64,000 nucleotides of DNA, from assembly GCF_002572525.1 (NCBI RefSeq), contig NZ_PDBS01000001.1:2356001-2420000 (forward strand), given 5' to 3'. The stretch is from Natrinema sp. CBA1119 (GTDB taxonomy: Archaea; Halobacteriota; Halobacteria; Halobacteriales; Natrialbaceae). The notes beneath the pieces are model-generated. The model did no database searches and was not told the origin of the DNA. It saw only the letters and a list, made by a program, of their open reading frames with translations. Both the position numbers and the translations under genes were made by a program. Shown piece after piece: positions 1 to 64,000 of the stretch. Positions within the stretch are counted from its first letter, which is position 1; each line of letters begins with the position of its first letter.

Positions 1-1258
1 TCCCGACGATCCGGCCGGCCTGGGCCTTGTCGACCCGGTGATAGTGCATCTCGATTGAGCGAACCTCGACCTCCTGGAAGCGGCCGTCGGCCATCGGGCC
101 GAGCAGGAGTTCGTCGCCGGCCTCGACCTCGCCGGCCATGACCGTGCCGGAGGCGACCGCGCCGACCCCCGTGACCGAGTAGCTTCGGTCGACGTACATC
201 CGGAACTCGCCGGTGTCCTGGGACGTTTTCGGGAGCCGATCGAACAGTTCGTCCAGCGTCTCGAGGCCGTCCATCGTGATCGCGCTGGTCTCGACGATCG
301 GAACGACGCGCTCGCTGACTTCCTCGACGGCGGCGTCGATGCCGTGACGGGCGACCCGCAGCGGCGATTTGTCGACCTCCCGGAGGAGTCGCTCGACCTC
401 GCGTTCGACTTCCTCGATGCGCTCCTCGTCGACGGTGTCGGTCTTCGTGATCGCGACGATCGTCGGGAGGTCCGTGGCGAGCAGGACGCCGAGATGTTCG
501 CGGGTCGTCCGGGTCGGCCCGTCGTCGGCGTCGACGACCAGCAGGCCGTAGTCGAGTTTCTGCCCGACGAGGCCGCGGATCGTCGTCCGAAGCCACGGCT
601 CGTGGCCGACGGTGTCGACGAAGGAGACGAGCCGATCGGCCTCCTGGACGACTTCGGCGCGGTCGGCCTTTCGGTTCGGATTCCGCACGCGAACGGGGCC
701 GTCGTCGTCGAAGCCGTAGACGGCGTAGGAGAGATCGGCCGAAAGGCCGCGCTCGACCTCGTGGGGCTGCACGTCGAGGAATGCGCGCGTCGCACCGTCC
801 CCGTCGTCGGGTTTGCCCGTTACGAGCGACCCTACCAGGGTACTCTTTCCGTGATCGACGTGGCCCGCCGTCCCGACGACGACGTGTTCGTCGTCCGTCT
901 CGAGGACGCCACCCTCCTGAACCTGAGCGACGCCGACGATACCCTCGTTAATCCCCCAGGTCTGCACGTCTTCGATGTGTGCGTCGGCCTCCTCGGCCAG
1001 CAGGGAGAGGACGTCCATCGTCTCGGAGAAGGTGTCGGGATCGATCCCGGCGAGGCCGCCGTCGTCGGTAACGCCGACGACGTACGTCGCCTCGCCGTCG
1101 CCCGAAAGGAGTCGGTGTCGGAGTTGCGCGGCCAGACTCTCCCGTCGTCCACCCTCGAGGTGGACGTCTCGTGACAGCCGTTCCTTGAACTCGACGTTGC
1201 CACCGTCCTGTTCGCCACGGTCCAGGGCTCGCTCGAGGAGAGCCCGGTCACGGCTCAT
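1..1258 (-). CDS. GTPBP1-like translational GTPase (partial, C-terminus outside window)
   Basis: Reading leftwards from an ATG at 1258 gives at least 419 residues and runs off the window edge. After about 125 N-terminal residues comes a G1 P-loop GHVDHGKST, then DTVGHE (G3, DxxGH type) and a TKTD G4-like motif, followed by an EF-Tu domain-2-like segment. This is the layout of the archaeal GTPBP1/2-like branch of EF-Tu-related GTPases. Its role is probably in ribosome or mRNA handling in the cytosol; the substrate is unknown. The window holds roughly the N-terminal two-thirds. The assignment to the translational GTPase superfamily is secure; the exact subfamily is inferred. Confidence 0.88.
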   Translation of the reverse strand, partial: MSRDRALLERALDRGEQDGGNVEFKERLSRDVHLEGGRRESLAAQLRHRLLSGDGEATYVVGVTDDGGLAGIDPDTFSETMDVLSLLAEEADAHIEDVQTWGINEGIVGVAQVQEGGVLETDDEHVVVGTAGHVDHGKSTLVGSLVTGKPDDGDGATRAFLDVQPHEVERGLSADLSYAVYGFDDDGPVRVRNPNRKADRAEVVQEADRLVSFVDTVGHEPWLRTTIRGLVGQKLDYGLLVVDADDGPTRTTREHLGVLLATDLPTIVAITKTDTVDEERIEEVEREVERLLREVDKSPLRVARHGIDAAVEEVSERVVPIVETSAITMDGLETLDELFDRLPKTSQDTGEFRMYVDRSYSVTGVGAVASGTVMAGEVEAGDELLLGPMADGRFQEVEVRSIEMHYHRVDKAQAGRIVG

Positions 1259-1467
1259 ACCCCCTGGTAGCGGGGCACATGGCAAAAGCCTTCCCGTGTA
1301 TTGACAATGTTTGACATGGTACAACTCCTGAGTCGAAGAAAACTACGCCGAAAGGGACTCGAGCGTCGCGAAAACGCCCTGCAGTGTCCGATATCGTCGC
1401 GTGGCCGCGCGTCCGGGCCGAACGTGCCGGGGCCGCTTTCAAGCCCCTCGAGTCCGTCCCTCGAGTC

Positions 1468-1647
1468 ATGAGCGTCAGTGGTCTCTGTCAGATCTGTGAA
1501 TCGCGTCCGGCCCAGGAGCGGTGTTCCAACTGCGGGACGCTCGTGTGTGCGGTTCACTACGAGGACAGCATGGGGTTGTGTGCCGACTGCGCCTCGCAGG
1601 CACAGCCGGGCCCCGGGAACGACGACGTGGAGATCAACCAGCTCTGA
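1468..1647 (+). CDS. small HIT-type zinc-finger protein
   Basis: A 59-residue protein with a dense Cys/His pattern: CQIC, then CSNC, CAVHY and CADC. This cross-brace arrangement of eight ligands resembles HIT-type or B-box zinc fingers. The ATG at 1468 is preferred over an upstream in-frame ATG because the earlier residues are low-quality haloarchaeal coding sequence. Very small zinc-finger proteins are common in haloarchaea and several have been tied to biofilm or motility phenotypes, but no function can be assigned here. It sits divergently from the GTPase gene and just upstream of a small same-strand gene. Confidence 0.75.
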   Translation: MSVSGLCQICESRPAQERCSNCGTLVCAVHYEDSMGLCADCASQAQPGPGNDDVEINQL

Positions 1648-1678
1648 CCCGACCGACGAAACCGAGGACAGCAATCTC

Positions 1679-1948
1679 GTGACTTCGATACGCGACCTGC
1701 TCGGCGAGTCACTCGGCGTCGGCGAGACGTATCGGCTCCGACTCGAGGAGCACGACGGAACCCTCGTCGCCGACCACCCGAACGACTCGAGTCCGATGGA
1801 CATCGCCGTCGTCGAGGGGTTGGACGGACTCGAGGAGCGGCCGCCGGCGGAGCCGGTGACAGTCGAGATTGTCGGCCGGGTCGTCGATGGGCGGATCGCG
1901 GGTCGGGTGGTCGAGCCCGGTCGTCGAACGGCGGAGAGGAGTCACTGA
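1679..1948 (+). CDS. small hypothetical protein, possibly TRAM/beta-barrel-like
   Basis: GTG-initiated frame of 89 residues beginning 31 nt after the zinc-finger gene, probably co-transcribed. The sequence is acidic. It has alternating beta-strand-like segments around an ETYRLRL region and a C-terminal VTVEIVGRVVDGRIAGRVV stretch that would suit a small OB/TRAM-like barrel. I do not recognise the family with certainty. The start is uncertain, since an in-frame open stretch continues upstream through the preceding gene in another frame. Confidence 0.55.
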   Translation: MTSIRDLLGESLGVGETYRLRLEEHDGTLVADHPNDSSPMDIAVVEGLDGLEERPPAEPVTVEIVGRVVDGRIAGRVVEPGRRTAERSH

Positions 1949-2118
1949 CAGTTATCCATACCTGATCGCATGACAGCGTTGCGGTCAGTGTGTGATTCGT
2001 TTCAGTGGCTCCGATAGCGGAGAACGGGTTCCCCCTCTATGAGAGGATCGATAGATTGCGCCGCGGCAACGGTAGTCTTGTCGGAAAGCATTTCACGCAG
2101 CTAGTCCTGTGAATAGAT

Positions 2119-2340
2119 ATGGGCGTGCAATCCCGTGGCGAGTCGACCGACGATACCGTTACCGTCACCAAGGAGGGACAGTGGTACGTCGCGACGGACG
2201 AAGCCAGCGGGATCGCCAGTCAGGGCGAAACAAAGTCCGAAGCCCTCGAGAATCTCGCCGAAGCGCTCGCGCTTCACGAGCGACCGGAACCGGATAGCGA
2301 CGACGAACCGACGGAGCCATCGACGGCACCCTGGTTCTAA
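2119..2340 (+). CDS. hicB: HicB-like antitoxin
   Basis: A 73-residue protein with the HicB partial RNase H-like fold signature: strands VTVTKEGQWYVA, then a GIASQGETKSEALENLAEAL loop-helix. It lacks a recognisable C-terminal DNA-binding helix and ends in an acidic tail. It is followed 57 nt downstream by a HicA-type protein, the usual type II toxin-antitoxin pair, here in antitoxin-first order. HicB would bind and neutralise HicA. Short HicB forms of this size are widespread in haloarchaea, and not all are proven toxin-antitoxin systems. Confidence 0.85.
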   Translation: MGVQSRGESTDDTVTVTKEGQWYVATDEASGIASQGETKSEALENLAEALALHERPEPDSDDEPTEPSTAPWF

Positions 2341-2397
2341 CCGATCGCCCGCACGTAACGGGTGGCTTTTTGTGGCGGTCACGAGTACGACAGCGCA

Positions 2398-2643
2398 GTG
2401 ACACGCGGGACGTATTCCGGACGCGAGATCGTTCGCGCTCTCGGGAACTGGGGGTTCCGCCGCGTCGATCAGACGGGGAGCCACGTCAAGCTGAAATACG
2501 TCCATCCCGAGACGGGTGAAACACGATACGTCACCGTTCCGCTGCACGACGAACTCGCGGTCGGAACGCTCCGAAGTATCGCGGACCAGGCCGGGGCCGA
2601 CGACTTCCAAGCGTTCCTCGACGAGATGGACGAGATGACCTGA
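2398..2643 (+). CDS. hicA: HicA-like toxin (mRNA interferase)
   Basis: An 81-residue double-stranded-RNA-binding-like protein. The diagnostic segment is GFRRVDQTGSHVKLKY: the GSH motif holds the catalytic His of HicA. It is followed by a VTVPLHDELAVGTLRSI segment. The GTG at 2398 is chosen because the family starts just before a YSGREIV segment; an earlier in-frame start at 2362 would add an atypical cysteine-containing extension. It would cleave mRNA when free of HicB. Confidence 0.85.
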   Translation: MTRGTYSGREIVRALGNWGFRRVDQTGSHVKLKYVHPETGETRYVTVPLHDELAVGTLRSIADQAGADDFQAFLDEMDEMT

Positions 2644-2690
2644 CCGACGCTGACGAACTGATTCTCGAGCGCGAAGCAGCTAACAGCGCG

Positions 2691-3491
2691 TTATTCTCGG
2701 TACTGATTGAGCCGCTTTTTGAGTCGCTTCGCGGCTTGCCCGCTGGCAGTAGCGAACTCTTCACCACGATCCTCGCCGGCGAAAATGATTCCGCGCGAGG
2801 AGTTGACCAGTCCGACGCCGTCGGTCAGCCCGTACTCGATCGCCGCTTCGGCGTCGCCGCCCTGTGCCCCGATTCCGGGGACGAGGAAGGGGAGATCCGG
2901 CACCTGCTCGCGGAGGTCCTCGAGTTCCTCGGGCTGGGTCGCGCCGACGACGAGCCCGACGTTGTCGTTCTCGTTCCAGAGATCCGCCAGCGCGGCCACT
3001 CGCTCGTAGACGGACTCGCCGGTCTCGAGTTCGAGGTCCTGTAGATCCGCGCCGCCCGGGTTCGAGGTCCGACAGAGAACGAAGACGCCGGCCTCCTCGT
3101 TCGCCAGGAACGGCTGCAACGAATCGCGGCCCATGTAGGGGTTGACGGTGATCGCGTCGACGGTCTCGAGCAGCCGTGCGTACTGCCGCGTCGTGTTCCC
3201 GATATCGGCGCGCTTGGCGTCGAGCAGGACGGGAACGCCCTTCCCGTGGGCGTAGGCGACGGTCTCCTCGAGGGCGCGCCAGCCGTCGGGGTCCTCGTAG
3301 AAGGCCGCGTTCGGCTTGAAGACCGCGGCGTGCTCGTGGGTCGCGTCGATGATGCGCCGGTTGAACGCCCACCTGGGGAGGTCGTGTTCGTGCAGGTGGT
3401 CGGGAATGCGCGATTGGTCGGGATCGAGGCCGACGGAGACGACGCTGTCGACCGTTCGGATGCGGTCGTGCAAGCGGTCGAAGAAGTTCAT
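2691..3491 (-). CDS. pyrF: orotidine 5'-phosphate decarboxylase
   Basis: A 266-residue TIM-barrel protein converting OMP to UMP in the last step of pyrimidine synthesis. The N-terminal VGLDPD and the catalytic DAKRADIGNT segment (Asp-Lys-Asp network) are visible, with the phosphate-binding PGIGAQGGD loop near residue 200. The length and the RFFD-type N-terminus match the longer bacterial-like PyrF found in haloarchaea. The ATG at 3491 (MNFFDRLHD) is preferred to one 15 nt upstream. The gene stands alone; no other pyr gene is adjacent. Confidence 0.93.
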   Translation of the reverse strand: MNFFDRLHDRIRTVDSVVSVGLDPDQSRIPDHLHEHDLPRWAFNRRIIDATHEHAAVFKPNAAFYEDPDGWRALEETVAYAHGKGVPVLLDAKRADIGNTTRQYARLLETVDAITVNPYMGRDSLQPFLANEEAGVFVLCRTSNPGGADLQDLELETGESVYERVAALADLWNENDNVGLVVGATQPEELEDLREQVPDLPFLVPGIGAQGGDAEAAIEYGLTDGVGLVNSSRGIIFAGEDRGEEFATASGQAAKRLKKRLNQYRE

Positions 3492-3670
3492 ATCGAGAGT
3501 GGTCACGCGACAGTCGAAAAGGTTGCTATCCGCTGGTCAACGACCGGTAGCGGATCGTTCGCGGTGCCGATACGCCGACGCCGACCGGTCCGCGGCGTGC
3601 CACGCCACACCGAACCGTTCCAAATACTTTAGACATCAGCTACTTGCTTCCTATAGCAGTTGACCACTGT

Positions 3671-3928
3671 ATGGGAATACGACAGAACGCGACGTCGTTC
3701 TCGCAGCGACTTCGCGAACGGGTCCGATCGACGCTGACGAACGAGACGGAGATCGCGGCCGACGAGAGCGATCACGGGGGAGAGGACAGCGTCTCGAGCA
3801 GATTCGGCAATCTCTTCCACTGCTCGCGGTGTGGCGACGTCTATATCGCGACCGAGAAACGCGTCTGCTCGGGCTGTGACGTGGAGGTCGAACAGGTCAG
3901 CTCGACGCTGGCCTGCAACGGCCGCTGA
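3671..3928 (+). CDS. small zinc-ribbon protein
   Basis: An 85-residue hydrophilic protein whose C-terminal third carries HCSRCGDVY and RVCSGCDVEVEQ, two CxxC pairs forming a zinc ribbon. The N-terminal half is a charged helix-like region. It resembles uncharacterised haloarchaeal small zinc-finger proteins; no enzymatic motif is present. The ATG at 3671 is favoured over an earlier one at 3644. Confidence 0.7.
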   Translation: MGIRQNATSFSQRLRERVRSTLTNETEIAADESDHGGEDSVSSRFGNLFHCSRCGDVYIATEKRVCSGCDVEVEQVSSTLACNGR

Positions 3929-3976
3929 CGGCCCCGGACTCCGCTCTCGATCGCTCGGATTCGCGCTTCGTTTTCG

Positions 3977-4396
3977 TTACGCCTCGAGCACTTCGATCAG
4001 GTTCCCCTCGGGATCTCGCAGAAACATGATCGTGGTACCGCTCTCGGTCGTTCGGGGCTCGCTGAGCGTCGGCACGTCCTCGGGGAGCGCTTCGGCGAAG
4101 GACTCGAGGTCGTCGACCGAGAGACCGACGTGGGACGCGCCCGGTTGATTGAGCCCCGCCGTCGGGGACCCCCTCGCTTCTGGCTCGTACTCGACGAGTT
4201 CGATTCGGGCTCCGTCCGCCTCGAGATGTGCGAACTCCGCGCTCGCATCCTCGACGCCGACGGCGTCGGAGAACGCCTCGCCGCCGACGCTGAATCGGTC
4301 GGCGACTGGCAGATCGAGCACGTCGCGGTAGAACGCGAGCGTCTCCTCGAGGTTGGCGACGGTGATCCCGACGTGATGTGCGCTGAGCGCTGTCAT
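3977..4396 (-). CDS. VOC/glyoxalase family metalloprotein
   Basis: A 139-residue protein with two betaalphabetabetabeta repeats: HHVGITVANLEETLAFYRDVLDLP at the start and SHVGLSVDDLESF in the second half, ending in DPEGNLIEVLE. Metal-ligand candidates are the His near residue 8, the His of the second repeat and the terminal Glu. It belongs to the vicinal oxygen chelate superfamily (glyoxalase I, methylmalonyl-CoA epimerase, dioxygenases). The substrate is not predictable; length and motifs best match lactoylglutathione-lyase-like or epimerase-like annotations. The ATG at 4396 is used rather than a distant upstream one. Confidence 0.85.
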   Translation of the reverse strand: MTALSAHHVGITVANLEETLAFYRDVLDLPVADRFSVGGEAFSDAVGVEDASAEFAHLEADGARIELVEYEPEARGSPTAGLNQPGASHVGLSVDDLESFAEALPEDVPTLSEPRTTESGTTIMFLRDPEGNLIEVLEA

Positions 4397-4819
4397 GTGT
4401 AGGGCGTGTGAGCGCGAGAGAAAAACGCTTCCGTCTGTGCGGTCGGTCACGTCCGGCGGTCTGCCGGGACCGTGCGGTGGATGCGAATCAATTCGTGGGA
4501 GTTCCGACCGGGTCGCCGAGCCGAATCCCAATCGGCAGTGGCTCGGTCGTCTCGCGCCCCGAACGTGCCCGAATAGCGGGCGCTGTTGGCGATCTTGAGG
4601 TGACTACCGCTCACAGGTATCGTAGTCACTGAAACGATTTATACACTGATCGCGACGCGGTCGTGCGATCAGGTACGCATTGACTTTCAGTGACTACTAT
4701 AGTTTCCGAGACATCTCCGAGGACAACGTTTCTCCCGACCGACTGTCCAATGATGTCTACCGGTCGAACGCAGCCGATGTCGGATTCGAGACGCGAACCG
4801 CATCGCCGACGCGACTTCG
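4397..4819. other. 423-bp intergenic region with a nested inverted repeat
   Basis: I see no convincing gene here. The centre (4601-4697) holds three copies of the heptamer TGACTAC/GTAGTCA and a nested dyad, described separately. Short frames exist on both strands but lack the acidic composition and third-position GC bias of the neighbours. Confidence 0.5.
4622..4697. repeat. nested inverted repeat (possible structured RNA or operator)
   Basis: A perfect 13-bp inverted repeat (4622-4634 and 4685-4697, arm GTAGTCACTGAAA) encloses a second 8-bp dyad (4646-4653 and 4665-4672, arm CTGATCGC). A TATA-like ATTTATAC lies at 4637-4644, and another TGACTAC copy at 4601-4607. The arrangement could fold into a two-tier stem in RNA or act as a multi-site operator. 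Confidence 0.5.
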
Positions 4820-5866
4820 TCAATCGTCCACGGTCGAGGCCTGCTCGCTCGTCTCCGTTCCCGGACCGGCGGCCATCGTCGGCGCGTCGCTCGTCGAGAC
4901 GGGGCCCTCCGCCTCGAGTTCGGCGAGGGACTTCGGGAACGTGCGGAGCCCCTTGTGAATCGCGAGCCCCGCCTTCGCCCCCTGTCCCATCGCGACGGGG
5001 ATCTGGTTGTGGCCGGGTGTCAGGTCGCCGACGGCAGAGAGGCCGTCGACAGAGGTTCGGCCGTGGTCGTCGACCGCGACCGTGCCGTCGTCGTTCAGAT
5101 CCGCACCGAGCGACGCTGCGAGGCCGTTGTTGTACTCGCTGCCGTACATCGCGAAGCCACCTCTGTACTCCCGTACCGTTCCGTCGGCGAATTCCAGTGC
5201 CTCGAGCCAGCCGTCGTCGCCGTTTCGGACACCGGTAACGTCCTCGTGGACGATATCGACGGGGTGTCCCTCGAGCAGCGTCGCCGTCTCGTCGCCCCAG
5301 GTCGGCTCGTCACCGCGGAGCAGCAGATCGACATCGTCGGTGAAGTTGAGCATGATCATCGCGACGTGAGCCGCGCTCTCGCTGTGCCCCATCACGTAAA
5401 CCGACTCGCCGACGAACATGTACGCGTCACAGTGGAGACAGTAGTGGAGCCCGCGCCCGGTTCGGGGCAGCGGTGGCTCGGGTCGCTCGTCGGTAAAGCC
5501 AGTCGCGAGGACGACTCGCTCCGCGACGGCCGAGCCGTCGGTCGTCTCGAGCGCGAACGAGTCGTCGACTCGTTCGATCCCCGTCACGAACTCTCGTCGG
5601 TAGTCGGCGCCGTACGACCGGAGCTGGTCGACGGCCGTGGAGAGGAAGTCGGCCCCCGACACCGATTCGGGGGTCCCGATGACGTTGTGCGTGTCCTGCA
5701 TCATCGCGGCGCGGCCGCCGCCACGGTCGAAGACGGCGGTCTCGTGGCCGAGACGCGCGGCGTACAGTGCGGTCGTCAGCCCCGCCGGGCCGCCACCGAC
5801 GACGGCGACGGCGTACCGGTCATCGTCCGTACTCGACTCGGGAGTCGTTCCTTTGGAGTTACTCAT
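4820..5866 (-). CDS. thioredoxin-reductase-like FAD/NAD(P) oxidoreductase
   Basis: A 348-residue two-dinucleotide-binding flavoprotein. The FAD site VVGGGPAGL lies near residue 22, a CLHC redox pair in HYCLHCDAYM near residue 145 matches the CxxC of low-Mr thioredoxin reductases, and GDLTPGHNQIPVAMGQGAKAG near the C-terminus is the second FAD-contacting motif. The usual GxGxxA NADPH motif is replaced by VMGHSESAAH, so the electron donor may differ from NADPH, as seen in other archaeal homologues. A low-complexity tail follows residue 320. It is divergent from an HxlR regulator across a region dense in GTTAC half-sites. The ATG at 5866 is preferred. Confidence 0.88.
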   Translation of the reverse strand: MSNSKGTTPESSTDDDRYAVAVVGGGPAGLTTALYAARLGHETAVFDRGGGRAAMMQDTHNVIGTPESVSGADFLSTAVDQLRSYGADYRREFVTGIERVDDSFALETTDGSAVAERVVLATGFTDERPEPPLPRTGRGLHYCLHCDAYMFVGESVYVMGHSESAAHVAMIMLNFTDDVDLLLRGDEPTWGDETATLLEGHPVDIVHEDVTGVRNGDDGWLEALEFADGTVREYRGGFAMYGSEYNNGLAASLGADLNDDGTVAVDDHGRTSVDGLSAVGDLTPGHNQIPVAMGQGAKAGLAIHKGLRTFPKSLAELEAEGPVSTSDAPTMAAGPGTETSEQASTVDD

Positions 5867-6033
5867 AGTAACCCGGTAACGCTCCCTCATTCATAAACGT
5901 CAGCTAACGATAACGTTACTCGGTTACGAGATGGTAAGCGCCTACCGGTGACCGCGGTTCGGTAGCGAGAGCGCCATTCGACTGTTCACTCAGGGGTAAC
6001 TGAATGTAAGTAGGTTACAAGATGTAACTATAT
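5867..6033. promoter_or_regulatory. divergent promoter region with GTTAC half-sites
   Basis: The intergenic region between the flavoprotein and hxlR genes carries many GTTAC/GTAAC half-sites: GTAAC copies at 5868-5880, palindrome TAACGTTA at 5911-5918, GTTAC-N6-GTAA at 5923-5937, and a clean GTTAC-N5-GTAAC dyad at 6014-6028. The last overlaps the sequence just before an ACTATATGG TATA-like element (about 6027-6035), placed about 27 nt before the hxlR ATG. This suggests that HxlR controls itself and the flavoprotein. Confidence 0.6.
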
Positions 6034-6059
6034 GGTGCGGCGGGCCCTCACTGCCGACT

Positions 6060-6434
6060 ATGGACGAGTCGACACGGGGAGTCGAAATCTGGTGTTCGGG
6101 CGAGGACTGGTGTCCGATCACCTCCACGGCGACGCTGATCGGGAAAAAGTGGCACACCGTCATCATCCACCGACTGCTCGAGAACGGACCGCTCGGGTTC
6201 AACGCGCTCGAAGAGGAGGTCGACGGCATCTCGAGCAAGGTCCTCTCGGACGCGCTGGACGACCTCGAGGAGAAGCGGCTCGTGAACCGCGAGATCGTCA
6301 GCGAAAAGCCCGTCCGCGTCGAGTACTCGTTGACCGAACTCGGCGCATCGCTCGAGCCGGTCATCGTGGAGATGCGAGACTGGGGGAGCGAACACCTCGT
6401 GGCAGCGTCTGATGAGGATAGTTCGGTCGCTTGA
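6060..6434 (+). CDS. HxlR-family winged-helix regulator
   Basis: A 124-residue HxlR/MarR-like regulator. The family motif CPITSTATLIGKKWHTVIIHRLL is followed by GPLGFNALEEEVDGISSKVLSDALDDLEEKRLVNRE, the recognition helix and wing. Two cysteines, at residues 12 and 18, flank the DNA-binding domain. In several HxlR proteins (for example HypR and YodB) the N-terminal cysteine senses electrophiles or disulfide stress. With a divergent redox flavoprotein next door, a thiol-redox switch is a reasonable inference. Confidence 0.88.
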   Translation: MDESTRGVEIWCSGEDWCPITSTATLIGKKWHTVIIHRLLENGPLGFNALEEEVDGISSKVLSDALDDLEEKRLVNREIVSEKPVRVEYSLTELGASLEPVIVEMRDWGSEHLVAASDEDSSVA

Positions 6435-6573
6435 GCGGCCGTAAGAACGGAATCGAGCCGCGTTACTCCTCCGGCTGGCGTTCCGGGAGGCCGGCCTCGA
6501 TCGCGAGTCAATGTCAATAAATCCGGGAACGAACGGGGCGCTCGTCGAGGCTGCCCTCGGGACGTCACGAACG

Positions 6574-6855
6574 CTAGTCTCGGGCGTCCGCCTTCGGGAA
6601 CAGATCGTCATTGAGAGAATACACGTGCTGTCTGGCGTCCGCGAACGATATCTGCGAGTCGACGAGGTTGTGTTCCTCGAGTTGCTGTAACGCGTAGCGG
6701 ACCGTTCGAGCGGGGAGCATCGTCTCCTCGGCGAGTCGAGACTGGGTGAGGCTTCCCTCGTGTGCGAGGACCGTCAGCACGAGTTTGGCACTCGGCGGGG
6801 TCTCGTCGACGGCGTCCGGGGCGGTTTCCGCGGTGAGAACGACCTGGTCACTCAT
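6574..6855 (-). CDS. winged-helix DNA-binding protein (MarR/TrmB-like)
   Basis: A 93-residue single winged-helix domain. SAKLVLTVLAHEGSLTQSRLAEETMLPARTVRYALQQLEEHNLVDSQ gives the helix-turn-helix and the start of the wing, ending in a DARQHVYSL strand. It lacks any ligand-binding domain. Small stand-alone wHTH proteins of this type are abundant in haloarchaea. It lies 100 nt downstream of the AI-2E-type gene on the same strand. The ATG at 6855 is preferred over one 45 nt upstream. Confidence 0.82.
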   Translation of the reverse strand: MSDQVVLTAETAPDAVDETPPSAKLVLTVLAHEGSLTQSRLAEETMLPARTVRYALQQLEEHNLVDSQISFADARQHVYSLNDDLFPKADARD

Positions 6856-6955
6856 GTATTGTCCCTCTCGCCGCGAACCGTCTTTAATGATGTCTTGCAC
6901 TCCGGATCGTTGAACCAGCGGTCGTATCGGAGCCCTCGCTGTGTCATCGGCAGCG

Positions 6956-8047
6956 TCACTCCCGGAGGAAATCGCTCGCGAGTCCGGGGAAGACTGTCTC
7001 CCCGAAGTGGACCGCGAGGACGACGACGATCGGACCGAGGAACAGCCCCCACCAGCCGAACGCGAGCGTGCCGAGGAAGTAGCCGAGGAGGACGAGACCC
7101 ATGTGGACGCCGCTGCGCGCGGAGAGGAACGACCGCGCGAAGAAGTCGGGGATGGTGTCGACGACGACGAACGTGAGCGCGAAGAACGCGATCGGATGCC
7201 AGAGCGGCTTCGGGGTCGTCAGCGCGACGCCGAGGAGAACCAACCCGTAGGGGACGTAGACGATTTTCATCCCGACGGCCGGGATCAGCGTCCCGATCCC
7301 GATGAGCAGGGAGAGCAACACCGGCGTCCCGACGACGGTCCCGCCCGAGGCGACGAAATTGAGCCCGTAGTACGTGACGGCGGCGGCGGTGGCTGCCACC
7401 AGGATAACCGCTAGATTGCTGAGGAAGACCGTCTCGAGGTCGTCGTCGACCGCCTGGGTGTACGAGACGATGTCGTCGTCGTGGTCGATACTCTCGTAGA
7501 ACCACCGACGCAGTTTCTCGTCGTCCCGCAGGAGGTAGAAGAGAATCGTGAGCATGAGAAAGAACCGGGCGAGGACCGAGAACACCTCGCCGGCGACCGA
7601 CAGCAGCCGACCGACGGCTCCCGGCACACCCTGTCGAAGCGCGCCCGCGAACGAGCCACCGCCTCCGCTCCCGACCGCGTCTCGAAGCTCGCCGACGTTT
7701 CCCCGACGAATCGGCTGCAGGTACGGCTCGAGGGTCGACCGGTAGGCCTCGAGGTCGCTCGCGGCGAGGAGCTGATCGAGTTCCCTGAGCCCGACGACGG
7801 CCGCGTAGACGACGACGGCGATCATCGGCAGGATAACGAACAGGATCGTGGCCGTCGTGGTCACGTTCGGATGGCCGATGACTCGATCGAGTTGTCGGTA
7901 GAGCGGCCGCGTCGCGTAGTACAGGAAGATCGCGAAGAGGAACGGACCGATGTACCTGAAGAGAGCGAGGCCGATCAGCGCCGCGAGGACTGCTCCGAGC
8001 ATGACCCAGGCGACGCGCTTGCCGTCCCAACTGTCGAACACGCCCAT
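6956..8047 (-). CDS. AI-2E transporter / PerM family membrane protein
   Basis: A 363-residue protein with about seven to eight membrane segments: a pair at residues 10-60, several between 185 and 350, and a central hydrophilic part with a Gly-rich loop. The family pattern of paired N-terminal helices, a cytoplasmic or external middle region and a C-terminal helix bundle with GP near the end is present. Members include AI-2 exporters and Na+/H+ antiporters; in haloarchaea the substrate is unknown. The start at 8047 (MGVFDSWDGKR) gives the family's usual length. An ATG 75 nt upstream would add a basic extension. Confidence 0.85.
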   Translation of the reverse strand: MGVFDSWDGKRVAWVMLGAVLAALIGLALFRYIGPFLFAIFLYYATRPLYRQLDRVIGHPNVTTTATILFVILPMIAVVVYAAVVGLRELDQLLAASDLEAYRSTLEPYLQPIRRGNVGELRDAVGSGGGGSFAGALRQGVPGAVGRLLSVAGEVFSVLARFFLMLTILFYLLRDDEKLRRWFYESIDHDDDIVSYTQAVDDDLETVFLSNLAVILVAATAAAVTYYGLNFVASGGTVVGTPVLLSLLIGIGTLIPAVGMKIVYVPYGLVLLGVALTTPKPLWHPIAFFALTFVVVDTIPDFFARSFLSARSGVHMGLVLLGYFLGTLAFGWWGLFLGPIVVVLAVHFGETVFPGLASDFLRE

Positions 8048-8182
8048 GGTCACTGCCACAGGAGTGAGCGCCAAAAACGCCCGTTTCGGAAAGTGAAACG
8101 GTACTCGATGCGTGACCGTCATCTCGAGGAACTTTATGCGAGTCTCGGCGCTCGCCGACGGCGAGCGATCGCGCTGACGGTG

Positions 8183-8983
8183 TTACTCGATCACGGCTCG
8201 TACCTGAAGGTACTCGACGCGGATCGCGTTGTCTCCGAACCAGTCCTCGAGCGCGGCGACCGCGTCCCGGCGGAGCGCGGCCCGCGCGTCGTCGTCGTTC
8301 ATGCGCCGGAGGACGGGCGAAAGCGGGCCGGACTCCTCGGCGAACTCCCGCCAGAAGTGGTGTGGCGTGGCATATCGGAACTCGAGCAGTCGGCGCTGGA
8401 ACGAGCAGTCGGTGACGTCGGCAAACTGGTCGCGGACGAAATCAGGCTCGCCCCACTGCAGGTGCGACCACGGATCGCTCGGCGGTTCGTCGACGTGGTC
8501 GGTCAAGACTTCCGTGAGGTCCCCGACGACGCCGTTGGGCGACCACGCGGTGAAACAGACTCGACCGCCGGGTTTCGTCACGCGTCGGAGTTCCGCGCCG
8601 GCGCGGGTCGAATCCGGCGCGAAGACGTGACCGAAGTTCGAGAGGACCACGTCGAACGCGTTGTCCGGGACGGGAAGCGCCTCGGCGTCGCCAGTGAGCC
8701 AGCCGATATCGGCTTCGGCAGCGAGCGAGGCGTTGTCACGGGCCAACTCGAGCATTCCGTGAGCGAGATCGAGGCCGACGACGTTCGCACCCGCTCGACG
8801 GGCCGTCAGCGCTGCGTTGCCGGTCCCGCAGCCGACGTCGAGGACGCGGTTGCCCGGATCGATCCCCGCAGTGTTGACCAGTCGCGCGATGGCGGGCAGC
8901 ATGTTCGGTGCCATCGCGGGGTACCGACCGGCCGACCAGACGTGTCTCGCCGATCGATCGCCGGGTTCGGTCGGGTCGTCCAT
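8183..8983 (-). CDS. class I SAM-dependent methyltransferase
   Basis: A 266-residue Rossmann methyltransferase. Motif I VLDVGCGTGNAAL is near residue 45, motif II is the acidic end of VVGLD, a GDAEALPVPDNAFDVV post-II segment follows, then a RVTKPGGRV motif typical of UbiE/type-11 methyltransferases. The acceptor cannot be deduced. The ATG at 8983 begins MDDPTEPG; an earlier ATG would add about 65 poorly conserved residues. The gene is convergent with nothing and stands divergently from mgsA. Confidence 0.87.
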   Translation of the reverse strand: MDDPTEPGDRSARHVWSAGRYPAMAPNMLPAIARLVNTAGIDPGNRVLDVGCGTGNAALTARRAGANVVGLDLAHGMLELARDNASLAAEADIGWLTGDAEALPVPDNAFDVVLSNFGHVFAPDSTRAGAELRRVTKPGGRVCFTAWSPNGVVGDLTEVLTDHVDEPPSDPWSHLQWGEPDFVRDQFADVTDCSFQRRLLEFRYATPHHFWREFAEESGPLSPVLRRMNDDDARAALRRDAVAALEDWFGDNAIRVEYLQVRAVIE

Positions 8984-9100
8984 AGTCGGTGGTCGGTCGC
9001 CAGCGTCAAAAGTCGATAGCCGTCTCGAGTCCGCTCGTTGGAGCGATAGAATCGTCCCCGCGAGCGAGCGCTTATTTGCCGCGGGGTAGACGGGGCGGCT

Positions 9101-9469
9101 ATGACTCGCGTCGCGCTGATCGCCCACGACGAGAAGAAGCCGGCCCTCATCGAATTCGCGCGGACCCACGAGAAACAACTGCGGACCTACGAACTGATCG
9201 CGACCGGAACCACGGGGCAGCGGCTCATAGACGAGACCGACCTCGAGGTCGAACGCACGGAGTCAGGACCGCTCGGCGGGGACCTGATGATCGGTGCGGA
9301 GGTCGCGGCGGGGAAACTCGACGGGATCGTCTTCCTCCGGGATCCGCTGCGAGCCCAGCCCCACGAGCCCGATATCTCGGCGCTGTTGCGGATCTGTGAC
9401 GTTCGCGACACGGCGCTCGCGACGAACCTCGCCTCCGCGGAGTTCCTCATCGAAGGGCTCGCGGAGTAG
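9101..9469 (+). CDS. mgsA: methylglyoxal synthase
   Basis: A 122-residue protein that converts dihydroxyacetone phosphate to methylglyoxal. The family features are the N-terminal ALIAHDEKK (His), the phosphate loop ATGTTGQ, GPLGGDLMIGAEVA with the catalytic Asp, and FLRDPLRAQPHEPDI with an active-site His. Length matches bacterial MgsA. A TATA-like CTTATTTG about 27 nt upstream (9071-9077) suggests a leaderless transcript. The next genes, about 120 nt downstream, encode a KhtT/KhtU antiporter, which may be functionally linked. Confidence 0.93.
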   Translation: MTRVALIAHDEKKPALIEFARTHEKQLRTYELIATGTTGQRLIDETDLEVERTESGPLGGDLMIGAEVAAGKLDGIVFLRDPLRAQPHEPDISALLRICDVRDTALATNLASAEFLIEGLAE

Positions 9470-9559
9470 TTTCATCTGGTGCTCGCGGAGTAGTTCGTCG
9501 TCGGCTCCGAGGAGATCTCTGCTGGGGAGCACCGATCGCTCATCTCCGCGAGGACACGC

Positions 9560-9566
9560 TATTTAA
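9560..9566 (+). promoter_or_regulatory. TATA-like box for khtT
   Basis: TATTTAA at 9560-9566 lies about 27 nt before the ATG at 9590, the standard spacing for a leaderless haloarchaeal transcript. It implies that khtT-khtU can be expressed apart from mgsA. Confidence 0.55.
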
Positions 9567-9589
9567 TTGTCGGCTTCGAACGTACCGGT

Positions 9590-10084
9590 ATGACTGTCTA
9601 CGAAAGCGACCTCCCCGGTGTCGGGAAGAAGTTCGAGGTCGAACTCGAGAACGGGGAGCGACTCGTCATCGTGACGCACAACACGGGGAAACGAGAAGTG
9701 TACCTGAAACCGGACACGGATGCAGACAGCGAGAAGGTGTTCGAGGCGTCCGATCGGCTCGCTCGGAAGATCGGGACGATCCTGGAAGGGGCGTACTTCC
9801 AGCCGGTGCAAGCCGAACAGGTGGAGACGATGCTTTCCGATGACACCTACCTCGAGTGGTACGGTGTCGCCGAGGAAGCCGAAGTCGCCGGCCAGAGTCT
9901 CGCCGAGGCGAACATCCGCGAGCGGACGGGCGTCTCGATCGTCGCCATCCAGCGCGGTGAGACGTTGATCTCGCCGCCGACGCCGGAGACGATCCTCGAG
10001 GTCGGCGACACCCTGGTCGTCATCGGCGACCGCGAGGACTGCGCCCAGTTCGAGAAACTGCTCGGAGCAGGGTTCGAGGAGTGA
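9590..10084 (+). CDS. khtT: KhtT-like regulatory subunit (RCK_C/TrkA-C domain) of K+/H+ antiporter
   Basis: A 164-residue soluble protein. The N-terminal half (MTVYESDLPGVGKKFEVEL) matches the KhtT N-domain, and residues about 85-160 form a TrkA-C/RCK_C ligand-binding domain with GQSLAEANIRERTGVSIVAIQRG and GDTLVVIGD. In bacteria KhtT gates the KhtU antiporter in response to cyclic di-AMP, NADH or pH. The antiporter gene starts 34 nt downstream, so the two form an operon. The gene symbol follows the Bacillus system by similarity of architecture. Confidence 0.85.
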   Translation: MTVYESDLPGVGKKFEVELENGERLVIVTHNTGKREVYLKPDTDADSEKVFEASDRLARKIGTILEGAYFQPVQAEQVETMLSDDTYLEWYGVAEEAEVAGQSLAEANIRERTGVSIVAIQRGETLISPPTPETILEVGDTLVVIGDREDCAQFEKLLGAGFEE

Positions 10085-10118
10085 ACGGGACGAGCACCGC
10101 CGCAGGGGGTGATCGGTA

Positions 10119-11450
10119 GTGGCGACTGAAACGGCGCTCGTCGATGTCGGCATCCTCTTTACCGCGGTCGCGTTCGCCGGCATTCTCTCGAGTCGGATCG
10201 ATCAGTCGGTGATCCCGTTCTATATCATCATCGGGATGGTGCTGGGATCGAACGTGCTGGGTGAACTCCCCGCGCTCGCCGGGACCGATGTCGGCGTCGG
10301 CGGCGTCACTGTCACCGTTCCCGAGGTGACGGTCGGTGGGATGGACCTTCTGGCAACGCTGGGCGGACTCGCCCTCGGCGAGACGGATTTCATCGTCATC
10401 GGGGCCGAGATCGGGATCGTCCTCCTGTTGTTCTTTCTGGGCCTCGAGTTCAATGTGGACCGGCTGCTCGCGAGCAGGGACCGGATCGGCAAGGCGGGGA
10501 GCGTCGATCTCGTGATCAACTTCGGGATCGGACTGGTCTTCGGCTACCTCGTCTTCGGGAGTTTCCTCGCGGCCTTTCTCACCGCCGGGATCGTCTACAT
10601 CTCCTCCAGCGCGATCATCACGAAGTCGCTGATCGATCTGGGCTGGATCGCGAACGACGAGGCCGAACCGCTGCTCGGGACGCTCGTCTACGAGGACCTG
10701 TTCATCGCCGTCTACCTGACGATCGCGTCCGCGCTGGTCTTGGGTGGCGGCGATGTCGGAGCGGCCGCCGGCCAGATCGGCATCGCGATCGGCGTCATCC
10801 TTGCCCTGCTCGCACTCGTCACCTTCGGAACCGGCTTCTTCCAGCGCTTTCTGGACGCCGATACCAACGAGTTCATCGTCGTCCGAGCGCTCGGCGTCAC
10901 GATCCTCGTCGCCGGCATCGCGCTGGCGCTGGGCGTTAGCGAGGCCGTTGCCGCGTTCTTCGTCGGCATGACTTTCTCGTCGACTGACCACGTCCACGAC
11001 CTCGAGCGACTGCTTGAGCCGCTCCGGGACGCCTTCGCGGCGATCTTCTTCTTCTGGATCGGCCTCGTCACCGATCCGGGACTGTTCACGCTCTCGATTC
11101 TGGGGATGATCGTCGCCGCCGTCGTCGTGACGACGCCGACGAAACTCGTCAGCGGCTATCTAGGCGGTCGGATCTACGGTCTCGACGACCGTCGCTCGCT
11201 CCGAGTGGGCTTCGGGATGGCCACCCGCGGCGAGTTCTCCCTGATCATCGCGAGCCTCGCGCTCTCGGGGGCCGGCAGCGGCCTCGCCGCTGAGACGGCA
11301 CAGACGATCTACGCCTTCACCGTCGGCTACGTCCTCGTCATGAGCATCCTCGGCACGTCGCTCATGCAGTACTCGAGCCGGATCGAACCCGTCGTGGTCT
11401 CGGCGCTCGAGCGGCGACGTTCCGGCGCTGCCGAGCCGGTCCAGGAGTGA
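10119..11450 (+). CDS. khtU: CPA2-family K+/H+ antiporter (KhtU-like)
   Basis: A 443-residue integral membrane protein with about 12-13 helices and no C-terminal RCK_N domain, consistent with regulation by the separate subunit upstream. Characteristic CPA2 segments are FFLGLEFN near residue 108 (the GLE motif), STASAIITKSL-like ISSSAIITKSL near residue 160, FFVGMTFS, and FGMATRGEFSLIIA near residue 365, with the polar RGE typical of Kef/Khe antiporters. It uses a GTG start at 10119. In salt-in haloarchaea, which hold molar KCl, regulated K+ efflux would affect both osmotic state and cytoplasmic pH. Confidence 0.9.
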   Translation: MATETALVDVGILFTAVAFAGILSSRIDQSVIPFYIIIGMVLGSNVLGELPALAGTDVGVGGVTVTVPEVTVGGMDLLATLGGLALGETDFIVIGAEIGIVLLLFFLGLEFNVDRLLASRDRIGKAGSVDLVINFGIGLVFGYLVFGSFLAAFLTAGIVYISSSAIITKSLIDLGWIANDEAEPLLGTLVYEDLFIAVYLTIASALVLGGGDVGAAAGQIGIAIGVILALLALVTFGTGFFQRFLDADTNEFIVVRALGVTILVAGIALALGVSEAVAAFFVGMTFSSTDHVHDLERLLEPLRDAFAAIFFFWIGLVTDPGLFTLSILGMIVAAVVVTTPTKLVSGYLGGRIYGLDDRRSLRVGFGMATRGEFSLIIASLALSGAGSGLAAETAQTIYAFTVGYVLVMSILGTSLMQYSSRIEPVVVSALERRRSGAAEPVQE

Positions 11451-11509
11451 GAGCGGGGTGCCGTCTCCGAAGGGATAGCTTCAACCCGCTCGAGCCCCCT
11501 GTCACTCCT

Positions 11510-12169
11510 ATGCCACAGGCGGTCGTCTTCGATCTCGATTACACGCTCGCCGTTCCCCAGCGGGACCGAGCGACGATTCTCGAGGATGCCACGACCGCAA
11601 CCGGTGCGCCGTCACTCACTCGTGACGCGTATCTCGCGGCCCACCGCCGGAACCTCACCACCGAGACGCGCGAGCCCATCTTCGCCGACCTGCTCGCGGA
11701 CAGCGAGAGCGACGCCGACCCGGCCGCGGTCGCGACGGCCTACCGCGAGACGATCGCCGACGACCTCGAGGCGCTCCCCGGGGTCGAAGCCATGCTCGCG
11801 GACCTGCGCGGCGAGTACCGCGTCGGCCTGCTCACCAACGGCCCCGTCCGCGCCCAGCGGGACAAACTCGAGACGCTGGGCTGGGAGGACGCCTTCGACG
11901 CCGCGCTCGTGACGGGCGAACTCGAAGCCGGGAAGCCCGATCCGCGCGCGTTCGAGGCGATCACCGGCGAGCTAGGTGTCGACCCCGCCGACGCGGTCTA
12001 CGTCGGCGACGAGGTCGAGGCCGATATTCGGGGCGCGACCGAGGCGGGGATGCGAGCGATTCAGGTGCTGCTCGAGGACGGTCCAGAGCTCGATTCGCGC
12101 GCGATCGCGCACGTCGAGCAGCGGGAGATCGCATCGGCGCTTCCGGGACTCGTCTCGGGCCTCGAGTGA
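11510..12169 (+). CDS. HAD-superfamily phosphatase
   Basis: A 219-residue HAD hydrolase with all four motifs: DLDYTL (I, nucleophile Asp and acid Asp), TNG (II), the Lys in EAGKPDPRAF (III), and GDEVEADI (IV). The cap domain between motifs I and II is helical (C1 type), as in phosphoglycolate phosphatases, pyrimidine nucleotidases and haloacid dehalogenases. The substrate is unknown. The ATG at 11510 is preferred over an upstream in-frame start. Confidence 0.88.
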   Translation: MPQAVVFDLDYTLAVPQRDRATILEDATTATGAPSLTRDAYLAAHRRNLTTETREPIFADLLADSESDADPAAVATAYRETIADDLEALPGVEAMLADLRGEYRVGLLTNGPVRAQRDKLETLGWEDAFDAALVTGELEAGKPDPRAFEAITGELGVDPADAVYVGDEVEADIRGATEAGMRAIQVLLEDGPELDSRAIAHVEQREIASALPGLVSGLE

Positions 12170-12695
12170 AACGGATTCCGTGAGATCCGCTTCGTCCTGA
12201 CGGACGTTTTCTCTAGATGAGCCTCGCGCTTTCCCCGGGATTGTTCAGTACAGGGGAAGGGGATGTCACTCGAGACCGGTCAACTGGCGTGCGGTGGCGC
12301 GCGCTGGGCCGCGGTGAATGCCAATGAACCGCGGCACGACGTTGCGCGAGGGATGAGCGAACGCTAGTGAGCGAATCGGCTGGGGAGGATGAGGCCCTCC
12401 TAGTTGCCAGGAGAAGTCGTTATAGAACTATCAGAAGATCGTCTCACCGAATAGAATTCAATCAGTAATGCGTCGATACGTGTATGGGATCGGGTACGCT
12501 GATGGAGTTGAGTAAGACGACGAGTCCTGCTATCGTGGCAACAGGGAATCTCCACGCCCTCCCCAGCCGATTCGCTCGTTCGCTCCGCTCACTCGCTCAT
12601 CCCTCGCGCGATGGCGTCGGTCGCCCTCGCTAGCACTCGGACGGCCGACAGCGCGCGCCACCGCTCGAGGAACCGTCAAGGAGGAGAGATTCGTC
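12170..12695. other. 526-bp gene-free region with a large inverted repeat
   Basis: No coding region is convincing here. Most of it is taken by the inverted-repeat element at 12291-12664. The flanks (12170-12290 and 12665-12695) show nothing recognisable. Confidence 0.6.
12291..12664. repeat. inverted-repeat element (MITE-like or long palindromic repeat)
   Basis: Two arms of about 119 and 129 nt (12291-12409 and 12536-12664) match in inverted order. The outer 16 bp (GCGGTGGCGCGCGCTG and its complement at 12649-12664) are perfect. Inner blocks GCGCGAGGGATGAGCGA and GAGCGAATCGGCTGGGGAGG match with small indels, and GTTGCCA pairs with TGGCAAC at the inner edge. The 126-nt spacer is less GC-rich and codes for nothing visible. 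The outer motif GACAGCGCGCGCCAC recurs at 13647-13661, so this sequence family is dispersed. Confidence 0.75.
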
Positions 12696-13088
12696 CTACG
12701 CGTCGGGTTCCTCAAGTCGACGGCTCACGGTCTGTAACACGTCCGTGGCTCGCTTGACCTCGGCGCCGCTCTCGACGAACACGAGCGTGCGCGGCGGTTT
12801 TGTCGCCTTCGGCCGAACCCGAAGATCGACCTCCGATGCGGCTTCGGCCGCGACATCCTGTCCCATCTCGAGCTCGAGGTGTGCCCTGTCGTCGTGAACG
12901 AACACGCGAGCGATCCGCTCGTCGTGGCGAGTGACGTCGTAGGCTCGAGCGCCGTCGGCCGTCGGTTCGACGTCCCGATCGGCGTTGGTCACGGCGAAGT
13001 GTGCGAGTTCGCCGTCCTCGCGGCCGTCGATTTCGCTCGAGAGGAGTTCGGCGATCCGGCGGCCGTCGGTGATTCGGTCGTCGACCAT
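12696..13088 (-). CDS. hypothetical haloarchaeal protein
   Basis: A 130-residue acidic protein with an alpha/beta feel: ITDGRRIAELLSSEI at the start, repeated beta-strands in the middle (RIARVFVHDDRAHLELEM), then RVRPKATKPPRTLVFVESGAEVKRATDVL. It resembles an uncharacterised family conserved next to DUF2240 and rnhA in haloarchaea. It starts 23 nt after the DUF2240 stop, so it is likely the third gene of that operon. No catalytic motif is seen. Confidence 0.75.
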   Translation of the reverse strand: MVDDRITDGRRIAELLSSEIDGREDGELAHFAVTNADRDVEPTADGARAYDVTRHDERIARVFVHDDRAHLELEMGQDVAAEAASEVDLRVRPKATKPPRTLVFVESGAEVKRATDVLQTVSRRLEEPDA

Positions 13089-13111
13089 ACCGGTCGGTCG
13101 GGGTGGCGGGA

Positions 13112-13570
13112 TTAACCGTCTTCGGTGTCGAGGACGGCTTCCCGGGCGATCGGGGCGAGGTCGCCGACGTCGATCCCCTGACGGCGGGCGTAGACGACCG
13201 CGGCGGCCTCGATGGTCAGGCCGAGTTCCTGCTGTAGCGTATTGATCGCGCTGACGGCCTCGTGTTTCTCCATCCCTTCGGCGACCAGCGAATCGAGCAC
13301 GCGTTCGAACGCGGAGCGTTCCCGCAGGAGGTCCTCGTCGGGGACGAACTCCTCCGGAACCGTCACCTCCGACGGGTTGAACGTGATCTCGAGGCCGTCG
13401 TCACCGCGCTCGAGGAGGCCTTCCTGGGTAGCGATGTCGATCAGCCGTTTGGCCTGATCGGGGGAGAACCAGTCCCGATCGAGCGAGAGGGCGACGACGA
13501 CCTCGTTTTCCTTGAGGCGACGCGCGCCGTGCTGGATGAACGGGGCGGCGACCGCGACGCGAAGGCTCAT
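13112..13570 (-). CDS. DUF2240 family protein
   Basis: A 152-residue archaeal protein with the family's segments: NEVVVALSLDRDWFSPDQAKRLIDIA and VPEEFVPDEDLLRERSAFERVLD, ending in a ubiquitin-associated-like helical part (LTIEAAAVVYARRQGIDVGDL). The first part looks like a winged helix. No biochemical role is established for the family. It lies between rnhA and a hypothetical gene on the same strand. The ATG at 13570 gives the typical family start MSLRVAVAAPF. Confidence 0.85.
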   Translation of the reverse strand: MSLRVAVAAPFIQHGARRLKENEVVVALSLDRDWFSPDQAKRLIDIATQEGLLERGDDGLEITFNPSEVTVPEEFVPDEDLLRERSAFERVLDSLVAEGMEKHEAVSAINTLQQELGLTIEAAAVVYARRQGIDVGDLAPIAREAVLDTEDG

Positions 13571-13646
13571 CGGAGACGACTTGCTCGAGCGGTGAGAAAA
13601 CGATGGCGGTTCCGGGCGGCGCTCGTCTCCGAAATCACGGTCGGCG

Positions 13647-13661
13647 GACAGCGCGCGCCAC
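13647..13661. repeat. isolated copy of the inverted-repeat outer motif
   Basis: GACAGCGCGCGCCAC here is identical to 12647-12661 at the outer edge of the nearby inverted-repeat element. It lies between the rnhA stop and the DUF2240 start. Confidence 0.6.
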
Positions 13662-13678
13662 TGCACGTCGGCCCGCGA

Positions 13679-14332
13679 TCAGTCCGAGGCGCGACCGCCG
13701 CCGCTGCCACCACTGCCGCCGTTGCGGTCGGCTCGGGACGGCGGCGGGAACTCGGTGGCGGTTGCCTCCGGCGTTTCGGGCAGGACGCAGCGGTCGGGCT
13801 CCCGGTTGACGTGATAGTACCGTTCCGGCGTGTTCGCGAGGGGGTGTGCGGGGTTCTGATCGCTGTCGATACGGGCGGCCCGGACCTCGTCGAACCCGTT
13901 GAGTCGGGCCCGGATGCCGCGCCAGTGATACTGCGTCGCGGTCGGGACGGTGACCGGACGGGGCGATTTCCCGTCGGGATGGCGGGTTGCAAGGATGGCG
14001 TTGTTGACGTTGCTGGCGAGCGCGTCGTGATCGATGAGGACGCCGACGGCGGCGTCTCGCGGCGCTCTTGCAGCGAGGACGTCAAGTCCGAGATGCAACG
14101 CCCGATACTCGGCAACGTTGTTGTCCGGCGGCGTATCCGCGGTCGCGACGCGTGCGACGCGCGTGCCGTCGCGCGTTTCGATAACGGCACCCAGCCCGCC
14201 ACCGGAGTCTCGGAAGGACCCGTCGGTTGCGACATAGAAATCACGATGGTGGGTCCGCGGGGGGTGGGCGATGTGGGGCGTGGGCGACTCGTCGAACAAG
14301 TCCCGCAGTGCGGGCCGGCCGTGAGCGGCCAT
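13679..14332 (-). CDS. rnhA: archaeal-type ribonuclease HI
   Basis: A 217-residue protein. The core (about 30-140) has FYVATDGSFRDSGGGLGAVIE (first catalytic Asp), NNVAEYRALHLGL (catalytic Glu) and VGVLIDHDALA (catalytic Asp), the DEDD order of RNase HI, which cleaves RNA in RNA-DNA hybrids. A basic N-terminal extension precedes the core, and a low-complexity Gly/Ser-rich tail follows. Haloarchaeal RNase HI proteins have such extensions. The ATG at 14332 is preferred; an in-frame upstream start adds 19 residues. Confidence 0.87.
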   Translation of the reverse strand: MAAHGRPALRDLFDESPTPHIAHPPRTHHRDFYVATDGSFRDSGGGLGAVIETRDGTRVARVATADTPPDNNVAEYRALHLGLDVLAARAPRDAAVGVLIDHDALASNVNNAILATRHPDGKSPRPVTVPTATQYHWRGIRARLNGFDEVRAARIDSDQNPAHPLANTPERYYHVNREPDRCVLPETPEATATEFPPPSRADRNGGSGGSGGGRASD

Positions 14333-14606
14333 AGAAACGCGTAGGTTATTTGCACACTTAACGATACCGCCCGTGGTAACAGATGGCACCGTTTCACATG
14401 GGAGTCACCCGTTCGACGCGATATGGGTACGTCCCCCACGGGAAAAACTAACTACGTGCGACTATCTGTTAAAGAAGACTATTGCGAGTATTTTGATGCT
14501 GAAACAGTTGAACTGCCGATTAGCGGGGGATCCCGGTTTCGACCGATCGTCCGGACCCTATCTGTGTTGGCGGTAGGTGTAATACCACCTAGTACTTGGT
14601 CGAAGT

Positions 14607-14972
14607 ATGAACCAGACGAACGCCAGTCGGATGGAAGCGGCGTGCGCTCTCCTCGCGGAATCCGAACGGCGGTATCTGCTCTACCAGTTAGCGGACGACC
14701 GAACGGCGAACCTCGAGGATCTGGTCGCGCAGGTCGCCGCCTGGGAGCTCGACGTCAACGCCGCCGCGGTCGACAAGGAGCGCAGACAGCGAGTGTACGT
14801 CTCGTTAGTCCACAACCACTTGCCGCGACTCGAGGATTACGACATCATCGAATACGACCTGCGAAGCGGCGACATCGTGCTGGCAACGGGATTCGACGAT
14901 ATCAAACCCCTCCTCGAGCAGTTCCGGCAGACCGAGGACGAACCCGAGATTCGCGAACGGCCGCCGCTCTGA
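14607..14972 (+). CDS. haloarchaeal wHTH domain protein (DUF7344-type)
   Basis: A 121-residue protein with AACALLAESERRYLLYQLADD, then a linker and QRVYVSLVHNHLPRLEDYDIIEYD. This is the layout of a haloarchaeal winged-helix family in which a paired helix reads DNA and the HxHLPxLxxxGxIxYD motif forms the wing. A second copy of this family is at 51918-52277. The role is probably transcriptional; the target is unknown. Confidence 0.8.
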   Translation: MNQTNASRMEAACALLAESERRYLLYQLADDRTANLEDLVAQVAAWELDVNAAAVDKERRQRVYVSLVHNHLPRLEDYDIIEYDLRSGDIVLATGFDDIKPLLEQFRQTEDEPEIRERPPL

Positions 14973-15061
14973 GGCGCGCATATTCTGAGCCGCTGTACCA
15001 CGGCTCGCCCCCGGCGTTTCGAATCGAAACGAATAGGAGATTTTCTCCCGAACGGGACAGC

Positions 15062-15988
15062 GTGTCCCGGTATCGAAATCTCGCTCTCTTTCTGACGCTC
15101 GCAACGCTGTGGGGCGCGGCGTTCGTCGCGATCAGTGCGGGGCTCTCGTATATCCCGCCGATCCTGTTCGCCGCGTTGCGCTACGATATCGCCGGTATCG
15201 TGATGCTCGGCTACGCCGCGGTCGCCGTCGATCGATGGCGGCCTCGTACCGGGGCCGAGTGGCGGCAGGTCGCCGTCGGCGCCGTGCTCCTGATCGCGGC
15301 CTACCACGCCTTCCTCTTCGTCGGACAGCAACACACCACGGCGGCAGCCGCCGCTATCCTGGTGAGTCTCTCGCCGGTTCTGAGCACCGGGTTCGCTCGA
15401 GCGCTCGTCCCCGCAGACGCCCTCTCCCCGATCGGCACCGTCGGCGTCGTCGTCGGCCTCGCCGGCGTCGCGGTCATCGTTCGGCCGGATCCGTCGAACC
15501 TACTCGCGACCGGCATCGTGGCGAAGGGGCTCGTTTTCTGTGCTGCGGCGGCGTTCGCGCTCGGCAGCGTCCTCACCCGCCGTTTCGATACCTCGCTGCC
15601 GATCGAGACGATGGAGGCCTGGTCGATGCTCGGCGGCGCGCTCGTGTTACACCTCGTCAGCGTCGCGATCGGCGAGTCGCTCGAGCCGAGCGCGTGGACC
15701 CACCCCGAGGCAATCGGCGCACTGGCCTACCTCTCGCTCGGCGCGAGCGCGATCGGCTTTCTCGTCTACTTCGACCTGCTCGAGCGACTGGGGGCCGTCG
15801 AAATCAACATGGTCTCGTACGTCGCACCGATCGTCACCGCGGTGGTCGGCTGGCTCTATCTCGGCGAAGTGGTCGATACCGCGACGCTGATCGGATTCGG
15901 TCTCATCGCGGTCAGCTTCTGCCTCGTCAAACGACGGGCGATCCGACGGGAGTTCGGCCACGTTCGATCGCGAGGCTCGAGCGAGTAG
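15062..15988 (+). CDS. DMT-superfamily transporter (EamA domains)
   Basis: A 308-residue protein with ten predicted membrane helices and two EamA repeats: LFLTLATLWGAAFVAISAGL and LVFCAAAAFALGSVLTRRF begin the halves. The repeat ends SLSPVLSTGFARAL and MVSYVAPIVTAVVGWLYLGE are typical of EamA proteins, which export amino acids or other metabolites. It is read from a GTG at 15062, in frame; the longer upstream reading is poor coding sequence overlapping the preceding gene. Confidence 0.87.
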   Translation: MSRYRNLALFLTLATLWGAAFVAISAGLSYIPPILFAALRYDIAGIVMLGYAAVAVDRWRPRTGAEWRQVAVGAVLLIAAYHAFLFVGQQHTTAAAAAILVSLSPVLSTGFARALVPADALSPIGTVGVVVGLAGVAVIVRPDPSNLLATGIVAKGLVFCAAAAFALGSVLTRRFDTSLPIETMEAWSMLGGALVLHLVSVAIGESLEPSAWTHPEAIGALAYLSLGASAIGFLVYFDLLERLGAVEINMVSYVAPIVTAVVGWLYLGEVVDTATLIGFGLIAVSFCLVKRRAIRREFGHVRSRGSSE

Positions 15989-15999
15989 TCCACGCGCCG

Positions 16000-16275
16000 C
16001 TACTGGCGATGGGCGTGGCCGACGTACAGCGCGAGGAGGTTGCCGACGATCAGTCCGAGAAACAGAACGCCGTCGAACGAGGACGACAACCCGGTCGCGA
16101 GCACGGGGACGTACAGAATCGGCATTGCGATCGCCGCCCAGAATCCCGCGGCGCGGATCGGGGTGGCGAGCCCCGGTGTCGCTCGCTCGAGCATGCCATC
16201 CTCGTCGTCACGACGTTCGCTCGGCGGGCTCGAGTCGGCGGATCGACGGTCGGTGGGAGAGGGTGGGCTCGCCAT
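16000..16275 (-). CDS. small two-helix membrane protein
   Basis: A 91-residue protein with a hydrophilic Ser/Asp-rich N-terminus, and helices about residues 45-62 and 66-85 (AAIAMPILYVPVLATGL and VLFLGLIVGNLLALYVG). It ends in a short basic His-rich tail. I do not recognise a family. It is convergent with the transporter gene. The ATG at 16275 is preferred over 16308. Confidence 0.65.
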   Translation of the reverse strand: MASPPSPTDRRSADSSPPSERRDDEDGMLERATPGLATPIRAAGFWAAIAMPILYVPVLATGLSSSFDGVLFLGLIVGNLLALYVGHAHRQ

Positions 16276-16441
16276 TGGGGGAGGTGCGTATTCTCGGCGA
16301 CGACGCAAATATCGGTCCGACCGTTTCGAACAATCGCGACTGATTCACCGGAATTATCCGCAGTGAACGAGCGGTTTACCGATCGAAACGATAGTGGTAG
16401 CCGCAATTAGGCAACCGATCCGAACCCGATTCGGATCAGGG

Positions 16442-16448
16442 TTTAAAT
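16442..16448 (+). promoter_or_regulatory. TATA-like box of the pilus-like locus
   Basis: TTTAAAT at 16442-16448 is centred about 27 nt before the ATG at 16472, the leaderless spacing. The same heptamer precedes two further genes in this locus, at 17744 and 21596. Confidence 0.6.
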
Positions 16449-16471
16449 GGGAAGGGACGGCAACGCTCGCC

Positions 16472-17281
16472 ATGAGCGATATCGAACGTATCGAACGGCG
16501 GCTGTCGACCGTCGAACGCGCGGTCGTCGACGGTGACCTTGAACTGGCTGCCGTCGGCGACGCCGCGTCCCTCACCGAGGACCTCGCGGCTCTCACCGAT
16601 CGGATCGACGCCCACGAGCAACGGATCGCCGATCTCGAGGGACGAATCGACGCATTCGACGGACTCGTCGGCTCCGTCGAATCCGTTAACGAGACCGTCG
16701 AGAAGCGGGCTAACGGGGCCGTCGCAGCTGTCGATCGGCTCGAGTACCGTATCGACGAACTCGAGCGCGTCCTCGGCTCTCGCGATACCGGCGATTCCGA
16801 CGGTGTGAGGGCTGCCCCCGACGACCGAGAGGGCGTCGCGCTCGAACGTGGAACTGAGACACCAGATGGCGGAGGGGAACCGTCCGATAGCGACGGATCG
16901 GGGATCCGAGAGAAGACGGCCGCGGCACCCGACTCGGCCACCGATGGAGACGGTCGCGGGGCACTACCGCCAGTCACTGCGAACGAGCAAACCGTTGGCT
17001 CGCTCTCCGTCGAGCAGACTGCCACGAAAATCGTCGCAGCACCGACCGGCGAAGGCGAGAGCCCGAACCGACAGGACGGCCCCGGTTCCGACGATCGAGC
17101 GGACTCGACGACGACGAGCGCCGGTAGCACTTGGAGCGGAAGGCAAGCCACGCAGGACGCACTCGACTGCCGACTCGCGGACCCGGCGAACGGCGACCGC
17201 TCGACCGAGGAATCGGCGTCGACCGAGGACGACGAACCCGGAAGCGGCATATTTGAGTCACTTCGGTCGAAGCTCCCGTGA
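16472..17281 (+). CDS. coiled-coil protein of the pilus-like locus
   Basis: A 269-residue protein. Residues 1-110 are a strong heptad-repeat coiled coil (IERIERRLSTVERAVVDG, then DRIDAHEQRIADLEGRIDAF). The remainder is disordered, Asp/Glu/Ser/Thr-rich sequence, with a short possible motif SGIFESLRSKLP at the C-terminus. From memory it matches a haloarchaeal coiled-coil family found before PilB-like ATPases (DUF7310), not checked. It may scaffold or tether the ATPase. Its stop overlaps the next gene's GTG. Confidence 0.72.
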   Translation: MSDIERIERRLSTVERAVVDGDLELAAVGDAASLTEDLAALTDRIDAHEQRIADLEGRIDAFDGLVGSVESVNETVEKRANGAVAAVDRLEYRIDELERVLGSRDTGDSDGVRAAPDDREGVALERGTETPDGGGEPSDSDGSGIREKTAAAPDSATDGDGRGALPPVTANEQTVGSLSVEQTATKIVAAPTGEGESPNRQDGPGSDDRADSTTTSAGSTWSGRQATQDALDCRLADPANGDRSTEESASTEDDEPGSGIFESLRSKLP

Positions 17282-17748
17282 TCCGGATCGTCGTTGCCGT
17301 TTTGCTCGCGATTGCCCTCATCGTCCTCGCCGTCCCGGCGATCGAGCGGGGTGCATCGCTGAACACGCAACGGCAGGTCGAAACGAGCATCGCGGCGATC
17401 GACGATGCGGCGACGTCACTCGCGGAAACGGAAGAGATCTCCCCCGACGACCATCCGAACCCCAGGCGAGTCGTCGACGTGCGATTGCCTCGGGGATCGC
17501 TCACGACCGATGCCGTCACTCATTTCGAGATCACTGTGGCGGAAACCGGACGGTACAGCTCCGTTCGGTACGTTCTCGCGGACGGAACGACGCGGACCGG
17601 GGTAATCGACGAACCGGTGGTCTGGAACGACCCACACGGCAACGAATCGGTCGAACTCGACGGAGCCGGTGAGGTTCGACTCGTGTTGTCGCTCCGAGCT
17701 GACGAGAACCGAACGCCGATCGTCGTCGCCACCCGTGCTCGAGTTTAA
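17278..17748 (+). CDS. small N-anchored protein of the pilus-like locus
   Basis: A 156-residue protein. Residues 4-22 form a hydrophobic helix (VVAVLLAIALIVLAVPAIE), with no basic run or cleavage motif obvious, followed by a beta-rich extracellular-type domain. The GTG start at 17278 overlaps the upstream stop by 4 nt, which suggests translational coupling. It resembles uncharacterised haloarchaeal proteins from the same gene neighbourhood (I recall DUF7311, unverified). It could be a minor pilin-like or assembly protein. Confidence 0.7.
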   Translation: MIRIVVAVLLAIALIVLAVPAIERGASLNTQRQVETSIAAIDDAATSLAETEEISPDDHPNPRRVVDVRLPRGSLTTDAVTHFEITVAETGRYSSVRYVLADGTTRTGVIDEPVVWNDPHGNESVELDGAGEVRLVLSLRADENRTPIVVATRARV

Positions 17749-17750
17749 AT
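17744..17750 (+). promoter_or_regulatory. TATA-like box before the pilB-like gene
   Basis: TTTAAAT at 17744-17750 ends inside the stop region of the preceding gene and is about 27 nt before the ATG at 17774. A separate leaderless promoter for the ATPase is plausible. Confidence 0.55.
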
Positions 17751-17773
17751 CAGATGCCGCTGCCACCATCGGT

Positions 17774-19807
17774 ATGTCTCCGGACGGGACCACGCGCCTT
17801 CGATCGGTCATCGACGACCTGGGCCTCGGCGGCGTGTTCGGAAATCGAACCGACACCGCCTCGTCGTGTGGCTGCACTGTAACGTTCGACGACGAGACGC
17901 TCGTTCTCGACGCGACCGACTGCGACGGCGACCTCGAGAACGCGACCGCCTGCCGTCGAACGGCGATCGAAGCGCTGGCCGAGCGAGCGGCCACACGGAT
18001 TATCGTCAGATCGAACGGCCTCGAACGCCGGTACGCCGACCGCGGCGTCGACCTCCTCGAGTCCGCCGGGCGGTTCATCTCGCTTCTTGGCGAGCGCGAC
18101 GAGCGGCTGGCCGCGGCCGCTGCGCGGGACCCGATCGCCGTCGCTTCGGAGGTCCGAACGAGAGCCGGACCGATCGCCGATATCGGCGTCGAATCGGGGC
18201 TGATCGCGGCGGCGACCGGTCTCGAGAGCGACGAGACGGTCCTGCCCGCCACCGTCGGGCTCACTATCGGCCAGTACTTCGTCGACCGAACGATCGACGA
18301 CGGCGCGCATCTCAGAGACCTCCAGTCGCTGCGGACGGGAAGCGAGGCGCGGATCTACGGCCGGCCGGGCGACGTTCCGCGCTACGCCCTCAACGCGGTC
18401 GATACGGCCCTCTCCGACACGGATCGGCGACGGCTCCTCGAGGGATACGAGGCGATCGCCGAGGGAGTCGTCGAGGGCGACCGCGCGCCCTCTCGAGCGA
18501 TCGAGTACGCCAGCGACGGGGCGGCCGACCCGCTCCTGACGGCTATTCTGACGAAACACACGAGCGGGTACGGGATTCTCGAGGACCTGTTCGCCGATCC
18601 GCGCGTCACCGACGTGTACGTCACGTCGCCGGCGGCAGCGAACCCGATTCGCGTCGTCGTCGACGGAGAGTCGATGCCGACGAACGTCCAACTCACGCCG
18701 AACGGTGCGCGAGCGCTCGCCTCGCGGGTTCGCCGCACCAGCGGGCGGGCGTTCTCCCGAGCGAGTCCGACGGTCGACGCGACGGCCTCGCTCGGAGACG
18801 GGACCGGGATTCGGGTCGCGGGCGTCACCGATCCGGTCGCAGACGGAATCGCCTTCGCCTTCCGGGAGCAGCCCGCCGACGAGTTCACGCTCCCGGCGCT
18901 CGTCGCGAACGGGACCGTCCCCGCGGCGGTCGCGGCGTTTCTCTCGGTCGCCGTCGAACGCAACGCCGCGACCCTCATCGCCGGAACCCGGGGATCGGGG
19001 AAGACGACGCTGCTGGGGACGCTCCTGTACGAACTCGCCCCGAAAACGAGAACGGTTCTGATCGAAGATACGCCCGAACTCCCGGTGGACGCGTTGCAGT
19101 CGGTCGGCCGCGACGTGCAGGCGCTCCGAACCGGAACCGGCGACGGTCCCGAAATATCGGCCGCGGACGCGCTCAGGACCGCGCTTCGTCTCGGCGACGG
19201 AGCCCTCGTTGTCGGCGAAATCCGCGGTGAAGAAGCACAGGTCCTCTACGAGGCCATGCGGGTCGGTGCGAACGCCAACGCAGTGCTGGGAACGATACAC
19301 GGCGACGGTGCCGACGACGTCTACGAGCGGGTCGTTTCCGACCTCGGCGTCGAACCGTCGTCGTTCGGCGCGACGGACATCGTCGTGACCGTTCAGGCTT
19401 ACCGGGCCCCGGGAGGACGAGATCGACGACTCGCCAAGGTCGAGGAAGTCGTCGGGACCGGCGACGACGTCCGATTCGAACCGCTGTACGAACTCGAGGG
19501 CGACCGCGCCGTCGCGACGGGGCGGATCGATCGCGGCGAGAGTCGGATCGTGAACCGACTCGCCGGGCCGACCGAGGACTACGCTGCCGTTCGGCGGGCG
19601 ATTTCCTCGCGAACCGAACTCCTGTCGACGCTCGTGAACGACGGCCGAACGAGCCCACAGGCGGTCGCGACAGCGTACACCGGTCGCGGAGACGAGAGAG
19701 GAGACTTCTCTCGGAGCGACGAGACGGCTCACACCGATCGGACCGACGAGCCACCAGCTCCCAATCAGGGCGGTGAGCCACCGGCTACCGATTGGGGCGG
19801 CGGGTGA
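17774..19807 (+). CDS. type II/IV secretion ATPase (PilB/TadA-like)
   Basis: A 677-residue hexameric-type secretion ATPase. The N-terminal 230 residues form a divergent N-domain with a Cys-rich start. Then follows the conserved region: SGYGILEDLFADPRVTDVYVTSP, Walker A GTRGSGKTTL near residue 403, an Asp box IEDTPELP, Walker B-like ALVVGEIRGEE near residue 475, and a His box GTIHGDGADDVYERV. These are the features of the ATPase that powers archaeal and Tad pili and archaella. The C-terminal 60 residues are disordered. It works with the membrane protein encoded next, which begins within a few bases of its stop. Confidence 0.93.
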   Translation: MSPDGTTRLRSVIDDLGLGGVFGNRTDTASSCGCTVTFDDETLVLDATDCDGDLENATACRRTAIEALAERAATRIIVRSNGLERRYADRGVDLLESAGRFISLLGERDERLAAAAARDPIAVASEVRTRAGPIADIGVESGLIAAATGLESDETVLPATVGLTIGQYFVDRTIDDGAHLRDLQSLRTGSEARIYGRPGDVPRYALNAVDTALSDTDRRRLLEGYEAIAEGVVEGDRAPSRAIEYASDGAADPLLTAILTKHTSGYGILEDLFADPRVTDVYVTSPAAANPIRVVVDGESMPTNVQLTPNGARALASRVRRTSGRAFSRASPTVDATASLGDGTGIRVAGVTDPVADGIAFAFREQPADEFTLPALVANGTVPAAVAAFLSVAVERNAATLIAGTRGSGKTTLLGTLLYELAPKTRTVLIEDTPELPVDALQSVGRDVQALRTGTGDGPEISAADALRTALRLGDGALVVGEIRGEEAQVLYEAMRVGANANAVLGTIHGDGADDVYERVVSDLGVEPSSFGATDIVVTVQAYRAPGGRDRRLAKVEEVVGTGDDVRFEPLYELEGDRAVATGRIDRGESRIVNRLAGPTEDYAAVRRAISSRTELLSTLVNDGRTSPQAVATAYTGRGDERGDFSRSDETAHTDRTDEPPAPNQGGEPPATDWGGG

Positions 19808-19814
19808 TCTCGAG

Positions 19815-21530
19815 ATGCTGTTGGTACCGTTTCTCGTTCAGTCGCTCGCCGCACTGTACCCGACCGATGTCGCCGTCAGTGATGCTCTCGCGGAGTCGCT
19901 ATCGTTTACCGACTCCCGCTATGAGGGTGAGACGATCGTCCGAGCGGGATACGGAGCCGGCATCGTTGCCGCCATCGTGCCACTGCCGTTGTTGCTGACG
20001 GCTGCTCCGATTCCGTTCGTCCTGTTTTTCGTACTCGTGACCCCGATCGCGGCGATTCACGGCGTCCATTCGATGCCGCACTTGCAGGCGGCGTTCCGCA
20101 GAACCGAGGCGCTCGGCGAGACGCCAAACCTCGTCGGGCGGGCCGTGTTGCGCATGCAGGTACAGCCGGCACTGGAGAGCGCGGTTCGGTTCGCGGCCGA
20201 GACCGGGTCCGGCCCGTTGTCCGCGAGTCTCGCCGGTCACATCGATCGATCGATTGGAACGCCCGGGACGGGCCTGCTGTCGTTTGCCGAGGAATGGGCA
20301 GAGTGGTTCCCGGCGCTTCGGCGGTCCTCGCATCTGCTCGTCGCCGCCCAGGACGCACCCGATGCCGAACGTGTCCGGACGCTCGATCGATCGCTCTCGG
20401 CCGTTCTCAACGGTACTCGCAGCCAGATGGCGGATTTTACGTCGGCGATCCGCGCACCGGCGACCGGGCTGTTCGCCTTCGGGATCATGCTTCCGCTCGC
20501 GCTCGTCTCGCTCGTTCCGACGGTGCCGATGGTCGGCTATTCCGTCAACATCTGGCTGTTCGTGCTGCTGTACAACGTTGTTCTCCCCGGAACCCTGATC
20601 GCGGCGAGCCTCTGGCTGCTCGTCCGACGACCGGTCGCGTTTCCGCCCCCCGCGATCGACCATGGGCATCCGGACGTGCCCGATCGACTCCGATTGCGGC
20701 TGCTATGGGGAATCCTCGCAAGCGTTTGCGGGTACGTAACGATCGCTACGACCGGGCCCGGCCACCTCGCACCGGTCGCGGCAATCGGCCTCGGCGTCGG
20801 CGTCGCATTGGTCGCAACGTATCGTCCCGTCCTCGCGGTTCGGCAGTACGTCCGCGACGTTGAAGCCCACCTGACCGACGCGCTCTACATCGTCGGTCGA
20901 CAGGTCGCCGAAGGCGAGTCCGTGGAGTCGGCGGTCGAACTCGCTGGCGACCGCGTCCCCGCCGAGACCGGTGCTGTCTTCGAAGACGCCGCCGGAATTC
21001 AGCGGCGGCTCCAGACGGGCGTTCGAGAGGCATTTCTCGGTCACTACGGTGCCCTTCGAAACGTTCCAAGCCCCCGGGCTCGAGGGACTGCCGCGTTGCT
21101 CGCGATCGCCTCGGAAGAGGGGAAACCCGCCGGCCGTGCCATCGTCTCCATGGCCGACCATCTGGAGGAACTCGAGGCGGTCGAAGCCGAGACAAAACGA
21201 AACCTCGAGCAGGTCACCGGGACGCTCGACAACACGGCGGCGTATTTCGCTCCGCTCGTCGCCGGCGCGACCGTCGGCATGGCCGCCATGATGTCGAGCG
21301 AGGATATCATCGCTTCGGGCGAGGTGGAAGCCGCTGCATTCCCCGCGGAATCGCTCGCGGTCGTCGTCGGTCTCTATCTGATCGCGCTCTGTTTCATCAT
21401 CACCCCGCTCTCGATCGGGCTTCGTCACGGTCTCGACCGGGCCCTCGTCGGGTATCACGTCGGTCGTACGCTCGTCTCGGCGATGATCCTCTACGTCCTG
21501 ACCGTCGCCGTCATCGGCGTCTTGCTCTGA
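19815..21530 (+). CDS. type II secretion F-domain membrane protein (PilC/TadC-like)
   Basis: A 571-residue polytopic protein that would form the membrane platform for the upstream ATPase. It has an N-terminal helix region, two T2SSF-type helical domains (about residues 110-200 and 340-480, the second with VGRQVAEGESVESAVELA and GTAALLAIASEEGKPAGRAIVSMADHLEELEAVE), and about seven to nine membrane segments. The start is uncertain: an in-frame ATG at 19773 overlaps pilB by 35 nt and adds 14 residues. I chose 19815 because it begins MLLVPFLVQSL, just after the ATPase stop. Confidence 0.85.
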   Translation: MLLVPFLVQSLAALYPTDVAVSDALAESLSFTDSRYEGETIVRAGYGAGIVAAIVPLPLLLTAAPIPFVLFFVLVTPIAAIHGVHSMPHLQAAFRRTEALGETPNLVGRAVLRMQVQPALESAVRFAAETGSGPLSASLAGHIDRSIGTPGTGLLSFAEEWAEWFPALRRSSHLLVAAQDAPDAERVRTLDRSLSAVLNGTRSQMADFTSAIRAPATGLFAFGIMLPLALVSLVPTVPMVGYSVNIWLFVLLYNVVLPGTLIAASLWLLVRRPVAFPPPAIDHGHPDVPDRLRLRLLWGILASVCGYVTIATTGPGHLAPVAAIGLGVGVALVATYRPVLAVRQYVRDVEAHLTDALYIVGRQVAEGESVESAVELAGDRVPAETGAVFEDAAGIQRRLQTGVREAFLGHYGALRNVPSPRARGTAALLAIASEEGKPAGRAIVSMADHLEELEAVEAETKRNLEQVTGTLDNTAAYFAPLVAGATVGMAAMMSSEDIIASGEVEAAAFPAESLAVVVGLYLIALCFIITPLSIGLRHGLDRALVGYHVGRTLVSAMILYVLTVAVIGVLL

Positions 21531-21595
21531 TCAGTTCGGTCCCCACTCGTCGCGTTGCGGCTCTCGATCCGGCCTCGTTTCGAGCCGGACTCGGA

Positions 21596-21602
21596 TTTAA
21601 AT
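21596..21602 (+). promoter_or_regulatory. TATA-like box before the exported-protein gene
   Basis: TTTAAAT at 21596-21602, about 27 nt before the ATG at 21626. It is the third copy of this box in the pilus-like locus at the same leaderless spacing. Confidence 0.55.
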
Positions 21603-21625
21603 ACGAATACGCGGCCACCAGCAGC

Positions 21626-22522
21626 ATGGATCTGGAAGCCCCGGTCGATGCGTGGTACGTCTGGCTCGCCGTCTCGATCGTCAGCGCCGCCGTCGCCGGT
21701 ATCGCACTCGGGCTGCCGACCGGACCGCCCCCGGACACGAACCGAGCCGCAAACATGATCGAACAAACCGCTGGAAGCTCGTACAACGCGAGTGCCACGT
21801 ACGATCACGACGCGACCGAGATCAAGTTCGACGGCCGAACGCTCGCGATGCGAAACGAGCACGGCACTTCCCGCGCGAGTCTCAGCTACGGGCACGTCGT
21901 CCCCGTGATGGGGCACGAACGCCTCGAGAATCTTACAGCGGGCCGATCCTTCGAAGAAGAATACGCGGCGGAGCTCGATGATACGGAGACGCACGCGCTC
22001 GACGACTTTCTCGAGGATGTCGAAGACGCATACGCCGATAACACGGGTGAGTGGCGGACTGCAGACGACCAGCTACGGGTCCGAACGATCAGTACGACAC
22101 CGGTTCCGACGATACGTGCGTCAGTCGAACTGATCTATGCAGCTGGTACGACTCACGAGGCCACGTTTGCGTACGAGGCAAACACGGACACGAAACTGAC
22201 GTTTACCGCCGAAAGCAGGGAACTGGACACATACATCGAGAAATCCGTCGAAGCGTCTCCCTCGAGAGAAACCGCACCCGCTGGACCGTACGATTTCCAT
22301 AAGAACAGTTGGTTGAAATTTCCAGTCGACGTCGAGATCGACGCCGAGGGCGCGACCATCTGTAACGAGACTATTCGGGCCGACCGTGGCAGTGAGATGG
22401 TTCCTCTCTGTGGTCCCGGTGGAGAAACAATCGATATCACGGATACCAACCTCGAGACCCGCGGATACGTGAACAAAAATCGGGAATCGGAGTCGTTCTA
22501 TGTCACGCTCGTCAGCGCCTAA
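21626..22522 (+). CDS. membrane-anchored exported protein, pilus-like locus
   Basis: A 298-residue protein. Residues 10-32 are a hydrophobic anchor (VWLAVSIVSAAVAGIALGL), and the remainder is soluble, beta-rich and acidic, with Asn-Xaa-Ser/Thr sequons (including NLTA, NASA). Haloarchaeal DUF-type family, probably in the DUF7283-DUF7288 group that I recall for such loci, unverified. Base composition drops slightly towards its 3' end. Its final codons overlap the next gene by 23 nt. Confidence 0.72.
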   Translation: MDLEAPVDAWYVWLAVSIVSAAVAGIALGLPTGPPPDTNRAANMIEQTAGSSYNASATYDHDATEIKFDGRTLAMRNEHGTSRASLSYGHVVPVMGHERLENLTAGRSFEEEYAAELDDTETHALDDFLEDVEDAYADNTGEWRTADDQLRVRTISTTPVPTIRASVELIYAAGTTHEATFAYEANTDTKLTFTAESRELDTYIEKSVEASPSRETAPAGPYDFHKNSWLKFPVDVEIDAEGATICNETIRADRGSEMVPLCGPGGETIDITDTNLETRGYVNKNRESESFYVTLVSA

Positions 22523-22985
22523 CGGACAGCGTGGGCAGACCGAGCCGCTCGCCGCGCTCGTCGCCGTTTCGGCGCTTATCGTCGGTATCGGACTCTATGG
22601 CCTATATCTGACGGATACGCTTCCCGGAACCACCGACCGGACGACCGAAGAGACGGCAGTGACTCGGATCAAAGGGGACATCGAGACCGACGGCGTCGTT
22701 CGCAGTTATGGTCACGACGAACTCGAGGACCTGATCGAGACGGCGTCGCTCCCTCACGGACGGAACGTCTACGTGCAGGTGACGGTCGTCGATGACGGCC
22801 GTGAGACCGTCGTCGCCGATGCTTTGTTCGGAACTGACGGGCAGCCGAATCGCGATCCGCTCGAGAGCGGCGAACTCGAGGGGCCGCCGGCCGAGGCCGG
22901 CGTTGCCACCCGTCCCATCGCTGTCGCCACGAGACCCGGTGCGGTCCGCGGTGGAACGCTACTCGTTGGGGTGTGGAACGGATGA
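22500..22985 (+). CDS. pilin-like small protein with hydrophobic N-segment
   Basis: A 161-residue protein. The N-terminal stretch has a charged head (GQRGQTEPLAALVAVSALIVGIG) immediately before a hydrophobic helix. This arrangement resembles class III/IV pilin-like signal sequences with a G-Q or A-Q-type cleavage position, though no prepilin peptidase gene is in this window. The mature part is acidic with a Gly/Pro-rich C-terminal region. It may be a minor pilin. It overlaps both neighbouring genes. Confidence 0.7.
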   Translation: MSRSSAPNGQRGQTEPLAALVAVSALIVGIGLYGLYLTDTLPGTTDRTTEETAVTRIKGDIETDGVVRSYGHDELEDLIETASLPHGRNVYVQVTVVDDGRETVVADALFGTDGQPNRDPLESGELEGPPAEAGVATRPIAVATRPGAVRGGTLLVGVWNG

Positions 22986-24037
22986 GCGCCGACCGCGCCG
23001 TGAGTACGGTCATGGACGTCGCGATGGCCCTCCTGCTCGTTAGCGCCAGCGTCCTGCTGATCGGGATTCACCTGCACAACTCGGACGACAAGTTCGACGA
23101 GAACCGAGCCGACCGGACGGCCGAACTCCTCGGCGAATCGACCATCAGCGTTCAGTACAGTCTCGAAGACGCTGCGCCGATCGCAGATCGGGAGGGGGAG
23201 TACCACCGAACCGAGTACGGCTCGGCCACCGGACTCCTCGCGGACGCGGCCGTCGCGAACGTCCACGTCGACGGCACTCGAATTCGCTCTACAGGCGACG
23301 AGTTCGAAACGGCCGTCGGTGCGTCCGTCGAAAGCGCTCTCATCGGGTCGAACCGCCATTTCTACGTCACCGCTGAGTGGGAACCCTACGACGACGCGGC
23401 GATCAACGGCACGGCGACGGCCGGCGAACGACCGCCGCCGAACGAGGATGTCTCGAGCGTCACGCTGACGGCCTCGAGCGGGATTTCTGCCGTCGATTCG
23501 AACGAGGTCGAATTCGCGTATCTGAACGCCGATACGTACTGGAACGACTATCTTGGCGATCGAACCGACCTCGTCGAGAGCCCGGAGAACGCGTCGTTCG
23601 AAGCGGCCGGAACGGTGATCGGAAACGCGATCGTCGACGGCTACTTCCCGCCCGCGGCAACCCAGCGATCCCTCGAGAGTCAGGGGCTCTCCCACGAACT
23701 CACCGTTTCACAGTACGAGCAGCTGGTGAAACCGCTCGAGTACGAGTTCACTGAGACGACGGCGCCGGCTCACCACGGCCCGCTCAAGCGCGAGGAGGCA
23801 GACGCGGTCGAAGCGAACGCACAGGTGGTTCGCGGGGTTGCAAACGCGGACACGTTCGGCCGGAACGGGCTGGGACACTGGCTCGGGGAGGACCTGCAAA
23901 CGGCGCTGGCAGACGAAATCGCGGCGATCGAGGAGCGCTACGACGGCGAGCGACGCGACGAAGAGACCGCGGCGTTGCTCGCCGACGAAGTATCGACCGA
24001 CGAGGTCACGATTACGATTCAAACCTGGTACGTATGA
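22982..24037 (+). CDS. pilin-like membrane-anchored exported protein
   Basis: A 351-residue protein starting at 22982 with an ATG that overlaps the upstream stop (ATGA). The N-terminus SADRAVSTVMDVAMALLLVSASVLLIG is a charged R-A-V-S-T head followed by a helix, similar to the archaeal pilin-like RAVS/RGQ motif. The C-terminal part is a helical soluble domain (ARG/GLU-rich) with an N-Xaa-T sequon. The likely site is the outer surface. The gene is followed by the large exported protein with a 4-nt overlap. Confidence 0.72.
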   Translation: MSADRAVSTVMDVAMALLLVSASVLLIGIHLHNSDDKFDENRADRTAELLGESTISVQYSLEDAAPIADREGEYHRTEYGSATGLLADAAVANVHVDGTRIRSTGDEFETAVGASVESALIGSNRHFYVTAEWEPYDDAAINGTATAGERPPPNEDVSSVTLTASSGISAVDSNEVEFAYLNADTYWNDYLGDRTDLVESPENASFEAAGTVIGNAIVDGYFPPAATQRSLESQGLSHELTVSQYEQLVKPLEYEFTETTAPAHHGPLKREEADAVEANAQVVRGVANADTFGRNGLGHWLGEDLQTALADEIAAIEERYDGERRDEETAALLADEVSTDEVTITIQTWYV

Positions 24038-27000
24038 CACGCAGACCACACACAGTTTCGATCGCAGACGACGACCGAGCCCGGATTCCGTTCGCCCTGA
24101 TCGCCATACTGCTACTGGTCAGTAGCATCGCGATCGTCGGCGTGCTGGAGTCCAGAGAAACCCCAGACGTCGACACCGATCAGGCGCTCGCCATGGATCG
24201 TGCCGAGTCGGTTGCGATCGCCGAACTGCGGCAGGCGGTCGTCCGCGCGACCGAGGATGCCGCCGGCGCCCCCGTCACGTCGACCGACGGGGCAGCTGCT
24301 TCCGTCAGCGCCGCGATGGATGACGACGAGGCCGTCTTCGACCAGTACCTGAAACTCCTCATCTACCGAGAGGTTTCGGAGTCGTTCGCGAGCGCCCACC
24401 AGCAATTCGATGGAGAGACGACCGCGGAGGCCTCCGTCGAACGGATCGACTGGAGCGACAGCGACGACCTCGAGGCGGCGATCGATCGCGTTTCGCTCGA
24501 GAAAGGCGAATCGGGCGTTCTCACCGTCGCGGTCGACGGCATCGAACTCACCGTCGACGAAACGGAGGGTCAGCCAGTTACCGAGCGACGGGAGCTGTCG
24601 GTGACTGTCGGCACGCCGCTCTACCAGCTCAAAGACCGGACCGATGAGTTCCAATCACAGCTCAACACGGGCTTTTTCGAAAGCGACGGCCAGTACGACG
24701 GTTTCGGGCGGTACTTCGCCGCTCGGATGTACCCGTACGCGTGGGGGAAAGCCTACTACGACCGACTTAGCAGCGGTGATCGCGCCTTCCACAATCTCAC
24801 ACCCAACGAGCACACCGAAGTGATGGTCAACGACGCCGTCTTCGGACTGCAGGAGAAAACCTTCGGTACAACCGACCCGTACAAAGACCGCGCCATGCTC
24901 TTGCCGACGCTCTGTATGGCCGGCGATCTCGCCTCGAGCGCGGGCGACATCGAAACCTCGGACTTCCTCCCGGGCGGCGAGGCGAGTAATCTCTCTAATC
25001 GGACGAATCTCTGTGATAGCGATCTGATCGATCAGGACGGGGAACTTCCGGATCCGCCGACTGTACAGGATATTGTGCTGACGATGCTCGAGGACAACGT
25101 CGAGACTGATGTCGAGATTCAAGCGCATCCGTTCGCCGATGTCGCGTATATGCAGATGGCGAGTGGAATGACTATGGAGCAAGTGGAATCGGAATTCAAT
25201 GACTCGCTGATGAAATCAAATAGATTTTCTGATAACTACCTCCGCAATTACTATTCAGGTAGTTTGGAAAATCAAGATATAGCCGATGATCTGGGAGATT
25301 TTCGAACTAACGGAGGCGGAACGTTAGATAATATTGAACGGCTTTTCAGGGAAAGAGGTCCTAATGAAGCGATTATAAACAAAGTCATTGGAGAAATATA
25401 TACTGTCGACTTGGGAGCAAGCGAAGTAGGGCCATTTAAACAAAATGACTTACCAGACCCGTCTCCACCAAGCGAATGGGCCCAAAATCCTGGAAATTGG
25501 TCTGGACCAGTTAACATTACCTATCATGCTGGTATCTCACCGGCGAAGGCTGATGTCTCAATCGATATCGTATCCAATAACGATGCTACTGGATTTGATG
25601 ATCGGGATCTCGCTACAGTCGATATTAACTATAAGAATACGATTGGCGTTAAGGGGGAATGGAAACATGAGAATGGAAACAAATCGTCATACTCGTCCTG
25701 GAATTGGAAGGAGAATATAACGTATAGTTCCAATTACAAGATTGATGGTGATTTTGTATCTGAGGATATTGGGACTGAGCGTGGGTCTCGCGGTATTAAA
25801 TCGCTAATTGAGAAAGATTCCTGGGAGGAAAAGGATGGTATCATTCAGAACTTCGAAGGTGTCGAGACAAAAGCAGTCAAAGAGACACTTGACCTGAGTT
25901 CGATATCTGTGCAGTCGCAGGAACAAGAACTCGAACGGAAGATTGAGAGCTCAAGCAACTCGATAATTACGGAAAGAGATTTTGGCAAGGCGATTACATA
26001 CTCTTCATCTCCGAATCTCGATGTCGAACCGCAGAACAAAGATGAACTGTATCAGTGGGCGCTAGCCGAACTTAATCAGACACACTACGAGGTCGTGACA
26101 ACCGTGGAGCCTCATCAAACCGACCTCTGGAATATGCTTGAGAAGCCAAGTCCGCTCAAGAAAATCAAGAGGAATGTAAGTAGCTTGGAAGGCGAGTTAG
26201 TGTATCAAAACGTCTCCGAACCATACGACAATACAGCCGATCTCCTCCGTGCAGAGGTTCGGAAGCAATATTTTGAGGACACCTACGATAATATCGGACG
26301 AATTAGCGGCTGGCACGACGATACACTCGGTGAGAGTAATGCCATACTTAATGGTCTCCTTGGCGGTCTTCTCGATACTAGCAATGATCTCCTCGGGGGT
26401 CCAATGAAATTCGTTGATCAGATGATGGATCCCGAAACGCGTCCTGAAGATGCACGAGTATCGCTCGAGAGTTCACCATTGATGGAGGATATGAACTATC
26501 AGGTCGAGGCATCGCCAACGTATCTTTCACTAGAAACTGTTAATCGAACTGATGTCCCAGCAGTCAGACCAGAAGGTGGCGATGTGCTCGCTATCGATAC
26601 TGCCAATGAGACAGACCATGCACCGTTGGGTGCTGGATACTTCGACGGTATCGGTCATCCAGGTTTCCCTCTCATGCCGTGGCCATCATTGTTCTACTTG
26701 CAGCTTGATGCATATTACCTTGAAGTACAAGGAGAATACGCTCGGTTCGAGGTACGTGCTAATAGTGGTGATCCAACAAGCAGCAGCGAGATGACCTATG
26801 TTCGGGAAGACACAGACGTAACGATTGAAACGCCAACTCGGACCGAGGAAAACGAACTTACAATCGGATCTATCGAACCGATCTCGTTCGATAATACTCT
26901 TGTAATTCCGATCGTTGTTCCAAGCCCACAACTGATGGCTAAGGGATCACCGGGAGTCGGTGATACATGGCGATATAAGAATTCAAACTCCCCACGAGAA

Positions 27001-27099
27001 AATTGCTCAGTTGCTTGGGCCAATACCGGCTCTAGTTTCAAGAGTACTGATAGTGTGGGTTGTGTGTCTGGCATGACTGAAGGAAACCTTCCAGTTTGA
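24034..27099 (+). CDS. large N-anchored surface protein with low-GC, sequon-rich C-terminal two-thirds
   Basis: A 1021-residue protein. Residues 18-38 are a hydrophobic anchor (IPFALIAILLLVSSIAIVGV), preceded by a short acidic/basic head. Residues up to about 380 are in normal high-GC haloarchaeal code; the rest, from about 25180, is AT-rich with frequent ATA, AAT and AGA codons. The C-terminal part is rich in Asn and Ser with several sequons, including NITY, NKSS, NQTH, NVSS, NVSE, NRTD and NETD, suggesting an N-glycosylated exterior domain. It may be a tip adhesin or pilus-associated protein. The function is not known, and the mosaic composition points to recombination inside the gene. Confidence 0.78.
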   Translation: MTRRPHTVSIADDDRARIPFALIAILLLVSSIAIVGVLESRETPDVDTDQALAMDRAESVAIAELRQAVVRATEDAAGAPVTSTDGAAASVSAAMDDDEAVFDQYLKLLIYREVSESFASAHQQFDGETTAEASVERIDWSDSDDLEAAIDRVSLEKGESGVLTVAVDGIELTVDETEGQPVTERRELSVTVGTPLYQLKDRTDEFQSQLNTGFFESDGQYDGFGRYFAARMYPYAWGKAYYDRLSSGDRAFHNLTPNEHTEVMVNDAVFGLQEKTFGTTDPYKDRAMLLPTLCMAGDLASSAGDIETSDFLPGGEASNLSNRTNLCDSDLIDQDGELPDPPTVQDIVLTMLEDNVETDVEIQAHPFADVAYMQMASGMTMEQVESEFNDSLMKSNRFSDNYLRNYYSGSLENQDIADDLGDFRTNGGGTLDNIERLFRERGPNEAIINKVIGEIYTVDLGASEVGPFKQNDLPDPSPPSEWAQNPGNWSGPVNITYHAGISPAKADVSIDIVSNNDATGFDDRDLATVDINYKNTIGVKGEWKHENGNKSSYSSWNWKENITYSSNYKIDGDFVSEDIGTERGSRGIKSLIEKDSWEEKDGIIQNFEGVETKAVKETLDLSSISVQSQEQELERKIESSSNSIITERDFGKAITYSSSPNLDVEPQNKDELYQWALAELNQTHYEVVTTVEPHQTDLWNMLEKPSPLKKIKRNVSSLEGELVYQNVSEPYDNTADLLRAEVRKQYFEDTYDNIGRISGWHDDTLGESNAILNGLLGGLLDTSNDLLGGPMKFVDQMMDPETRPEDARVSLESSPLMEDMNYQVEASPTYLSLETVNRTDVPAVRPEGGDVLAIDTANETDHAPLGAGYFDGIGHPGFPLMPWPSLFYLQLDAYYLEVQGEYARFEVRANSGDPTSSSEMTYVREDTDVTIETPTRTEENELTIGSIEPISFDNTLVIPIVVPSPQLMAKGSPGVGDTWRYKNSNSPRENCSVAWANTGSSFKSTDSVGCVSGMTEGNLPV

Positions 27100-28430
27100 C
27101 TATCAATATTTTATATGTTCGATCTTCTGTCGAATTTTCTCATAGGAACCTTATGTCAGAATATGAGGGCTACTTTTCCCAGATATAGTGTGGATCTTTC
27201 CATCTGTTGTAGATACATAGAGAGACCCATCAAAGACAGCCAATGATGAGCCTAAAGAATCTCCCACTTCTTCTCCAAGATTTTTGAAATCCCATTTAAT
27301 AGTACCGTCTTCCGAATCAAATGCAAAAATGTCCTGATAACTGGTGACGTAAACCATTCCGTCAACAATTACTGGTTTTGAGCGTATACTATATCGCAAG
27401 TCCTGTGGTTCCCAAATGTATTCCTGATTTTTAATATCAATAGCAAAGAACTGTTGACCTCCAGCACCAGCCCCGCCGAAATAGATCGTTCCATCTGCTA
27501 TTGACGGACTACATTCCACACTTGCACTAATCTTCTCTGACCACTCTTCTGTGCCATTATCGGCATCAATCGCGTATAATCGTTGATTTTTGCCCCCGAT
27601 ATAGACCGTTCCATTAGCAACTGTTGGATTGCTATCTCCCAAGGATTTTCCTTCCGGGTTTTTGAATGTCCATTCGACTTTTCCACTTTCAGCATTCACC
27701 GCATAAAGAAAGTGCCCTCCCGCAAAGTAGACAATCCCGTTGTTATAAGCTGGAATATCTGTATAGGGACGTCCACCGTTGTGATTTCGCAGATCGTGAA
27801 GTATAGTTTCAGCACCAGTTTCAGGATGGAAACGATATAAAATCATATTTTCCGTACCAACTACCGAATTGCCAGCTAGTACCGGGTTGATACTGCTAAT
27901 TCCCACGTCCTTCCTCCATGAGATATCCTCACTATTTCGGTTAATCGCGACAATTCCATTTTCCGTCCCAGCATATACTTTCTCGTCAGACACCGTCGGA
28001 TAGGCACCGCGTAGATCAGTTACCTGTTTCTTCCATTCGAGTTCCTCAGTCGCAAGGTCGACTGCGTGGAGATGGTTGTCTGCAGCGACGTACAACGTCC
28101 CGTCAACGATTGCCGGACTGTTACTAATCACTCCTTCCGATTCAAAGACGGTCCGCAGTTCTACCTCTTCACCACTCGGTCCAGTCGCCGTCGGATGATG
28201 GCCAGTATTCTGTGGGTCAACCCCGTACATCGGCCACCTGGTAGGTGGGAGTTCCTCGCTGTTTTCAGGTTCGTCACTCGTCTCGTCACTATTCGTACAC
28301 CCAGCCAGCGTTGCAAGCCCCGCAGTAACGCTCGCACAACTCGCCAACCAGTTCCGGCGCGTCCGAATCGATTTCCGACCCATGTTATGTACGGTTACTT
28401 TACTTCAACAAAGTATAATTTTTAGGATAC
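25180..28430. other. low-GC island within the pilus-like locus
   Basis: From about 25180 the sequence changes from about two-thirds GC to visibly AT-rich, and returns to high GC at about 28440. The island covers the distal part of the 1021-residue gene and the entire PQQ-repeat lipoprotein gene. No transposase or att repeat is visible at either edge. The GC figures are by eye, not computed. Confidence 0.7.
27151..28383 (-). CDS. PQQ-repeat beta-propeller lipoprotein (BamB-like)
   Basis: A 410-residue exported protein. The N-terminus TRRNWLASCASV has a twin-Arg pair before a hydrophobic stretch and a lipobox-like LAGC (Cys 29), consistent with a Tat-exported lipoprotein, the usual haloarchaeal route. 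The remainder contains at least six to seven PQQ-like repeats of the form GTVYIGGKNQRLYAIDADNGTEEW, forming a beta-propeller. It lies on the opposite strand to the pilus genes and its composition is AT-rich. A TATA-like AAATTATAC lies upstream (about 28415-28423). Family function is commonly protein scaffolding; the partner is unknown. Confidence 0.82.
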   Translation of the reverse strand: MGRKSIRTRRNWLASCASVTAGLATLAGCTNSDETSDEPENSEELPPTRWPMYGVDPQNTGHHPTATGPSGEEVELRTVFESEGVISNSPAIVDGTLYVAADNHLHAVDLATEELEWKKQVTDLRGAYPTVSDEKVYAGTENGIVAINRNSEDISWRKDVGISSINPVLAGNSVVGTENMILYRFHPETGAETILHDLRNHNGGRPYTDIPAYNNGIVYFAGGHFLYAVNAESGKVEWTFKNPEGKSLGDSNPTVANGTVYIGGKNQRLYAIDADNGTEEWSEKISASVECSPSIADGTIYFGGAGAGGQQFFAIDIKNQEYIWEPQDLRYSIRSKPVIVDGMVYVTSYQDIFAFDSEDGTIKWDFKNLGEEVGDSLGSSLAVFDGSLYVSTTDGKIHTISGKSSPHILT

Positions 28431-28586
28431 TGTCTCGAGCAGAAATCCAGCGTCGAACGGGATCGATCACGGAGTAGTAGTTGACTATCGTCGGATTCGC
28501 CGCTCGAGCAACAGCCATCCAGACAACCAGAGACCAACCGTCAGGACCTGACGGAGGTTCAAAAAGGATGCCGCACCACTGTCGGT

Positions 28587-29870
28587 ATGATCGCTATCGC
28601 CGGCGCGAAGGGCGGCTGTGGAAAGACGGTAACGACGATTGGGCTCGCGGAGGCCGTCGGGAGACGTGGAACGACATCGATCGCGATCGACGCCGATTGC
28701 CAACTGCCGAACTTGCACGTTGCGGGCGGCGTTGATCGGACGCCGACGCTCGCCGCACTCGAGTCCGACGCCGACGTCGAATCGGTCGTCCAACGGAGTC
28801 CCCGAACGTCGAACGTCGGGCTGTTGTCGGCCCCCAAATCGTCGAACGAGGTGAACTTCGAGGTGGCGCTCGACCGCCTCGAGTCCGACGCCGTCCGAAC
28901 CTTCGTGGACTGTCCGTCGGGGGCGGGGATCGATGTCGTCGAACCGCTCTCGGCAGCCGAGGGAGTGATCGTCGTCACGACTGATAGCGAGCGCAGCATC
29001 TCCGCCGCGGAAACGACGATCGAGATGGCCCGCCGACTCGAGGTGCCGATTGTCGGAACGGTGGTAAACAGATGCGAGAGCGTCCCGAAGACGGTCAGGT
29101 CGTGGACCGACGTGCCGGTTCTAGGCCGGGTGCCCGACGGAACGGCACCGCTGACGGACGAGGCGACTCGAGCGGCCTACGACGAGATCGCGGCGACGAT
29201 AGCGACGAGAACCGCGATGGATGGATCGGCTCCTCCGTACGACGACGATCTGCTGCGGACCGGGTACGATCCACTCGATCGGGCGTTCGGTGGCGGGCTG
29301 GAACCGGGATCCATGGTCGCGGTCGTGGCGGCCCCGGCCAGTCGCTCCGAACGGTTTCTCTCCGAGGCGACTGCCGTCCGCGGCACGCTCTATCTGTCGA
29401 CTGAACGGTCGTCGGCCAACGTTCAGCGAGCGCTCGAGTCCGTTCCGACGGCGACGGGAAATCCGACGGTCCGCCGCCTCAGTGATGAGAACGGGCTCGC
29501 TGAGGCGAGATCGATGGCCGATAAACTCCCGGCGTCGTCCACGCTGGTCGTCGATCCCGTGAACGCGCTCGAGCGGGACGGTCGTGACGAGTACGTGTCG
29601 TTTCTCGACGACCTCAAGGAGCAACTGGTCGAAACCGGGAGCATCGGCCTGTTACACTGTCTAAAGGGTCACACGATTCCGTCGAATCGAACAGTGACGA
29701 CGCACGCAGCCGATGCGGTCTTCGAGATAACGGCGGTCACGCCCGAGACAGGGGCGAACGTCGAACACTATCTGTCGGTTCCGAAGTATAGAGCCGACGG
29801 GGCGACCACGGAAGCGATCGAACTCGAGTTCGGAGAGGAGACGGTCGCCCCGACTAGTGACGCGTTCTGA
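28587..29870 (+). CDS. MinD/ParA-type ATPase fused to a degenerate RecA/KaiC-like domain
   Basis: A 427-residue protein. Residues 1-210 are a deviant-Walker ATPase: GAKGGCGKTVTT (P-loop with signature Lys), IDADCQLPNLH, a VDCPSGAGID Walker B-like segment and VNRCE. From about residue 220, TGYDPLDRAFGGGLEPGSMVAVVAAPASRSERF resembles the start of a KaiC/RecA domain, but the GxxGxGKT of its P-loop is degraded to PASRSER. A second domain that lacks nucleotide binding yet keeps the fold would make a bipartite partner. Similar proteins occur beside haloarchaeal pilus-like loci. A TATA-like box is about 27 nt before the ATG. Confidence 0.82.
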   Translation: MIAIAGAKGGCGKTVTTIGLAEAVGRRGTTSIAIDADCQLPNLHVAGGVDRTPTLAALESDADVESVVQRSPRTSNVGLLSAPKSSNEVNFEVALDRLESDAVRTFVDCPSGAGIDVVEPLSAAEGVIVVTTDSERSISAAETTIEMARRLEVPIVGTVVNRCESVPKTVRSWTDVPVLGRVPDGTAPLTDEATRAAYDEIAATIATRTAMDGSAPPYDDDLLRTGYDPLDRAFGGGLEPGSMVAVVAAPASRSERFLSEATAVRGTLYLSTERSSANVQRALESVPTATGNPTVRRLSDENGLAEARSMADKLPASSTLVVDPVNALERDGRDEYVSFLDDLKEQLVETGSIGLLHCLKGHTIPSNRTVTTHAADAVFEITAVTPETGANVEHYLSVPKYRADGATTEAIELEFGEETVAPTSDAF

Positions 29871-29922
29871 CTCGCTCTCTGAGAAGTAGCCGACTCATAC
29901 CTGATCTCCGGTATCGTACCGA

Positions 29923-30621
29923 TCAGCGGACACCGATTCGATCGGTCAGCCGTTTCTCGCAGCGTTCGATCCGCTGGGCGACCGTCTGAACGGCGTCGAC
30001 GGCCGAACAGTCGGGATGGACGTCGCGAACGGGACGCCGGTGGGCCTGCGCGTCGGCGACCGCCGGCAGTTCCTCGAGCCCGATCGCCGGCGCGCCGAAG
30101 TACCGCTCGACGCGGTCACCGATCCGATCGATGGCCGCAGTGTCAGCCCTGTTGAGGACGACGGCTGCGACCGGCGTCTCGAGATCGAGGGCGAGCCGCT
30201 TCGTCCGGAGCGCATCGGTCAGGGCCGGCTCGGTCGGCGTCGTCACGAGGACGGTCAGCTGGGCGCATGCGAGTTGTTGGCCCACGTCACGCGCCAGCCC
30301 GGCGGGACAGTCGACGAGGACGCGACCGAACTCGCGTTCGATCCGGTCGATCACTCGCGCGAACGCGGTCAGGTCCACAGCGCGAGCGCCGGCGAGGGTT
30401 CGCCCGCACGGAAGGACGCGCACCGCATCGCGGCGGTCGATCGCCTCGAGCGGGTCGGCGCGACCGGCGAGCACATCGTGGAGGTTCGGGCCGTGACCGC
30501 GTGGGAGGTCGGCGGTCGTGAGGTCGCCGTCGACGACGACCGCGTCCAGCTCGCGACCGAGGTTCAACGCGATCGTCGATTTACCGACGCCGCCTTTGCC
30601 GCCGCTGACGGCGACGATCAT
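29923..30621 (-). CDS. MinD/ParA-family ATPase
   Basis: A 232-residue deviant-Walker ATPase: MIVAVSGGKGGVGKSTIALN (P-loop with signature Lys), VVVDGDLTTADLP, VLVDCPAGLARD and VTTPTEPALTDALRT. No membrane-targeting helix is clear at the C-terminus. Haloarchaea carry several MinD paralogues; MinD4 localises chemotaxis and archaellum machinery. This one is divergent from the fused MinD-RecA protein, and it overlaps the upstream hypothetical gene by 4 nt. Any role in positioning the pilus machinery is inference from context. Confidence 0.87.
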   Translation of the reverse strand: MIVAVSGGKGGVGKSTIALNLGRELDAVVVDGDLTTADLPRGHGPNLHDVLAGRADPLEAIDRRDAVRVLPCGRTLAGARAVDLTAFARVIDRIEREFGRVLVDCPAGLARDVGQQLACAQLTVLVTTPTEPALTDALRTKRLALDLETPVAAVVLNRADTAAIDRIGDRVERYFGAPAIGLEELPAVADAQAHRRPVRDVHPDCSAVDAVQTVAQRIERCEKRLTDRIGVR

Positions 30622-30983
30622 CGCTGCCGTTCGAGAACGTCGGGCGTCGGTTTCCACTCGGTCAGTGACGCGAGCGCGTCGGCCTCGCTCGCCGACCGAT
30701 CGGTCGAGGCCCGCCGAGCGGACACCACTTCGAGCGGCGGGTCAGCGGGCGCTGCGGGACTCGCGAAGCCGATACCGCGGTGCTGGTTCGGTTCCACGAT
30801 CCCGTCCCAGCCCGCGTCGGTCCACTCGGGATCTGGATGCGGTCCGCGACCGGGATGCCAGAGAGGGCCGTCGAGTCGGCTCTCGAGACGGACTCGTTGT
30901 GGCGTCGTCGCGGTGGTCGCGACGGTCGCGGAAACCAGCGTCACTCCCTCGATCCGGTCGATCTCCCAGTCGAGTTCGATCAC
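30618..30983 (-). CDS. hypothetical protein in a MinD operon
   Basis: A 121-residue protein with two strand-rich segments, IDRIEGVTLVSATVATT and PQRVRLESRLDGPLWHPGRG, then WDGIVEPNQHRGIGFASPAAPADPPLEVVS, and a disordered end. It is an uncharacterised haloarchaeal family usually paired with a MinD-like ATPase. The reading frame overlaps the MinD start (ATGA), so translational coupling is likely. Confidence 0.72.
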   Translation of the reverse strand: MIELDWEIDRIEGVTLVSATVATTATTPQRVRLESRLDGPLWHPGRGPHPDPEWTDAGWDGIVEPNQHRGIGFASPAAPADPPLEVVSARRASTDRSASEADALASLTEWKPTPDVLERQR

Positions 30984-31024
30984 GGTCGCGTTGGCCGCTC
31001 GATATCGGATAAAGAATCGCCGAA

Positions 31025-31792
31025 TCAGGTCTCGAGGTCGAACTCGCCAGCCAGGGTGCCGGCCGACGACTCGAGCACGACGCTCTCTCCGGCGGTCATC
31101 GAGTCCCCGATATCGACGGTGACGTCCTCGAGGTCGACCGCCGGCGGAAAGAGCAGGTCGACGCGGCTGCCGAAGGCGATGTGACCGATCCGTTCGCCTC
31201 GCTCGAGGTCGTCGCCGCGCTCGGCGTAGGGGTGGATGCGGCGGGCGAACGCGCCGGCGATGAGCGTGACGTCGGCGTCGTGGGCGGGTTCGTCAGGGTG
31301 TGCATTTGGGTCGTCGGTGGCCGATTCTCCGCGGTCGTCTCCGACGGGCTCCCCGCCGTCGTCCGCGATCGCTGCGGCCCCGTCGTCGCCCGCGTCGGAC
31401 GGCAGGTTTGGGGAGTCGGTCTCGAGGCGGACGTGGACGCGCTCGTTTCGGTCGGACTCCTTCGAGAAGGCCGGGCGGTTCGCCCCGGAGACGTGTTCGA
31501 CGTCGGTGACTCGGCCCGTGAAGGGAGAACGGACGACGTGGACGTGCCAGACGTTCATGAAGATGCCCAGCCGAACTCGGTCGCCTTCCTCGCGGAGAAC
31601 GGAGACGTTCCCGTCGGCCGGCGAGACGACGCCCGTCGGCGGCGGGGAGCGCTCGGGATCGCGAAAGAACGCGAGGGTCCCGGCACCGGCCGCGAGCGCG
31701 ACGAGGCTCGCCGTCACGCTAATGAGAAGTGCAAACGGGGCGGCGAGCAGTGGAACGATGGCGTACTTCCAGGCCCCCGGCGCGAATTTCAT
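31025..31792 (-). CDS. pssD: archaetidylserine decarboxylase (PssD-like)
   Basis: A 255-residue PSD-family enzyme. Two N-terminal membrane helices are followed by VSPADGNVS, GIFMNVWHVHVVRSPFTGRV and the autocatalytic IAFGSRVDLLFP segment (Gly-Ser self-cleavage site giving a pyruvoyl group). In Haloferax volcanii the PssD homologue acts with PssA and the archaeosortase ArtA in lipid anchoring of the S-layer glycoprotein. An acidic insertion of about 45 residues (about 125-170) between the two halves is low complexity. The partner pssA is not next to it. Confidence 0.9.
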   Translation of the reverse strand: MKFAPGAWKYAIVPLLAAPFALLISVTASLVALAAGAGTLAFFRDPERSPPPTGVVSPADGNVSVLREEGDRVRLGIFMNVWHVHVVRSPFTGRVTDVEHVSGANRPAFSKESDRNERVHVRLETDSPNLPSDAGDDGAAAIADDGGEPVGDDRGESATDDPNAHPDEPAHDADVTLIAGAFARRIHPYAERGDDLERGERIGHIAFGSRVDLLFPPAVDLEDVTVDIGDSMTAGESVVLESSAGTLAGEFDLET

Positions 31793-31866
31793 GGGCGAAA
31801 TGACGCGAGCGAGGCGTATGGCCGTTACGGATCGACGGGTCGGAACGGCGGCCCTCCCTCGAGTCG

Positions 31867-33906
31867 CTACCGCGATCCGTTGACGGGAATCGTGACGGTG
31901 AACGTCGAGCCCTCGCCGGGTTCGGCGTCAACCCAGATCTCCCCGCCGTGGCGCTCGACGATGCGGCGACAGAGCGCGAGTCCGATTCCCGTCCCCTCGT
32001 ACTCCTCGCGACTGTGGAGTCGCTGGAATACCCGGAACACGCGATCCCGCTCGTCGGGATCGATGCCGATCCCCTCGTCGCGGACCGAAATCTCCCACGT
32101 TCCGCCGCTCCGCTCGGCGGTGATATCCTCCCGCGGCGGTTCGTCGCCACTGTACTCGATCGCGTTCGAGAGCAGGTTCTGGAACAGTTGGCGGAGCTGA
32201 TGTGGGTCGCCCTGGACCTTGGGTAACGGCTCGGCGGCGATCTCGGCGTCGGATCGCTCGACCATCATCTGCAGATCCGTCAGGACATCCTCGAGCACGG
32301 CGTCGAGATCGACGGGTTCGAAGGGGTCGCCCTGCGAGTCGATCCGGGAGTACTCGAGCAGGCCGTCGATCATCTCGCTCATGCGGTTTGCGCCGTCGAC
32401 CGCGTAGTCGATGAACTCGCGACCGTCCGCGTCGAGTTCGTCGGCGTACCGGCGCTCGATCAACTGGAGGTAGCTCGAGACCATCCGCAAGGGTTCTTGC
32501 AGATCGTGGGAGGCGGCGTAGGCGAACTGCTCGAGCCGCTCGTTCGACGCCTCGAGTTCCGAAACCGTCTCGTTGAGGCGTCGCTCGTACCCCTGGCGCT
32601 CGATCGCCGTCGCGATGATCGTGGCGACGCTCTCGAGGAAGTCGACGTCGTGGTCGGCGAACTCCCGACGATCGGTGTCGTAGACGTCGAGGACGCCCCA
32701 CGGATCGCTCTTGGGCCCGATAGCGACGGTGATCCCGCTCCGGACGTCGCGGTCGGGCACCAGTGACGGACCGTCGAACCGCGGGTCGCTCTCGAGGTCC
32801 TCGATCACGATGGGGCCGTCATCTGTCAGTGCGGCGGCGGCGATCGAATCCGCCGCGGGCGTCGTCTCGTCCTCGACGACACCGAGGCCGGTACCGGCCC
32901 GGAGCCGAAGCACCTCGCCGTCGGGGCCGTCCGCGTCGTGTTCGAAGACGATCGCGTACTCCGCGTCGAGTGCCGACGCGACCAGTTCGGTCGCTTTCTC
33001 GAGCATGTCGTCGACGTCCGGATTCTCGAGGGCGTGTCGGCCGAGATACGAAACCGACTCGAGTTGGACCACCTTCTCCGTCAGGGTCCGTTCGGCCTCT
33101 TTGCGCGGCGATATGTCCCGAAAGAGGCCGACGAAGTAGCGGTCGCCGTCGAAGGTGAAATCGTTGAGCGAGACCCCGAGGGGGACCTCGCGGCCGTCCG
33201 CGTGCTGGCCCGGCAGCTCGACGTAGGTCCAGTTGATGTTTCGCTCGCCGGTCTCGAGGTAGCGCTGGAGCGCGGAGAGGTGGGTCTGGCGCAGTCTCTC
33301 TGGGATAATCTCGACCTTGCTCGAGCCGACGAGTTCGTCGGGATCGTGGCCGAGAATGCGTTCGACGGCCGGGTTGGCGTACTGGATGTCGCTGTCCGTA
33401 TCGAGGACGATGATGCCGTCTGGGAGCGCGTTCGCCAGCGCCTCGAAGGTTCGGCCGTACGTGAGATCGGAGTCGGACGCCGCCGCCGCCGAGCGAGCGG
33501 GGGCGCGCCGTCGGCGGACAATTCCGTCGATCGTCGGTTCCTGATCGGCGTCGTCTCGCGGCCGTCGATCGAGGTGGACCGTACAGGGGACGCTCCCCGT
33601 CTTCGTTCGAATCGAAACCGGCGTCGACGTCGGCGACGTACTCCCTTCGTCGAGCTCCGAAACGAGTGACTCGAGGGACGTTCCGTCGTCGAAAAGGGCG
33701 TCGAACGGCCGCTCGTCGAGTTCGGTCCGCGCGTAGCCCGTCAGCCGCGTGAACGCGTCGTTACCATCGACGATCGTCCCGGATGGCGTCGCTCGAAAAC
33801 GGGCGATGTCCGCCGCCTCGAGTAGCCCCGCCATCCGGTCGGGGAACGAACCGGTTTCGGACTCGTCCGCAGCCGCGGACGGATCATTTGACGGGCCGGA
33901 ATCCAT
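31867..33906 (-). CDS. PAS-PAS-GAF histidine kinase
   Basis: A 679-residue cytoplasmic sensor kinase. It has PAS 1 about residues 25-130, PAS 2 about 150-265 with a GRTFEALANALPDGIIVLD start, a GAF domain about 285-440, and HisKA with the H-box ASHDLQEPLRMVSSYL around 465, then HATPase with N-box FQNLLSNAIEYS, G1 RDEGIGID and EGTGIGLALCRRIVERHGG. No transmembrane helix is seen. The signal is unknown; haloarchaeal PAS/GAF kinases often sense redox state or light through bound cofactors. No response regulator is adjacent. Confidence 0.93.
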   Translation of the reverse strand: MDSGPSNDPSAAADESETGSFPDRMAGLLEAADIARFRATPSGTIVDGNDAFTRLTGYARTELDERPFDALFDDGTSLESLVSELDEGSTSPTSTPVSIRTKTGSVPCTVHLDRRPRDDADQEPTIDGIVRRRRAPARSAAAASDSDLTYGRTFEALANALPDGIIVLDTDSDIQYANPAVERILGHDPDELVGSSKVEIIPERLRQTHLSALQRYLETGERNINWTYVELPGQHADGREVPLGVSLNDFTFDGDRYFVGLFRDISPRKEAERTLTEKVVQLESVSYLGRHALENPDVDDMLEKATELVASALDAEYAIVFEHDADGPDGEVLRLRAGTGLGVVEDETTPAADSIAAAALTDDGPIVIEDLESDPRFDGPSLVPDRDVRSGITVAIGPKSDPWGVLDVYDTDRREFADHDVDFLESVATIIATAIERQGYERRLNETVSELEASNERLEQFAYAASHDLQEPLRMVSSYLQLIERRYADELDADGREFIDYAVDGANRMSEMIDGLLEYSRIDSQGDPFEPVDLDAVLEDVLTDLQMMVERSDAEIAAEPLPKVQGDPHQLRQLFQNLLSNAIEYSGDEPPREDITAERSGGTWEISVRDEGIGIDPDERDRVFRVFQRLHSREEYEGTGIGLALCRRIVERHGGEIWVDAEPGEGSTFTVTIPVNGSR

Positions 33907-34039
33907 TGAGCCGAGTTTGGGTGTCGCGTAGATAAGGGCTGTGGAACGGGTAGTGATCGGTGGAAGTCAGTCGGTCGGGCAGGAGTCGGACGGCATCGAG
34001 GTCCTCGATCGGACCGTCGGTGAGGTTCCGGCTCTCCGG

Positions 34040-36931
34040 TCAGTCCCAGAACGCCTGCGTCCGTGCGTATTCGCGCTCCTTCGAGAGAATGTCCCGATAG
34101 AACTCGGCCTCGTCCTCGCGGAGTTTGTTGATGATCTGGGCGGCGTTGTGCGGTCCGACGCCGCGTGCGGCCATCGCGATGACAGCTTGCTTGCCGTGGC
34201 TCTGGACGAGGCCTGCGGCCCGGAACGCGCGTTCGGTCATCTCTCGTTGCTCGTCGTCTTTTTCCTGCGACCGGACCGCTTGCACGACCTCGTCGGCCCA
34301 CGGGTTCAGGGAGGCGATCCGCGTCGACCCGCACTCGGGACACTCGGGCTGGTCGGGCACTCGCTTGACTTTCGTTTTCACCTTCCACTCGGTGCAGTGG
34401 GTACACAGCAGGATGACGCGATCGTCCTGAATTCGCTCCTTGACCGTCTTGATGACGCTCGCGTCGGCGTTTTCGGGTGCGAGGAGTTCCTTGCCGCCCG
34501 ACGAACGACCGCCCAGTCCGACCGGCGTGCGCCCGCGGTGGGTCACCAGTTCGAGGTCCCCCGACTGGACCCGCTCGAGCACCGAACTCGCGCGTTCGAT
34601 GTCGAGGTCCTCGTGGAACACCTCTCGAATCGCCTCCTCGTACATCGGCGTGTCCTCGAGCGCGGCGAGCAAGCGGTCGTTCGAGATGCGACCCGATCCC
34701 TGATTCTGCCAGCGCTTGAGCGCGCCGAACTTCGCGGAGACCTGCGCGAGCCGAAAGGCCAGCGCGTCGGAGCGCTTGAGCCCGAGTTCGACGATCGCCT
34801 CGACGTGGTCGGGATCGGTCTCCTCGAGCACCGCGAGCACGTCGCTCGTCGCGATCGAGTTCGGCACCTCGAGTTCGATCCGGTAGGGATCGGTCTCGAG
34901 GCCGACCGAGGACCCCGCGCGCTGTCCCAGCAGCGCAGAGAGAATCCGACCGAGCGTCTCGTTCGCCGTGTGGCCGAAGGGGGCGTTGAGTACGATCGTT
35001 CGACCCTGTCGCTCGAGGACCAGTCGATCCGCCGTCGGCATCGGCGCGTCGGCGTCGATCTGGGCCTCGAGTTGCGCGCAGGCCTCGGTCAGGGTGTACT
35101 CGTCGGCGGGATAGCGGTGAGCGAGTTCGCGGCCGACCGCGGCGGCGTCGGCACCGCTTTCGAGTTGTGGTTCCGCGACTGCGCGAATTTCGCCGACCTC
35201 GCCCGCGACCGCGGCGGGGACGGGGATTTCCTGGCCGATCCACGAGGGGACCTCACCGGCGGGGTCCTCGATCGGGCTGACCTTGACTCGAGCCTCCTCG
35301 TCGTCGATCTCGGCGATCCGCCACATCTCGCCGCGCTGGATGAACACCTCGCCGGGCTGAGCGAAGTTGACGACGAAGCGCTCGTCTAAGGTCCCGATCT
35401 GGCCCCCAGAGGCGATGTCGTGGACCTCGTAGGTTTCCTCGTCCGGGATCATCGAGAGATTGGCGTAAACGTACTGCCAGGTGCCGCCGGTGGTCTCGAT
35501 GCGATCCTCGGCCTCGTCGAACCAGAGAATTCGATTCCGGTGGAGTTCAGAAATGATCTCGCGGATCGTCTCCGCTGGGACGGTCCGGAAGGGATACGAC
35601 CGCGTGACCGTCTCGACGGCGTCGTCGACGTACGTGTCGCCGCGGCTCTGGACGATCGCCGGCAGCTGATTCGCGACCACGTCCAGGCTCCCCTCGTGGA
35701 TCGCCGCCGGCTCGACCTCGCCGTCGCGGGCCCGGCGAGCGATCGAAAGCGCTTCGAACGTGTCGTCGGGCCGCGTCGTGACGATCGTGCCGCTCGAGAC
35801 CTCGTCCTGTCGGTGACCCGCGCGACCGATTCGCTGGAGGAGGCGGGTGACCTGTCGGGGGCTCTTGTACTGGATCACGTGATCGACCTGCCCCACGTCG
35901 ATGCCGAGCTCCATCGAAGATGTACACAACAGCCCGTCGATCCCGCCGGCCTTGAACCGGTCCTCGACGTCGATCCGCGCCTCCTTCGAGAGCGAGCCGT
36001 GGTGGACGCCGATCGGCAGGTCGAGTTCCTTGAATCGCGAACCCAGCGCTTCGGCGGTCTGGCGAGTGTTGACGAAAATGAGCGTCGATTCGTGGTCCTC
36101 GACCAGGTCACGGATCAGCCGGACGTGACTGGCCGTGTCAGCCTCGGTCATGAGTTCGCCGGCCAGCCGTTCGTCCTCTTCGGTCACCGCGGGCTCGCGG
36201 ACCGTCACGTCGACGTTGCTCCCGACGTCGATCTCGCGAATCTCGCAGGGGCGACCGCCCGTGAGGAACTGGCCGACCTCGCCCGGATCGCCGACGGTCG
36301 CCGAGAGGCCGATCCGCTGGAACGGGCCAGCGAGGTCCCGGAGTCGCTCGAGGCCGATCGCTAACTGCGCGCCCCGCTTCGAGGCGGCGAGTTCGTGCAC
36401 TTCGTCGATCACGACGTGAGAGACGTCCGCGAGCGCCTCCCGCAGCCGCTTGCCGGTGAGCATCGCTTGCACGGTTTCGGGCGTCGTGATCAGCACGTCC
36501 GGGGGCTCCTCGGCCTGTTTCCCCCGCTGGTACTGGGTCGTGTCGCCGTGGCGAACGTCGACCTCGAGACCGAGGTAGTCGCCCCACCACTCGAGTCGCT
36601 CGCGCATGTCGCGGTTGAGCGCCCGTAGCGGGGTAATATAGAGTACGCCGAACCCCTCCGATGGACCGCCGTCGGCGGGACTCTCCGACGAGGATCGCCT
36701 CGGTGTGCTCGGCTCACCGTCGTCCGCAACCAGATGGTCGAAGACGGGCAACATCGCCGTCTCGGTCTTGCCGCTTCCGGTGGGCGCGATCACGAGCGTG
36801 TTCTCGCCGGCCGACAGCGGCGGAATCGCCAGTCGCTGTGGCGCCGTCGGCTGCGAGAAACCGCGTTCGGAGAGCGCTCCCCGAACCGTCGCCCCGAGGT
36901 GCGTAAACGCCGCGACGTCCCCGTCAGTCAT
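34040..36931 (-). CDS. lhr: Lhr-type superfamily 2 DEAD/DEAH helicase
   Basis: A 963-residue helicase. Walker A APTGSGKTE near residue 53, Walker B VIDEVHELA near residue 180, motif III LSATVGDPG, and C-terminal helicase motifs VEDHESTLIFVNTRQTAEALG and QRIGRAGHR are visible. A C-terminal winged-helix/Lhr core follows, then a four-Cys zinc ribbon (CTHC and CPEC near residue 820). Lhr proteins unwind DNA-RNA and forked DNA. Zinc-bearing forms of this length are the archaeal type. Confidence 0.93.
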   Translation of the reverse strand: MTDGDVAAFTHLGATVRGALSERGFSQPTAPQRLAIPPLSAGENTLVIAPTGSGKTETAMLPVFDHLVADDGEPSTPRRSSSESPADGGPSEGFGVLYITPLRALNRDMRERLEWWGDYLGLEVDVRHGDTTQYQRGKQAEEPPDVLITTPETVQAMLTGKRLREALADVSHVVIDEVHELAASKRGAQLAIGLERLRDLAGPFQRIGLSATVGDPGEVGQFLTGGRPCEIREIDVGSNVDVTVREPAVTEEDERLAGELMTEADTASHVRLIRDLVEDHESTLIFVNTRQTAEALGSRFKELDLPIGVHHGSLSKEARIDVEDRFKAGGIDGLLCTSSMELGIDVGQVDHVIQYKSPRQVTRLLQRIGRAGHRQDEVSSGTIVTTRPDDTFEALSIARRARDGEVEPAAIHEGSLDVVANQLPAIVQSRGDTYVDDAVETVTRSYPFRTVPAETIREIISELHRNRILWFDEAEDRIETTGGTWQYVYANLSMIPDEETYEVHDIASGGQIGTLDERFVVNFAQPGEVFIQRGEMWRIAEIDDEEARVKVSPIEDPAGEVPSWIGQEIPVPAAVAGEVGEIRAVAEPQLESGADAAAVGRELAHRYPADEYTLTEACAQLEAQIDADAPMPTADRLVLERQGRTIVLNAPFGHTANETLGRILSALLGQRAGSSVGLETDPYRIELEVPNSIATSDVLAVLEETDPDHVEAIVELGLKRSDALAFRLAQVSAKFGALKRWQNQGSGRISNDRLLAALEDTPMYEEAIREVFHEDLDIERASSVLERVQSGDLELVTHRGRTPVGLGGRSSGGKELLAPENADASVIKTVKERIQDDRVILLCTHCTEWKVKTKVKRVPDQPECPECGSTRIASLNPWADEVVQAVRSQEKDDEQREMTERAFRAAGLVQSHGKQAVIAMAARGVGPHNAAQIINKLREDEAEFYRDILSKEREYARTQAFWD

Positions 36932-37007
36932 CGAAACGCGCTAGGGACGAACGGCGGATAAGGACCACGTTTCCGGCCAGTTACCCGCGACCGATGTCGT
37001 GGATTTC

Positions 37008-37070
37008 TCCTCGCTCTCGTCACGCTCTCGTTCCGATTTCCTCTCGCTCTCGTCACGCTCTCGTCTCGTT
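37008..37070. repeat. short tandem repeat
   Basis: Two near-identical units of about 31 nt beginning GATTTC.TC and centred on CTCTCGTCACGCTCTCGT, one from about 37002 and one from about 37036, lie just upstream of the lhr gene. They are not coding. Confidence 0.5.
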
Positions 37071-37092
37071 GTCGCCTTCACCGCCTGACGAC

Positions 37093-37620
37093 TCACTCCT
37101 CGAGTCCCGCATCCTGATCGCTATCGGACTCCGCGCCGACCGCGTCGTCATCGTCCTCGTCCGTTCCCCCTTCGTCGAGTTCGTCAGTATCGTCCTCGTT
37201 CAGCCCCGTCACGTCGGACTCGTCGCTGCTCTCGATCGTGTCGGTGGACGACTCGAGATTGGGCTCGGCCTCGGACGCTTCGCTCCTGGGCCCGTCGATT
37301 GAGATCTCTGTGATATCGTCGGGAACGGTCTGACCGGTTCGGTTCCGTATCGTCTCGATCCGGTCGTCGGGGACGGCGTCGACGGCCCGGCTCTGGACCT
37401 CGTCCGGAACGGTCTCCGCGGCTCGCTCTTGGATTTCATCGACTGCGGGGATCGACTCCCTCGAGTCCAGAAGCCGCGACACGGCGTACGCGAACGCGAT
37501 GATCCCGACGGCGGTGAGAAGGTGTTTGACGAGGCCGCCCGTCGAGGAAGCGTCAGCCGTCGATTCCGATCCGGACGCCACCGAGGGCGATTGTTCTTGA
37601 CCAGGTGTTCGTAGTCGCAT
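37093..37620 (-). CDS. acidic membrane-anchored hypothetical protein
   Basis: A 175-residue protein. Residues about 27-46 form one hydrophobic helix (GLVKHLLTAVGIIAFAYAV), and the C-terminal half is a run of Asp, Glu and Ser with repeats of the type AVDAVPDDRIETIRNRTGQTVPDDI. It resembles uncharacterised haloarchaeal single-helix proteins. The ATG at 37620 is preferred over 37674. Confidence 0.65.
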   Translation of the reverse strand: MRLRTPGQEQSPSVASGSESTADASSTGGLVKHLLTAVGIIAFAYAVSRLLDSRESIPAVDEIQERAAETVPDEVQSRAVDAVPDDRIETIRNRTGQTVPDDITEISIDGPRSEASEAEPNLESSTDTIESSDESDVTGLNEDDTDELDEGGTDEDDDDAVGAESDSDQDAGLEE

Positions 37621-37726
37621 CACGAGATGTACGGGACCTGCTGGCAAGTGGGTTCGGCGTGCGAAAGCCGGCACCGCCGACGGGGCTCGATCGGCATCGC
37701 TGGCTCGGGTTCAGGCCTCGAGGTTC

Positions 37727-38959
37727 TCAGGCCTGGAGATGTTCGATTCGGGCGTAACGGCCGGCGCGCCAGCCGGCGACGATCGCGACGATCGTTCCGG
37801 CACCGAGCGCGAGCGCGAACCCGCCGGCGTAGATCTCGGGCGGCGTCCGGAGGAGTCGCTCGAAACCGAGTACCGACGCCGAGAATCGGTTCAACCCGAT
37901 CACGGCCAGCGGCGTCACCGCGACGGCGAGCAGGCCGCCGAGCAGGCCGATGACGAGTCCCTGCGTGCCGATCGTGCCGGCGAGCAGCCGGCGAGAGAGG
38001 CCGATCGCGCGAAGCGCCGCCAGTTCCTCGCGCTGCTGGTGGGCCACGAGCGCGAACAGGTTGGCCGTCAGGACGATCCCGCCGAGGACGGCGAGCCCGA
38101 CCAGCGTCGCGCCGCTCGCGAGCACCATCGTGCGCTCCTCGAGCATCGACTGTACCTGATTGTCGCTGGTCCGAACGTCGTACTCGGGATACGCCTCGCC
38201 GAGGTCGGCCGCGACGGCGTCGCGGTCGGCGTCGTCCACCACGTCGGCGGTGAGGTACGTCGCCCGATCGGTCCCCGACGTGCCGGCGATGGCCTGCAGG
38301 TCGCCCAGCGGGACCGTCACTGCCGGCGAGCCGAGGTACTGCGAGTAGTAGCCCGAGATCCCGATAACGGTGAGCTCGTTCGTCTCCGCCGTGTGTCGGC
38401 TGGTCCCGACGTAGATCGTGTCGCCGACCGAGACGCCCAGTTCATCGGCGACCCGTGGATCGAGGATGATCTCGTCGCGTTGGGGCTCGTCGGGCGGGGG
38501 GCTGGCGGCGGTCTCCTCGTCGACCTCGAACCCCTGGCCCGCCTCGAAGTCGAAGCCGTCGTGGGTCTCCTGGACGCCGACCGCGGGTCTGCGCTGGAGG
38601 TCTGACGGGTCCGTTCCGAGGTAGACGTCGTACATCGCGATCGGAGAGGCCGAGGCGATATCGTCCCGCGCGGTGAGCTGAGCCGCCGTGCCGTGAGCGC
38701 CGGAGATCGGGTTCTCCGTCCCGCTGGCCGCCGGATCGACCGGAGAGCGAGAGATCCAGATGTCCCGATCGGCGCTGTCCAGTCCCTGCTCTCCCTTCTC
38801 GACGACGCCCACGCCGAGGCTCGCGAGGACGGTCACCGAGAGGACGGCCAGGGTGACCGCGAGCACGGTGAGGACGGTCCGACCGGGCGAGCGCCGAAGT
38901 TGGGCGAGCGCGAGTCCGATGACGGCTCGCGTTCGAACGATTGCACCGCCGACGCTCAT
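37727..38959 (-). CDS. ABC transporter permease (FtsX/MacB-like)
   Basis: A 410-residue permease with a leading helix (VIGLALAQLRRSPGRTVLTVLAVTLAVLSVTVLASL), a large extracytoplasmic MacB_PCD-like region about residues 45-285 and three C-terminal FtsX helices (ATLVGLAVLGGIVLTANLFALV and onward). It is the third gene of an operon with an ATPase and another permease, with a 4-nt overlap upstream. The two permeases would form a heterodimer as in LolCDE. As archaea have no outer membrane, the cargo is probably a lipoprotein, peptide or lipid. Confidence 0.88.
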   Translation of the reverse strand: MSVGGAIVRTRAVIGLALAQLRRSPGRTVLTVLAVTLAVLSVTVLASLGVGVVEKGEQGLDSADRDIWISRSPVDPAASGTENPISGAHGTAAQLTARDDIASASPIAMYDVYLGTDPSDLQRRPAVGVQETHDGFDFEAGQGFEVDEETAASPPPDEPQRDEIILDPRVADELGVSVGDTIYVGTSRHTAETNELTVIGISGYYSQYLGSPAVTVPLGDLQAIAGTSGTDRATYLTADVVDDADRDAVAADLGEAYPEYDVRTSDNQVQSMLEERTMVLASGATLVGLAVLGGIVLTANLFALVAHQQREELAALRAIGLSRRLLAGTIGTQGLVIGLLGGLLAVAVTPLAVIGLNRFSASVLGFERLLRTPPEIYAGGFALALGAGTIVAIVAGWRAGRYARIEHLQA

Positions 38960-40245
38960 CGACCCACCTCCGAGAGGACGGACGTTCGCGCGGCCACCGC
39001 GAGCGGGTAGGGAACGGCGACCAGTCCCGAGAGGAGGGCGACGGCGATCGCGTACGGGACGAACAACGGATGAAACTGGGCGACTGCCCCCGGCGCGATG
39101 GTCGCGCTGGCGATCGCGTTGACGCCCATGATCCCCCCCGCGCCGAGGGCGATTCCCGCGAGCGAGCCGACGAACGTGGTGATCCCCGTCGAGATCGCGA
39201 CGACGGCAAGTCGGCCGCGGGTGGGGACGCCAATCGACTCGAGGACGGCCAGCGTCCGTCGGTCCTCGTCGACGGTCATGCCCATGGTCGTCGCGACGAA
39301 CGAGGCACAGATCGTCACGCCGACGATCAGCGCGATCACGCTGGTCGCGAACGCCAGCCCGTCCTCGAACAGCGCGGTGGGGTCGGCGGTCCCGGCGACC
39401 TCGACCGATGCGTCGGGATACGCGCCGGTGGCGGCCGACTGCGCGGCGTCGGTCTCGCCCCAGACTAACACCCGATCGGCGAGTTGGCCGTCCGCGGCCC
39501 CGGAAAGCGACTGGAGTTCGCTCGCGTGCGCGAGCGCGACCGGAGCGCCACCCTCACCGCCCTCGCCGCCACCGCCGTCCCCCACGGCCGCTACCGTCAC
39601 CGTTACCGCCGTCTCGTTCGACCGCATCGGCCCCCTCGAGACGGCCAGTTCGTCGCCGTCGGACGCGCCGAGTCGGTCGGCCGCGGTGCGAGAGAGCACG
39701 ATCTCGCCGTTGCGCGGGCCGTCGTAGGATCCGTTCGCGTAGTGGGAATCGCCGGACTCGAGGCGGTCCGTCAGCAGTCCCGCGACGGTCCGCGATTCGC
39801 CGTCGGGAACGACGCCGACGAGACGGACGGTCCGCGGGTCTCCGTCGGTCGACTCGAGTCGGGCCGTCTCGACGAGCACCGGCGACGCGTGCTCGACGCC
39901 GTCGTGCGAGCGGATCGTGTCGGCCCGTTCGTTCGTCGCTCCGAGTCGGGGGCCTTCGACCCCGTCGACGGACGAGAGCGTGCTCCCCTCGGTCGGCGTA
40001 ATACGGACGTCCGCGTCGTCCCTGCTCGTCGCGCCGCCGTCGGCCAGCGCCAGCGCGATGCCCGTCACGACGAGCAGGAACGCGATCGTCAGTGCGACGG
40101 CACCGACGGTCGACGCGATCCGGCCCGCCGTCGTTCCCGTCGCCCGCTGGCGCCACCTCGTGAGCGTCAGTCCGACGAGGCCCGACCACCGCGTTCGTCG
40201 CCGCGTCTCGACGCCCTCGGGTAACTCGTCGGTCTCATCGGACAT
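38956..40245 (-). CDS. ABC transporter permease (FtsX/MacB-like)
   Basis: A 429-residue permease with the same layout as its downstream neighbour: an N-terminal cytoplasmic tail and helix, a large external domain about residues 75-285 (with a Gly-rich loop GDGGGGEGGEGG), then three C-terminal helices with a DEDRRTLAVLESIG coupling segment. It overlaps the ATPase gene by 11 nt and the next permease by 4 nt. Confidence 0.88.
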   Translation of the reverse strand: MSDETDELPEGVETRRRTRWSGLVGLTLTRWRQRATGTTAGRIASTVGAVALTIAFLLVVTGIALALADGGATSRDDADVRITPTEGSTLSSVDGVEGPRLGATNERADTIRSHDGVEHASPVLVETARLESTDGDPRTVRLVGVVPDGESRTVAGLLTDRLESGDSHYANGSYDGPRNGEIVLSRTAADRLGASDGDELAVSRGPMRSNETAVTVTVAAVGDGGGGEGGEGGAPVALAHASELQSLSGAADGQLADRVLVWGETDAAQSAATGAYPDASVEVAGTADPTALFEDGLAFATSVIALIVGVTICASFVATTMGMTVDEDRRTLAVLESIGVPTRGRLAVVAISTGITTFVGSLAGIALGAGGIMGVNAIASATIAPGAVAQFHPLFVPYAIAVALLSGLVAVPYPLAVAARTSVLSEVGR

Positions 40246-40996
40246 CGTCCACCCGCCCGTCGCGAAGCGTGATGACGCGGTCCGCGACGGACAGCGTGGC
40301 CGCGTCGTGCGAGGCCACCAGCACCGCCCGGTCGCGCCCGATATCGGTCAGGAGCTCGAGGACGTCCCCGCCGGTCGCCGTGTCGAGTTCGCCCGTCGGC
40401 TCGTCGGCGACGATCACGTCCGGGTCCGTCGAGAGCGCCCGCGCTATCGCGACCCGCTGTCGCTCGCCGCCGCTGAGTTCGCCGGGCAGGTGCGTGGTGC
40501 GGTCGCCCAGGCCGACCGCCTCGAGCAGGTCAGTCGCGCGCTCCCGCCGATCGGACCGAGGAACGCCCGCCTGCACGAGCGGCAACGCGACGTTCGCGCG
40601 GGCGGACAGCGACGGCAGGAGGTGGAACCGCTGGAACACGATCCCGATGTGGTGTCGCCGCATCCGGGTTCGCTCCCCGTCGGACAGCGCCGCGAGGTCG
40701 GTGTCGCGCAGTTCCACGCTGCCCTCCGTCGGCACCAGTAGCCCCGCGACCGCGTGCAGGATCGTCGACTTCCCGCTGCCGCTGGGTCCCTCGAGCCCGA
40801 CGATGGTCCCCGTCGGGACGTCGAAGGAGACGTCGCGGAGCGCGGTCACCGTGCGCTCGTCACCCGATCGGAACCGGCCCCCGCTCGAGCCGTAGCGGTG
40901 GGTGACTCCCTCGAGGCGAACGGCCGTCGTCGATTCGCGCTCGTCCGTTCGGTCCCTCGCCGGCGATCGCGAATCCTGAACTGATCGGTTGAACAT
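40235..40996 (-). CDS. ABC transporter ATPase (LolD/MacB-type)
   Basis: A 253-residue ATPase. Walker A GPSGSGKST near residue 72, a Q-loop FQRFHLLPSL, the signature LSGGERQRVAIARAL, Walker B VIVADEPTGELD and an H-loop SHD are complete. The family has the MacB/LolD motif ADEPTGELD. It starts the operon ahead of two FtsX-like permeases. The start at 40996 (MFNRSVQDS) is chosen; an ATG 96 nt upstream would give a non-conserved leader, and residues 1-25 remain extra to the usual family start. Confidence 0.92.
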   Translation of the reverse strand: MFNRSVQDSRSPARDRTDERESTTAVRLEGVTHRYGSSGGRFRSGDERTVTALRDVSFDVPTGTIVGLEGPSGSGKSTILHAVAGLLVPTEGSVELRDTDLAALSDGERTRMRRHHIGIVFQRFHLLPSLSARANVALPLVQAGVPRSDRRERATDLLEAVGLGDRTTHLPGELSGGERQRVAIARALSTDPDVIVADEPTGELDTATGGDVLELLTDIGRDRAVLVASHDAATLSVADRVITLRDGRVDDVR

Positions 40997-41323
40997 CCTC
41001 ACAGGGGTCTCACTGCCAGCGGACGGCGCACCGACACATTGTTTCGACCCGGTTACCCCTGAAAGACCTCCGTTAACCCCGTTCCCGGTCACGGCAACGG
41101 TCGGGTAGCCACTCCGAGATGCGAGCGTCAGCGCCGCTCCATCGCGTTGTGTGACGGTCGTCTCCTCGAGAACGTTCCGCCGCAGTAGGGATGCACTGTC
41201 CGCCGGACCGGCGCTGAAACGAGGGCGTACAGGTTGGTGTCCGTGGTAGTCAGCTTCCGAGATGGGTTCGACCGCCCGGACGGCGGGCGGAGTTCGAATG
41301 CGCCGGCCGACGGCAGTCGATCG
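40997..41323. other. 327-bp intergenic region, nothing recognised
   Basis: Between the divergent ABC operon start and the end of the wHTH gene I see no gene, repeat or structured RNA. GGTTACC and GTTAACC sequences at about 41050-41080 may belong to the ABC operon's promoter, but no TATA element is convincing. Confidence 0.4.
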
Positions 41324-41830
41324 TCACGTCAGCCGCTCGCCGTCGTCGTCGAGGAGGATCCCGCAGTCGTCACAGCACCACCAGCCGACCAGCGGATCGC
41401 GTTCGGGCACCGTCGCGCCGCAGTCGGGACACCGTTTCGCCTTCTCGTCTCGAGTCTCGAGTGTCCGTCTTCGGAGTCCGCTCGAGGTGGCTCCGGCCCC
41501 GGCGTCGCGATCGGTCGCACCGATCCCGCAGGTGACCGCGAAGCGCTCGGCGCGCTGGATGAGAAGGGCGCGCCCCTCGTCGGTCAGGGCATAGGTCGGC
41601 CGGTCGTCGGCTCCCGCGCGTTTCGCGAGGAGGCCGCGACCGACGAGGGTCCGCAGGTTCGGCTCGAGTCGGGTTCGGGTGACGCTTGGATACCGGCGCT
41701 CGAGGGCGTGGATAATTCCGCGCTCGTCGCAGGGCCGTCCGGTCCGCTCGCGGCGGGCGATGGCCTCGAGACAGTCGCGCTGGAAGGCGGTGAGTTCGAT
41801 CCACGTCGGTGGTCGCGAGTCAGGGAGCAA
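41324..41830 (-). CDS. winged-helix regulator with C-terminal zinc ribbon
   Basis: A 168-residue protein. Residues 8-100 are a PadR-like winged helix (LTAFQRDCLEAIARRE, HALERRYPSVTRTRLEPNLRTLVGRGLLAKRA, YALTDEGRALL). The C-terminus has CPDCGATVPERDPLVGWWCCDDCG, a zinc ribbon of two CxxC pairs. The combination is common in haloarchaeal DNA-binding proteins. It is convergent with nothing obvious; the target is unknown. Confidence 0.82.
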   Translation of the reverse strand: MLPDSRPPTWIELTAFQRDCLEAIARRERTGRPCDERGIIHALERRYPSVTRTRLEPNLRTLVGRGLLAKRAGADDRPTYALTDEGRALLIQRAERFAVTCGIGATDRDAGAGATSSGLRRRTLETRDEKAKRCPDCGATVPERDPLVGWWCCDDCGILLDDDGERLT

Positions 41831-42166
41831 TTGGGATCACCTCCCGCGCTGTCGAGGGGGTGTTAGTGGGGGTTGGGGCTCGAGTGTTACAGCGACGGCG
41901 AACCCCAAATCTTTGTGCTGGCGATACCTCCTGCCGTGTGTGGGATTTTTGTCCCACGGAACGCTCGAGATTCATTGTGGATCACGGAGCTTCGGCCGGA
42001 CGGCGGTGCAACGCCGTTCGGTCTCACTAACTGACGAGAGTCATCCTCGCCAAGTCGGTCGCTCCACACTGGCCACTAATGCCCTGATATTGCATAAATG
42101 TATTCTCGTGTCTAAAAGGCACTATACGGGGCAAATAGGGGAGCAAACGGTGTAAGGGAGACAGGA
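41831..42166. other. 336-bp intergenic region with a short hairpin
   Basis: No gene is seen. A GTGGGA...TCCCAC hairpin with a T-rich loop sits at about 41938-41957, and GC content falls towards 42100. The last part (around 42120-42160) may be the promoter of the wHTH gene at 42167. Confidence 0.4.
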
Positions 42167-42484
42167 ATGCGAAAATCTGGGTCATGGATGACGATCTGGG
42201 ACGACCGTATACTCGAGTACATTCGAAACGAGGACTCCGGTTCGCCGAAGAAACTCGAGGAGAGCGGCTACGTGCGGGTTTCGAAATCCCACATCTCTCG
42301 GCGTCTTCGGACGCTCGCAGAGCACGATTTGCTTACCCATCTCGGAAATGGCGTCTATGTAATTACGGAGCGCGGCGAAGCGTATCTCGACGGCGAGTTT
42401 GATACAAGTGAGGATGCAACGGAATCCTTGGTCGATGAGACAACCGAGAACGAAGAATCAAAATTCGACTCTGAGGGGAACTAA
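42167..42484 (+). CDS. winged-helix protein resembling the PhiH1 repressor type
   Basis: A 105-residue wHTH protein. WMTIWDDRILEYIRNEDSGSPKKLEESGYVRVSKSHISRRLRTLAEHDLLTHLGNGVYVITERGEAYLDGE gives helix-turn-helix and wing, followed by an acidic Thr/Glu tail. The opening segment WDDRILEYI with GSP spacing is shared with the haloarchaeal phage PhiH repressor group. A Shine-Dalgarno-like GGGAGA precedes the ATG, although an internal ATG at 42188 (MTIWDDRIL) is also possible. It borders a low-GC stretch that leads to tRNA-Tyr, which suits a mobile-element origin. Confidence 0.78.
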   Translation: MRKSGSWMTIWDDRILEYIRNEDSGSPKKLEESGYVRVSKSHISRRLRTLAEHDLLTHLGNGVYVITERGEAYLDGEFDTSEDATESLVDETTENEESKFDSEGN

Positions 42485-42757
42485 TGCCAGTCACGTCCAC
42501 AGGCGCCTGAACGAGGAATTATTGTCGTAGCTATCCGTAGTTGACTAATCTCGTCTGTCGTGACCTTCTACTTGTTCAGGTTTGCAGTTTCCAATTGGTT
42601 GCGTCTTGGACAATACTAGCTGAAAATATAGTATTTCCGATGCTATTCGACGAGTGGTTAATGAACATCTTGTCTGACTCCTACATATTTTGGGTATGTT
42701 AAAATTGTCACTTAGAACCTCAGAACTATTTTTATTATTGACTACATCATCTCTTCT

Positions 42758-43015
42758 ATGAACAGGCGCGGACTCGACGAATGGGCTATCGTTCTCGCTA
42801 TAAGCGGAACCGTTGCGTTCACCGGCTTGTTAATTCTATCTGCAACTATCAATCCGACTACTGCTATTAGTCAAGGAGAACCCCTCTACCGTCTACAATC
42901 ATCTCTTCTAAGGAGAATCGATGTTACATATCCATTGCTAGCAAAAGGGGGAATTGTGATGGTTTTAGTTATTCTTGGAACGCTCGTTGCAAGAATTGGT
43001 TCTCAGGGACGGTGA
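42758..43015 (+). CDS. small low-GC membrane protein
   Basis: An 85-residue protein with two hydrophobic segments, about residues 10-29 (AIVLAISGTVAFTGLLILSA) and 62-80 (LLAKGGIVMVLVILGTLV), with a polar loop between. Codon use is AT-rich, unlike the surrounding genome. A TATA-like CTATTTTTATT at 42726-42736 is about 27 nt before the ATG, so the gene could be expressed without a leader. I do not recognise a family. Confidence 0.62.
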   Translation: MNRRGLDEWAIVLAISGTVAFTGLLILSATINPTTAISQGEPLYRLQSSLLRRIDVTYPLLAKGGIVMVLVILGTLVARIGSQGR

Positions 43016-43120
43016 TGAATACTTGTCTACGTAGACAGAAGTCTAAGTTCCATTATAGCTCTACTCTCACTTATATACGTTGTTGGAGTTGGCGATATCC
43101 AAAAGCGAATTGACCGGCGG

Positions 43121-43334
43121 CTACGACAGCCACTCGAGCACACTGCCGAACCATCGACTCGCCCGCGACGTCACTGGGATCGATCGGTGGGCCGACTCGA
43201 GTTCGGATCGAACGCGGCGTCCGACGGCGTTCACGACGAGCAGGCGGACCACCGCTGTAGCGAGGAGCAGCGACTCGAGACGTTACAATCTCCCCGGCCG
43301 GTCTTGGCAGTGCTCTGGAAACCGCACGGGTCAC
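43121..43334 (-). pseudogene. possible frameshifted membrane-protein fragment
   Basis: A GTG at 43334 opens VTRAVSRALPRPAGEIV in one frame. About 50 nt in, a frame change leads to LESLLLATAVVRLLVVNAVGRRVRSELESAHRSIPVTSRASRW, with a transmembrane-like segment, a strongly GC-rich third codon position and a clean stop at 43121. The second frame has a stop (TAA at 43283-43285) just before it, so no single intact frame exists. It looks like a decayed coding fragment. The call is tentative. Confidence 0.35.
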
Positions 43335-43505
43335 GCCACTGAGTGGGAAACGAAATACTCGGAATCTCTGTGTAAACGACGGAAGCGACGGTCGATCCGC
43401 CTCTCACTTAGTGCCTGTAAGACGCGTTCGCTGCGCGCGAGTCATACGACTGTACACCGGAAGCGCCATCAGTACAAGCGGCTCTCTCGGATACTATCGG
43501 TCGAA

Positions 43506-43515
43506 AAATATATTA
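43506..43515 (+). promoter_or_regulatory. TATA-like box of the 43540 gene
   Basis: AAATATATTA at 43506-43515 lies about 27 nt before the ATG at 43540, consistent with a leaderless transcript. Confidence 0.55.
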
Positions 43516-43539
43516 TCACGAGACAGTCATCTCTAGCAG

Positions 43540-43815
43540 ATGCCGCCCTCCAGACCGTTCTTCGATCCCGACACCGGAGAGCTCGATACTGATCCGCTTA
43601 TCGAAGAAGCGATCCCCCTGACGAGACTCATCGGAGCCATCGTGTTGGTCGCTCTCGTCCCGCTCCTCTTTCGGGCCGTCTTTGGCGGCCTCTTGGGGTT
43701 GACCTCCGGACTCGGCTTTCTGTACATGCTCGCGAGCCAGTTCATCCTCGCAGTCGGCACCGGACTCGTCTTGCTCTATATCATCGTCCGCGCGAACCAA
43801 CTCATCGACGAGTGA
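43540..43815 (+). CDS. small three-segment membrane protein
   Basis: A 91-residue protein with hydrophobic segments about residues 27-45, 47-63 and 66-85 (IGAIVLVALVPLLFRAVFGG, LLGLTSGLGFLYMLASQF, ILAVGTGLVLLYIIV). It starts with a short acidic head. A well-placed TATA box supports expression. Composition is normal haloarchaeal. No family recognised. Confidence 0.65.
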   Translation: MPPSRPFFDPDTGELDTDPLIEEAIPLTRLIGAIVLVALVPLLFRAVFGGLLGLTSGLGFLYMLASQFILAVGTGLVLLYIIVRANQLIDE

Positions 43816-43915
43816 GTTGCTGCAGGCCGTCGATCGGATACCGAACGGGAACCCAACCGAAAGAAAATCGGCGAGGACCGCGAGGCGACTGCGTTCGCTC
43901 CCGGCTGACGGTGTC

Positions 43916-44161
43916 CTAACCGTCGGTATACCGCATCGGCGGCACGATCACCCAGACAAGTAGGGTCCTCGTTCCCACCGAATCGGAGCCCACGCTCTCG
44001 AGGAGTTTGCTATTCTCCTCGAGAACGGTGCGGACCCCGATACGATCCGTGTTCGGTTCAGAATTTGTGGCCGTCTCGAGAGGGCTGAAATCGAAGGAAT
44101 GCGGGCTATCCGGTGGCTGCTCGGAATCGACGAGGACGGAAGTCCGCCCTCCACTGCTCAC
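43916..44161 (-). CDS. candidate small protein downstream of tRNA-Tyr
   Basis: A GTG-initiated frame of 81 residues with fairly GC-rich third positions and normal acidic composition, including the segments TSVLVDSEQPPDSPHSFD and TVLEENSKLLESVGSDSVG, and a hydrophobic C-terminus TLLVWVIVPP. The Arg content is low, unlike shadow frames on the opposite strand. No family is recognised and no strong promoter is seen, so the gene may be real or a remnant. Confidence 0.35.
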   Translation of the reverse strand: MSSGGRTSVLVDSEQPPDSPHSFDFSPLETATNSEPNTDRIGVRTVLEENSKLLESVGSDSVGTRTLLVWVIVPPMRYTDG

Positions 44162-44199
44162 GACGTTTTTAGGAGAAAACCGCCCTCCCCGATTTGAAC
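44140..44199. repeat. duplicated tRNA-Tyr 3' ends (att-like)
   Basis: CCGCCCTCCCCGATTTGAAC at 44180-44199 is identical, over 20 nt, to the 3' end of tRNA-Tyr at 44338-44357. A third, shorter copy, AAGTCCGCCCTCC at 44140-44152, matches 44334-44346 over 13 nt. Duplicated tRNA 3' ends are the usual scar left by tyrosine-recombinase integration. Confidence 0.75.
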
Positions 44200-44269
44200 A
44201 GATGGAAGACGTTCCGACTCGCCTCGCTTCGCTCGGCTGCGTGGGCGTGCGACTTCCATGTTCAAAATC
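44191..44269. repeat. imperfect hairpin including a T-arm copy
   Basis: GATTTGAAC (44191-44199) pairs with GTTCAAAATC (44260-44269) with one extra A, and ATGGAA (44202-44207) pairs with TTCCAT (44254-44259). The loop is rich in GCCTCGCTTCGCTCGGC. The structure lies just past the tRNA on its strand. Confidence 0.55.
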
Positions 44270-44281
44270 GGCTCGGGAATC

Positions 44282-44337
44282 ACTTTTACTGCGACCAGAC
44301 CGCTCGCTCCGCTCGCGGTGTTGGTCGCAGTAAAAGT
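44282..44337 (-). terminator. long hairpin directly 3' of tRNA-Tyr (terminator or processing structure)
   Basis: A perfect 16-bp inverted repeat (44282-44297 and 44322-44337, arm ACTTTTACTGCGACCA) encloses a second CCGC...GCGG dyad. It begins at the discriminator base of tRNA-Tyr and would fold into a long stem in the 3' trailer. Its use as a terminator is inferred from position. Confidence 0.5.
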
Positions 44338-44410
44338 CCGCCCTCCCCGATTTGAACGGGGGGCAAGTCGATCTACAGTCGACTGCTCTACCAGTCTGAG
44401 CTAAGGGCGG
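44337..44410 (-). tRNA. tRNA-Tyr (anticodon GTA)
   Basis: On the minus strand, CCGCCCT pairs with AGGGCGG as a 7-bp acceptor stem. The D arm has TAGCTCAGACTGGTAGAGC, the anticodon stem GTCGA/TCGAC encloses loop CTGTAGA with anticodon GTA, and the T arm has CCCCGTTCAAATCGGGG. The discriminator base is A at 44337. No intron is present and the CCA is not encoded. Confidence 0.95.
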
Positions 44411-44535
44411 GCACCCAAACGTAGCCGCCGTGGTACACATAAGGGTTATTATTCGAGACTGGACGAACGTGTAACTGAGGCTGAACGGCAGAATGATTGA
44501 TATAGGAGGGGTGATAACACGGAGGTACTTCGGCC

Positions 44536-45177
44536 ATGAGCAAGATCACGTTCCGCGCGGACGACGACCTCGTCGAGCAACTCGAGCAGCTCGACGCCTC
44601 CAAGAGCGAAGCGATGCGAGAGGCGCTCAGATCGTACCTCGAGGGGAGCGACGAGGCTGCAGGCGGCGAGGACCGCCCGGAATCGGACCGGGTACAGGCG
44701 GGCGTGATCGACGAACTGATTCGCACGCGTGTGGACGATCGACTCCGGGAACTCGGCATCGATCGCGTGGACTCTCGCGCACGCGATCCGACGCCGTCTC
44801 CCGACCCACAGGACGTCAACGTCTCCATCTCGCTCGAGGGGGCGGCGGTCCAGTCGGGCGAGCAGAATTCGCAGTCGAGCGGACAGCGCCAGACCGGTGC
44901 GCGCGATCCGACTCCGAACGACGGGGAGACGGCGGGGGCTCGCGAACGCGCGGAGACGCAGTCCCCCGACGGACGAGACAGCGGACGGCAGTGCAACCAG
45001 TGTGGCGACCGGCTCGACGGCGAGCACATGTACTGCCCCAACTGTGGCGAGAAGGCCTCCCGCCGATTGTTCTGTGAGTGTGGCGACGAGGTCCGATCCG
45101 ACTGGTCGTTCTGTCCCAGCTGCGGCCGTCGGACGCCCGCGGCGGATGTCCTCGAGTCCGACAGTACGCAGTTCTGA
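44536..45177 (+). CDS. cdrL: CdrL, ribbon-helix-helix plus zinc-ribbon cell-division regulator
   Basis: A 213-residue protein. Residues 1-40 are a ribbon-helix-helix domain (SKITFRADDDLVEQLEQLDASKSEAMREAL), followed by an acidic linker and a C-terminal pair of zinc ribbons (CNQCGDRL, CPNCGEK, CECGDE, CPSCGRR). It lies upstream of cdrS and ftsZ2. In Haloferax and Halobacterium, CdrS and CdrL form a regulatory pair controlling cell division genes. An SD-like GGAGGT precedes the start. The assignment depends on architecture and synteny. Confidence 0.87.
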   Translation: MSKITFRADDDLVEQLEQLDASKSEAMREALRSYLEGSDEAAGGEDRPESDRVQAGVIDELIRTRVDDRLRELGIDRVDSRARDPTPSPDPQDVNVSISLEGAAVQSGEQNSQSSGQRQTGARDPTPNDGETAGARERAETQSPDGRDSGRQCNQCGDRLDGEHMYCPNCGEKASRRLFCECGDEVRSDWSFCPSCGRRTPAADVLESDSTQF

Positions 45178-45374
45178 CCGGTGTAAGACGAAGAGAGTCA
45201 CTGTCGACGAAAGCTTTATTATATATGCCGAACATCGGGTTATTCGCGTAAGACGGATTGTCTTACACTCGTCGAAAAGACGGGAAATCGCCCGATGACG
45301 GGCGGTTCAAACGTAAGACACGCCGCGTCTGACAGGGGCGCGCCACCGTCTTACCCCAAACGGGGAATACAACC
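45178..45374 (+). promoter_or_regulatory. cdrS-ftsZ2 promoter region with GTAAGAC dyads
   Basis: A TATA-like TTTATTATATAT lies at 45215-45226. A perfect dyad GTAAGAC-N5-GTCTTAC is at 45248-45266, and the half-sites GTAAGAC at 45183-45189 and 45313-45319, plus GTCTTAC at 45348-45354 and a degenerate GTCTGAC near 45327, complete a cluster. Published CdrS-regulated promoters are reported to carry similar operators, but I cannot check this. Autoregulation of cdrS-ftsZ2 by CdrS/CdrL is the natural reading. Confidence 0.7.
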
Positions 45375-45554
45375 ATGGAGCGTGTGACACTGCGAATCCC
45401 GAAACAGCAGATCGATGAAGTAGAGCAATTAGTCGACTCGGGCGAATTCCCGAACCGGAGCGAAGCGATTCGGTCGGCCGTCCGTGAGATGATAAATGAA
45501 CAAGGGGACGGCCCCACAGACCAATCCGGCAAACGCAACTGGGCCAAGGTGTAA
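45375..45554 (+). CDS. cdrS: CdrS, short ribbon-helix-helix transcription factor
   Basis: A 59-residue ribbon-helix-helix protein: [20 protein letters not shown] followed by [20 protein letters not shown], a complete RHH fold with a short tail ending in NWAKV. It lies just 2 nt ahead of ftsZ2 and would be co-transcribed. The homologues in Halobacterium and Haloferax (CdrS) control genes of cell division and shape. It is too short to appear in large-ORF searches but its fold and synteny are clear. Confidence 0.9.
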
Positions 45555-45556
45555 CG

Positions 45557-46747
45557 ATGCAGGATATCGTTCAGGACGCCTTGGAGAACGCGGAGGAAGA
45601 AGCCCGGGAGATGGACGCCTCGATGGACGATGACGACGAGTTCGGGGAGCCCCGAATCGTCATCGTCGGTGCGGGCGGTGCCGGTAACAACACCATCAAC
45701 CGACTGTACAACATCGGTGTCGACGGTGCTGACACCGTGGCGATCAACACGGACAAACAGCACCTCAAGATGATCGAGGCCGACACGAAGATCCTCGTGG
45801 GCAAATCGCTCACGAACGGGCTCGGCGCTGGCGGCGACCCCTCGATGGGCGAGCGCGCGACCGAGATGGCCCAGGGAACGATCAAGGAGGTCCTCGGCGA
45901 TGCGGACCTCGTGTTCGTGACCGCGGGGATGGGTGGTGGCACCGGCACGGGTGCCGCCCCCGTCGTCTCGAAGATCGCCAAAGAGCAGGGTGCGATCGTC
46001 GTCGGGATGGTCTCGACGCCGTTCAACGTCGAGCGCGCCCGCACGGTGAAAGCCGAGGAAGGCCTCGAGAAGCTACGCGAACAGGCTGACTCGATCATCG
46101 TCCTCGACAACAACCGACTGCTCGATTACGTCCCGAACCTGCCGATCGGCAAGGCGTTCTCGGTGATGGATCAGATCATCGCCGAAACCGTCAAGGGTAT
46201 CTCGGAGACGATCACCCAGCCCTCGCTGATCAACCTGGACTACGCGGACATGTCCACGATCATGAACCAGGGCGGCGTCGCGGTGATGCTCGTCGGCGAG
46301 ACCCAGGACAAGAACAAGACCGACGAGGTCGTCAAGGACGCGATGAACCACCCGCTACTGGACGTCGACTACCGTGGCGCGTCCGGTGGGCTCGTCCACA
46401 TCACTGGCGGCCCCGACCTCACGCTGAAAGAGGCCGAGGGAATCGCGGACAACATTACCGAGCGCCTCGAGGCCAGCGCAAACGTCATCTGGGGCGCCCG
46501 AATTCAGGAGAGCTACAAGGGCAAGGTTCGCGTCATGGCGATCATGACCGGCGTCCAGAGCGCACAGGTGCTCGGACCGACCACCCAGAAGCAGGCTGAC
46601 AAATCTCGACAGAGCATTGAGGGCCTGAACGATTCCGACTTCGACGCGAGCAACAACGTCGAAAAGACGGGCAAAGAATACGGCGCGCAGAGCGACGGCG
46701 GCCGCGAAACCGTCGACCGACAGAACGGCGTCGACGTGATTCGCTAA
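45557..46747 (+). CDS. ftsZ2: cell division protein FtsZ2
   Basis: A 396-residue tubulin-superfamily GTPase. N-terminal [17 protein letters not shown], the signature [10 protein letters not shown] near residue 130, and the T7-loop region [28 protein letters not shown] are all present. The long acidic N-terminal extension ([22 protein letters not shown]) marks the archaeal FtsZ2 type, which works with FtsZ1 in haloarchaeal division. The start at 45557 follows cdrS by 2 nt. A linker with Gln/Asp/Gly and a short basic end follow the core. Confidence 0.96.
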
Positions 46748-46893
46748 CGGCACTCACCCGAACCGTCAGCACGTCTCGCTTTCCGAAACGATCTTTTTCG
46801 ACCACCGACGACTGAGCGGCGAGTCACTGAACGGAAATTCGACGAAAACGCGATGTAAACGCGCTAAACGCGCAGGTTTTCGAACGTACTGGA

Positions 46894-47853
46894 TCAGGCG
46901 AGCGACTCGAGTAACGAACACTTTCGACAGACCTCTCGGGTCGTCGTCGACCCACACTCGACGCACTCCTGCAGGTCGGCACCGTCGTCACCGGCGTACT
47001 TTTCGGCGGCGATTTCCGCCAGTTCCTCGTATCCCGAGAGGATCGAGTGCCGGGTTCCGGGGTGGTTCTCCTCGAGGTCGTAGACGAGTTGCTGGATCTC
47101 CCCCCGGTACGCCTCGCTGGCGTGGGGGCACTCGGTGATGTGAGCCGGGAGGTCGTTGACGTGGGCGTAGAGAGCGACTTCTTTCTCGGGGACGTCCCGA
47201 AGCGGCTTCGCGCGGGGGACGAACTCATCCTGTTCCTCGCGGTCTCCCAGCGGGCCGAGGCTGGCGTCGAAGTGTTTCGCCATCTGTTCGACGTCGCCCT
47301 CGAGGACGTTCATCAGCGCGGTCTGGGCCTCGTCGTCGAGATTGTGGCCCGTCAGGAGGAGGTCGGCCTCGAGCGCTTCGGCGTACTCCGAGAGGAGGTC
47401 TCGCCGGAAGACGCCGCAGTAGGCACAGGGGGCCATGTTTTCGGGGTCGTCCTCGACCACGTCATCCATTCGCACGCCGAACTCCTCCTCGTAGCTGACG
47501 AGTTCGTGGCGGATCCCGAGCTCCTCGCTGAGTTCGACGCAGGCCTCGACCGACTTGTCGCGGTAGCCCTCGATCCCCTCGTGAATCGTCAGGCCGACGA
47601 GTTCGATGCGGGGATCCTCGTCGAACGTCTCGTGGAGAATCTGCGTGAGAACGACGCTGTCCTTCCCGCCCGAGAGGCCGATAACCCAGGTCTGTGGGTT
47701 CTCCGGCGTTATATCGTGAGGGACGAGATCGTCCCGCCGGATCCGGCGACGTACCCGCTTTTCGACCGACTCGCGGAAGTGGTCCGGACAGAGGTGGTCT
47801 CCGGAGTACGCGGCGTGCATGATCGCCTCCTCGTTGCACCGGTTACAGTCCAT
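46894..47853 (-). CDS. ncsA: tRNA 2-thiolation protein NcsA-like (Ctu1/Ncs6 family)
   Basis: A 319-residue PP-loop ATPase that adds the 2-thio group to U34 of tRNA. The N-terminal zinc site DCNRCNEEA...HLCPDHF, the PP-loop GLSGGKDSVVL near residue 65, the catalytic CAYCG, the TGHNLDDEAQT and the C-terminal zinc site CVECGSTTTREVCRKC are all visible. The pattern matches archaeal NcsA. I use the ATG at 47853, because an earlier in-frame start at 47880 is TTG and adds nine non-conserved residues. Confidence 0.9.
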   Translation of the reverse strand: MDCNRCNEEAIMHAAYSGDHLCPDHFRESVEKRVRRRIRRDDLVPHDITPENPQTWVIGLSGGKDSVVLTQILHETFDEDPRIELVGLTIHEGIEGYRDKSVEACVELSEELGIRHELVSYEEEFGVRMDDVVEDDPENMAPCAYCGVFRRDLLSEYAEALEADLLLTGHNLDDEAQTALMNVLEGDVEQMAKHFDASLGPLGDREEQDEFVPRAKPLRDVPEKEVALYAHVNDLPAHITECPHASEAYRGEIQQLVYDLEENHPGTRHSILSGYEELAEIAAEKYAGDDGADLQECVECGSTTTREVCRKCSLLESLA

Positions 47854-48111
47854 TAGCGGGGCGTTGTCGTCCCCCGCCAATCACGGTTTCGTCTGGCGAG
47901 GTGCCGGGGCGTCCGCGACGATGTATTACGACCGCGCCGCCTGCGATACGTTACCTTGACGGCCTCGAGTAATCGGGACCGCGGTCAGTATCGGAGCCCC
48001 TAATCGGCAGTGCACACGCGAGCACGGCGGGGGTGCGATTTTCGCTCACGTTGCTCTCCGAACCGCGGACCGTTCGATCGGTGTGGAAACCGTTACAGTT
48101 GGTCCACTCGC

Positions 48112-48852
48112 TCAGGCGGTAACCTGCGGTCGTTCCTCGTCCGCGTCCTCGGGTTCCTCGACGGCTTCGGCACCGTCGGCGAGGGCCGCCAGCAGCGTGT
48201 CGACGTGTCGCTCGCGGCTCCCGGACGAGAACAGTTCGTGGCCGCCGTCGTACAGGACGACGTGTTCGGCGGGAACGCGCTCGCCGATCGCCCGGAGGCT
48301 GACGACCGGATCCCGCAGCGAACAGAAGACGACGGCGTCGTGATCGATCGTCAGTAGCTCGTCCTGCGCGCGGCGCGTCTCTCGGACGAACGCCGGGGAG
48401 ACCCACGACGGCGTCGTCGCGATCTGGTGGTCGGTGGCCTTCGAGCCGAGCGCCGATCGATCCATCTCGCCGACGGGGAGACACGGGAACGTGGTCGGCA
48501 GTTTCGCCACCGCCTCGAGCAGCGGCTCCGGGAACGCGTCGCCGTACCCCCACCAGGGACTCAGGTAGACGTGGTTGTCCGCGCCGTCTAGGGCCTGTGC
48601 GACGAGCGCACCCGCGCTGTGGCCCAGCAGTTGGTACCCCTCGAGGTCGCGGACGTACTCGGCGACCGGCTCGAGCCAGTCGGCTTTGAAGTCATCGATG
48701 TTCGTGGGGAGTTCGAACGCGTGGACCCGATAGCCGGCCTCGGTCAACTGCCCGACGAGCCAGCTGACGTTCTCGTGGGTCCAGCGGTTGCCCCAGCCCA
48801 TGACGAAGACGAGTTCTTCGTCGCCGTCCTCGTTGAAGATCCGGTGTCGCAT
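48112..48852 (-). CDS. alpha/beta hydrolase
   Basis: A 246-residue alpha/beta hydrolase. VFVMGWGNRWTHENVSWL is the oxyanion region, LLGHSAGALVAQA carries the nucleophile Ser (GHSAG), Asp lies in SLRDPVVSLRA near residue 190, and a His in YDGGHELFSSG near residue 210 completes the triad. Small soluble esterase/lipase-like form; the substrate is unknown. The C-terminus is a short acidic tail. Confidence 0.85.
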   Translation of the reverse strand: MRHRIFNEDGDEELVFVMGWGNRWTHENVSWLVGQLTEAGYRVHAFELPTNIDDFKADWLEPVAEYVRDLEGYQLLGHSAGALVAQALDGADNHVYLSPWWGYGDAFPEPLLEAVAKLPTTFPCLPVGEMDRSALGSKATDHQIATTPSWVSPAFVRETRRAQDELLTIDHDAVVFCSLRDPVVSLRAIGERVPAEHVVLYDGGHELFSSGSRERHVDTLLAALADGAEAVEEPEDADEERPQVTA

Positions 48853-48911
48853 GGGGTTTCGTTCGCCGGGAAACGGTAAAAATCTGCGTGTGTGACAATT
48901 AGACAGCGGAA

Positions 48912-48933
48912 GCCCACGACGTTAGTCGTGGGC
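48912..48933. repeat. left-end hairpin of the IS element
   Basis: GCCCACGAC (48912-48920) and its complement GTCGTGGGC (48925-48933) form a 9-bp stem with loop GTTA, in the position of a TnpA-recognition hairpin. Confidence 0.75.
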
Positions 48934-48965
48934 CTAAGCGATAGGCACAGTGAACCGAACAATCG

Positions 48966-49109
48966 CTATGACTCGTCTGGGGTCTCTGCGGCGTCGATAC
49001 CTGCATTCAAGAGTCGTTCATACGCCTCAGTGAGCGTAATATCCCGTTCTTCGGCGAAGTCTTTCACACGACCATGCGTTGCGTGGGAGAGGTCTATGTT
49101 AGGACGTAT
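48966..49109 (-). pseudogene. small divergent RHH-like gene of the IS element, start codon lost
   Basis: The minus-strand frame encodes [38 protein letters not shown], resembling a ribbon-helix-helix antitoxin- or CopG-like protein. The frame has no ATG, GTG or TTG where one would be expected: a codon ATA (49107-49109) sits at the likely start. Such genes are found divergent to tnpB in haloarchaeal elements. The function is unknown and the call is tentative. Confidence 0.45.
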
Positions 49110-49134
49110 AAGACTTAATAGACATACAGACGTT

Positions 49135-50466
49135 ATAGACGTTACGGCGAATGAAGCGAACCAACACCTCGCGGTACGTGCTCGCTCCGAACAGGACGAG
49201 CAGCTGCTCCGCGAACTGTTGGACGCTTCCGCTAGTCTCTGGAACGAGCTCACCTACGAACGACGCCAGCAGTACTTCGATGGCGAAAGCGTCTGGGATA
49301 CCGAGGATTACCGCAAGAAGTACGTCGGTGTTCTCGGGAGCGCCACTGCCCAACAGGTGATCCGGAAGAATCGGAGCGCCTGGAAGTCATTCTTCGCTGC
49401 CACAGAAAACGGCGAAGATGCCCGAACTCCTGGTTACTGGGGCAACGAAAACGACGGCCGGGAGTTGCGGACCTACATCCGCAACGATCAGTACACGCTC
49501 AAGATGGGAGATCGATCTCGTCTCGAGATTCCGGTCGGCTAGGACCTGAAAGAGAAATACGGGCTTGGGTATTACGAACGCCTACGTCTCGAAGTCGCTG
49601 GCGATCCAAAGTGGGACGGAAAGCAGGGCCGATTAGAACTGTACTACGACAAACGTTCGGACCAATTTAGGGCCTTTCAGCCAGTTACTGTCGACGATTC
49701 TCGACTGGATTCACCATTAGCCGAGGAATCGGCTGCTCTGGATATCGGTGCGAACAACATCGTTGCCTGTACAACGACGCCCGGCGAGCAGTACCTGTAC
49801 GAAGGTCGCGATCTGTTCGAGCGGTTTCGCGAAACCACACAGCGAATCTCCGAGTTCCAATCGAGGTTGGACGATCAGCACCGAACAAGCAAGCGGATCA
49901 GCCGCTTGCATCGACAGCGGACGCGACGACGCGACCACGCCCAAGAGGCGCTCGCCCGCGATCTGATCGAACGGCTGTACGCCGAGGGTGTTTCGACGGT
50001 GTACGTTGGTGACCTAACCGACATCCTCGAGACACATTGGTCGGTCCAAACAAACGAGAAACTGCACAATTTCTGGGCATTCCGAAAGTTCATCGATCGC
50101 CTCGCCTGTACAGCCAAAGAGTACGGTATCACGGTCGAGGTTCGCTCGGAAGCCTGGACGTCGCAGATGTGTCCGAACTGCGGTTCGACCGAGGACACGA
50201 CTCGGCACCAAGATACGCTCACATGTCCCTGCGGTTTCGAGGGTCACGCGGACCTCGTAGCGAGCGAAACGTTCCTGAGACGTCATCAGAACTCTCCGAG
50301 TTTTGATTGGCGAACGAGACACTTTGTGTCTCGTCAACGGCACGAAACTGTAGCCCGGCCGATGGCACGGCCCGTGTGCCTCAAGTGGGACGACCATTCA
50401 TGGTCGGAGACATCACACTCTCACCGTCCCAACGAGGAGCACACAAACCGGAGTATCCACGCATAG
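49135..50466 (+). pseudogene. tnpB: RNA-guided nuclease TnpB, start codon and amber lesions
   Basis: The frame encodes [48 protein letters not shown], the RuvC-I region [13 protein letters not shown] (Asp), [14 protein letters not shown], zinc ribbon [11 protein letters not shown]...CPCGF and the [12 protein letters not shown] motif (Asp). In-frame TAG at 49540-49542 interrupts IPVG-DLKEKYG, where related proteins have a Gln (CAG). The likely initiator is ATA at 49135-49137. All three RuvC acidic residues are retained. The full frame is about 443 codons. Two of the lesions are single transitions. Confidence 0.85.
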
Positions 50467-50556
50467 GAGAAAGTCGCTCACGTGGTGGTAGCATGAGCCG
50501 AGACCCCCACGGGAGGAATCCCACGGCCTTAGCCGTGGTGAGGATGTCAAACAAGT
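50340..50556 (+). ncRNA. putative omega-RNA (reRNA) scaffold at the IS right end
   Basis: TnpB elements encode their guide RNA from the tnpB 3' end to the right terminus, so the region overlapping 50340-50466 and extending to about 50551 would hold the scaffold. The hairpin at 50521-50538 and the TGTCAA at about 50545-50550 resemble the reRNA end in studied IS605 elements, after which the guide begins in flanking DNA. Transcription is not shown. Confidence 0.5.
50521..50538. repeat. right-end hairpin of the IS element
   Basis: CCACGGC (50521-50527) pairs with GCCGTGG (50532-50538) around a CTTA loop, matching the left-end hairpin in form (CCACG stem, TTA loop). Confidence 0.75.
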
Positions 50557-50639
50557 GGTGCCGGTAGCGTCGGATCCAACGGTCGAACACGTGCTCGGCG
50601 TTTGTAAACGGCTTTCGGCGACCCCTGCAAGAAGTGGAC

Positions 50640-51113
50640 ATGCTCGAGTCAGTGCGCGCCCGTCTCTATCGGATCGGGTTCAACCTCTTTCCGGCCTACC
50701 GCGGAACCGGTGCTCGCGTCACCCACATCGCTCCCGACTGGACGGAGGTCCGCGTGAAGCTCCCGCTGAACTGGCGGACGAAGAACTACGTGGGAACGAT
50801 CTTCGGGGGGAGCATGTACGCCGCCGTCGACCCGTTTTACATGATGATGCTGCTGAAGAACCTCGGCGACGGCTACGTCGTCTGGGACAGGGAGGCCGAG
50901 ATCCGGTTCAAGAAGCCCGGTCGGGAGACGCTGTACGCAACGTTTTCGATAACCGACGAGGAGATCGAGGCGATTCGCGCCGAACTCGCGGCCGCGGAAC
51001 CCGATTCCGTCGATCGCCACTACACGGTCGAACTCGTCGACGGGGACGGGACCGTTCACGCGACCGTCCGGAAGGCCGTCTACGTGACGACGGACCGATC
51101 CAAAGGAGCGTAA
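50640..51113 (+). CDS. DUF4442 hotdog-fold protein (thioesterase-like)
   Basis: A 157-residue protein with the hotdog core: RGTGARVTHIAPDWTEVRVKLPLNWRTKNYVGTIFGGSMYAAVDPFYMMML, ending in VVWDREAEIRFKKPGRETLYATFSI. The GTIFGGSMYAAVDP segment is typical of DUF4442 proteins and acyl-CoA thioesterases. It lies 84 nt downstream of the IS element. The ATG at 50640 is preferred; a GTG 6 nt before is possible. Confidence 0.85.
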   Translation: MLESVRARLYRIGFNLFPAYRGTGARVTHIAPDWTEVRVKLPLNWRTKNYVGTIFGGSMYAAVDPFYMMMLLKNLGDGYVVWDREAEIRFKKPGRETLYATFSITDEEIEAIRAELAAAEPDSVDRHYTVELVDGDGTVHATVRKAVYVTTDRSKGA

Positions 51114-51209
51114 ACGCACGGACTCTGGCCGCGTCCATTCGGCTCCTCCGTCGGGCACCGAGGCGCGAACGGGAAACCGTTTTGCGACTCGAGACCCCAG
51201 AATCGCGTA

Positions 51210-51899
51210 ATGAGTGGATTCGAACGGGAGCGCGCGGTCGACCGTCTCGAGGGGCTGGTCGACGCCGTCGAGGACGAGCGGATGCCGGTGCCAGTTCGCG
51301 AGGTGTGGGCCCTCGGCGACGTGGCGCTCGGCCTCGATCCCGTCGAGCGACTGGACGTCTACGTGACGAAGGACATCCTCCTGCGCGACGACAGCGAGCC
51401 ATCAGCCTCGAGCGCGGACGGTGACGAATCGGATCCCGAGACTCAGTTTCGGAACTCCCACGGCATCGAGGGCGTCGGCAAGACCGTCCGTGCCGACTGG
51501 GCTCGCGAGTACCCCCAGCACCTGCGGGCAAACGCCAACGGTCACGCCGCCCCCGAGCAGTGTCTCGCGGCCCACCTCCTCGGGGACGACGAGCCGATCC
51601 ACCTCGAGGTCTGTAACTCGTCGTTCGAGGACAACGTGACCCAGCGGCTTCGCGGGGCGCAGTTGCGCGACGATTACACGCAGTTGCTCGATCCCCGCGG
51701 CGTCTGTCTCTGGGCCGACGGCACCAGAAGCGAGGAGGCGTTCCGGAAGCTCCGCGAGAGCGAGCTCGCCCTGCCGACGCTCTCCGCGGCGCTCGAGATG
51801 CTCGGGCTGGACGGTGACGAGTCCGAAGCGGCGGCCACAGAGCTCCATGCCTGGCGCGAGCGACAGGACGGCGTGACGGTGCGCGGCGACGTGGTCTGA
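51210..51899 (+). CDS. haloarchaeal nucleotidyltransferase-like family protein (I recall DUF7095)
   Basis: A 229-residue acidic protein. It begins RERAVDRLEGLVDAVEDERMPVPVREVWALGDVALGLDPVERLDVYVTKD, then NSHGIEGVGKTVRADWAREYP and CLAAHLLGDDEPIHLEVCNSSFEDNVTQRL. The GDVALG and LDVYVTKD segments recall nucleotidyltransferase folds, but no catalytic DxD pair is certain. A conserved haloarchaeal family with no known function. Convergent with the wHTH gene that follows. Confidence 0.77.
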   Translation: MSGFERERAVDRLEGLVDAVEDERMPVPVREVWALGDVALGLDPVERLDVYVTKDILLRDDSEPSASSADGDESDPETQFRNSHGIEGVGKTVRADWAREYPQHLRANANGHAAPEQCLAAHLLGDDEPIHLEVCNSSFEDNVTQRLRGAQLRDDYTQLLDPRGVCLWADGTRSEEAFRKLRESELALPTLSAALEMLGLDGDESEAAATELHAWRERQDGVTVRGDVV

Positions 51900-51917
51900 C
51901 GTCGTCGTCCCGATACC

Positions 51918-52277
51918 TTACGCGTCCTGTAAATCTGAGATCGTGTCACGGGCTCGCTCGAGGCGGTCCGCGATCGTCGCGCGATCGACGTGAACGACGT
52001 CATTTTGCCGATCGTACTCGATCAGTCCGGCGTTGGCCAGCTTCGGCAGATGGACGTGATGGAGTTCCAACGCGATGGTTTGCCGGTCGGCGTCCGCCGC
52101 GACCGGCTCTGGTGCTCGTTCGACGACGTAGTCGACGAGTTCCTCGGACGAAACGCGCTCCGTCTCCGTCCGCATCGCGTACCGACAGAGGGACCGACGG
52201 GAGGGATCACTCAACGCGGTAAAAGACGAATCGATCGGGGCGGGGTCCTCGCTCTCCGCTCCGTCTTGGTCAGTCAT
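51918..52277 (-). CDS. winged-helix domain protein (DUF7344-type)
   Basis: A 119-residue protein of the same family as that at 14607: FTALSDPSRRSLCRYAM then VDYVVERAPEPVAADADRQTIALELHHVHLPKLANAGLIEYDRQND. The HHVHLPKL and IEYD wing is diagnostic. A short disordered acidic start precedes it. The ATG at 52277 is preferred. It is divergent from a Bat-type regulator gene, and may control it. Confidence 0.8.
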   Translation of the reverse strand: MTDQDGAESEDPAPIDSSFTALSDPSRRSLCRYAMRTETERVSSEELVDYVVERAPEPVAADADRQTIALELHHVHLPKLANAGLIEYDRQNDVVHVDRATIADRLERARDTISDLQDA

Positions 52278-52411
52278 TACCTCCCAAGTAACGGTCCCAT
52301 CGGATAGGGGCGAGGCGTAAGTATTCACGGCATTTTTACGACGGTCACGATCGTTCGTCAGGATCCGGGCCGAAACTGAGAAGCGCTACTGACACGTATC
52401 AGTGATATCTC

Positions 52412-53083
52412 ATGGCGATGCTACTTGCGACGCTCGTGATCGACTACCCTATTCTCCGAGAGACGCTGTCGCGCGCTCCGAATACGAAAGTGACGTGGGA
52501 ACAGTCAGATATTACCAGAGACGAGACTCACCAGATGCTCGTCTGGGTCGACGGCGACGATGAGATGGCTGCGTTCGACGCGGGCCTCGAGGCCGATCCG
52601 ACCGTCAAACCCCCCTTGCAGGTGGTCGAGTTCGACGGTCGCCGGCTCTACCAACTCGAGTTGACGGACGACGGGGAGCAGGCGAGCGTCTATCCGACTG
52701 TGATCGAAGAAGCCAGTGTCTTACGGGAGGTGACCGCGACGCACGAGGGATGGCTCTTTCGCGCCGCGTTCCCCAGTGACGAGGCGCTCGAGCGGTTTCA
52801 CGCCTTCTTCGTTGATCGGGACATCGGTGTCGAACTTCAGCAGTTGCAAGACGGGAACGTGCTCACTGACGGCTCTCGCTTGCAGTACGGGGTCACGGAC
52901 CGGCAGCGTGAAGCGCTCGTCGCTGCCGTCGACGCCGGCTACCTCGACATCCCGCGGTCGTGTTCGCTCGCCGAGCTCGGCGAGCGACTCGACATCTCGC
53001 CGAACGCGACCTCGGAACGGTTCCGGCGCGGCGTCGAGACGCTCATCGAGCACACGGTGTACCCGGACGGCCGGTCGCCGTAA
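52412..53083 (+). CDS. Bat-type helix-turn-helix regulator
   Basis: A 223-residue regulator. Residues 1-155 are a PAS-like or GAF-like N-domain characteristic of bacterio-opsin activator (Bat) relatives, and residues 160-218 are HTH_10: VTDRQREALVAAVDAGYLDIPRSCSLAELGERLDISPNATSERFRRGVETLI. Targets are unknown. The start MAMLLATLVID is taken from the first ATG. It lies upstream of a convergent ACR3-like gene. Confidence 0.85.
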   Translation: MAMLLATLVIDYPILRETLSRAPNTKVTWEQSDITRDETHQMLVWVDGDDEMAAFDAGLEADPTVKPPLQVVEFDGRRLYQLELTDDGEQASVYPTVIEEASVLREVTATHEGWLFRAAFPSDEALERFHAFFVDRDIGVELQQLQDGNVLTDGSRLQYGVTDRQREALVAAVDAGYLDIPRSCSLAELGERLDISPNATSERFRRGVETLIEHTVYPDGRSP

Positions 53084-53091
53084 CGCGCGAG

Positions 53092-54093
53092 TCACTCGTC
53101 CGGTGCGATAGCAGGGGCCGATTTCGGTCCCGGGGGTTCCGGGACGAGCCACGCCGGCACCGCTCGAGTGAGGACGACCATGCCCGTCAGTTCCACGAGC
53201 GTCTGCGTGACGACGACCGCCGGTGCCAGCTCGTAGCCCGCCGGGAGCGCGAGCGCCAGCGGTAACACGACCAGCGAGTTCCGCGTCACGGCGGTGAAGA
53301 CGAGCGCGCGGCTTTCACCGGTTTCCAGTCGGAGCACGCCGGCCGCGACTCGGCCGACGATCGGCATGACGACGAGGAACGCGACGTAGACCGGGACGAC
53401 CGCCGCGATCCGCCCGATCGAATCCTGCACGCGGGGGAGCTGTGAGGCGATCACGACCAGCAGGGTCGCGCCCATCATCGGGACGGGAAGCCACCCCATC
53501 GCCGACTGCCATCCGCGAGCGATCTCCGAGCGCGTCGCACCCAGTTCGGTGAGCCACGCGAGCGTCAGCGGCAGGGCGATGAGAAAGAGGAACGCCTCGA
53601 GGAACGGTTCGGGATCGACGACCGTCGCGATCCGACTCCCCATGAACAGCCAGAGGTAGAGCGGCAGGAGGAGCAACTGCAGGAGCAAGAGCGCCGGCGT
53701 CGCGGCGGTGATCTGCTCGGCGTCGCCGTCGGCGAGCTCCGTAAACGGGATCACGTAGTCGATACAGGGCGTCAGCAACACCATGAACGCGCCGACGAGG
53801 ACGACCGGGTCACGCGGGAGAAACCGGGTGAGCCCGTAGACGACGACCGGGACGACGAGGAAGTTCAGTCCGAGCGCCCCCGCCATGAACCGACCGTTGG
53901 TGAACGCATCGCGAAACCGGCCGAACGGGATCTCGAGGAAGGTCGCGTACAGCAACACCGCCAGAACGGGGGTGATGAGTCGCTCGAAGAGCGGCGCAGC
54001 CGACGGCTGCCCCACACCGATCCCGACGGCGAGTGCGACCGCGACCGCGTAGACGAGGAGCTGGTGGCGCTGCAACCACTCGGTGGAACGCAT
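53092..54093 (-). CDS. bile acid/arsenite transporter family (ACR3-like) protein
   Basis: A 333-residue protein with ten predicted helices and the conserved LTPCIDYVIPF segment (Cys in a TPC motif) around residue 110 characteristic of ACR3/BASS-family transporters. The first half has GVGQPSAAPLF and the second VTRNSLVVLPLALALP. An arsenite exporter role is the family annotation, but no arsR or arsC gene is near, so substrate is uncertain. Two in-frame ATGs (54093, 54096) begin it. Confidence 0.8.
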   Translation of the reverse strand: MRSTEWLQRHQLLVYAVAVALAVGIGVGQPSAAPLFERLITPVLAVLLYATFLEIPFGRFRDAFTNGRFMAGALGLNFLVVPVVVYGLTRFLPRDPVVLVGAFMVLLTPCIDYVIPFTELADGDAEQITAATPALLLLQLLLLPLYLWLFMGSRIATVVDPEPFLEAFLFLIALPLTLAWLTELGATRSEIARGWQSAMGWLPVPMMGATLLVVIASQLPRVQDSIGRIAAVVPVYVAFLVVMPIVGRVAAGVLRLETGESRALVFTAVTRNSLVVLPLALALPAGYELAPAVVVTQTLVELTGMVVLTRAVPAWLVPEPPGPKSAPAIAPDE

Positions 54094-54234
54094 CATCCGA
54101 CCGTTGGTGGACGGCTCGTAATAGCGCATCGGAGAAGTCAGCTGACTCGGCCGAGGCGCGGTGCGGTCGTATCGACCGAGCGAATCGGACTGCCGGGACG
54201 TGAATCAGAACCGCGGCCGTCGGCTCCGCGAGTC

Positions 54235-55023
54235 TCACGGAATGTCGCTCCGGCTGAACCAGAGTTGGGCCGCGATCAGGAGGCCGAGAGTCATGGCGAC
54301 GAGAACCCCCGCACCGGCGAGGTCGTAGGTCCCCTCGAGCAGGATCGCGTTCGGATCGTAGTAGCGCATGGGTGCGATTGCCCCGACGGCTTCGGCGTCA
54401 GTCCCGGACAACAGCGACTCCGACAGAAACAGCGCGAAGGTAACGCCGAGGGCCACTCGCTGGGCGATCGCGGCCCGGTCGAAGACGACCGACGCGAGCA
54501 GGCCGATCCCGGCGCAGGCGAACAGATAGGGGATCGAAAGCAGGTGGACCGCGAGCACGTCCGCGACGGCGAGGGGGTGGTCGATCAGTCGCGCGCCGAC
54601 GTAGACGACGATCGGTGGCAGCACGTTCGCGCCGACGATCGGAACGGCCATCGCGGCGAAGCGCTCGGCGACCACTCGAGATCGAGAGATCGGCATCGAC
54701 AACAGGACGTCCATGCGACCGCGATCGACGTCGTCGGCGATCGCCCCCGCCGTGGCGTAGGCCAGATAGAGGCCGAGCAGGATGATCCACCCGAACGTGT
54801 AGAGTTCGAACGAGAGGAAGCCGCCCAGACTCGCCATCGTCTGGACGCCCATCACTTGCAGGATCGGCTCCGGATAGGCGGCCAGCAGCTGATCGAGATC
54901 GACCTCGGCCTCGAAGGACGGGTACACCCAGATGACCATCGCGGCGAGCAGGGACAACCCGATCGAGAGATAGATTCCCCCGCGAACCCGATGACGACCG
55001 TCGTATCGCGTCAGTTCAAACAT
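54235..55023 (-). CDS. ABC-2 type transporter permease
   Basis: A 262-residue protein with six predicted helices: SIGLSLLAAMVIWVYP, GGFLSFELYTFGWIILLGLYLAYATAGAIADDVDRGRMDVLLSMPISRSRV, two more central pairs and AGVLVAMTLGLLIAAQLWF. The DVDRGRMDVLLSMPISRSR loop is the cytoplasmic coupling helix of ABC-2 permeases. It is coupled to the ATPase gene upstream with an 8-nt overlap. Confidence 0.87.
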   Translation of the reverse strand: MFELTRYDGRHRVRGGIYLSIGLSLLAAMVIWVYPSFEAEVDLDQLLAAYPEPILQVMGVQTMASLGGFLSFELYTFGWIILLGLYLAYATAGAIADDVDRGRMDVLLSMPISRSRVVAERFAAMAVPIVGANVLPPIVVYVGARLIDHPLAVADVLAVHLLSIPYLFACAGIGLLASVVFDRAAIAQRVALGVTFALFLSESLLSGTDAEAVGAIAPMRYYDPNAILLEGTYDLAGAGVLVAMTLGLLIAAQLWFSRSDIP

Positions 55024-56026
55024 CGCCGTCACCCCCGACACCGTCGTCCGCCGCGCCGGTACCGGCGGGGACTCGATCGCCAGCAGCTGAGCCGGCGTCC
55101 GTCCCCTCGTCGCCGTAAAACCGCATGAAAACCTCCTCGAGGGGCGCTTCCTCGATCGTGCAATCGAGCAGTCGGTACTCCCGAAGTCGCTCGAGCAGGG
55201 TGTTGATATCGCCGGTGAACGTGAACGCGTATTCGGTCCCGTCGCTCGATCCGGCGCTCGTTCCGGCGCTCGACCCGGCACCGCGCTCGGATTCGAGACC
55301 GTGGACGCCGTCGATCTCGAGGGCGCGACTCGGGATCGACTCCGCGGCGTGCAGGCGGACGAACTTGCCGCTCCTGTCGAGGAGCGATTCCACCGGTTCG
55401 ACGGTCACGAGCCGCCCGTTCCGAATGACGCCGACGCGGTCGCACAGCTTTCGCACCTCGCTCAGGATGTGCGAGGAGAAAAACACCGTGAGCCCGCGCT
55501 CTCGTTCAGCGCGGAGGAACTTCGCAAACCGCTGTTGTAACAGGGGATCTAACCCGCTCGTCGGCTCGTCCAGGATCACCAGCTCGGGATCGTGCATGAA
55601 CGTCGTCACGAGCCCCAGTTTCTGGACGTTCCCCCGGGAGTACTCCCGCACCGGCCGATCGAGCGGCGGGTCGAACAGCTCGAGCAGTTCCCCGCTGCGC
55701 TCGTCGCCCTTGATCGACGCGTGCAGCTCGAGGATCTCGCGCCCGGTCGCCGTCTCGTCGAACGCCGGGCTGTCGGGAAGGTAGCCGAGTCGCCGCTTGG
55801 CCTCGAGGAGGTCCCCCTCGTCGGTGATGTCGCGACCCAGCAGCCGCGCCGAGCCGGCGGTCGGCGAAATGAACCCCAGCAGGGTCCGGATCGTCGTCGT
55901 CTTCCCCGCACCGTTCGGGCCGAGGTAGCCGAAGATCTCCCCCCGCTCGACGTCGAACGTCACATCGTCGTTGGCGAGCACCTCCCCGTAGTCCTTCGTG
56001 AGTCCCTCGAGTTCGATTGCGGCCAT
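55016..56026 (-). CDS. ABC transporter ATPase (ABC-2 type exporter)
   Basis: A 336-residue ATPase. Walker A GPNGAGKTTTIR, an ABC signature YSRGNVQKLGLVT (SRG form rather than SGG), Walker B LVILDEPTSGLDP and H-loop SSHIL are visible. Residues 235-300 include a Ser/Gly-rich repeat (GAGSSAGTSAGSS). It is the ATPase of the same operon as the permease above and probably exports a drug, lipid or peptide; cargo unknown. Confidence 0.93.
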   Translation of the reverse strand: MAAIELEGLTKDYGEVLANDDVTFDVERGEIFGYLGPNGAGKTTTIRTLLGFISPTAGSARLLGRDITDEGDLLEAKRRLGYLPDSPAFDETATGREILELHASIKGDERSGELLELFDPPLDRPVREYSRGNVQKLGLVTTFMHDPELVILDEPTSGLDPLLQQRFAKFLRAERERGLTVFFSSHILSEVRKLCDRVGVIRNGRLVTVEPVESLLDRSGKFVRLHAAESIPSRALEIDGVHGLESERGAGSSAGTSAGSSDGTEYAFTFTGDINTLLERLREYRLLDCTIEEAPLEEVFMRFYGDEGTDAGSAAGDRVPAGTGAADDGVGGDGDV

Positions 56027-56111
56027 ACCGTCTCGGTTCGAGAGCCGTTCGTATGTATCTACAGGCCGGTCGCGCGTCTCGGATGAGACGACTCGAGCGA
56101 TATCAACCGGT

Positions 56112-57206
56112 TCAGAACTCGGTGCAGACCGGGATCCCCATCGTCTCGTACTCGCCGAGTCGGTCCATGACGTCGGGAACGTCCTCGAGCGCGCAGGTCT
56201 CCGTGACGATCTTCCCCGGATCGATCTTCCCGCCGTCCATCATCCGGAAGATGTCGTCGTACTCGTTGGGCGGCATCCCGTAGGAGCCGTAGAACTCGCG
56301 CTCGTCGGTGACCATCGTATCGACCGGGACGGAAACGTCACCGCCCTCCTCGGACGTTGTCATCCCGATCTGGAGGTGCTGGCCGCCCTTGCAGAGCGAG
56401 TCGATCGAGTTCCGGACCGTCTCCGCGATCCCGAGCGCGTCGATCGAGACGTCCACGCCGCGGCTCATCTCGGTGAGTGACTTGACGGTCTGGGGAACGT
56501 CGTCGACGCGCTCGGAGTCGACCGTCTCGATCGCACCGAGCTCTCGAGCTAACTCGAGCTTTTCTGGGACGACGTCGATCGCGATGACGTTCGCGCCCAG
56601 CGCGCTGGCGATGTGAACCGCGGAGAGGCCGACGCCGCCGCAGCCGTGGACCGCGACCCAGTTGCCGGGGGTGACGTCCACGCGGTGGACGATTCCGTGG
56701 AACGCGGTCGCGAACCGACAGCCCAGCCCCGCGACCTCGGCGGGATCGACCGATTCGGGGACCGTCACGAGGTTCTGATCGGCGTTCCGGACGGGGTACT
56801 CCTCGGCGAACGCACCCTGCTGGAAGGGGACGAAGCCCATCGGCACCGATTTCTCGCAGATGTTCGCTCGACCCTCCCGACAGTACGGACAGGTCCCGTC
56901 ACTCAGGTTGAACGGGTTCGTGACGAGGTCGCCCTCGCTAAAGCGCTCGACGCCGTCGCCGACCTCGACGACCCGGCCGACGGGCTCGTGTCCGAAGATC
57001 AGCCCTGGCGTGGGCATCAACCCGATCCAGTCCCAGTCGCCCTGCCAGGCGTGCCAGTCGCTCCGACAGATGCCGCAAGCTTCGGTTTCGACGACGACGC
57101 CGTTTTCCTCGCACTCCGGTCGATCGACGTCCCGAATCTCGAGGGGCTCGTTCGCACCCTGGAAGACTACTGCTTTCACGGCTACTCGAACGACGGCCTC
57201 TGCCAT
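56112..57206 (-). CDS. adh: zinc-dependent alcohol dehydrogenase
   Basis: A 364-residue MDR enzyme. Catalytic zinc ligands are seen in CGICRSDW, GHEPVGRV and the later Cys; the structural lobe is CPYCREGRANIC preceded by SDGT, so the first of the four structural-zinc Cys positions is Asp. GCGGVGLSAVHIASALG is the NAD(P) fold. Family members oxidise alcohols; the substrate is unknown. It is the first of an opposite-facing pair with the downstream ALDH on the same strand. A near-perfect palindrome lies 4 nt upstream of its ATG. Confidence 0.9.
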   Translation of the reverse strand: MAEAVVRVAVKAVVFQGANEPLEIRDVDRPECEENGVVVETEACGICRSDWHAWQGDWDWIGLMPTPGLIFGHEPVGRVVEVGDGVERFSEGDLVTNPFNLSDGTCPYCREGRANICEKSVPMGFVPFQQGAFAEEYPVRNADQNLVTVPESVDPAEVAGLGCRFATAFHGIVHRVDVTPGNWVAVHGCGGVGLSAVHIASALGANVIAIDVVPEKLELARELGAIETVDSERVDDVPQTVKSLTEMSRGVDVSIDALGIAETVRNSIDSLCKGGQHLQIGMTTSEEGGDVSVPVDTMVTDEREFYGSYGMPPNEYDDIFRMMDGGKIDPGKIVTETCALEDVPDVMDRLGEYETMGIPVCTEF

Positions 57207-57209
57207 AAA

Positions 57210-57229
57210 TATAATGATTAATAATTATA
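57210..57229 (-). promoter_or_regulatory. 20-bp imperfect palindrome over the adh promoter
   Basis: TATAATGATTAATAATTATA at 57210-57229 is palindromic apart from two mismatches, around the centre ATTAAT. It lies 4 to 23 nt before the adh ATG, overlapping the position of a TATA box for a leaderless transcript. It may be an operator. Confidence 0.6.
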
Positions 57230-57360
57230 TACTCTGCGAAGGCTGTCGCTGAGAGGGAGTCCGATCGCCGTTTCGGAGGCAATCCGGAGCGGATTCCGGT
57301 CGACCCTGACCGCATCGAAACCGAGTCTCGCCGGAACCGAGTTCCGCCGAAACCGGGCGT

Positions 57361-58917
57361 TCAGCCCATCTTCGGAACGCCGCCGAGGTTCACTTTGACC
57401 GTCTTCACCTGTGAGTAGTCCTCGAGCGCCTCCTCGGCGAGCTCTCGGCCCGTGCCGCTCTCCTTGTAGCCGCCGTGGGGTGCCGGATCGAAGAGGTCAT
57501 TGTAGGTGTTGATCCAGACCGTCCCGGCTTCGAGTTCGGCCGCGAACTCGTGAGCCGTGCTCAGATCCGCCGTCCAGACACCCGCGGCGAGCCCGTACGA
57601 CGTGTCGTTGGCTCGCCGGAGAACCTCGTCGCGGTCGCTCCACTCGAAGACGGAGAGGACGGGACCGAACACTTCCTCGCAGCCGACGCGGTCGTCGTCG
57701 CCCACGTCGGTGAGCACCGTCGGCTGGACGAACGGAGCCCCCTCGAGGTCGTCGTCGACCGCGGCGTTTTCGCCACCGATGTGCAGCGTCGCGCCCTCGG
57801 CGACGGCGTCGTCGACGTACTCGCGAACCGACGACTGGTGGGTGTGATCGATCATCGGCCCGACGTCGGTCGTCGGCGCGAGGGGGTCGCCGACGCCGAG
57901 GTTGTCGACGGTGCTCTCGAGCAGGTCCAGGAACTCCTCGCGGATCTCCGTGTGCAGGTACAGCCGTGACCCCGCGGTACACTGCTGTCCCGAGTTGAAG
58001 AAGATGCTCACGATCGTCCCCAGGATCGCTTGCTCGAGGTCGGCGTCCGGAAAGACGATGTTCGGACTCTTCCCGCCGAGTTCGAGCGACGTCGGCGTGA
58101 TCGTCTGCGCGGCGCTCTCGAGGGTGGCGACGCCCGAGGCGTGCGAGCCGGTCAGGCTCAGTTTGTCGATATCGTCGTGCGCGGTCATCGCCGCGCCGAC
58201 GTCCTCGCCGAGGCCGGTGACGACGTTGACCGTTCCCGGCGGGAGGACGCGATCGCAGACCCGCGCGACCTCGAGCGACGAGAGCGTAGCCCGCTCGGAC
58301 GGTTTGAGGACGACCGCGTTGCCGGTCGCCAGCGCCGGGCCGAGCTTCCACGCGACGAACATCGCGGGGAAGTTCCACGCGGAAATCGCGCCGACGACGC
58401 CGTACGGTTCCCGGCGCGTGAAGACGTGTTTCTCGTCGCCCGTCGGCACGACCCGGCCCTCGTCGGTCGACCGCGCGAGCGCCGCGAAGTGGCGGAACTG
58501 CTCGATCAACACCTCGCAGTCGACGAACAGCGCGTGGAGGTTCGGCTTCCCCGCCTCGAGACTGTCGAGTTTCGCGATCTCCGTCTTGCGATCCTCGAGT
58601 CGGTCGGCGATCTCCGCGAGGCGGTCGGCGCGCTGTCTGGGGGAGAGCTGGCCCCAGCTTCCCTCGAACGCTGCCCGCGCGGCCTCGACGGCCCGATCGA
58701 CATCCGCTGGGGAGCCGACCTGGACCGTCGCGAGCGGCTCTCCCGTGGTCGCGTCGATCGCCCGTCCCTCCTCGCCGTCGGCGGCATCGACCCATTTGCC
58801 GTCGATCAGGTGGCCGTACCGATCGCGCGAGAGGACCGTCTCCGCCGCCGAACGGTGGCGCTCGAGGACGGCGTCACCGACATCGTACCGCTCCCGATCG
58901 TAGTATTCCGTCTGCAT
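57361..58917 (-). CDS. aldehyde dehydrogenase
   Basis: A 518-residue NAD(P)-dependent aldehyde dehydrogenase. The catalytic Cys is in GQQCTAGS near residue 318, the general-base Glu in LELGGKSPN near residue 280, and the N-terminal motif SLEAGKP, NFPAMF and the PSERA loop are typical. A 155-bp gap separates it from the adh gene downstream of it in coordinates, on the same strand, so it may oxidise that enzyme's aldehyde product. A long, unusual N-terminal segment (DRERYDVGDAVLERH) is extra to most family members. Confidence 0.93.
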   Translation of the reverse strand: MQTEYYDRERYDVGDAVLERHRSAAETVLSRDRYGHLIDGKWVDAADGEEGRAIDATTGEPLATVQVGSPADVDRAVEAARAAFEGSWGQLSPRQRADRLAEIADRLEDRKTEIAKLDSLEAGKPNLHALFVDCEVLIEQFRHFAALARSTDEGRVVPTGDEKHVFTRREPYGVVGAISAWNFPAMFVAWKLGPALATGNAVVLKPSERATLSSLEVARVCDRVLPPGTVNVVTGLGEDVGAAMTAHDDIDKLSLTGSHASGVATLESAAQTITPTSLELGGKSPNIVFPDADLEQAILGTIVSIFFNSGQQCTAGSRLYLHTEIREEFLDLLESTVDNLGVGDPLAPTTDVGPMIDHTHQSSVREYVDDAVAEGATLHIGGENAAVDDDLEGAPFVQPTVLTDVGDDDRVGCEEVFGPVLSVFEWSDRDEVLRRANDTSYGLAAGVWTADLSTAHEFAAELEAGTVWINTYNDLFDPAPHGGYKESGTGRELAEEALEDYSQVKTVKVNLGGVPKMG

Positions 58918-59202
58918 CGCCGATCATCGCCCCTCCGTCGCGGGCCGATCGCATCGCGCTATCGTCTCGAGCGAGCGATCGCCCCGTCCCGGTCGCCCCG
59001 TCGCCTGTGAGGAAACACCACGCATGATCTCTACCGGAGCGTCGCGACCGAGACGCCTCAGCGTGACCCCTCGGAAACGCGGTCTTCTTTAAAGGTCGCC
59101 GGTCACCGGTAACCTCGAGCGAAGACGCGGACCGATCGATATCGCGGCGGCCGATCGAAACCAAAGTTGGTATGTCCGCCTCGCCTCCACACCCTAGATA
59201 AG

Positions 59203-59988
59203 ATGGTACAGACGAGCGTTATCGGTTGTGGCAACATGGGGAGCGCCCTGATCAAGGGGCTCTGGCGGGCCGGGAACCACACGGTGACAGCGTGCGATCT
59301 CGATCCCGAGGCACTCGAGTCGGTCGCCGACTACGTCGATCGAACGACCTCGGACGTTTCGGAGGCGGCCGAGGCCGACGTCGTGATCGTCGCGGTCAAA
59401 CCGGATATCGTCGGCGCGGTTCTCGAAGAGCTGGATCTCTCGCCCGAGCAGACGCTGCTCTCGATCGCCGCGGGCGTCTCCACCGACTACGTCGAAGCGC
59501 GGACCGACGCGAACGTCGTTCGGATCATGCCGAATCTCGCGGCCGAGACGGGGGACATGGCCGCCGCCGTGACCGCCGAGGGCGTCACCGACGAGGTGCG
59601 AGAACTGCTCGACGACGTCGGTGAGTTCGCCGAAATCGACGAGGCGAAGATGGACATCGCGACCGCCGTCAACGGGAGCGGCCCGGCCTTCGTCTTCTAT
59701 CTCATCCAGGCGATGGCGGACGCGGGCGTCGAGGGCGGCCTCGAGCCCGACGACGCCGAGACGCTGGCCGCCCAGACGTTCAAGGGGGCCGCCGAGACCG
59801 TCCTCCGGGCCGACCGGAGCGTCGAGGAACTGATCGACGCCGTCTGTTCGCCCAACGGGACGACCATCGAGGGGATGGAAGTCCTCTGGGACAGCGACGC
59901 CGACGCCGACGTCGCCGCGGCGGTGACGGCGGCCGAAGAGCGCTCGGCTGAACTCGCGGCCGAATTCGACAGTGAGGACGATGCGTAA
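59203..59988 (+). CDS. proC: pyrroline-5-carboxylate reductase
   Basis: A 261-residue ProC: N-terminal NAD(P) motif [25 protein letters not shown], and the C-terminal [46 protein letters not shown]. It catalyses the final step of proline synthesis. The ATG at 59203 is preferred over one 36 nt upstream. It starts the proC-proB-proA operon; its stop overlaps the proB start. Confidence 0.95.
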
Positions 59989-60814
59989 GGGACTCGAGGA
60001 GTCGGCCGTCGACGAGGCGCGACGGCTGGCGGCCGATGCGGACCGCGTGATCGTCAAGGCGGGGACGAACTCCCTGACCGACGCGGATTCCAATCTCGAC
60101 GACGAGAAACTCGACAAGCTCGTCGACGACCTCGAGGACCTCCTCTCTCGCGACAAGGAGGTCATCCTCGTCTCGTCGGGTGCGATCGGGGCCGGTACGG
60201 GCCGGGTCGGGGCGTCGACCGGCACCGTCGAGGAGTCCCAGGCGCTGTCGACCGTCGGGCAGAGCCACCTCATGCACCGATACACCGAGAGCTTTGCGCG
60301 CTACGACCGGAAGGTCGCCCAGCTACTGCTGACCCAACACGACCTCGAGAACCCCGAGCGATTCACGAACCTCCGGAACACGATCGAGACGCTGCTCGAG
60401 TGGGGCGTCGTTCCGATCATCAACGAGAACGACGCGGTCGCGACCGAGGAGATCCGGATCGGCGACAACGACATGCTCTCGGCGGCGACGACGATCGGGA
60501 TCGACGCAGACCTCCTGGTCACGCTGACCGACGTCGGCGGCGTCTACACCGGCAACCCGAAGCACGACTCCGACGCCGAACGCATCGAAGCGGTCGGCAC
60601 CAACTACGACACGGTCCAGGAGATTATCTCCGAGAGCACGTCCGACGGGTTCGGCGGCATCCAGACGAAAGTCGAGGGCGCGCGCGACGTCAGCGAGCAC
60701 GGAATTCCGGCCGTCATCGCGAAGTCAACCGAGCCCGACGTCCTCGCGAAGATCGCTACTGCCAAGCCCGTGGGGACCCTATTCCTTCCCATCAACGGTG
60801 TGCGCGATGACTGA
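59981..60814 (+). CDS. proB: glutamate 5-kinase
   Basis: A 277-residue amino acid kinase: [12 protein letters not shown] (Lys), [14 protein letters not shown] and the C-terminal [23 protein letters not shown] segment. It phosphorylates glutamate. It lacks the C-terminal PUA domain of bacterial ProB, so feedback control by proline may differ. The ATG at 59981 overlaps the proC stop by 8 nt, and the stop overlaps the proA start. Confidence 0.94.
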
Positions 60815-62150
60815 GACCGACATCCAACGAGACGTCGAGCAAGCACAGACCGCGGCCCTCGAGCTCGCGAAACTGTCCGACGCGGAGCGGAGCGGGGCGC
60901 TGCACGAGATCGCCGACGCGATCGAAGCGCGAACCGACGAGATCCTCGCGGAAAACGAGAGAGACGTCGAGGAAGGCGAGCGGCTACTCGCAGAGGGCGA
61001 GTACACGCAAGCCCTCGTCGATCGACTGAAGCTCTCCGAGTCGAAGATCGAGAGCATCGCGGAGATGGTCCGCAGCGTCGCCGGGCAGGACGACCCGCTC
61101 GGAAAGACGCTCTCGGCCCGGGAACTCGACGAGGACCTCGAGCTCTACAAGGTCGCCACCCCGATCGGCGTCGTCGGGACGGTCTTCGAGTCCCGCCCCG
61201 ACGCGCTCGTCCAGATCGCCGCGCTCGCACTCAGATCGGGGAACGCGGTCATTCTGAAGGGCGGAAGCGAGGCCCTGCACTCGAACCGAATCCTCTTCGA
61301 GATCATCGAAACGGCCGCGGCGTCGGCCGACGCCGACATCCCCGACGGCTGGGCGCAGCACGTCGAGGCCCGCGAGGACGTCGACGCCCTGCTCGAGATG
61401 GACGGAGCGATCGACCTCCTCATGCCCCGGGGCAGCTCCGAGTTCGTGAGCTACATCCAGAACAACACGAGCATTCCAGTGCTGGGCCACACGGAGGGAA
61501 TTTGCCACGTCTACGTCGACGACGAGGCCGATCTCTCGATGGCCGAAGACATCGCCTACGACGCGAAGGTACAGTACCCCGCGGTCTGCAACGCCGTCGA
61601 GACGCTGCTGGTCCATGACGATATCGCCACGGCGTTCCTTCCCGCGATCGCGGACCGCTACGAGACCGCCGACGTCGAAATTCGGGGCGACGAGGCCACC
61701 CGCGAGATCGTCGACGTCGAGGCCGCGACCGATGCGGACTGGGACACGGAGTACGGCGACCTCATCGTCTCGATCCGGATCGTCGACTCGCTCGAGACCG
61801 CGATCGATCACATCACAACCCACGGCTCGAAGCACACCGAGTCGATCGTGACCGAGGACGAAGCGCGCGCGAGCACCTTCATGCGGAGTCTCGACTCCGC
61901 GAGCGTCTTCCACAACGCCTCGACCCGCTTCGCCGACGGCTACCGGTTCGGTCTCGGCGCCGAGGTCGGCATCAGCACGGGCAAGATCCACGCCCGCGGC
62001 CCCGTCGGCCTCGAGGGACTGACCACCTACAAGTACCACCTCGAGGGCGACGGCCAGCTCGTCGCCACCTACGCCGGCGAGGACGCGAAACCGTTCACGC
62101 ACCAGAAGTTCGACGGCGAGTGGTCGCCCGGCCGCCTCTCCGACAAATAG
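60807..62150 (+). CDS. proA: glutamate-5-semialdehyde dehydrogenase (gamma-glutamyl phosphate reductase)
   Basis: A 447-residue ProA of the aldehyde dehydrogenase superfamily: [46 protein letters not shown] and the catalytic Cys in [12 protein letters not shown]. It reduces gamma-glutamyl phosphate to the semialdehyde. The ATG at 60807 overlaps proB by 8 nt. With proC and proB it completes the proline pathway in a compact archaeal order. Confidence 0.95.
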
Positions 62151-62166
62151 GGTCTTCTTCCCGCGC

Positions 62167-62706
62167 CTACCCACGCGTGGGCGCGGATCGATACCCGTCT
62201 TCCGTCTTCTCTGCGAGATCGAGCAGAACGGCCCACTCGAGCAGCCGTTCGATCCGTTCGCGCTGCTTCTCTTCGGCGCGGATCGGACGCCGTCCACGTT
62301 CACCGGATTGTCGTCGCTCTTCGCGGACCGCTGTGGCAATCTCACTAGCGGTCAGCGAGCCGTCGGCTCGCTCGAGCGCTGAAAGCACTGCGTCGGCTCC
62401 GTCCACCCGCTCTCGAAACGCTCGACGGAGCCGGTCGGGCTCGAGCGCTGATGGGGTGTCCGAATCGGTCTCCGCACTCGAGCCTGGATCACGGCGGCGA
62501 AAGCCCGCCGGCTCCTCGGTCGCGAGCTCGAGCGCGCGCAGGAAGGTGAGCCACGTCGCCGCCTCGTCGCGCGTTTCGAGGGGCGTCTCGTCGACGAGGA
62601 GTTGACAGCAGTCGTCGGCGTCGCCGGCGGCCGCGGGGAGGGTGCGGCGGATTGTCTCGACCGCGGCGAGATCCGCGGGCGGTTCGGGGACCGGCTTGAA
62701 TCGCAC
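62167..62706 (-). CDS. hypothetical helical protein coupled to mch
   Basis: A 179-residue protein with a GTG start 2 nt beyond the mch stop on the minus strand. It begins RFKPVPEPPADLAAVETIRRTLP, then helical segments CCQLLVDETPLETRDEAATWLTFLRALELA and ERVDGADAVLSALERADGSLTASEIATAVREERRQ, ending in RIERLLEWAVLLDLAEKTEDGY. The last part resembles a winged-helix. It is probably a haloarchaeal family co-transcribed with mch; no function is known. Confidence 0.72.
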   Translation of the reverse strand: MRFKPVPEPPADLAAVETIRRTLPAAAGDADDCCQLLVDETPLETRDEAATWLTFLRALELATEEPAGFRRRDPGSSAETDSDTPSALEPDRLRRAFRERVDGADAVLSALERADGSLTASEIATAVREERRQSGERGRRPIRAEEKQRERIERLLEWAVLLDLAEKTEDGYRSAPTRG

Positions 62707-62708
62707 GG

Positions 62709-63641
62709 CTACAGGTCGAAGGAGTCGACGAGCAGGTCCTCGTCCGTTTCGCCGTGGACGTACGTCGGCCCGCCGATCACGTCGATCGTCACCGCCGCGG
62801 GCGCGAAGAGATCCGACGGCACCTCCGAGAAATCCCACTCGAGGTCGTCGAAGACCTCGCCGAGCGGCCGGCCGTGATCCTCGGCGGCGCTCGAGGGCAC
62901 CGAGTCGAAGATATCGGCGTCCTCGCGGACCGTGAGGTGTGCGCGCCCGCCGTAGGCAATCGCGTCGTTCGTCCGCGCGATGGCCGTCCGCTCGTCACCC
63001 GCGACGGGCGCGACGGGCGCACGCCCGGTCGCGGAGACGATGTCGAGCGGGTCGTAGCCCAGTTCCGAGAGCCGGAAGGTCGCGAGTTCGGCCGCGCGGG
63101 CGGCGTTCGTAATGCTCCCCGTGAGGCTCGCGGTCGGATAAGCCAGCAGGAACACGCTGCTCGTCTCGACCTCGGCGCGCTCGGCGACGTGCTCGGCCAC
63201 GGACTCGGTCGGATCCGCCTCCGTCTCGATGGCCAGCGCCGTCAGATCGAATGCGTCGGTGTAGCCGATGCGGCGGAACTCCTCCTCTTCGGCCACCAGC
63301 GCCCGAGCGGGACCGCTGCCGAGCCCCTCGAAGTCCTCGGTCAGTACCTCCCAGCCCGCCTTCTGGGAACACAGCAACGAGAGCGCCGGCTGATCCGTCG
63401 AGAGCTCGACGAAGGGGATCGACGCGTCGCCGAGCTCGCCGAGTTCGTAGCTCGGCGTCGCCATCCCCGCCGTCTGAATTTCGGTCAACAGGAGCCCGGC
63501 CTCGATACCGCCGTCGAACTCGAGGCCGAAGTCGAGTACCGTCGATTCGTTCTCGAGGTCGTAGCCCCCGATATTCAACTCCTCGGCGTAGTCGAGGGCC
63601 TCGTCGACCAACTCGATCGCCATTCGATTGAGACTTTCCAT
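62709..63641 (-). CDS. mch: methenyltetrahydromethanopterin cyclohydrolase
   Basis: A 310-residue Mch. It interconverts methenyl- and formyl-tetrahydromethanopterin-type cofactors; in haloarchaea it serves one-carbon metabolism on tetrahydrofolate or the like. Family segments: N-terminal ELVDEALDYAEELNIGGYDLENESTVLDFG, STDQPALSLLCSQKAGWEVL and the later YPTASLTGSITNAARA, SATGRAPVAPV. Length matches archaeal Mch. It starts a two-gene unit with the hypothetical gene downstream. Confidence 0.92.
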   Translation of the reverse strand: MESLNRMAIELVDEALDYAEELNIGGYDLENESTVLDFGLEFDGGIEAGLLLTEIQTAGMATPSYELGELGDASIPFVELSTDQPALSLLCSQKAGWEVLTEDFEGLGSGPARALVAEEEEFRRIGYTDAFDLTALAIETEADPTESVAEHVAERAEVETSSVFLLAYPTASLTGSITNAARAAELATFRLSELGYDPLDIVSATGRAPVAPVAGDERTAIARTNDAIAYGGRAHLTVREDADIFDSVPSSAAEDHGRPLGEVFDDLEWDFSEVPSDLFAPAAVTIDVIGGPTYVHGETDEDLLVDSFDL

Positions 63642-63755
63642 GGCACCGAATTCACCCTCCGTAGTAAAACCGTTTGCCAGTTCGTGTCTGACCGGTGTCT
63701 GACAGGACTGCCCTGTTCTGTACCTCGGATTGCGGTTCCGACAGACGGCCTCGTC

Positions 63756-64000
63756 TCACATCTCGCGATTTCGGGCCGGTCGCCCGAGCTGTTCTTCGAC
63801 GGCCGAGACCTTCTCCGCGGCGTCGACGTCCCGCGTCCGTTTGTCGTCGATTTTCAGGACCGTGCTCACGCGGTCGGCATCGACGGCGTCGTGAGCCGCC
63901 TGCGCGGCCGCGAAGAGTTCGTCCGTCGTCTCGGCTTCGATCACCGTTCCCATCGGGTTCGTCTCGTAGGTGACGTCGTACGCCTCGAGGGCGTCGACGG
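63756..64000 (-). CDS. MTH1187/YqgV-family thiamine-binding-type protein (partial, N-terminus outside window)
   Basis: The C-terminal 81 codons or so of a small ferredoxin-like fold protein: VDALEAYDVTYETNPMGTVIEAETTDELFAAAQAAHDAVDADRVSTVLKIDDKRTRDV, then EKVSAVEEQLGR. This matches the MTH1187/UPF0045 family, which binds thiamine-like ligands in studied bacteria. The start lies beyond the window edge. Confidence 0.85.
   Translation of the reverse strand, partial: VDALEAYDVTYETNPMGTVIEAETTDELFAAAQAAHDAVDADRVSTVLKIDDKRTRDVDAAEKVSAVEEQLGRPARNREM

Follow-up and report, generated by a model that had tools for sequence, protein, structure and literature searches.

We report that a locus of Natrinema sp. 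CBA1119 probably encodes a pilB2/C2-type (subclade 4F) type IV filament machine, to which two MinD ATPases would belong. Across the group these MinDs are kept or lost with the machine, which suggests that they are part of it. Directly supported are the genes present, their conservation and co-inheritance, the match in copy number, the single-origin fusion of one MinD to a DUF7125 domain and the predicted MinD fold. The core machine is already published; we found no report of the MinD link in the literature searched.

The window (the whole analysed stretch, 64,000 nucleotides long) carries an operon of eight genes on the plus strand, at 16472-27099, running from the DUF7310 coiled-coil protein to DUF7286 in the order of Table 1, with overlaps of 4-23 bases between several genes. 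The same eight-gene order is seen again across haloarchaeal families in the compared loci, and DUF7286 is present in 111 of 145 Halobacteria genomes (drawn at class level, completeness at least 90%; one assembly, G121, is fragmented). Thus, the locus is not a chance assembly. All genes described by the first-pass annotation are present where it placed them, confirmed by open reading frames and Pfam. Its tight, overlapping order does not extend to the MinDs: DUF7286 is separated from them by a reverse-strand gene for a PQQ lipoprotein, and the second MinD is itself encoded on the minus strand. Both MinDs therefore lie outside the operon. The PQQ gene comes after DUF7286 in many loci of this type; compared with N. 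zhouii, the lipoprotein is 45% identical and DUF7286 78%. The locus lacks a prepilin peptidase, as had been noted, and a search of the genome gave one PF01478 match outside it (C1:1572231, 3.7e-8). No PilA-like major pilin was recognised in the locus by Pfam.

Table 1. Genes of the locus, with positions in the window
Feature	Position	Strand	Evidence and remarks
DUF7310 coiled-coil protein, cytoplasmic	16472..17281	+	PF23991 5.9e-27; first operon gene
DUF7311, small, anchored at N-terminus	17278..17748	+	PF23993 1.4e-47
PilB2/TadA-type secretion ATPase, N-terminal Cys motif	17774..19807	+	PF00437 1.5e-21, above cut-off
TadC/PilC2-type membrane platform	19773..21530	+	T2SSF in homologs; start uncertain, aligned homology from ~19836
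DUF7283 anchored protein	21626..22522	+	PF23954 7.6e-53
DUF7285, pilin-like	22500..22985	+	PF23956 1.6e-28; RGQTEP + hydrophobic stretch
DUF7284, pilin-like	22973..24037	+	PF23955 9.2e-82; RAVST + hydrophobic stretch
DUF7286, 1021-aa anchored surface protein	24034..27099	+	PF23957 4.3e-110
PQQ beta-propeller lipoprotein	27151..28383	-	PF13360 5.3e-34; convergent accessory gene
MinD (MinD3-type) fused to DUF7125 KaiC-like domain	28587..29870	+	MinD-like + DUF7125 (6.8e-44), Pfam
MinD (MinD1-type), convergent to fusion gene	29923..30657	-	MinD-like, Pfam; TIGR01969 2.6e-37; tree

The translated secretion ATPase has an intact Walker A motif (GTRGSGKTT), and its N-terminal cysteine-rich region, CxC..C..C, recurs in 40 of 42 homologs. 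Among NCBIfam models the best match is TadA (TIGR03819), at 147 bits against 105 for FlaI, although its 147.3 bits do not reach the TadA equivalog cut-off of 373. Matches in the PDB include A. fulgidus 2oap (1.2e-32), CpaF (3.7e-24) and FlaI (5.2e-19). The platform is a single protein of 585 aa in place of separate TadB and TadC. The window protein itself has no Pfam match, 12 of 21 aligned homologs match T2SSF (best 4.7e-7), and a sequence search found no structural match. A cysteine-rich ATPase N-terminus, a TadC-type platform, minor pilin-like proteins and a coiled-coil protein are all shared with the published core of the haloarchaeal subclade 4F or pilB2-C2 type IV pilus, whose role is unknown according to the available text of PMC4858521 and PMC9856176. 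DUF7310 probably corresponds to arCOG07564, a coiled-coil protein described in Makarova 2016.

The anchored proteins differ in how far they resemble pilins. For DUF7311, the N-terminus is hydrophobic in all but one of 43 homologs (42/43). The class III prepilin motif, scored with a pattern that we take to be the FlaFind motif, occurs in 41/68 homologs of DUF7285 and 37/71 of DUF7284, and in only 1/71 of DUF7286 and 0/47 of DUF7283; these counts weaken the idea that all four anchored proteins are prepilins. DUF7286 is conserved in its N- and C-terminal parts, with a diverged, AT-rich middle (GC along the gene 61, 44 and 48%). Its predicted structure (mean pLDDT 75.7) begins with helices at 20-38 and then 48-78, and no fold relatives were found in PDB or BFVD. 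A search of literature that included few subscription papers returned nothing on DUF7283, DUF7284, DUF7286, DUF7310, DUF7311 or DUF7125.

Co-inheritance across the 145 genomes suggests that the MinDs go with the machine. The secretion ATPase (cut-off 1e-60) is found in 105 genomes, all of which also carry DUF7286 and DUF7310, the latter counted from strong matches only (108 genomes). The MinD1-type gene (1e-30) occurs in 100 of these 105 and in 2 of the 40 others, though it is usually encoded far from the ATPase. The MinD3-type half (1e-20) occurs in 95 of 105, ten ATPase genomes lacking a detected match at the cut-off, and in at least 5 of the 40 without the ATPase (G056, G064, G067, G109 and G125); the cut-off list gives three because it misses G056 and G067, both shown to have the gene. 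The copy in G064 lacks DUF7125 and the Walker A motif. As a control, 34 of the 40 genomes without the ATPase retain a strong match to another MinD paralog. When labels were shuffled within genera, the observed agreement between ATPase and MinD was reached in none of 20,000 trials for either MinD, which rules out a lineage effect as the sole cause. Two ATPases are found only in G058 and G141, and these two alone have two of each MinD. There are exceptions: the MinD1-type gene was not detected in five ATPase genomes, G036, G037, G049 and G099 of one genus plus G100, and G045 has the MinD1-type gene and the cassette with no ATPase detected. The genome lists behind the co-occurrence and shuffle counts were compiled by hand from search tables. 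A lack of co-occurrence with the ATPase, which the first-pass annotation had named as grounds against a single machine, was thus not observed; its proposal is supported and, as regards the core, was already in print.

Both proteins were rightly called MinD-type at first pass, which overlooked that the first is a MinD-DUF7125 fusion. Each carries the deviant Walker A motif KGGxGK[ST] (AGAKGGCGKT and SGGKGGVGKS), and both fall below the curated NCBIfam minD_arch cut-off as divergent paralogs (75 and 128 bits against 201.75). The fusion model superposes on P. furiosus MinD with Z 27.2 and rmsd 2.4 over 207 residues, a comparison of a predicted structure whose VIA-align rows span residues 1-212 only and hardly cover the DUF7125 half. 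In the tree, the MinD at 29923-30657 lies in one clade with Haloferax MinD1-type genes; synteny and the tree make this gene the ortholog of Haloferax MinD1, and elimination leaves MinD3 as the counterpart of the other. No papers tying MinD1 or MinD3 to pili were found in the literature searched, which included few subscription papers. Pairing with the ATPase by proximity, on which the first-pass annotation had relied, proved to be a Natrialbaceae-type arrangement, absent outside such loci: the MinDs are unlinked to pilus genes in most other families and in Haloferax, where they lie hundreds of kilobases away. In one locus (L016) the fusion and the MinD1-type gene come immediately after a platform gene, and the pilin cassette is absent. 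A TFB gene adjoins the MinD1-type gene in Haloferax, and DUF7856, which also neighbours that type of MinD gene, sits in a conserved context of its own.

The fusion occurs in all 21 genomes with the window's ATPase type and in none of the 124 others, with open frames checked in all 21, and the tree gives it a single origin (support 100/100). In 15 of the 21 genomes no more than 12 kb separates the ATPase from the fusion; in the other six they are far apart. Elsewhere, DUF7125 is a separate gene neighbouring the MinD3-type gene. Sequence profiles relate the domain to the RecA/KaiC family (SSO2452 5.5e-6, RadA 5.6e-5, KaiC 6e-4), Foldseek matches of the fusion model include two-domain KaiC alignments, and matches to ArlH/FlaH in the PDB are weak (4wia E 0.093, 4yds E 0.27). 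Its Walker A GK[ST] has been lost together with the lysine, and a PASQSE-like stretch stands in its place. DUF7125 is nearly universal (140 of 145 Halobacteria genomes), and thus has another role too.

Instead of a pilus, the machine might be a secretion or sensing complex related to type IV filaments, with DUF7286 on display. This alternative, which would fit either reading of the MinDs, is somewhat unlikely in our view. In its favour, no PilA-like major pilin was recognised in the locus, DUF7286 almost always lacks a class III motif and has no PDB fold match, and the role of pilB2/C2 is unknown in print; however, two pilin-like proteins adjoin the ATPase, a prepilin peptidase is encoded elsewhere in the genome, and in subclade 4F the major pilins are often encoded on their own, away from such loci, in the available text of PMC4858521.

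Other readings concern the MinDs themselves. They could act like FleN/FlhG and limit machine number, or expression via a regulator, rather than position. The MinD half matches FleN and FlhG structures, among others, and the TFB gene stands beside the MinD1-type gene in Haloferax, but the partner of the MinD3-type protein, DUF7125, is RecA/KaiC-like, and we regard this reading as unlikely. That the MinDs have a separate task, merely of use to the same organisms, such as surface polarity or chromosome or CetZ organisation, is quite improbable. Their lack of linkage to pilus genes in Haloferax and most other families would fit, as would the conserved context of DUF7856 and the CetZ2 gene that adjoins the Haloferax pilus operon in the available part of PMC9856176; yet MinD copy number and type follow the ATPase (both MinDs doubled along with it in two genomes; fusion in 21/21), and several Natrialbaceae carry the genes near one another. 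A chance neighbourhood is strongly disfavoured and has a very small probability. The reverse gene between MinDs and operon and an adjacency confined to some lineages would allow it, against co-inheritance where the genes are unlinked (0/20,000 genus-stratified shuffles) and a set of fusion genomes identical to the set with the ATPase type.

The favoured reading is a filament machine with its own MinDs, which known systems help to frame. The bacterial Tad pilus (TadZ/CpaE) shares a TadA/CpaF-like ATPase with a MinD-family partner, and TadZ matches archaeal arCOG00589 (Denise 2019, PMC6668835, available text); the window differs in its one long platform in place of TadB plus TadC, its two MinDs and the KaiC-like domain on one of them. 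The archaellum, placed by MinD4 according to the available part of PMC11621097, likewise combines a secretion ATPase, a RecA/KaiC-fold accessory (ArlH) and a MinD, whereas the window has other MinD clades, a single protein that unites MinD with a KaiC-like domain, and a DUF7125 that has lost the Walker A lysine. In archaeal pili of the Epd type, the ATPase is likewise accompanied by the gene of a secondary ATPase, with FlaH at the position of TadZ (PMC6668835, available text); in the window the secondary ATPase joins MinD and a KaiC-like domain. Within subclade 4F, the Natrialbaceae-type window adds the PQQ lipoprotein, the nearby MinD3-DUF7125 fusion and MinD1-type gene, and the diverged DUF7286 middle. 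It has no CetZ beside the operon, whereas cetZ2 adjoins in Haloferax (locus L121, a CetZ gene divergent from the operon, PF21011 5.1e-65), as described for the pilB2/C2 regulon of Haloferacales in the available text of PMC9856176. Dedicated MinD paralogs are not mentioned for subclade 4F in the available portions of PMC4858521 and PMC9856176.

In this reading, the ATPase hexamer and platform would push pilin-like subunits from the membrane, with DUF7285 and DUF7284 resembling minor pilins; the very large DUF7286 would probably serve at the tip or surface, and comes from an exchangeable cassette DUF7283-7285-7284-7286. By analogy with bacterial TadZ/CpaE, the MinDs might mark where on the membrane the machine sits or how many machines there are, and DUF7125 might dock them to the motor, as ArlH does on ArlI. 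We infer physical interaction, positioning and the pilus itself. A role of the MinDs in positioning the machine within the cell, as was first proposed, is plausible; most likely they would place or license it, as TadZ does for Tad pili. More tentatively, with somewhat less than an even chance, MinD1 and MinD3 are dedicated to PilB2/C2 as a two-MinD positioning module, the fusion merging a TadZ-like positioner with an ArlH-like motor adaptor.

The co-inheritance gathers the orphans MinD1 and MinD3 into one testable hypothesis. If it is true, MinD proteins in archaea would position a pilus as well as the archaellum, and the finding would bear on the origin of TadZ-type control in the filament superfamily.

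Our data show that a type IV filament-type motor in Halobacteria is co-inherited with a pair of MinD ATPases, one of them joined to a KaiC-like pseudo-ATPase domain. Translation of the forward strand gives an eight-gene series with short overlaps at most junctions, and Pfam recognizes a T2SSE ATPase and members of six DUF families among its products, bearing out the gene set described here by the first-pass annotation. Among curated family profiles the ATPase matches TadA best (147 bits) and FlaI next (105 bits), both well under the curated cut-offs; its nearest PDB sequences are A. fulgidus 2oap (1.2e-32), CpaF (3.7e-24) and FlaI (5.2e-19). A Pfam search with the window's own platform protein gave no match, and 12 of 21 homologs match T2SSF. 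The whole genome holds five T2SSE matches, and a prepilin peptidase, which the annotation had proposed seeking outside the window, has one match far from the locus.

Features of the motor locus and its surroundings in the window
Feature	Coordinates	Strand	Remark
DUF7310, DUF7311, ATPase, platform, DUF7283, DUF7285, DUF7284, DUF7286	16472-27099	+	operon, in this order
DUF7286 middle and end plus PQQ lipoprotein	25201-28383		GC 44-48% vs ~65% in window
PQQ beta-propeller lipoprotein	27151-28383	-	downstream of operon, convergent
MinD-DUF7125 fusion	28587-29870	+	downstream of operon
Second MinD	29923-30657	-	downstream of operon, convergent
Phosphatidylserine decarboxylase-type gene, PAS-GAF histidine kinase	31025-33906		directly upstream of second MinD
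tRNA-Tyr	44336-44410		beside low-GC stretch
FtsZ	45557-46747		Tubulin 8.5e-45, FtsZ_C 1.7e-35; ~15 kb from MinD genes

The core machine is already known. Excerpts of Makarova et al. 2016 (PMC4858521) describe subclade 4F systems of Halobacteria in which the N-terminus of the ATPase is rich in Cys and which include a coiled-coil protein and one resembling S-layer proteins, with an FtsZ-family gene as neighbour. Those of Brown and Duggin 2023 (PMC9856176) describe a pilB2/C2 regulon, its role given as unknown, adjoining cetZ2 in Haloferacales and Halobacteriales, with most Natrialbales lacking it or carrying pilB2 outside one. We do not consider the core machine new because these features match ours: CxC..C..C occurs in 40 of 42 ATPases, and a CetZ gene is divergent from the operon at a Haloferax locus (L121; genus assigned by 93.5% identity to H. 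profundi).

The operon's gene order recurs in loci from many families (neighbourhood table), and DUF7286 is present in 111 of 145 Halobacteria genomes. The ATPase has two versions: B, comprising the window's and those at least 61% identical to it, and the commoner A (~46-59% identical). Version B occurs in 21/145 genomes, from families f1 (15), f3 (5) and f7 (1). The DUF7283-7285-7284-7286 cassette is modular: G116 (with two cassettes), G120, G046 and G069 carry it away from the ATPase, loci L050 and L057 have it inverted, and in G077 it is doubled. In G045 it occurs together with a MinD1-type gene while no ATPase was detected, and close to that MinD (L134) is a diverged gene resembling DUF7125.

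DUF7285 and DUF7284 are prepilin-like in only part of each family. A fold search with DUF7286 found no match in PDB or BFVD; from its size and anchor, we guess that it may be a tip or surface element. Compared with N. zhouii, the PQQ lipoprotein is merely 45% identical and DUF7284 91%, and low GC is seen again in L006, L007 and L019. DUF7286 and the PQQ lipoprotein look like a rapidly changing surface pair.

Haloferax genomes carry four MinD groups, each a separate clade; the long one (open frames of 611-741 aa) fits MinD4 by its length. In the Haloferax genome G078, the MinD1-type gene, the long MinD and a 286-aa MinD lie at 790.7, 718.6 and 456.3 kb, resembling the spacing of HVO_0225, HVO_0322 and HVO_0595. 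A TFB gene adjoins the MinD1-type gene in Haloferax, and HVO_0226 is TFB in the excerpted PMC7714728. Spacing and neighbour therefore make the window's second MinD MinD1-type, and the fused protein is, by elimination, MinD3-type (HVO_1634). According to excerpts of PMC11621097, functions of MinD1-3 were not previously described, and deleting all four genes gives the motility defect of the minD2 and minD4 deletion, which is compatible with a non-archaellum role for MinD1 and MinD3.

The ATPase (cut-off 1e-60) was found in 105/145 genomes. The first-pass annotation had proposed co-occurrence as a check on a single machine, and that reading is supported: 100 of 102 genomes with MinD1-type (1e-30) and 95 of 98 with the MinD3-type half (1e-20) have the ATPase, the latter count leaving out G056 and G067, which do have the gene, so that at least 5 of 40 ATPase-less genomes keep it. 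Within mixed-state genera, MinD1-type tracks the ATPase with zero mismatches in g1 (13 genomes), g2, g19, g37, g41 and g45, and with a single mismatch each in g6 and g25. When MinD states were permuted within genera, the observed agreements of 138/145 for MinD1-type (shuffled mean 121.6) and 132 for MinD3-type (116.7) were each reached in 0 of 20,000 trials. The control was the best remaining MinD of each of the 145 genomes, which had no comparable link to the ATPase; of the 40 genomes that lack the ATPase, 34 keep a strong one. The ATPase is present twice in just two genomes, G058 and G141, which are also the sole ones where MinD1-type and MinD3-type each give two matches. Separately, adjacent MinD3-type and DUF7125 genes remain in ATPase-less G056, G067, G125 and G109 (L151-L154), and DUF7286 fragments in the first three suggest recent loss.

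MinD3-type and DUF7125 are separate neighbouring genes in A-type genomes (L122, L124, L126, L128, L130) and share one open reading frame in 21/21 B-type genomes; no fused match was found in the rest of the 145. Fused forms in the tree make one clade (18 rows, support 100/100), which also contains an orphan from the ATPase-less G064 in which both DUF7125 and the Walker A motif are gone. The fusion lies within 12 kb of the ATPase in 15 B-type genomes and far away in 6. In its model (mean pLDDT 83.5, pTM 0.52), residues 1-212 adopt a MinD fold (Z 27.2, rmsd 2.4, 207 aligned). DUF7125 is RecA/KaiC-like by profile (SSO2452 5.5e-6, RadA 5.6e-5), lacks the Walker A lysine and, in any form, is near universal (140/145).

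DUF7856 adjoins the MinD1-type gene in 5/5 A-type loci read and occurs in 85/86 A-type genomes versus 3/59 others, or 3/22 others when family f1, from which it is absent, is excluded. At L123 in G078 it is next to the MinD1-type gene, with TFB and another ParA-like gene close by. The phosphatidylserine decarboxylase-type gene is common to L060-L062.

Excerpts of PMC4858521 expect MinD (arCOG00589) partners, 'usually' stand-alone, for clade 2 systems. Our literature searches for a dedicated MinD pair and for the fusion found no report, and as far as they show both are unreported. The proposed role is modelled on TadZ of the Tad pilus and ArlH of the archaellum; excerpts of Denise et al. 2019 (PMC6668835) report that TadZ is similar to arCOG00589 and that, in Epd systems, the gene for FlaH stands where that for TadZ would be. 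By analogy, we hypothesize that the MinDs position the machine: they may decide the site or number of machines built, and DUF7125 may contact the motor. This positioning hypothesis is open to direct test.

Follow-up and report, generated by a model that had tools for sequence, protein, structure and literature searches.

Tails of two convergent surface-type genes exchanged as one cassette in a pilus-like locus of Natrinema

The variable 3' tails of two convergent genes in a pilus-like locus of Natrinema are, almost certainly, exchanged between species by homologous recombination. The exchanged unit comprises both tails, is about 3 kb long and occupies positions 25180-28160 of the window (the whole stretch of 64,000 nucleotides analysed here, from Natrinema sp. 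CBA1119), with a right edge that varies from ~28010 to ~28170 in the identity profiles, depending on the pair of genomes compared. One of the genes encodes a large exported protein of the DUF7286 family (PF23957), and the other a PQQ/BamB-like propeller lipoprotein. This is probably a diversifying cell-surface specificity locus, made of a pilus-associated giant protein and a lipoprotein partner whose tails move between species as one cassette. An earlier sequence-only reading of this DNA had proposed that the exposed part of a surface protein had been exchanged; the idea is right in kind, but wrong in origin and extent.

Gene content of the locus and limits of the variable segments

The DUF7286 gene (24034-27099, + strand) encodes an exported protein of 1021 aa with an N-terminal TM helix, assigned to PF23957 with an E-value of 4e-110 and a score of 370 bits versus a cut-off of 27, and with full-length homologues in 8 other congeners. 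Its predicted structure was of modest confidence (pTM 0.48), and the fold search with this weak model gave no match; the literature search found no paper naming DUF7286. Convergent with it lies the gene for the propeller lipoprotein (27151-28383, - strand; PQQ_2, E 5e-34), a protein of 410 aa whose N-terminus carries a signal of the twin-arginine type and a lipobox (LAGC), and whose predicted model has BamB as its nearest PDB fold (Foldseek E 6e-20). The propeller fold (best PDB matches) and the lipoprotein anchoring are common to this protein and the BamB lipoprotein, with an identity of ~20%. To our knowledge, archaea, haloarchaea included, have neither an outer membrane nor a BAM complex, indicating that the PQQ protein resembles BamB in fold only.

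The gene set upstream and downstream of DUF7286 reads as a Tad-like pilus operon, with a secretion ATPase of the T2SSE family recognised by Pfam. The upstream genes, all on the + strand, are: a DUF7310 coiled-coil protein, a probable operon member (16394-17281); the T2SSE ATPase of type II/IV secretion (17669-19807); a polytopic membrane protein without Pfam match, TadC-like by position only (19773-21530); and, all three matched by Pfam, DUF7283 (21626-22522), whose distal part is variable, DUF7285 (22500-22985) and DUF7284 (22973-24037), an operon flank conserved in line with the species tree. The right flank is a MinD/ParA-like ATPase fused to DUF7125 (28587-29870, + strand; Pfam), whose trees also agree with the species tree. 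The DUF7283, DUF7284, DUF7285 and DUF7286 proteins carry N-terminal hydrophobic helices, and none has a pilin family match in Pfam. Two further features of the flanks were observed. The distal part of DUF7283 (window ~21984-22284) is a second, smaller variable spot, where nucleotide identity is 52-60% between G000 (the genome of the window) or G008 and G021, and 78% between G026 and G007, against about 90-98% in the surroundings. After the cassette there are two MinD/ParA-like ATPases on opposite strands (28587-29870 and 29923-30657), the first being the one fused to DUF7125.

GC3 falls inside the DUF7286 gene from 0.77 to ~0.38 at residue ~385 (window ~25180). In 40-codon windows it was 0.72-0.85 up to ~24900, 0.53 at 25114, 0.42 at 25174, 0.28-0.35 at 25234-25474 and mostly 0.35-0.62 over the rest of the gene; this profile locates within ~100 nt the abrupt break that the sequence-only reading had placed at about 25180. 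The GC content of 25000-28500 is 0.43-0.49, whereas the flanks are mostly at 0.60-0.70. The AT-rich DNA extends from the break to ~28160, and values of 0.55-0.6 are regained at 28150-28350, in the 5' end of the PQQ gene. The return to high GC had been put at about 28440; the low GC at 28350-28450 corresponds to an intergenic stretch only, and the evolutionary right edge is softer and lies at ~28010-28160, inside the PQQ gene. The DUF7286 protein was found full length (66-100% identity) in nine of the 29 genomes of the genus, that of the window included. All nine show the break (GC3 0.75-0.84 before codon 380, 0.33-0.51 after) and all nine have the PQQ gene convergent behind DUF7286. G020 harbours a divergent DUF7286 copy (29% identity), and DUF7286 or DUF7284 were undetected in 19 of the 29 genomes, indicating that the pilus-like operon itself is patchily distributed in the genus.

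Five segments are distinguished between the left end of the DUF7286 gene and the right end of the PQQ gene. The constant GC-rich 5' head of DUF7286 (residues 1 to ~381; 24034-25175, + strand; GC3 0.77) is the left homology arm, with nucleotide identities over most of its length of 90-96% to G008 and 88-91% to G021. It is followed by a hypervariable AT-rich spot (residues ~383-690; 25180-26103, + strand), where amino acid identity over residues 396-690 is 48-65% in all congener pairs except G004-G026, almost regardless of relatedness (70-98% in the heads), and nearly all of these comparisons are close to saturation at synonymous sites. The next part of the AT-rich tail (residues 701-960; 26134-26913, + strand) is better conserved and retains the clade structure, with amino acid identities of 84-88% in the clade of the window and 68-76% between clades. 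On the other strand, the variable AT-rich tail of the PQQ gene (residues ~75-410; 27154-28160, - strand) shows 35-74% amino acid identity between alleles (94% in the exchanged pair G004-G026), and the constant 5' head (28161-28383, - strand; signal, lipobox and the motif WPMYGVDPQNTGxHPTATGP), the right homology arm, is an invariant block in the nine alleles, where nucleotide identity recovers. The PQQ gene of G021 is apparently truncated, with a frame of 366 aa versus 401-410 in the others and stop codons in the remaining match. The edges of the exchange fall inside both genes and shift from pair to pair, within DUF7286 codons ~360-390 on one side and PQQ codons ~50-130 on the other. The sequence-only reading had expected unrelated C-termini and had placed a complete PQQ gene in the AT-rich stretch; instead, the tails are homologous over their whole length (hypervariable at ~390-690, better conserved at 700-960), and the unit of exchange is formed by both tails (~25180-28160), with the 5' heads of both genes as arms, the PQQ gene being more than a passenger carried whole.

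Exchange between species and allele classes

The comparison was made between species-level genomes, one per species. In seven of the eight pairs examined, the synonymous differences (pS), 0.0-0.5 at first, climb to mostly 0.5-0.9 at residues ~365-400; in the eighth, G004-G026, the pS of the tail is 0.00-0.16, below most of its own head. G026 is the clean recombinant. Compared with G007 in 150-nt windows, it is 92-100% identical over 1.3 kb before and after a block spanning ~+1100 to +4100 from the DUF7286 start, and only 38-85% identical inside; versus G004, which is another species, identity inside the same ~3 kb is 90-99%. Informative sites favour G004 inside the block (920 of 957) and G007 outside it (428 of 568). 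On either side, the flank trees group G007 with G026 (support 99-100), whereas G026 groups with G004 in the trees of DUF7286 395-690, DUF7286 700-980 and the PQQ tail; the AU test rejects G007+G026 in these three segments (p 4e-74, 2e-4 and 1e-33, respectively). There is, therefore, a tree conflict with both flanks and the breakpoints are in conserved arms, as in an allelic exchange cassette. In the surrounding 64-70 kb the median identity is 0.95 for G026-G007 and 0.93 for the window and G008; the other low-identity windows in this region are mainly unaligned and of normal GC, together with an AT-rich patch at 42-43.5 kb.

For the genome of the window, the evidence consists of a PQQ class different from that of G021 and a saturated divergence from its sister G008; at residues 700-880 it tends to join G021 and not G008, a tendency that is not significant in the AU test (p 0.08). 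PQQ tails form two classes: class I (G000, G008, G015, G005, G007) and class II (G021, G025, G004, G026), the support of class II being itself moderate (75/80). Since G000 and G008 belong to class I and G021 to class II, these close relatives must differ by one replacement or more. Both classes occur in each of the three species clades, and the monophyly of each species clade was rejected for the PQQ tail (AU p 3e-5, 0.006 and 0.010). The alleles are thus old and common to several species, and the distribution of the PQQ-tail classes among these sequences appears to follow the pattern of a trans-species polymorphism. Over long times there is little link between the DUF7286 middle alleles and the PQQ classes (a weak one at residues 401-440 and at the extreme C-terminus), and for the DUF7286 middle the grouping of class II as a clade is rejected, which weakens strict co-adaptation of the two tails.

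Identity profiles and trees agree with the conserved N-terminal anchor and the homologous replacement of the distal part that the sequence-only reading had suggested. The search of the genome with its own DNA gave, besides the locus, just a 32-nt match and no second template copy. A diversity-generating retroelement or switching from silent copies was discarded, as there is no second, similar copy in the genome; site-specific insertion was also discarded, as repeats at the edges are only short and imperfect and the edges vary between pairs. Homologous replacement between haloarchaeal species and genera has been reported to be frequent and interspecies mating has been demonstrated (PMC4500145, PMC8223754), which makes the interspecies replacement described here feasible.

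The organisation of the locus suggests how the exchange may work. The GC break marks the edge of the ~3 kb allelic cassette: the two convergent genes have their constant, GC-richer 5' heads outside and their variable, AT-rich 3' tails back to back, and homologous recombination in both heads would swap both tails in one step.

Recurrence in Natrialbaceae and proposed surface function

A second genus shows the same cassette design. Between G340 and G125 the DUF7286 proteins are 91-97% identical over most of their length and differ at residues 401-550, identity falling to 46% at 401-500 and 84% at 501-600; the PQQ proteins are 95-100% identical in the first 300 residues and 28-48% in the last 100. 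Pairs alike in the DUF7286 middle (G371-G154, G179-G348) have similar PQQ tails too, and pairs differing in one differ in the other; this joint change suggests functional coupling without proving it, the two spots being physically linked. The DUF7286-PQQ pairing is conserved in the family: among the 50 loci examined, the convergent PQQ gene is present at 30 of 36 in Natrialbaceae (missing at six) and at none of the 14 outside the family. PQQ presence goes with the GC3 drop and with GC-poor downstream DNA (Mann-Whitney p 8e-6 and 3e-9, respectively, uncorrected for relatedness). The intragenic break itself belongs to a subset of loci, since several PQQ-positive loci, those of genus g43 (with long-form proteins), G020 and genera g8, g6 and g44, show a slight drop inside DUF7286 or none at all, together with GC-poor DNA downstream. 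At two loci (L125 and L126, of G371 and G154) two tandem PQQ lipoprotein genes, and not one, are convergent behind DUF7286.

The N-terminal TM helix, the lipobox and the Asn-X-Ser/Thr sequons would fit a surface exposure of the tails, which may be the exposed, specificity-giving parts of two proteins acting together at the cell surface. Exchange would be favoured, most likely, because rare alleles escape viruses using the structure, or else because the locus sets cell-cell recognition; as selective agent, we give virus escape about half of the weight, cell recognition about a fifth, and the rest to an adhesion niche and conflict roles. That the locus is mainly a determinant of cell-cell recognition (mating or kin-type), and not a virus-escape or antigen-like one, is rather unlikely. 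Two linked variable proteins with trans-species allelic classes, and variable spots that change in concert in the second genus, would be expected of such a determinant, and mating in Haloferax depends on surface recognition (PMC5496957); but viruses account equally well for the selection of rare surface alleles, as in the islands of Haloquadratum walsbyi (PMC4535781). In its specific form, a two-component system in which the DUF7286 tail and the propeller are cognate, balancing selection keeps old trans-species alleles and the type changes in one step, this is a minor possibility that we still retain.

The preferred reading, a diversifying surface specificity locus, has its nearest published analogue in the VARTIG modules of Thermococcales (PMC8416519). 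In both cases the C-terminal part of a large surface protein is hypervariable via interspecies recombination and the linked neighbours are variable too; for the VARTIG modules, self/non-self recognition was proposed as the function. VARTIG modules, however, are based on Ig-domain proteins with differing downstream gene sets, whereas here DUF7286 is accompanied by one convergent BamB-like lipoprotein in a pilus operon; Pfam found no Ig-domain family in the DUF7286 protein, and its weak model had no fold match to suggest one. The authors of that work searched other archaea for Ig-based modules of this kind, without finding any close counterpart (PMC8416519). In the cell-wall genomic island 1 of H. 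walsbyi, homologous recombination likewise diversifies haloarchaeal surface genes, which is proposed to restrict infection by viruses (PMC4535781); that island comprises whole S-layer and envelope genes, while the 3 kb cassette described here has its breakpoints within two genes, was followed from one species to another and is found again in several genera. Archaeal type IV/Tad-like pilus systems share with this locus the T2SSE ATPase, exported proteins, a MinD-family ATPase and a coiled-coil protein, but neither an exchange cassette nor a PQQ lipoprotein is mentioned for them (PMC4858521). The site looks like an apparently undescribed locus for surface recognition or virus escape: it is short, has clear limits and recurs within an archaeal family, and interspecies exchange diversifies two surface-type proteins there together. 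DUF7286 gains from it a conserved partner gene and an evolutionary behaviour, and two questions become testable: what selects haloarchaeal surface diversity (viruses or recognition), and how AT-rich variable alleles persist in GC-rich genomes despite near-saturated synonymous sites.

AT-richness of the alleles and less likely explanations

The AT-richness appears to be an old property of the allele pool, and not the mark of a foreign donor. GC3 falls as variability rises along DUF7286 (rho -0.85; -0.83 inside the cassette), so that the force keeping GC high seems weaker where alleles differ from one another. A GC-biased gene conversion needing similar partners would yield low GC in variable segments; its existence and direction in prokaryotes are disputed. 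In an experiment with Haloferax volcanii, GC content did not decide the direction (PMC8223754).

It is improbable that low GC is selected for itself (e.g. for chromatin silencing or at convergent transcript ends), with variability as a secondary effect. GC-poor DNA does recur at the same convergent junction across genera and accompanies the PQQ gene, and in genome G032 the downstream GC is 0.52 at the copy with PQQ and 0.66 at the copy without it; nevertheless, GC3 in the cassette tracks variability, reaching its minimum ~1.7 kb from the junction (residues 421-540), and the tree conflict is left unexplained. Hypermutation of the tails in situ, or their very rapid evolution in the absence of exchange, is very unlikely; it would account for the jump of synonymous divergence at the same point in most pairs and for the GC3 decrease with variability. 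Against it, G004 and G026 resemble each other more in the tail than in the head, and the trees conflict as described above; pairs are either alike or saturated, which fits whole-allele replacement; and the pairs sharing an allele, G371-G154 and G004-G026, have ordinary synonymous divergence in their AT-rich tails (tail pS no higher than head pS), a lack of excess that indicates allele replacement and not hypermutation.

A constant head, a variable tail, a linked variable gene and their joint exchange are also what a polymorphic toxin/immunity pair would show, with the DUF7286 tail as effector and the PQQ lipoprotein protecting the producer; polymorphic toxin systems (PMC3482391) indeed combine a shared constant head, a recombining tail and a linked variable partner gene. 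We regard such a pair as very improbable here: no toxin domain was found by Pfam, which matched only DUF7286, or by fold (weak model); the tails are homologous; the most distal DUF7286 part is conserved and it is the middle that varies; and the partner is a convergent, membrane-anchored propeller lipoprotein in place of a small co-directional immunity gene.

Finally, a single recent import from an AT-rich, unrelated donor into the strain of the window, the origin that the abrupt drop of GC and GC3 at 25180 would suggest, is scarcely credible: the identical break is present in all nine congeners; the tails are homologous along their full length; the closest outside relative, G032a (another genus; 55-56% identity over the full length), is GC-rich in both parts (GC3 0.82 and 0.81) and has no PQQ gene; no AT-rich donor was found in 391 genomes of the class or in plasmids; viral contigs, searched by PQQ alignment only, had no PQQ relatives; and G045, the one AT-rich case (GC3 0.35) examined outside the family, has a distant homologue only, without the PQQ gene. 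The shared break and the GC-rich G032a indicate that the low GC did not arrive recently in this strain, and the foreign, strain-specific distal part of the sequence-only reading is not maintained. Close relatives do have the full-length protein, at the same odd GC and not at the normal one, which refutes a recent foreign origin, while exchange was shown directly. The distal part of DUF7286 is enriched in sequons, as had been noticed: it has 11 (1.7 per 100 aa) and the head 3 (0.8 per 100 aa). This enrichment is, however, no sign of foreign origin, since the GC-rich G032a shows the same trend (1.25 distal versus 0.53 head per 100 aa).

Elsewhere in the window, ~1.8 kb at 48901-50700 (GC 0.53-0.63) have no alignable counterpart in the sister genome G008. 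The AT-rich patch at 42001-43500 (GC 0.47-0.49), a poor match in G008, contains a small winged-helix-like ORF (42167-42484).
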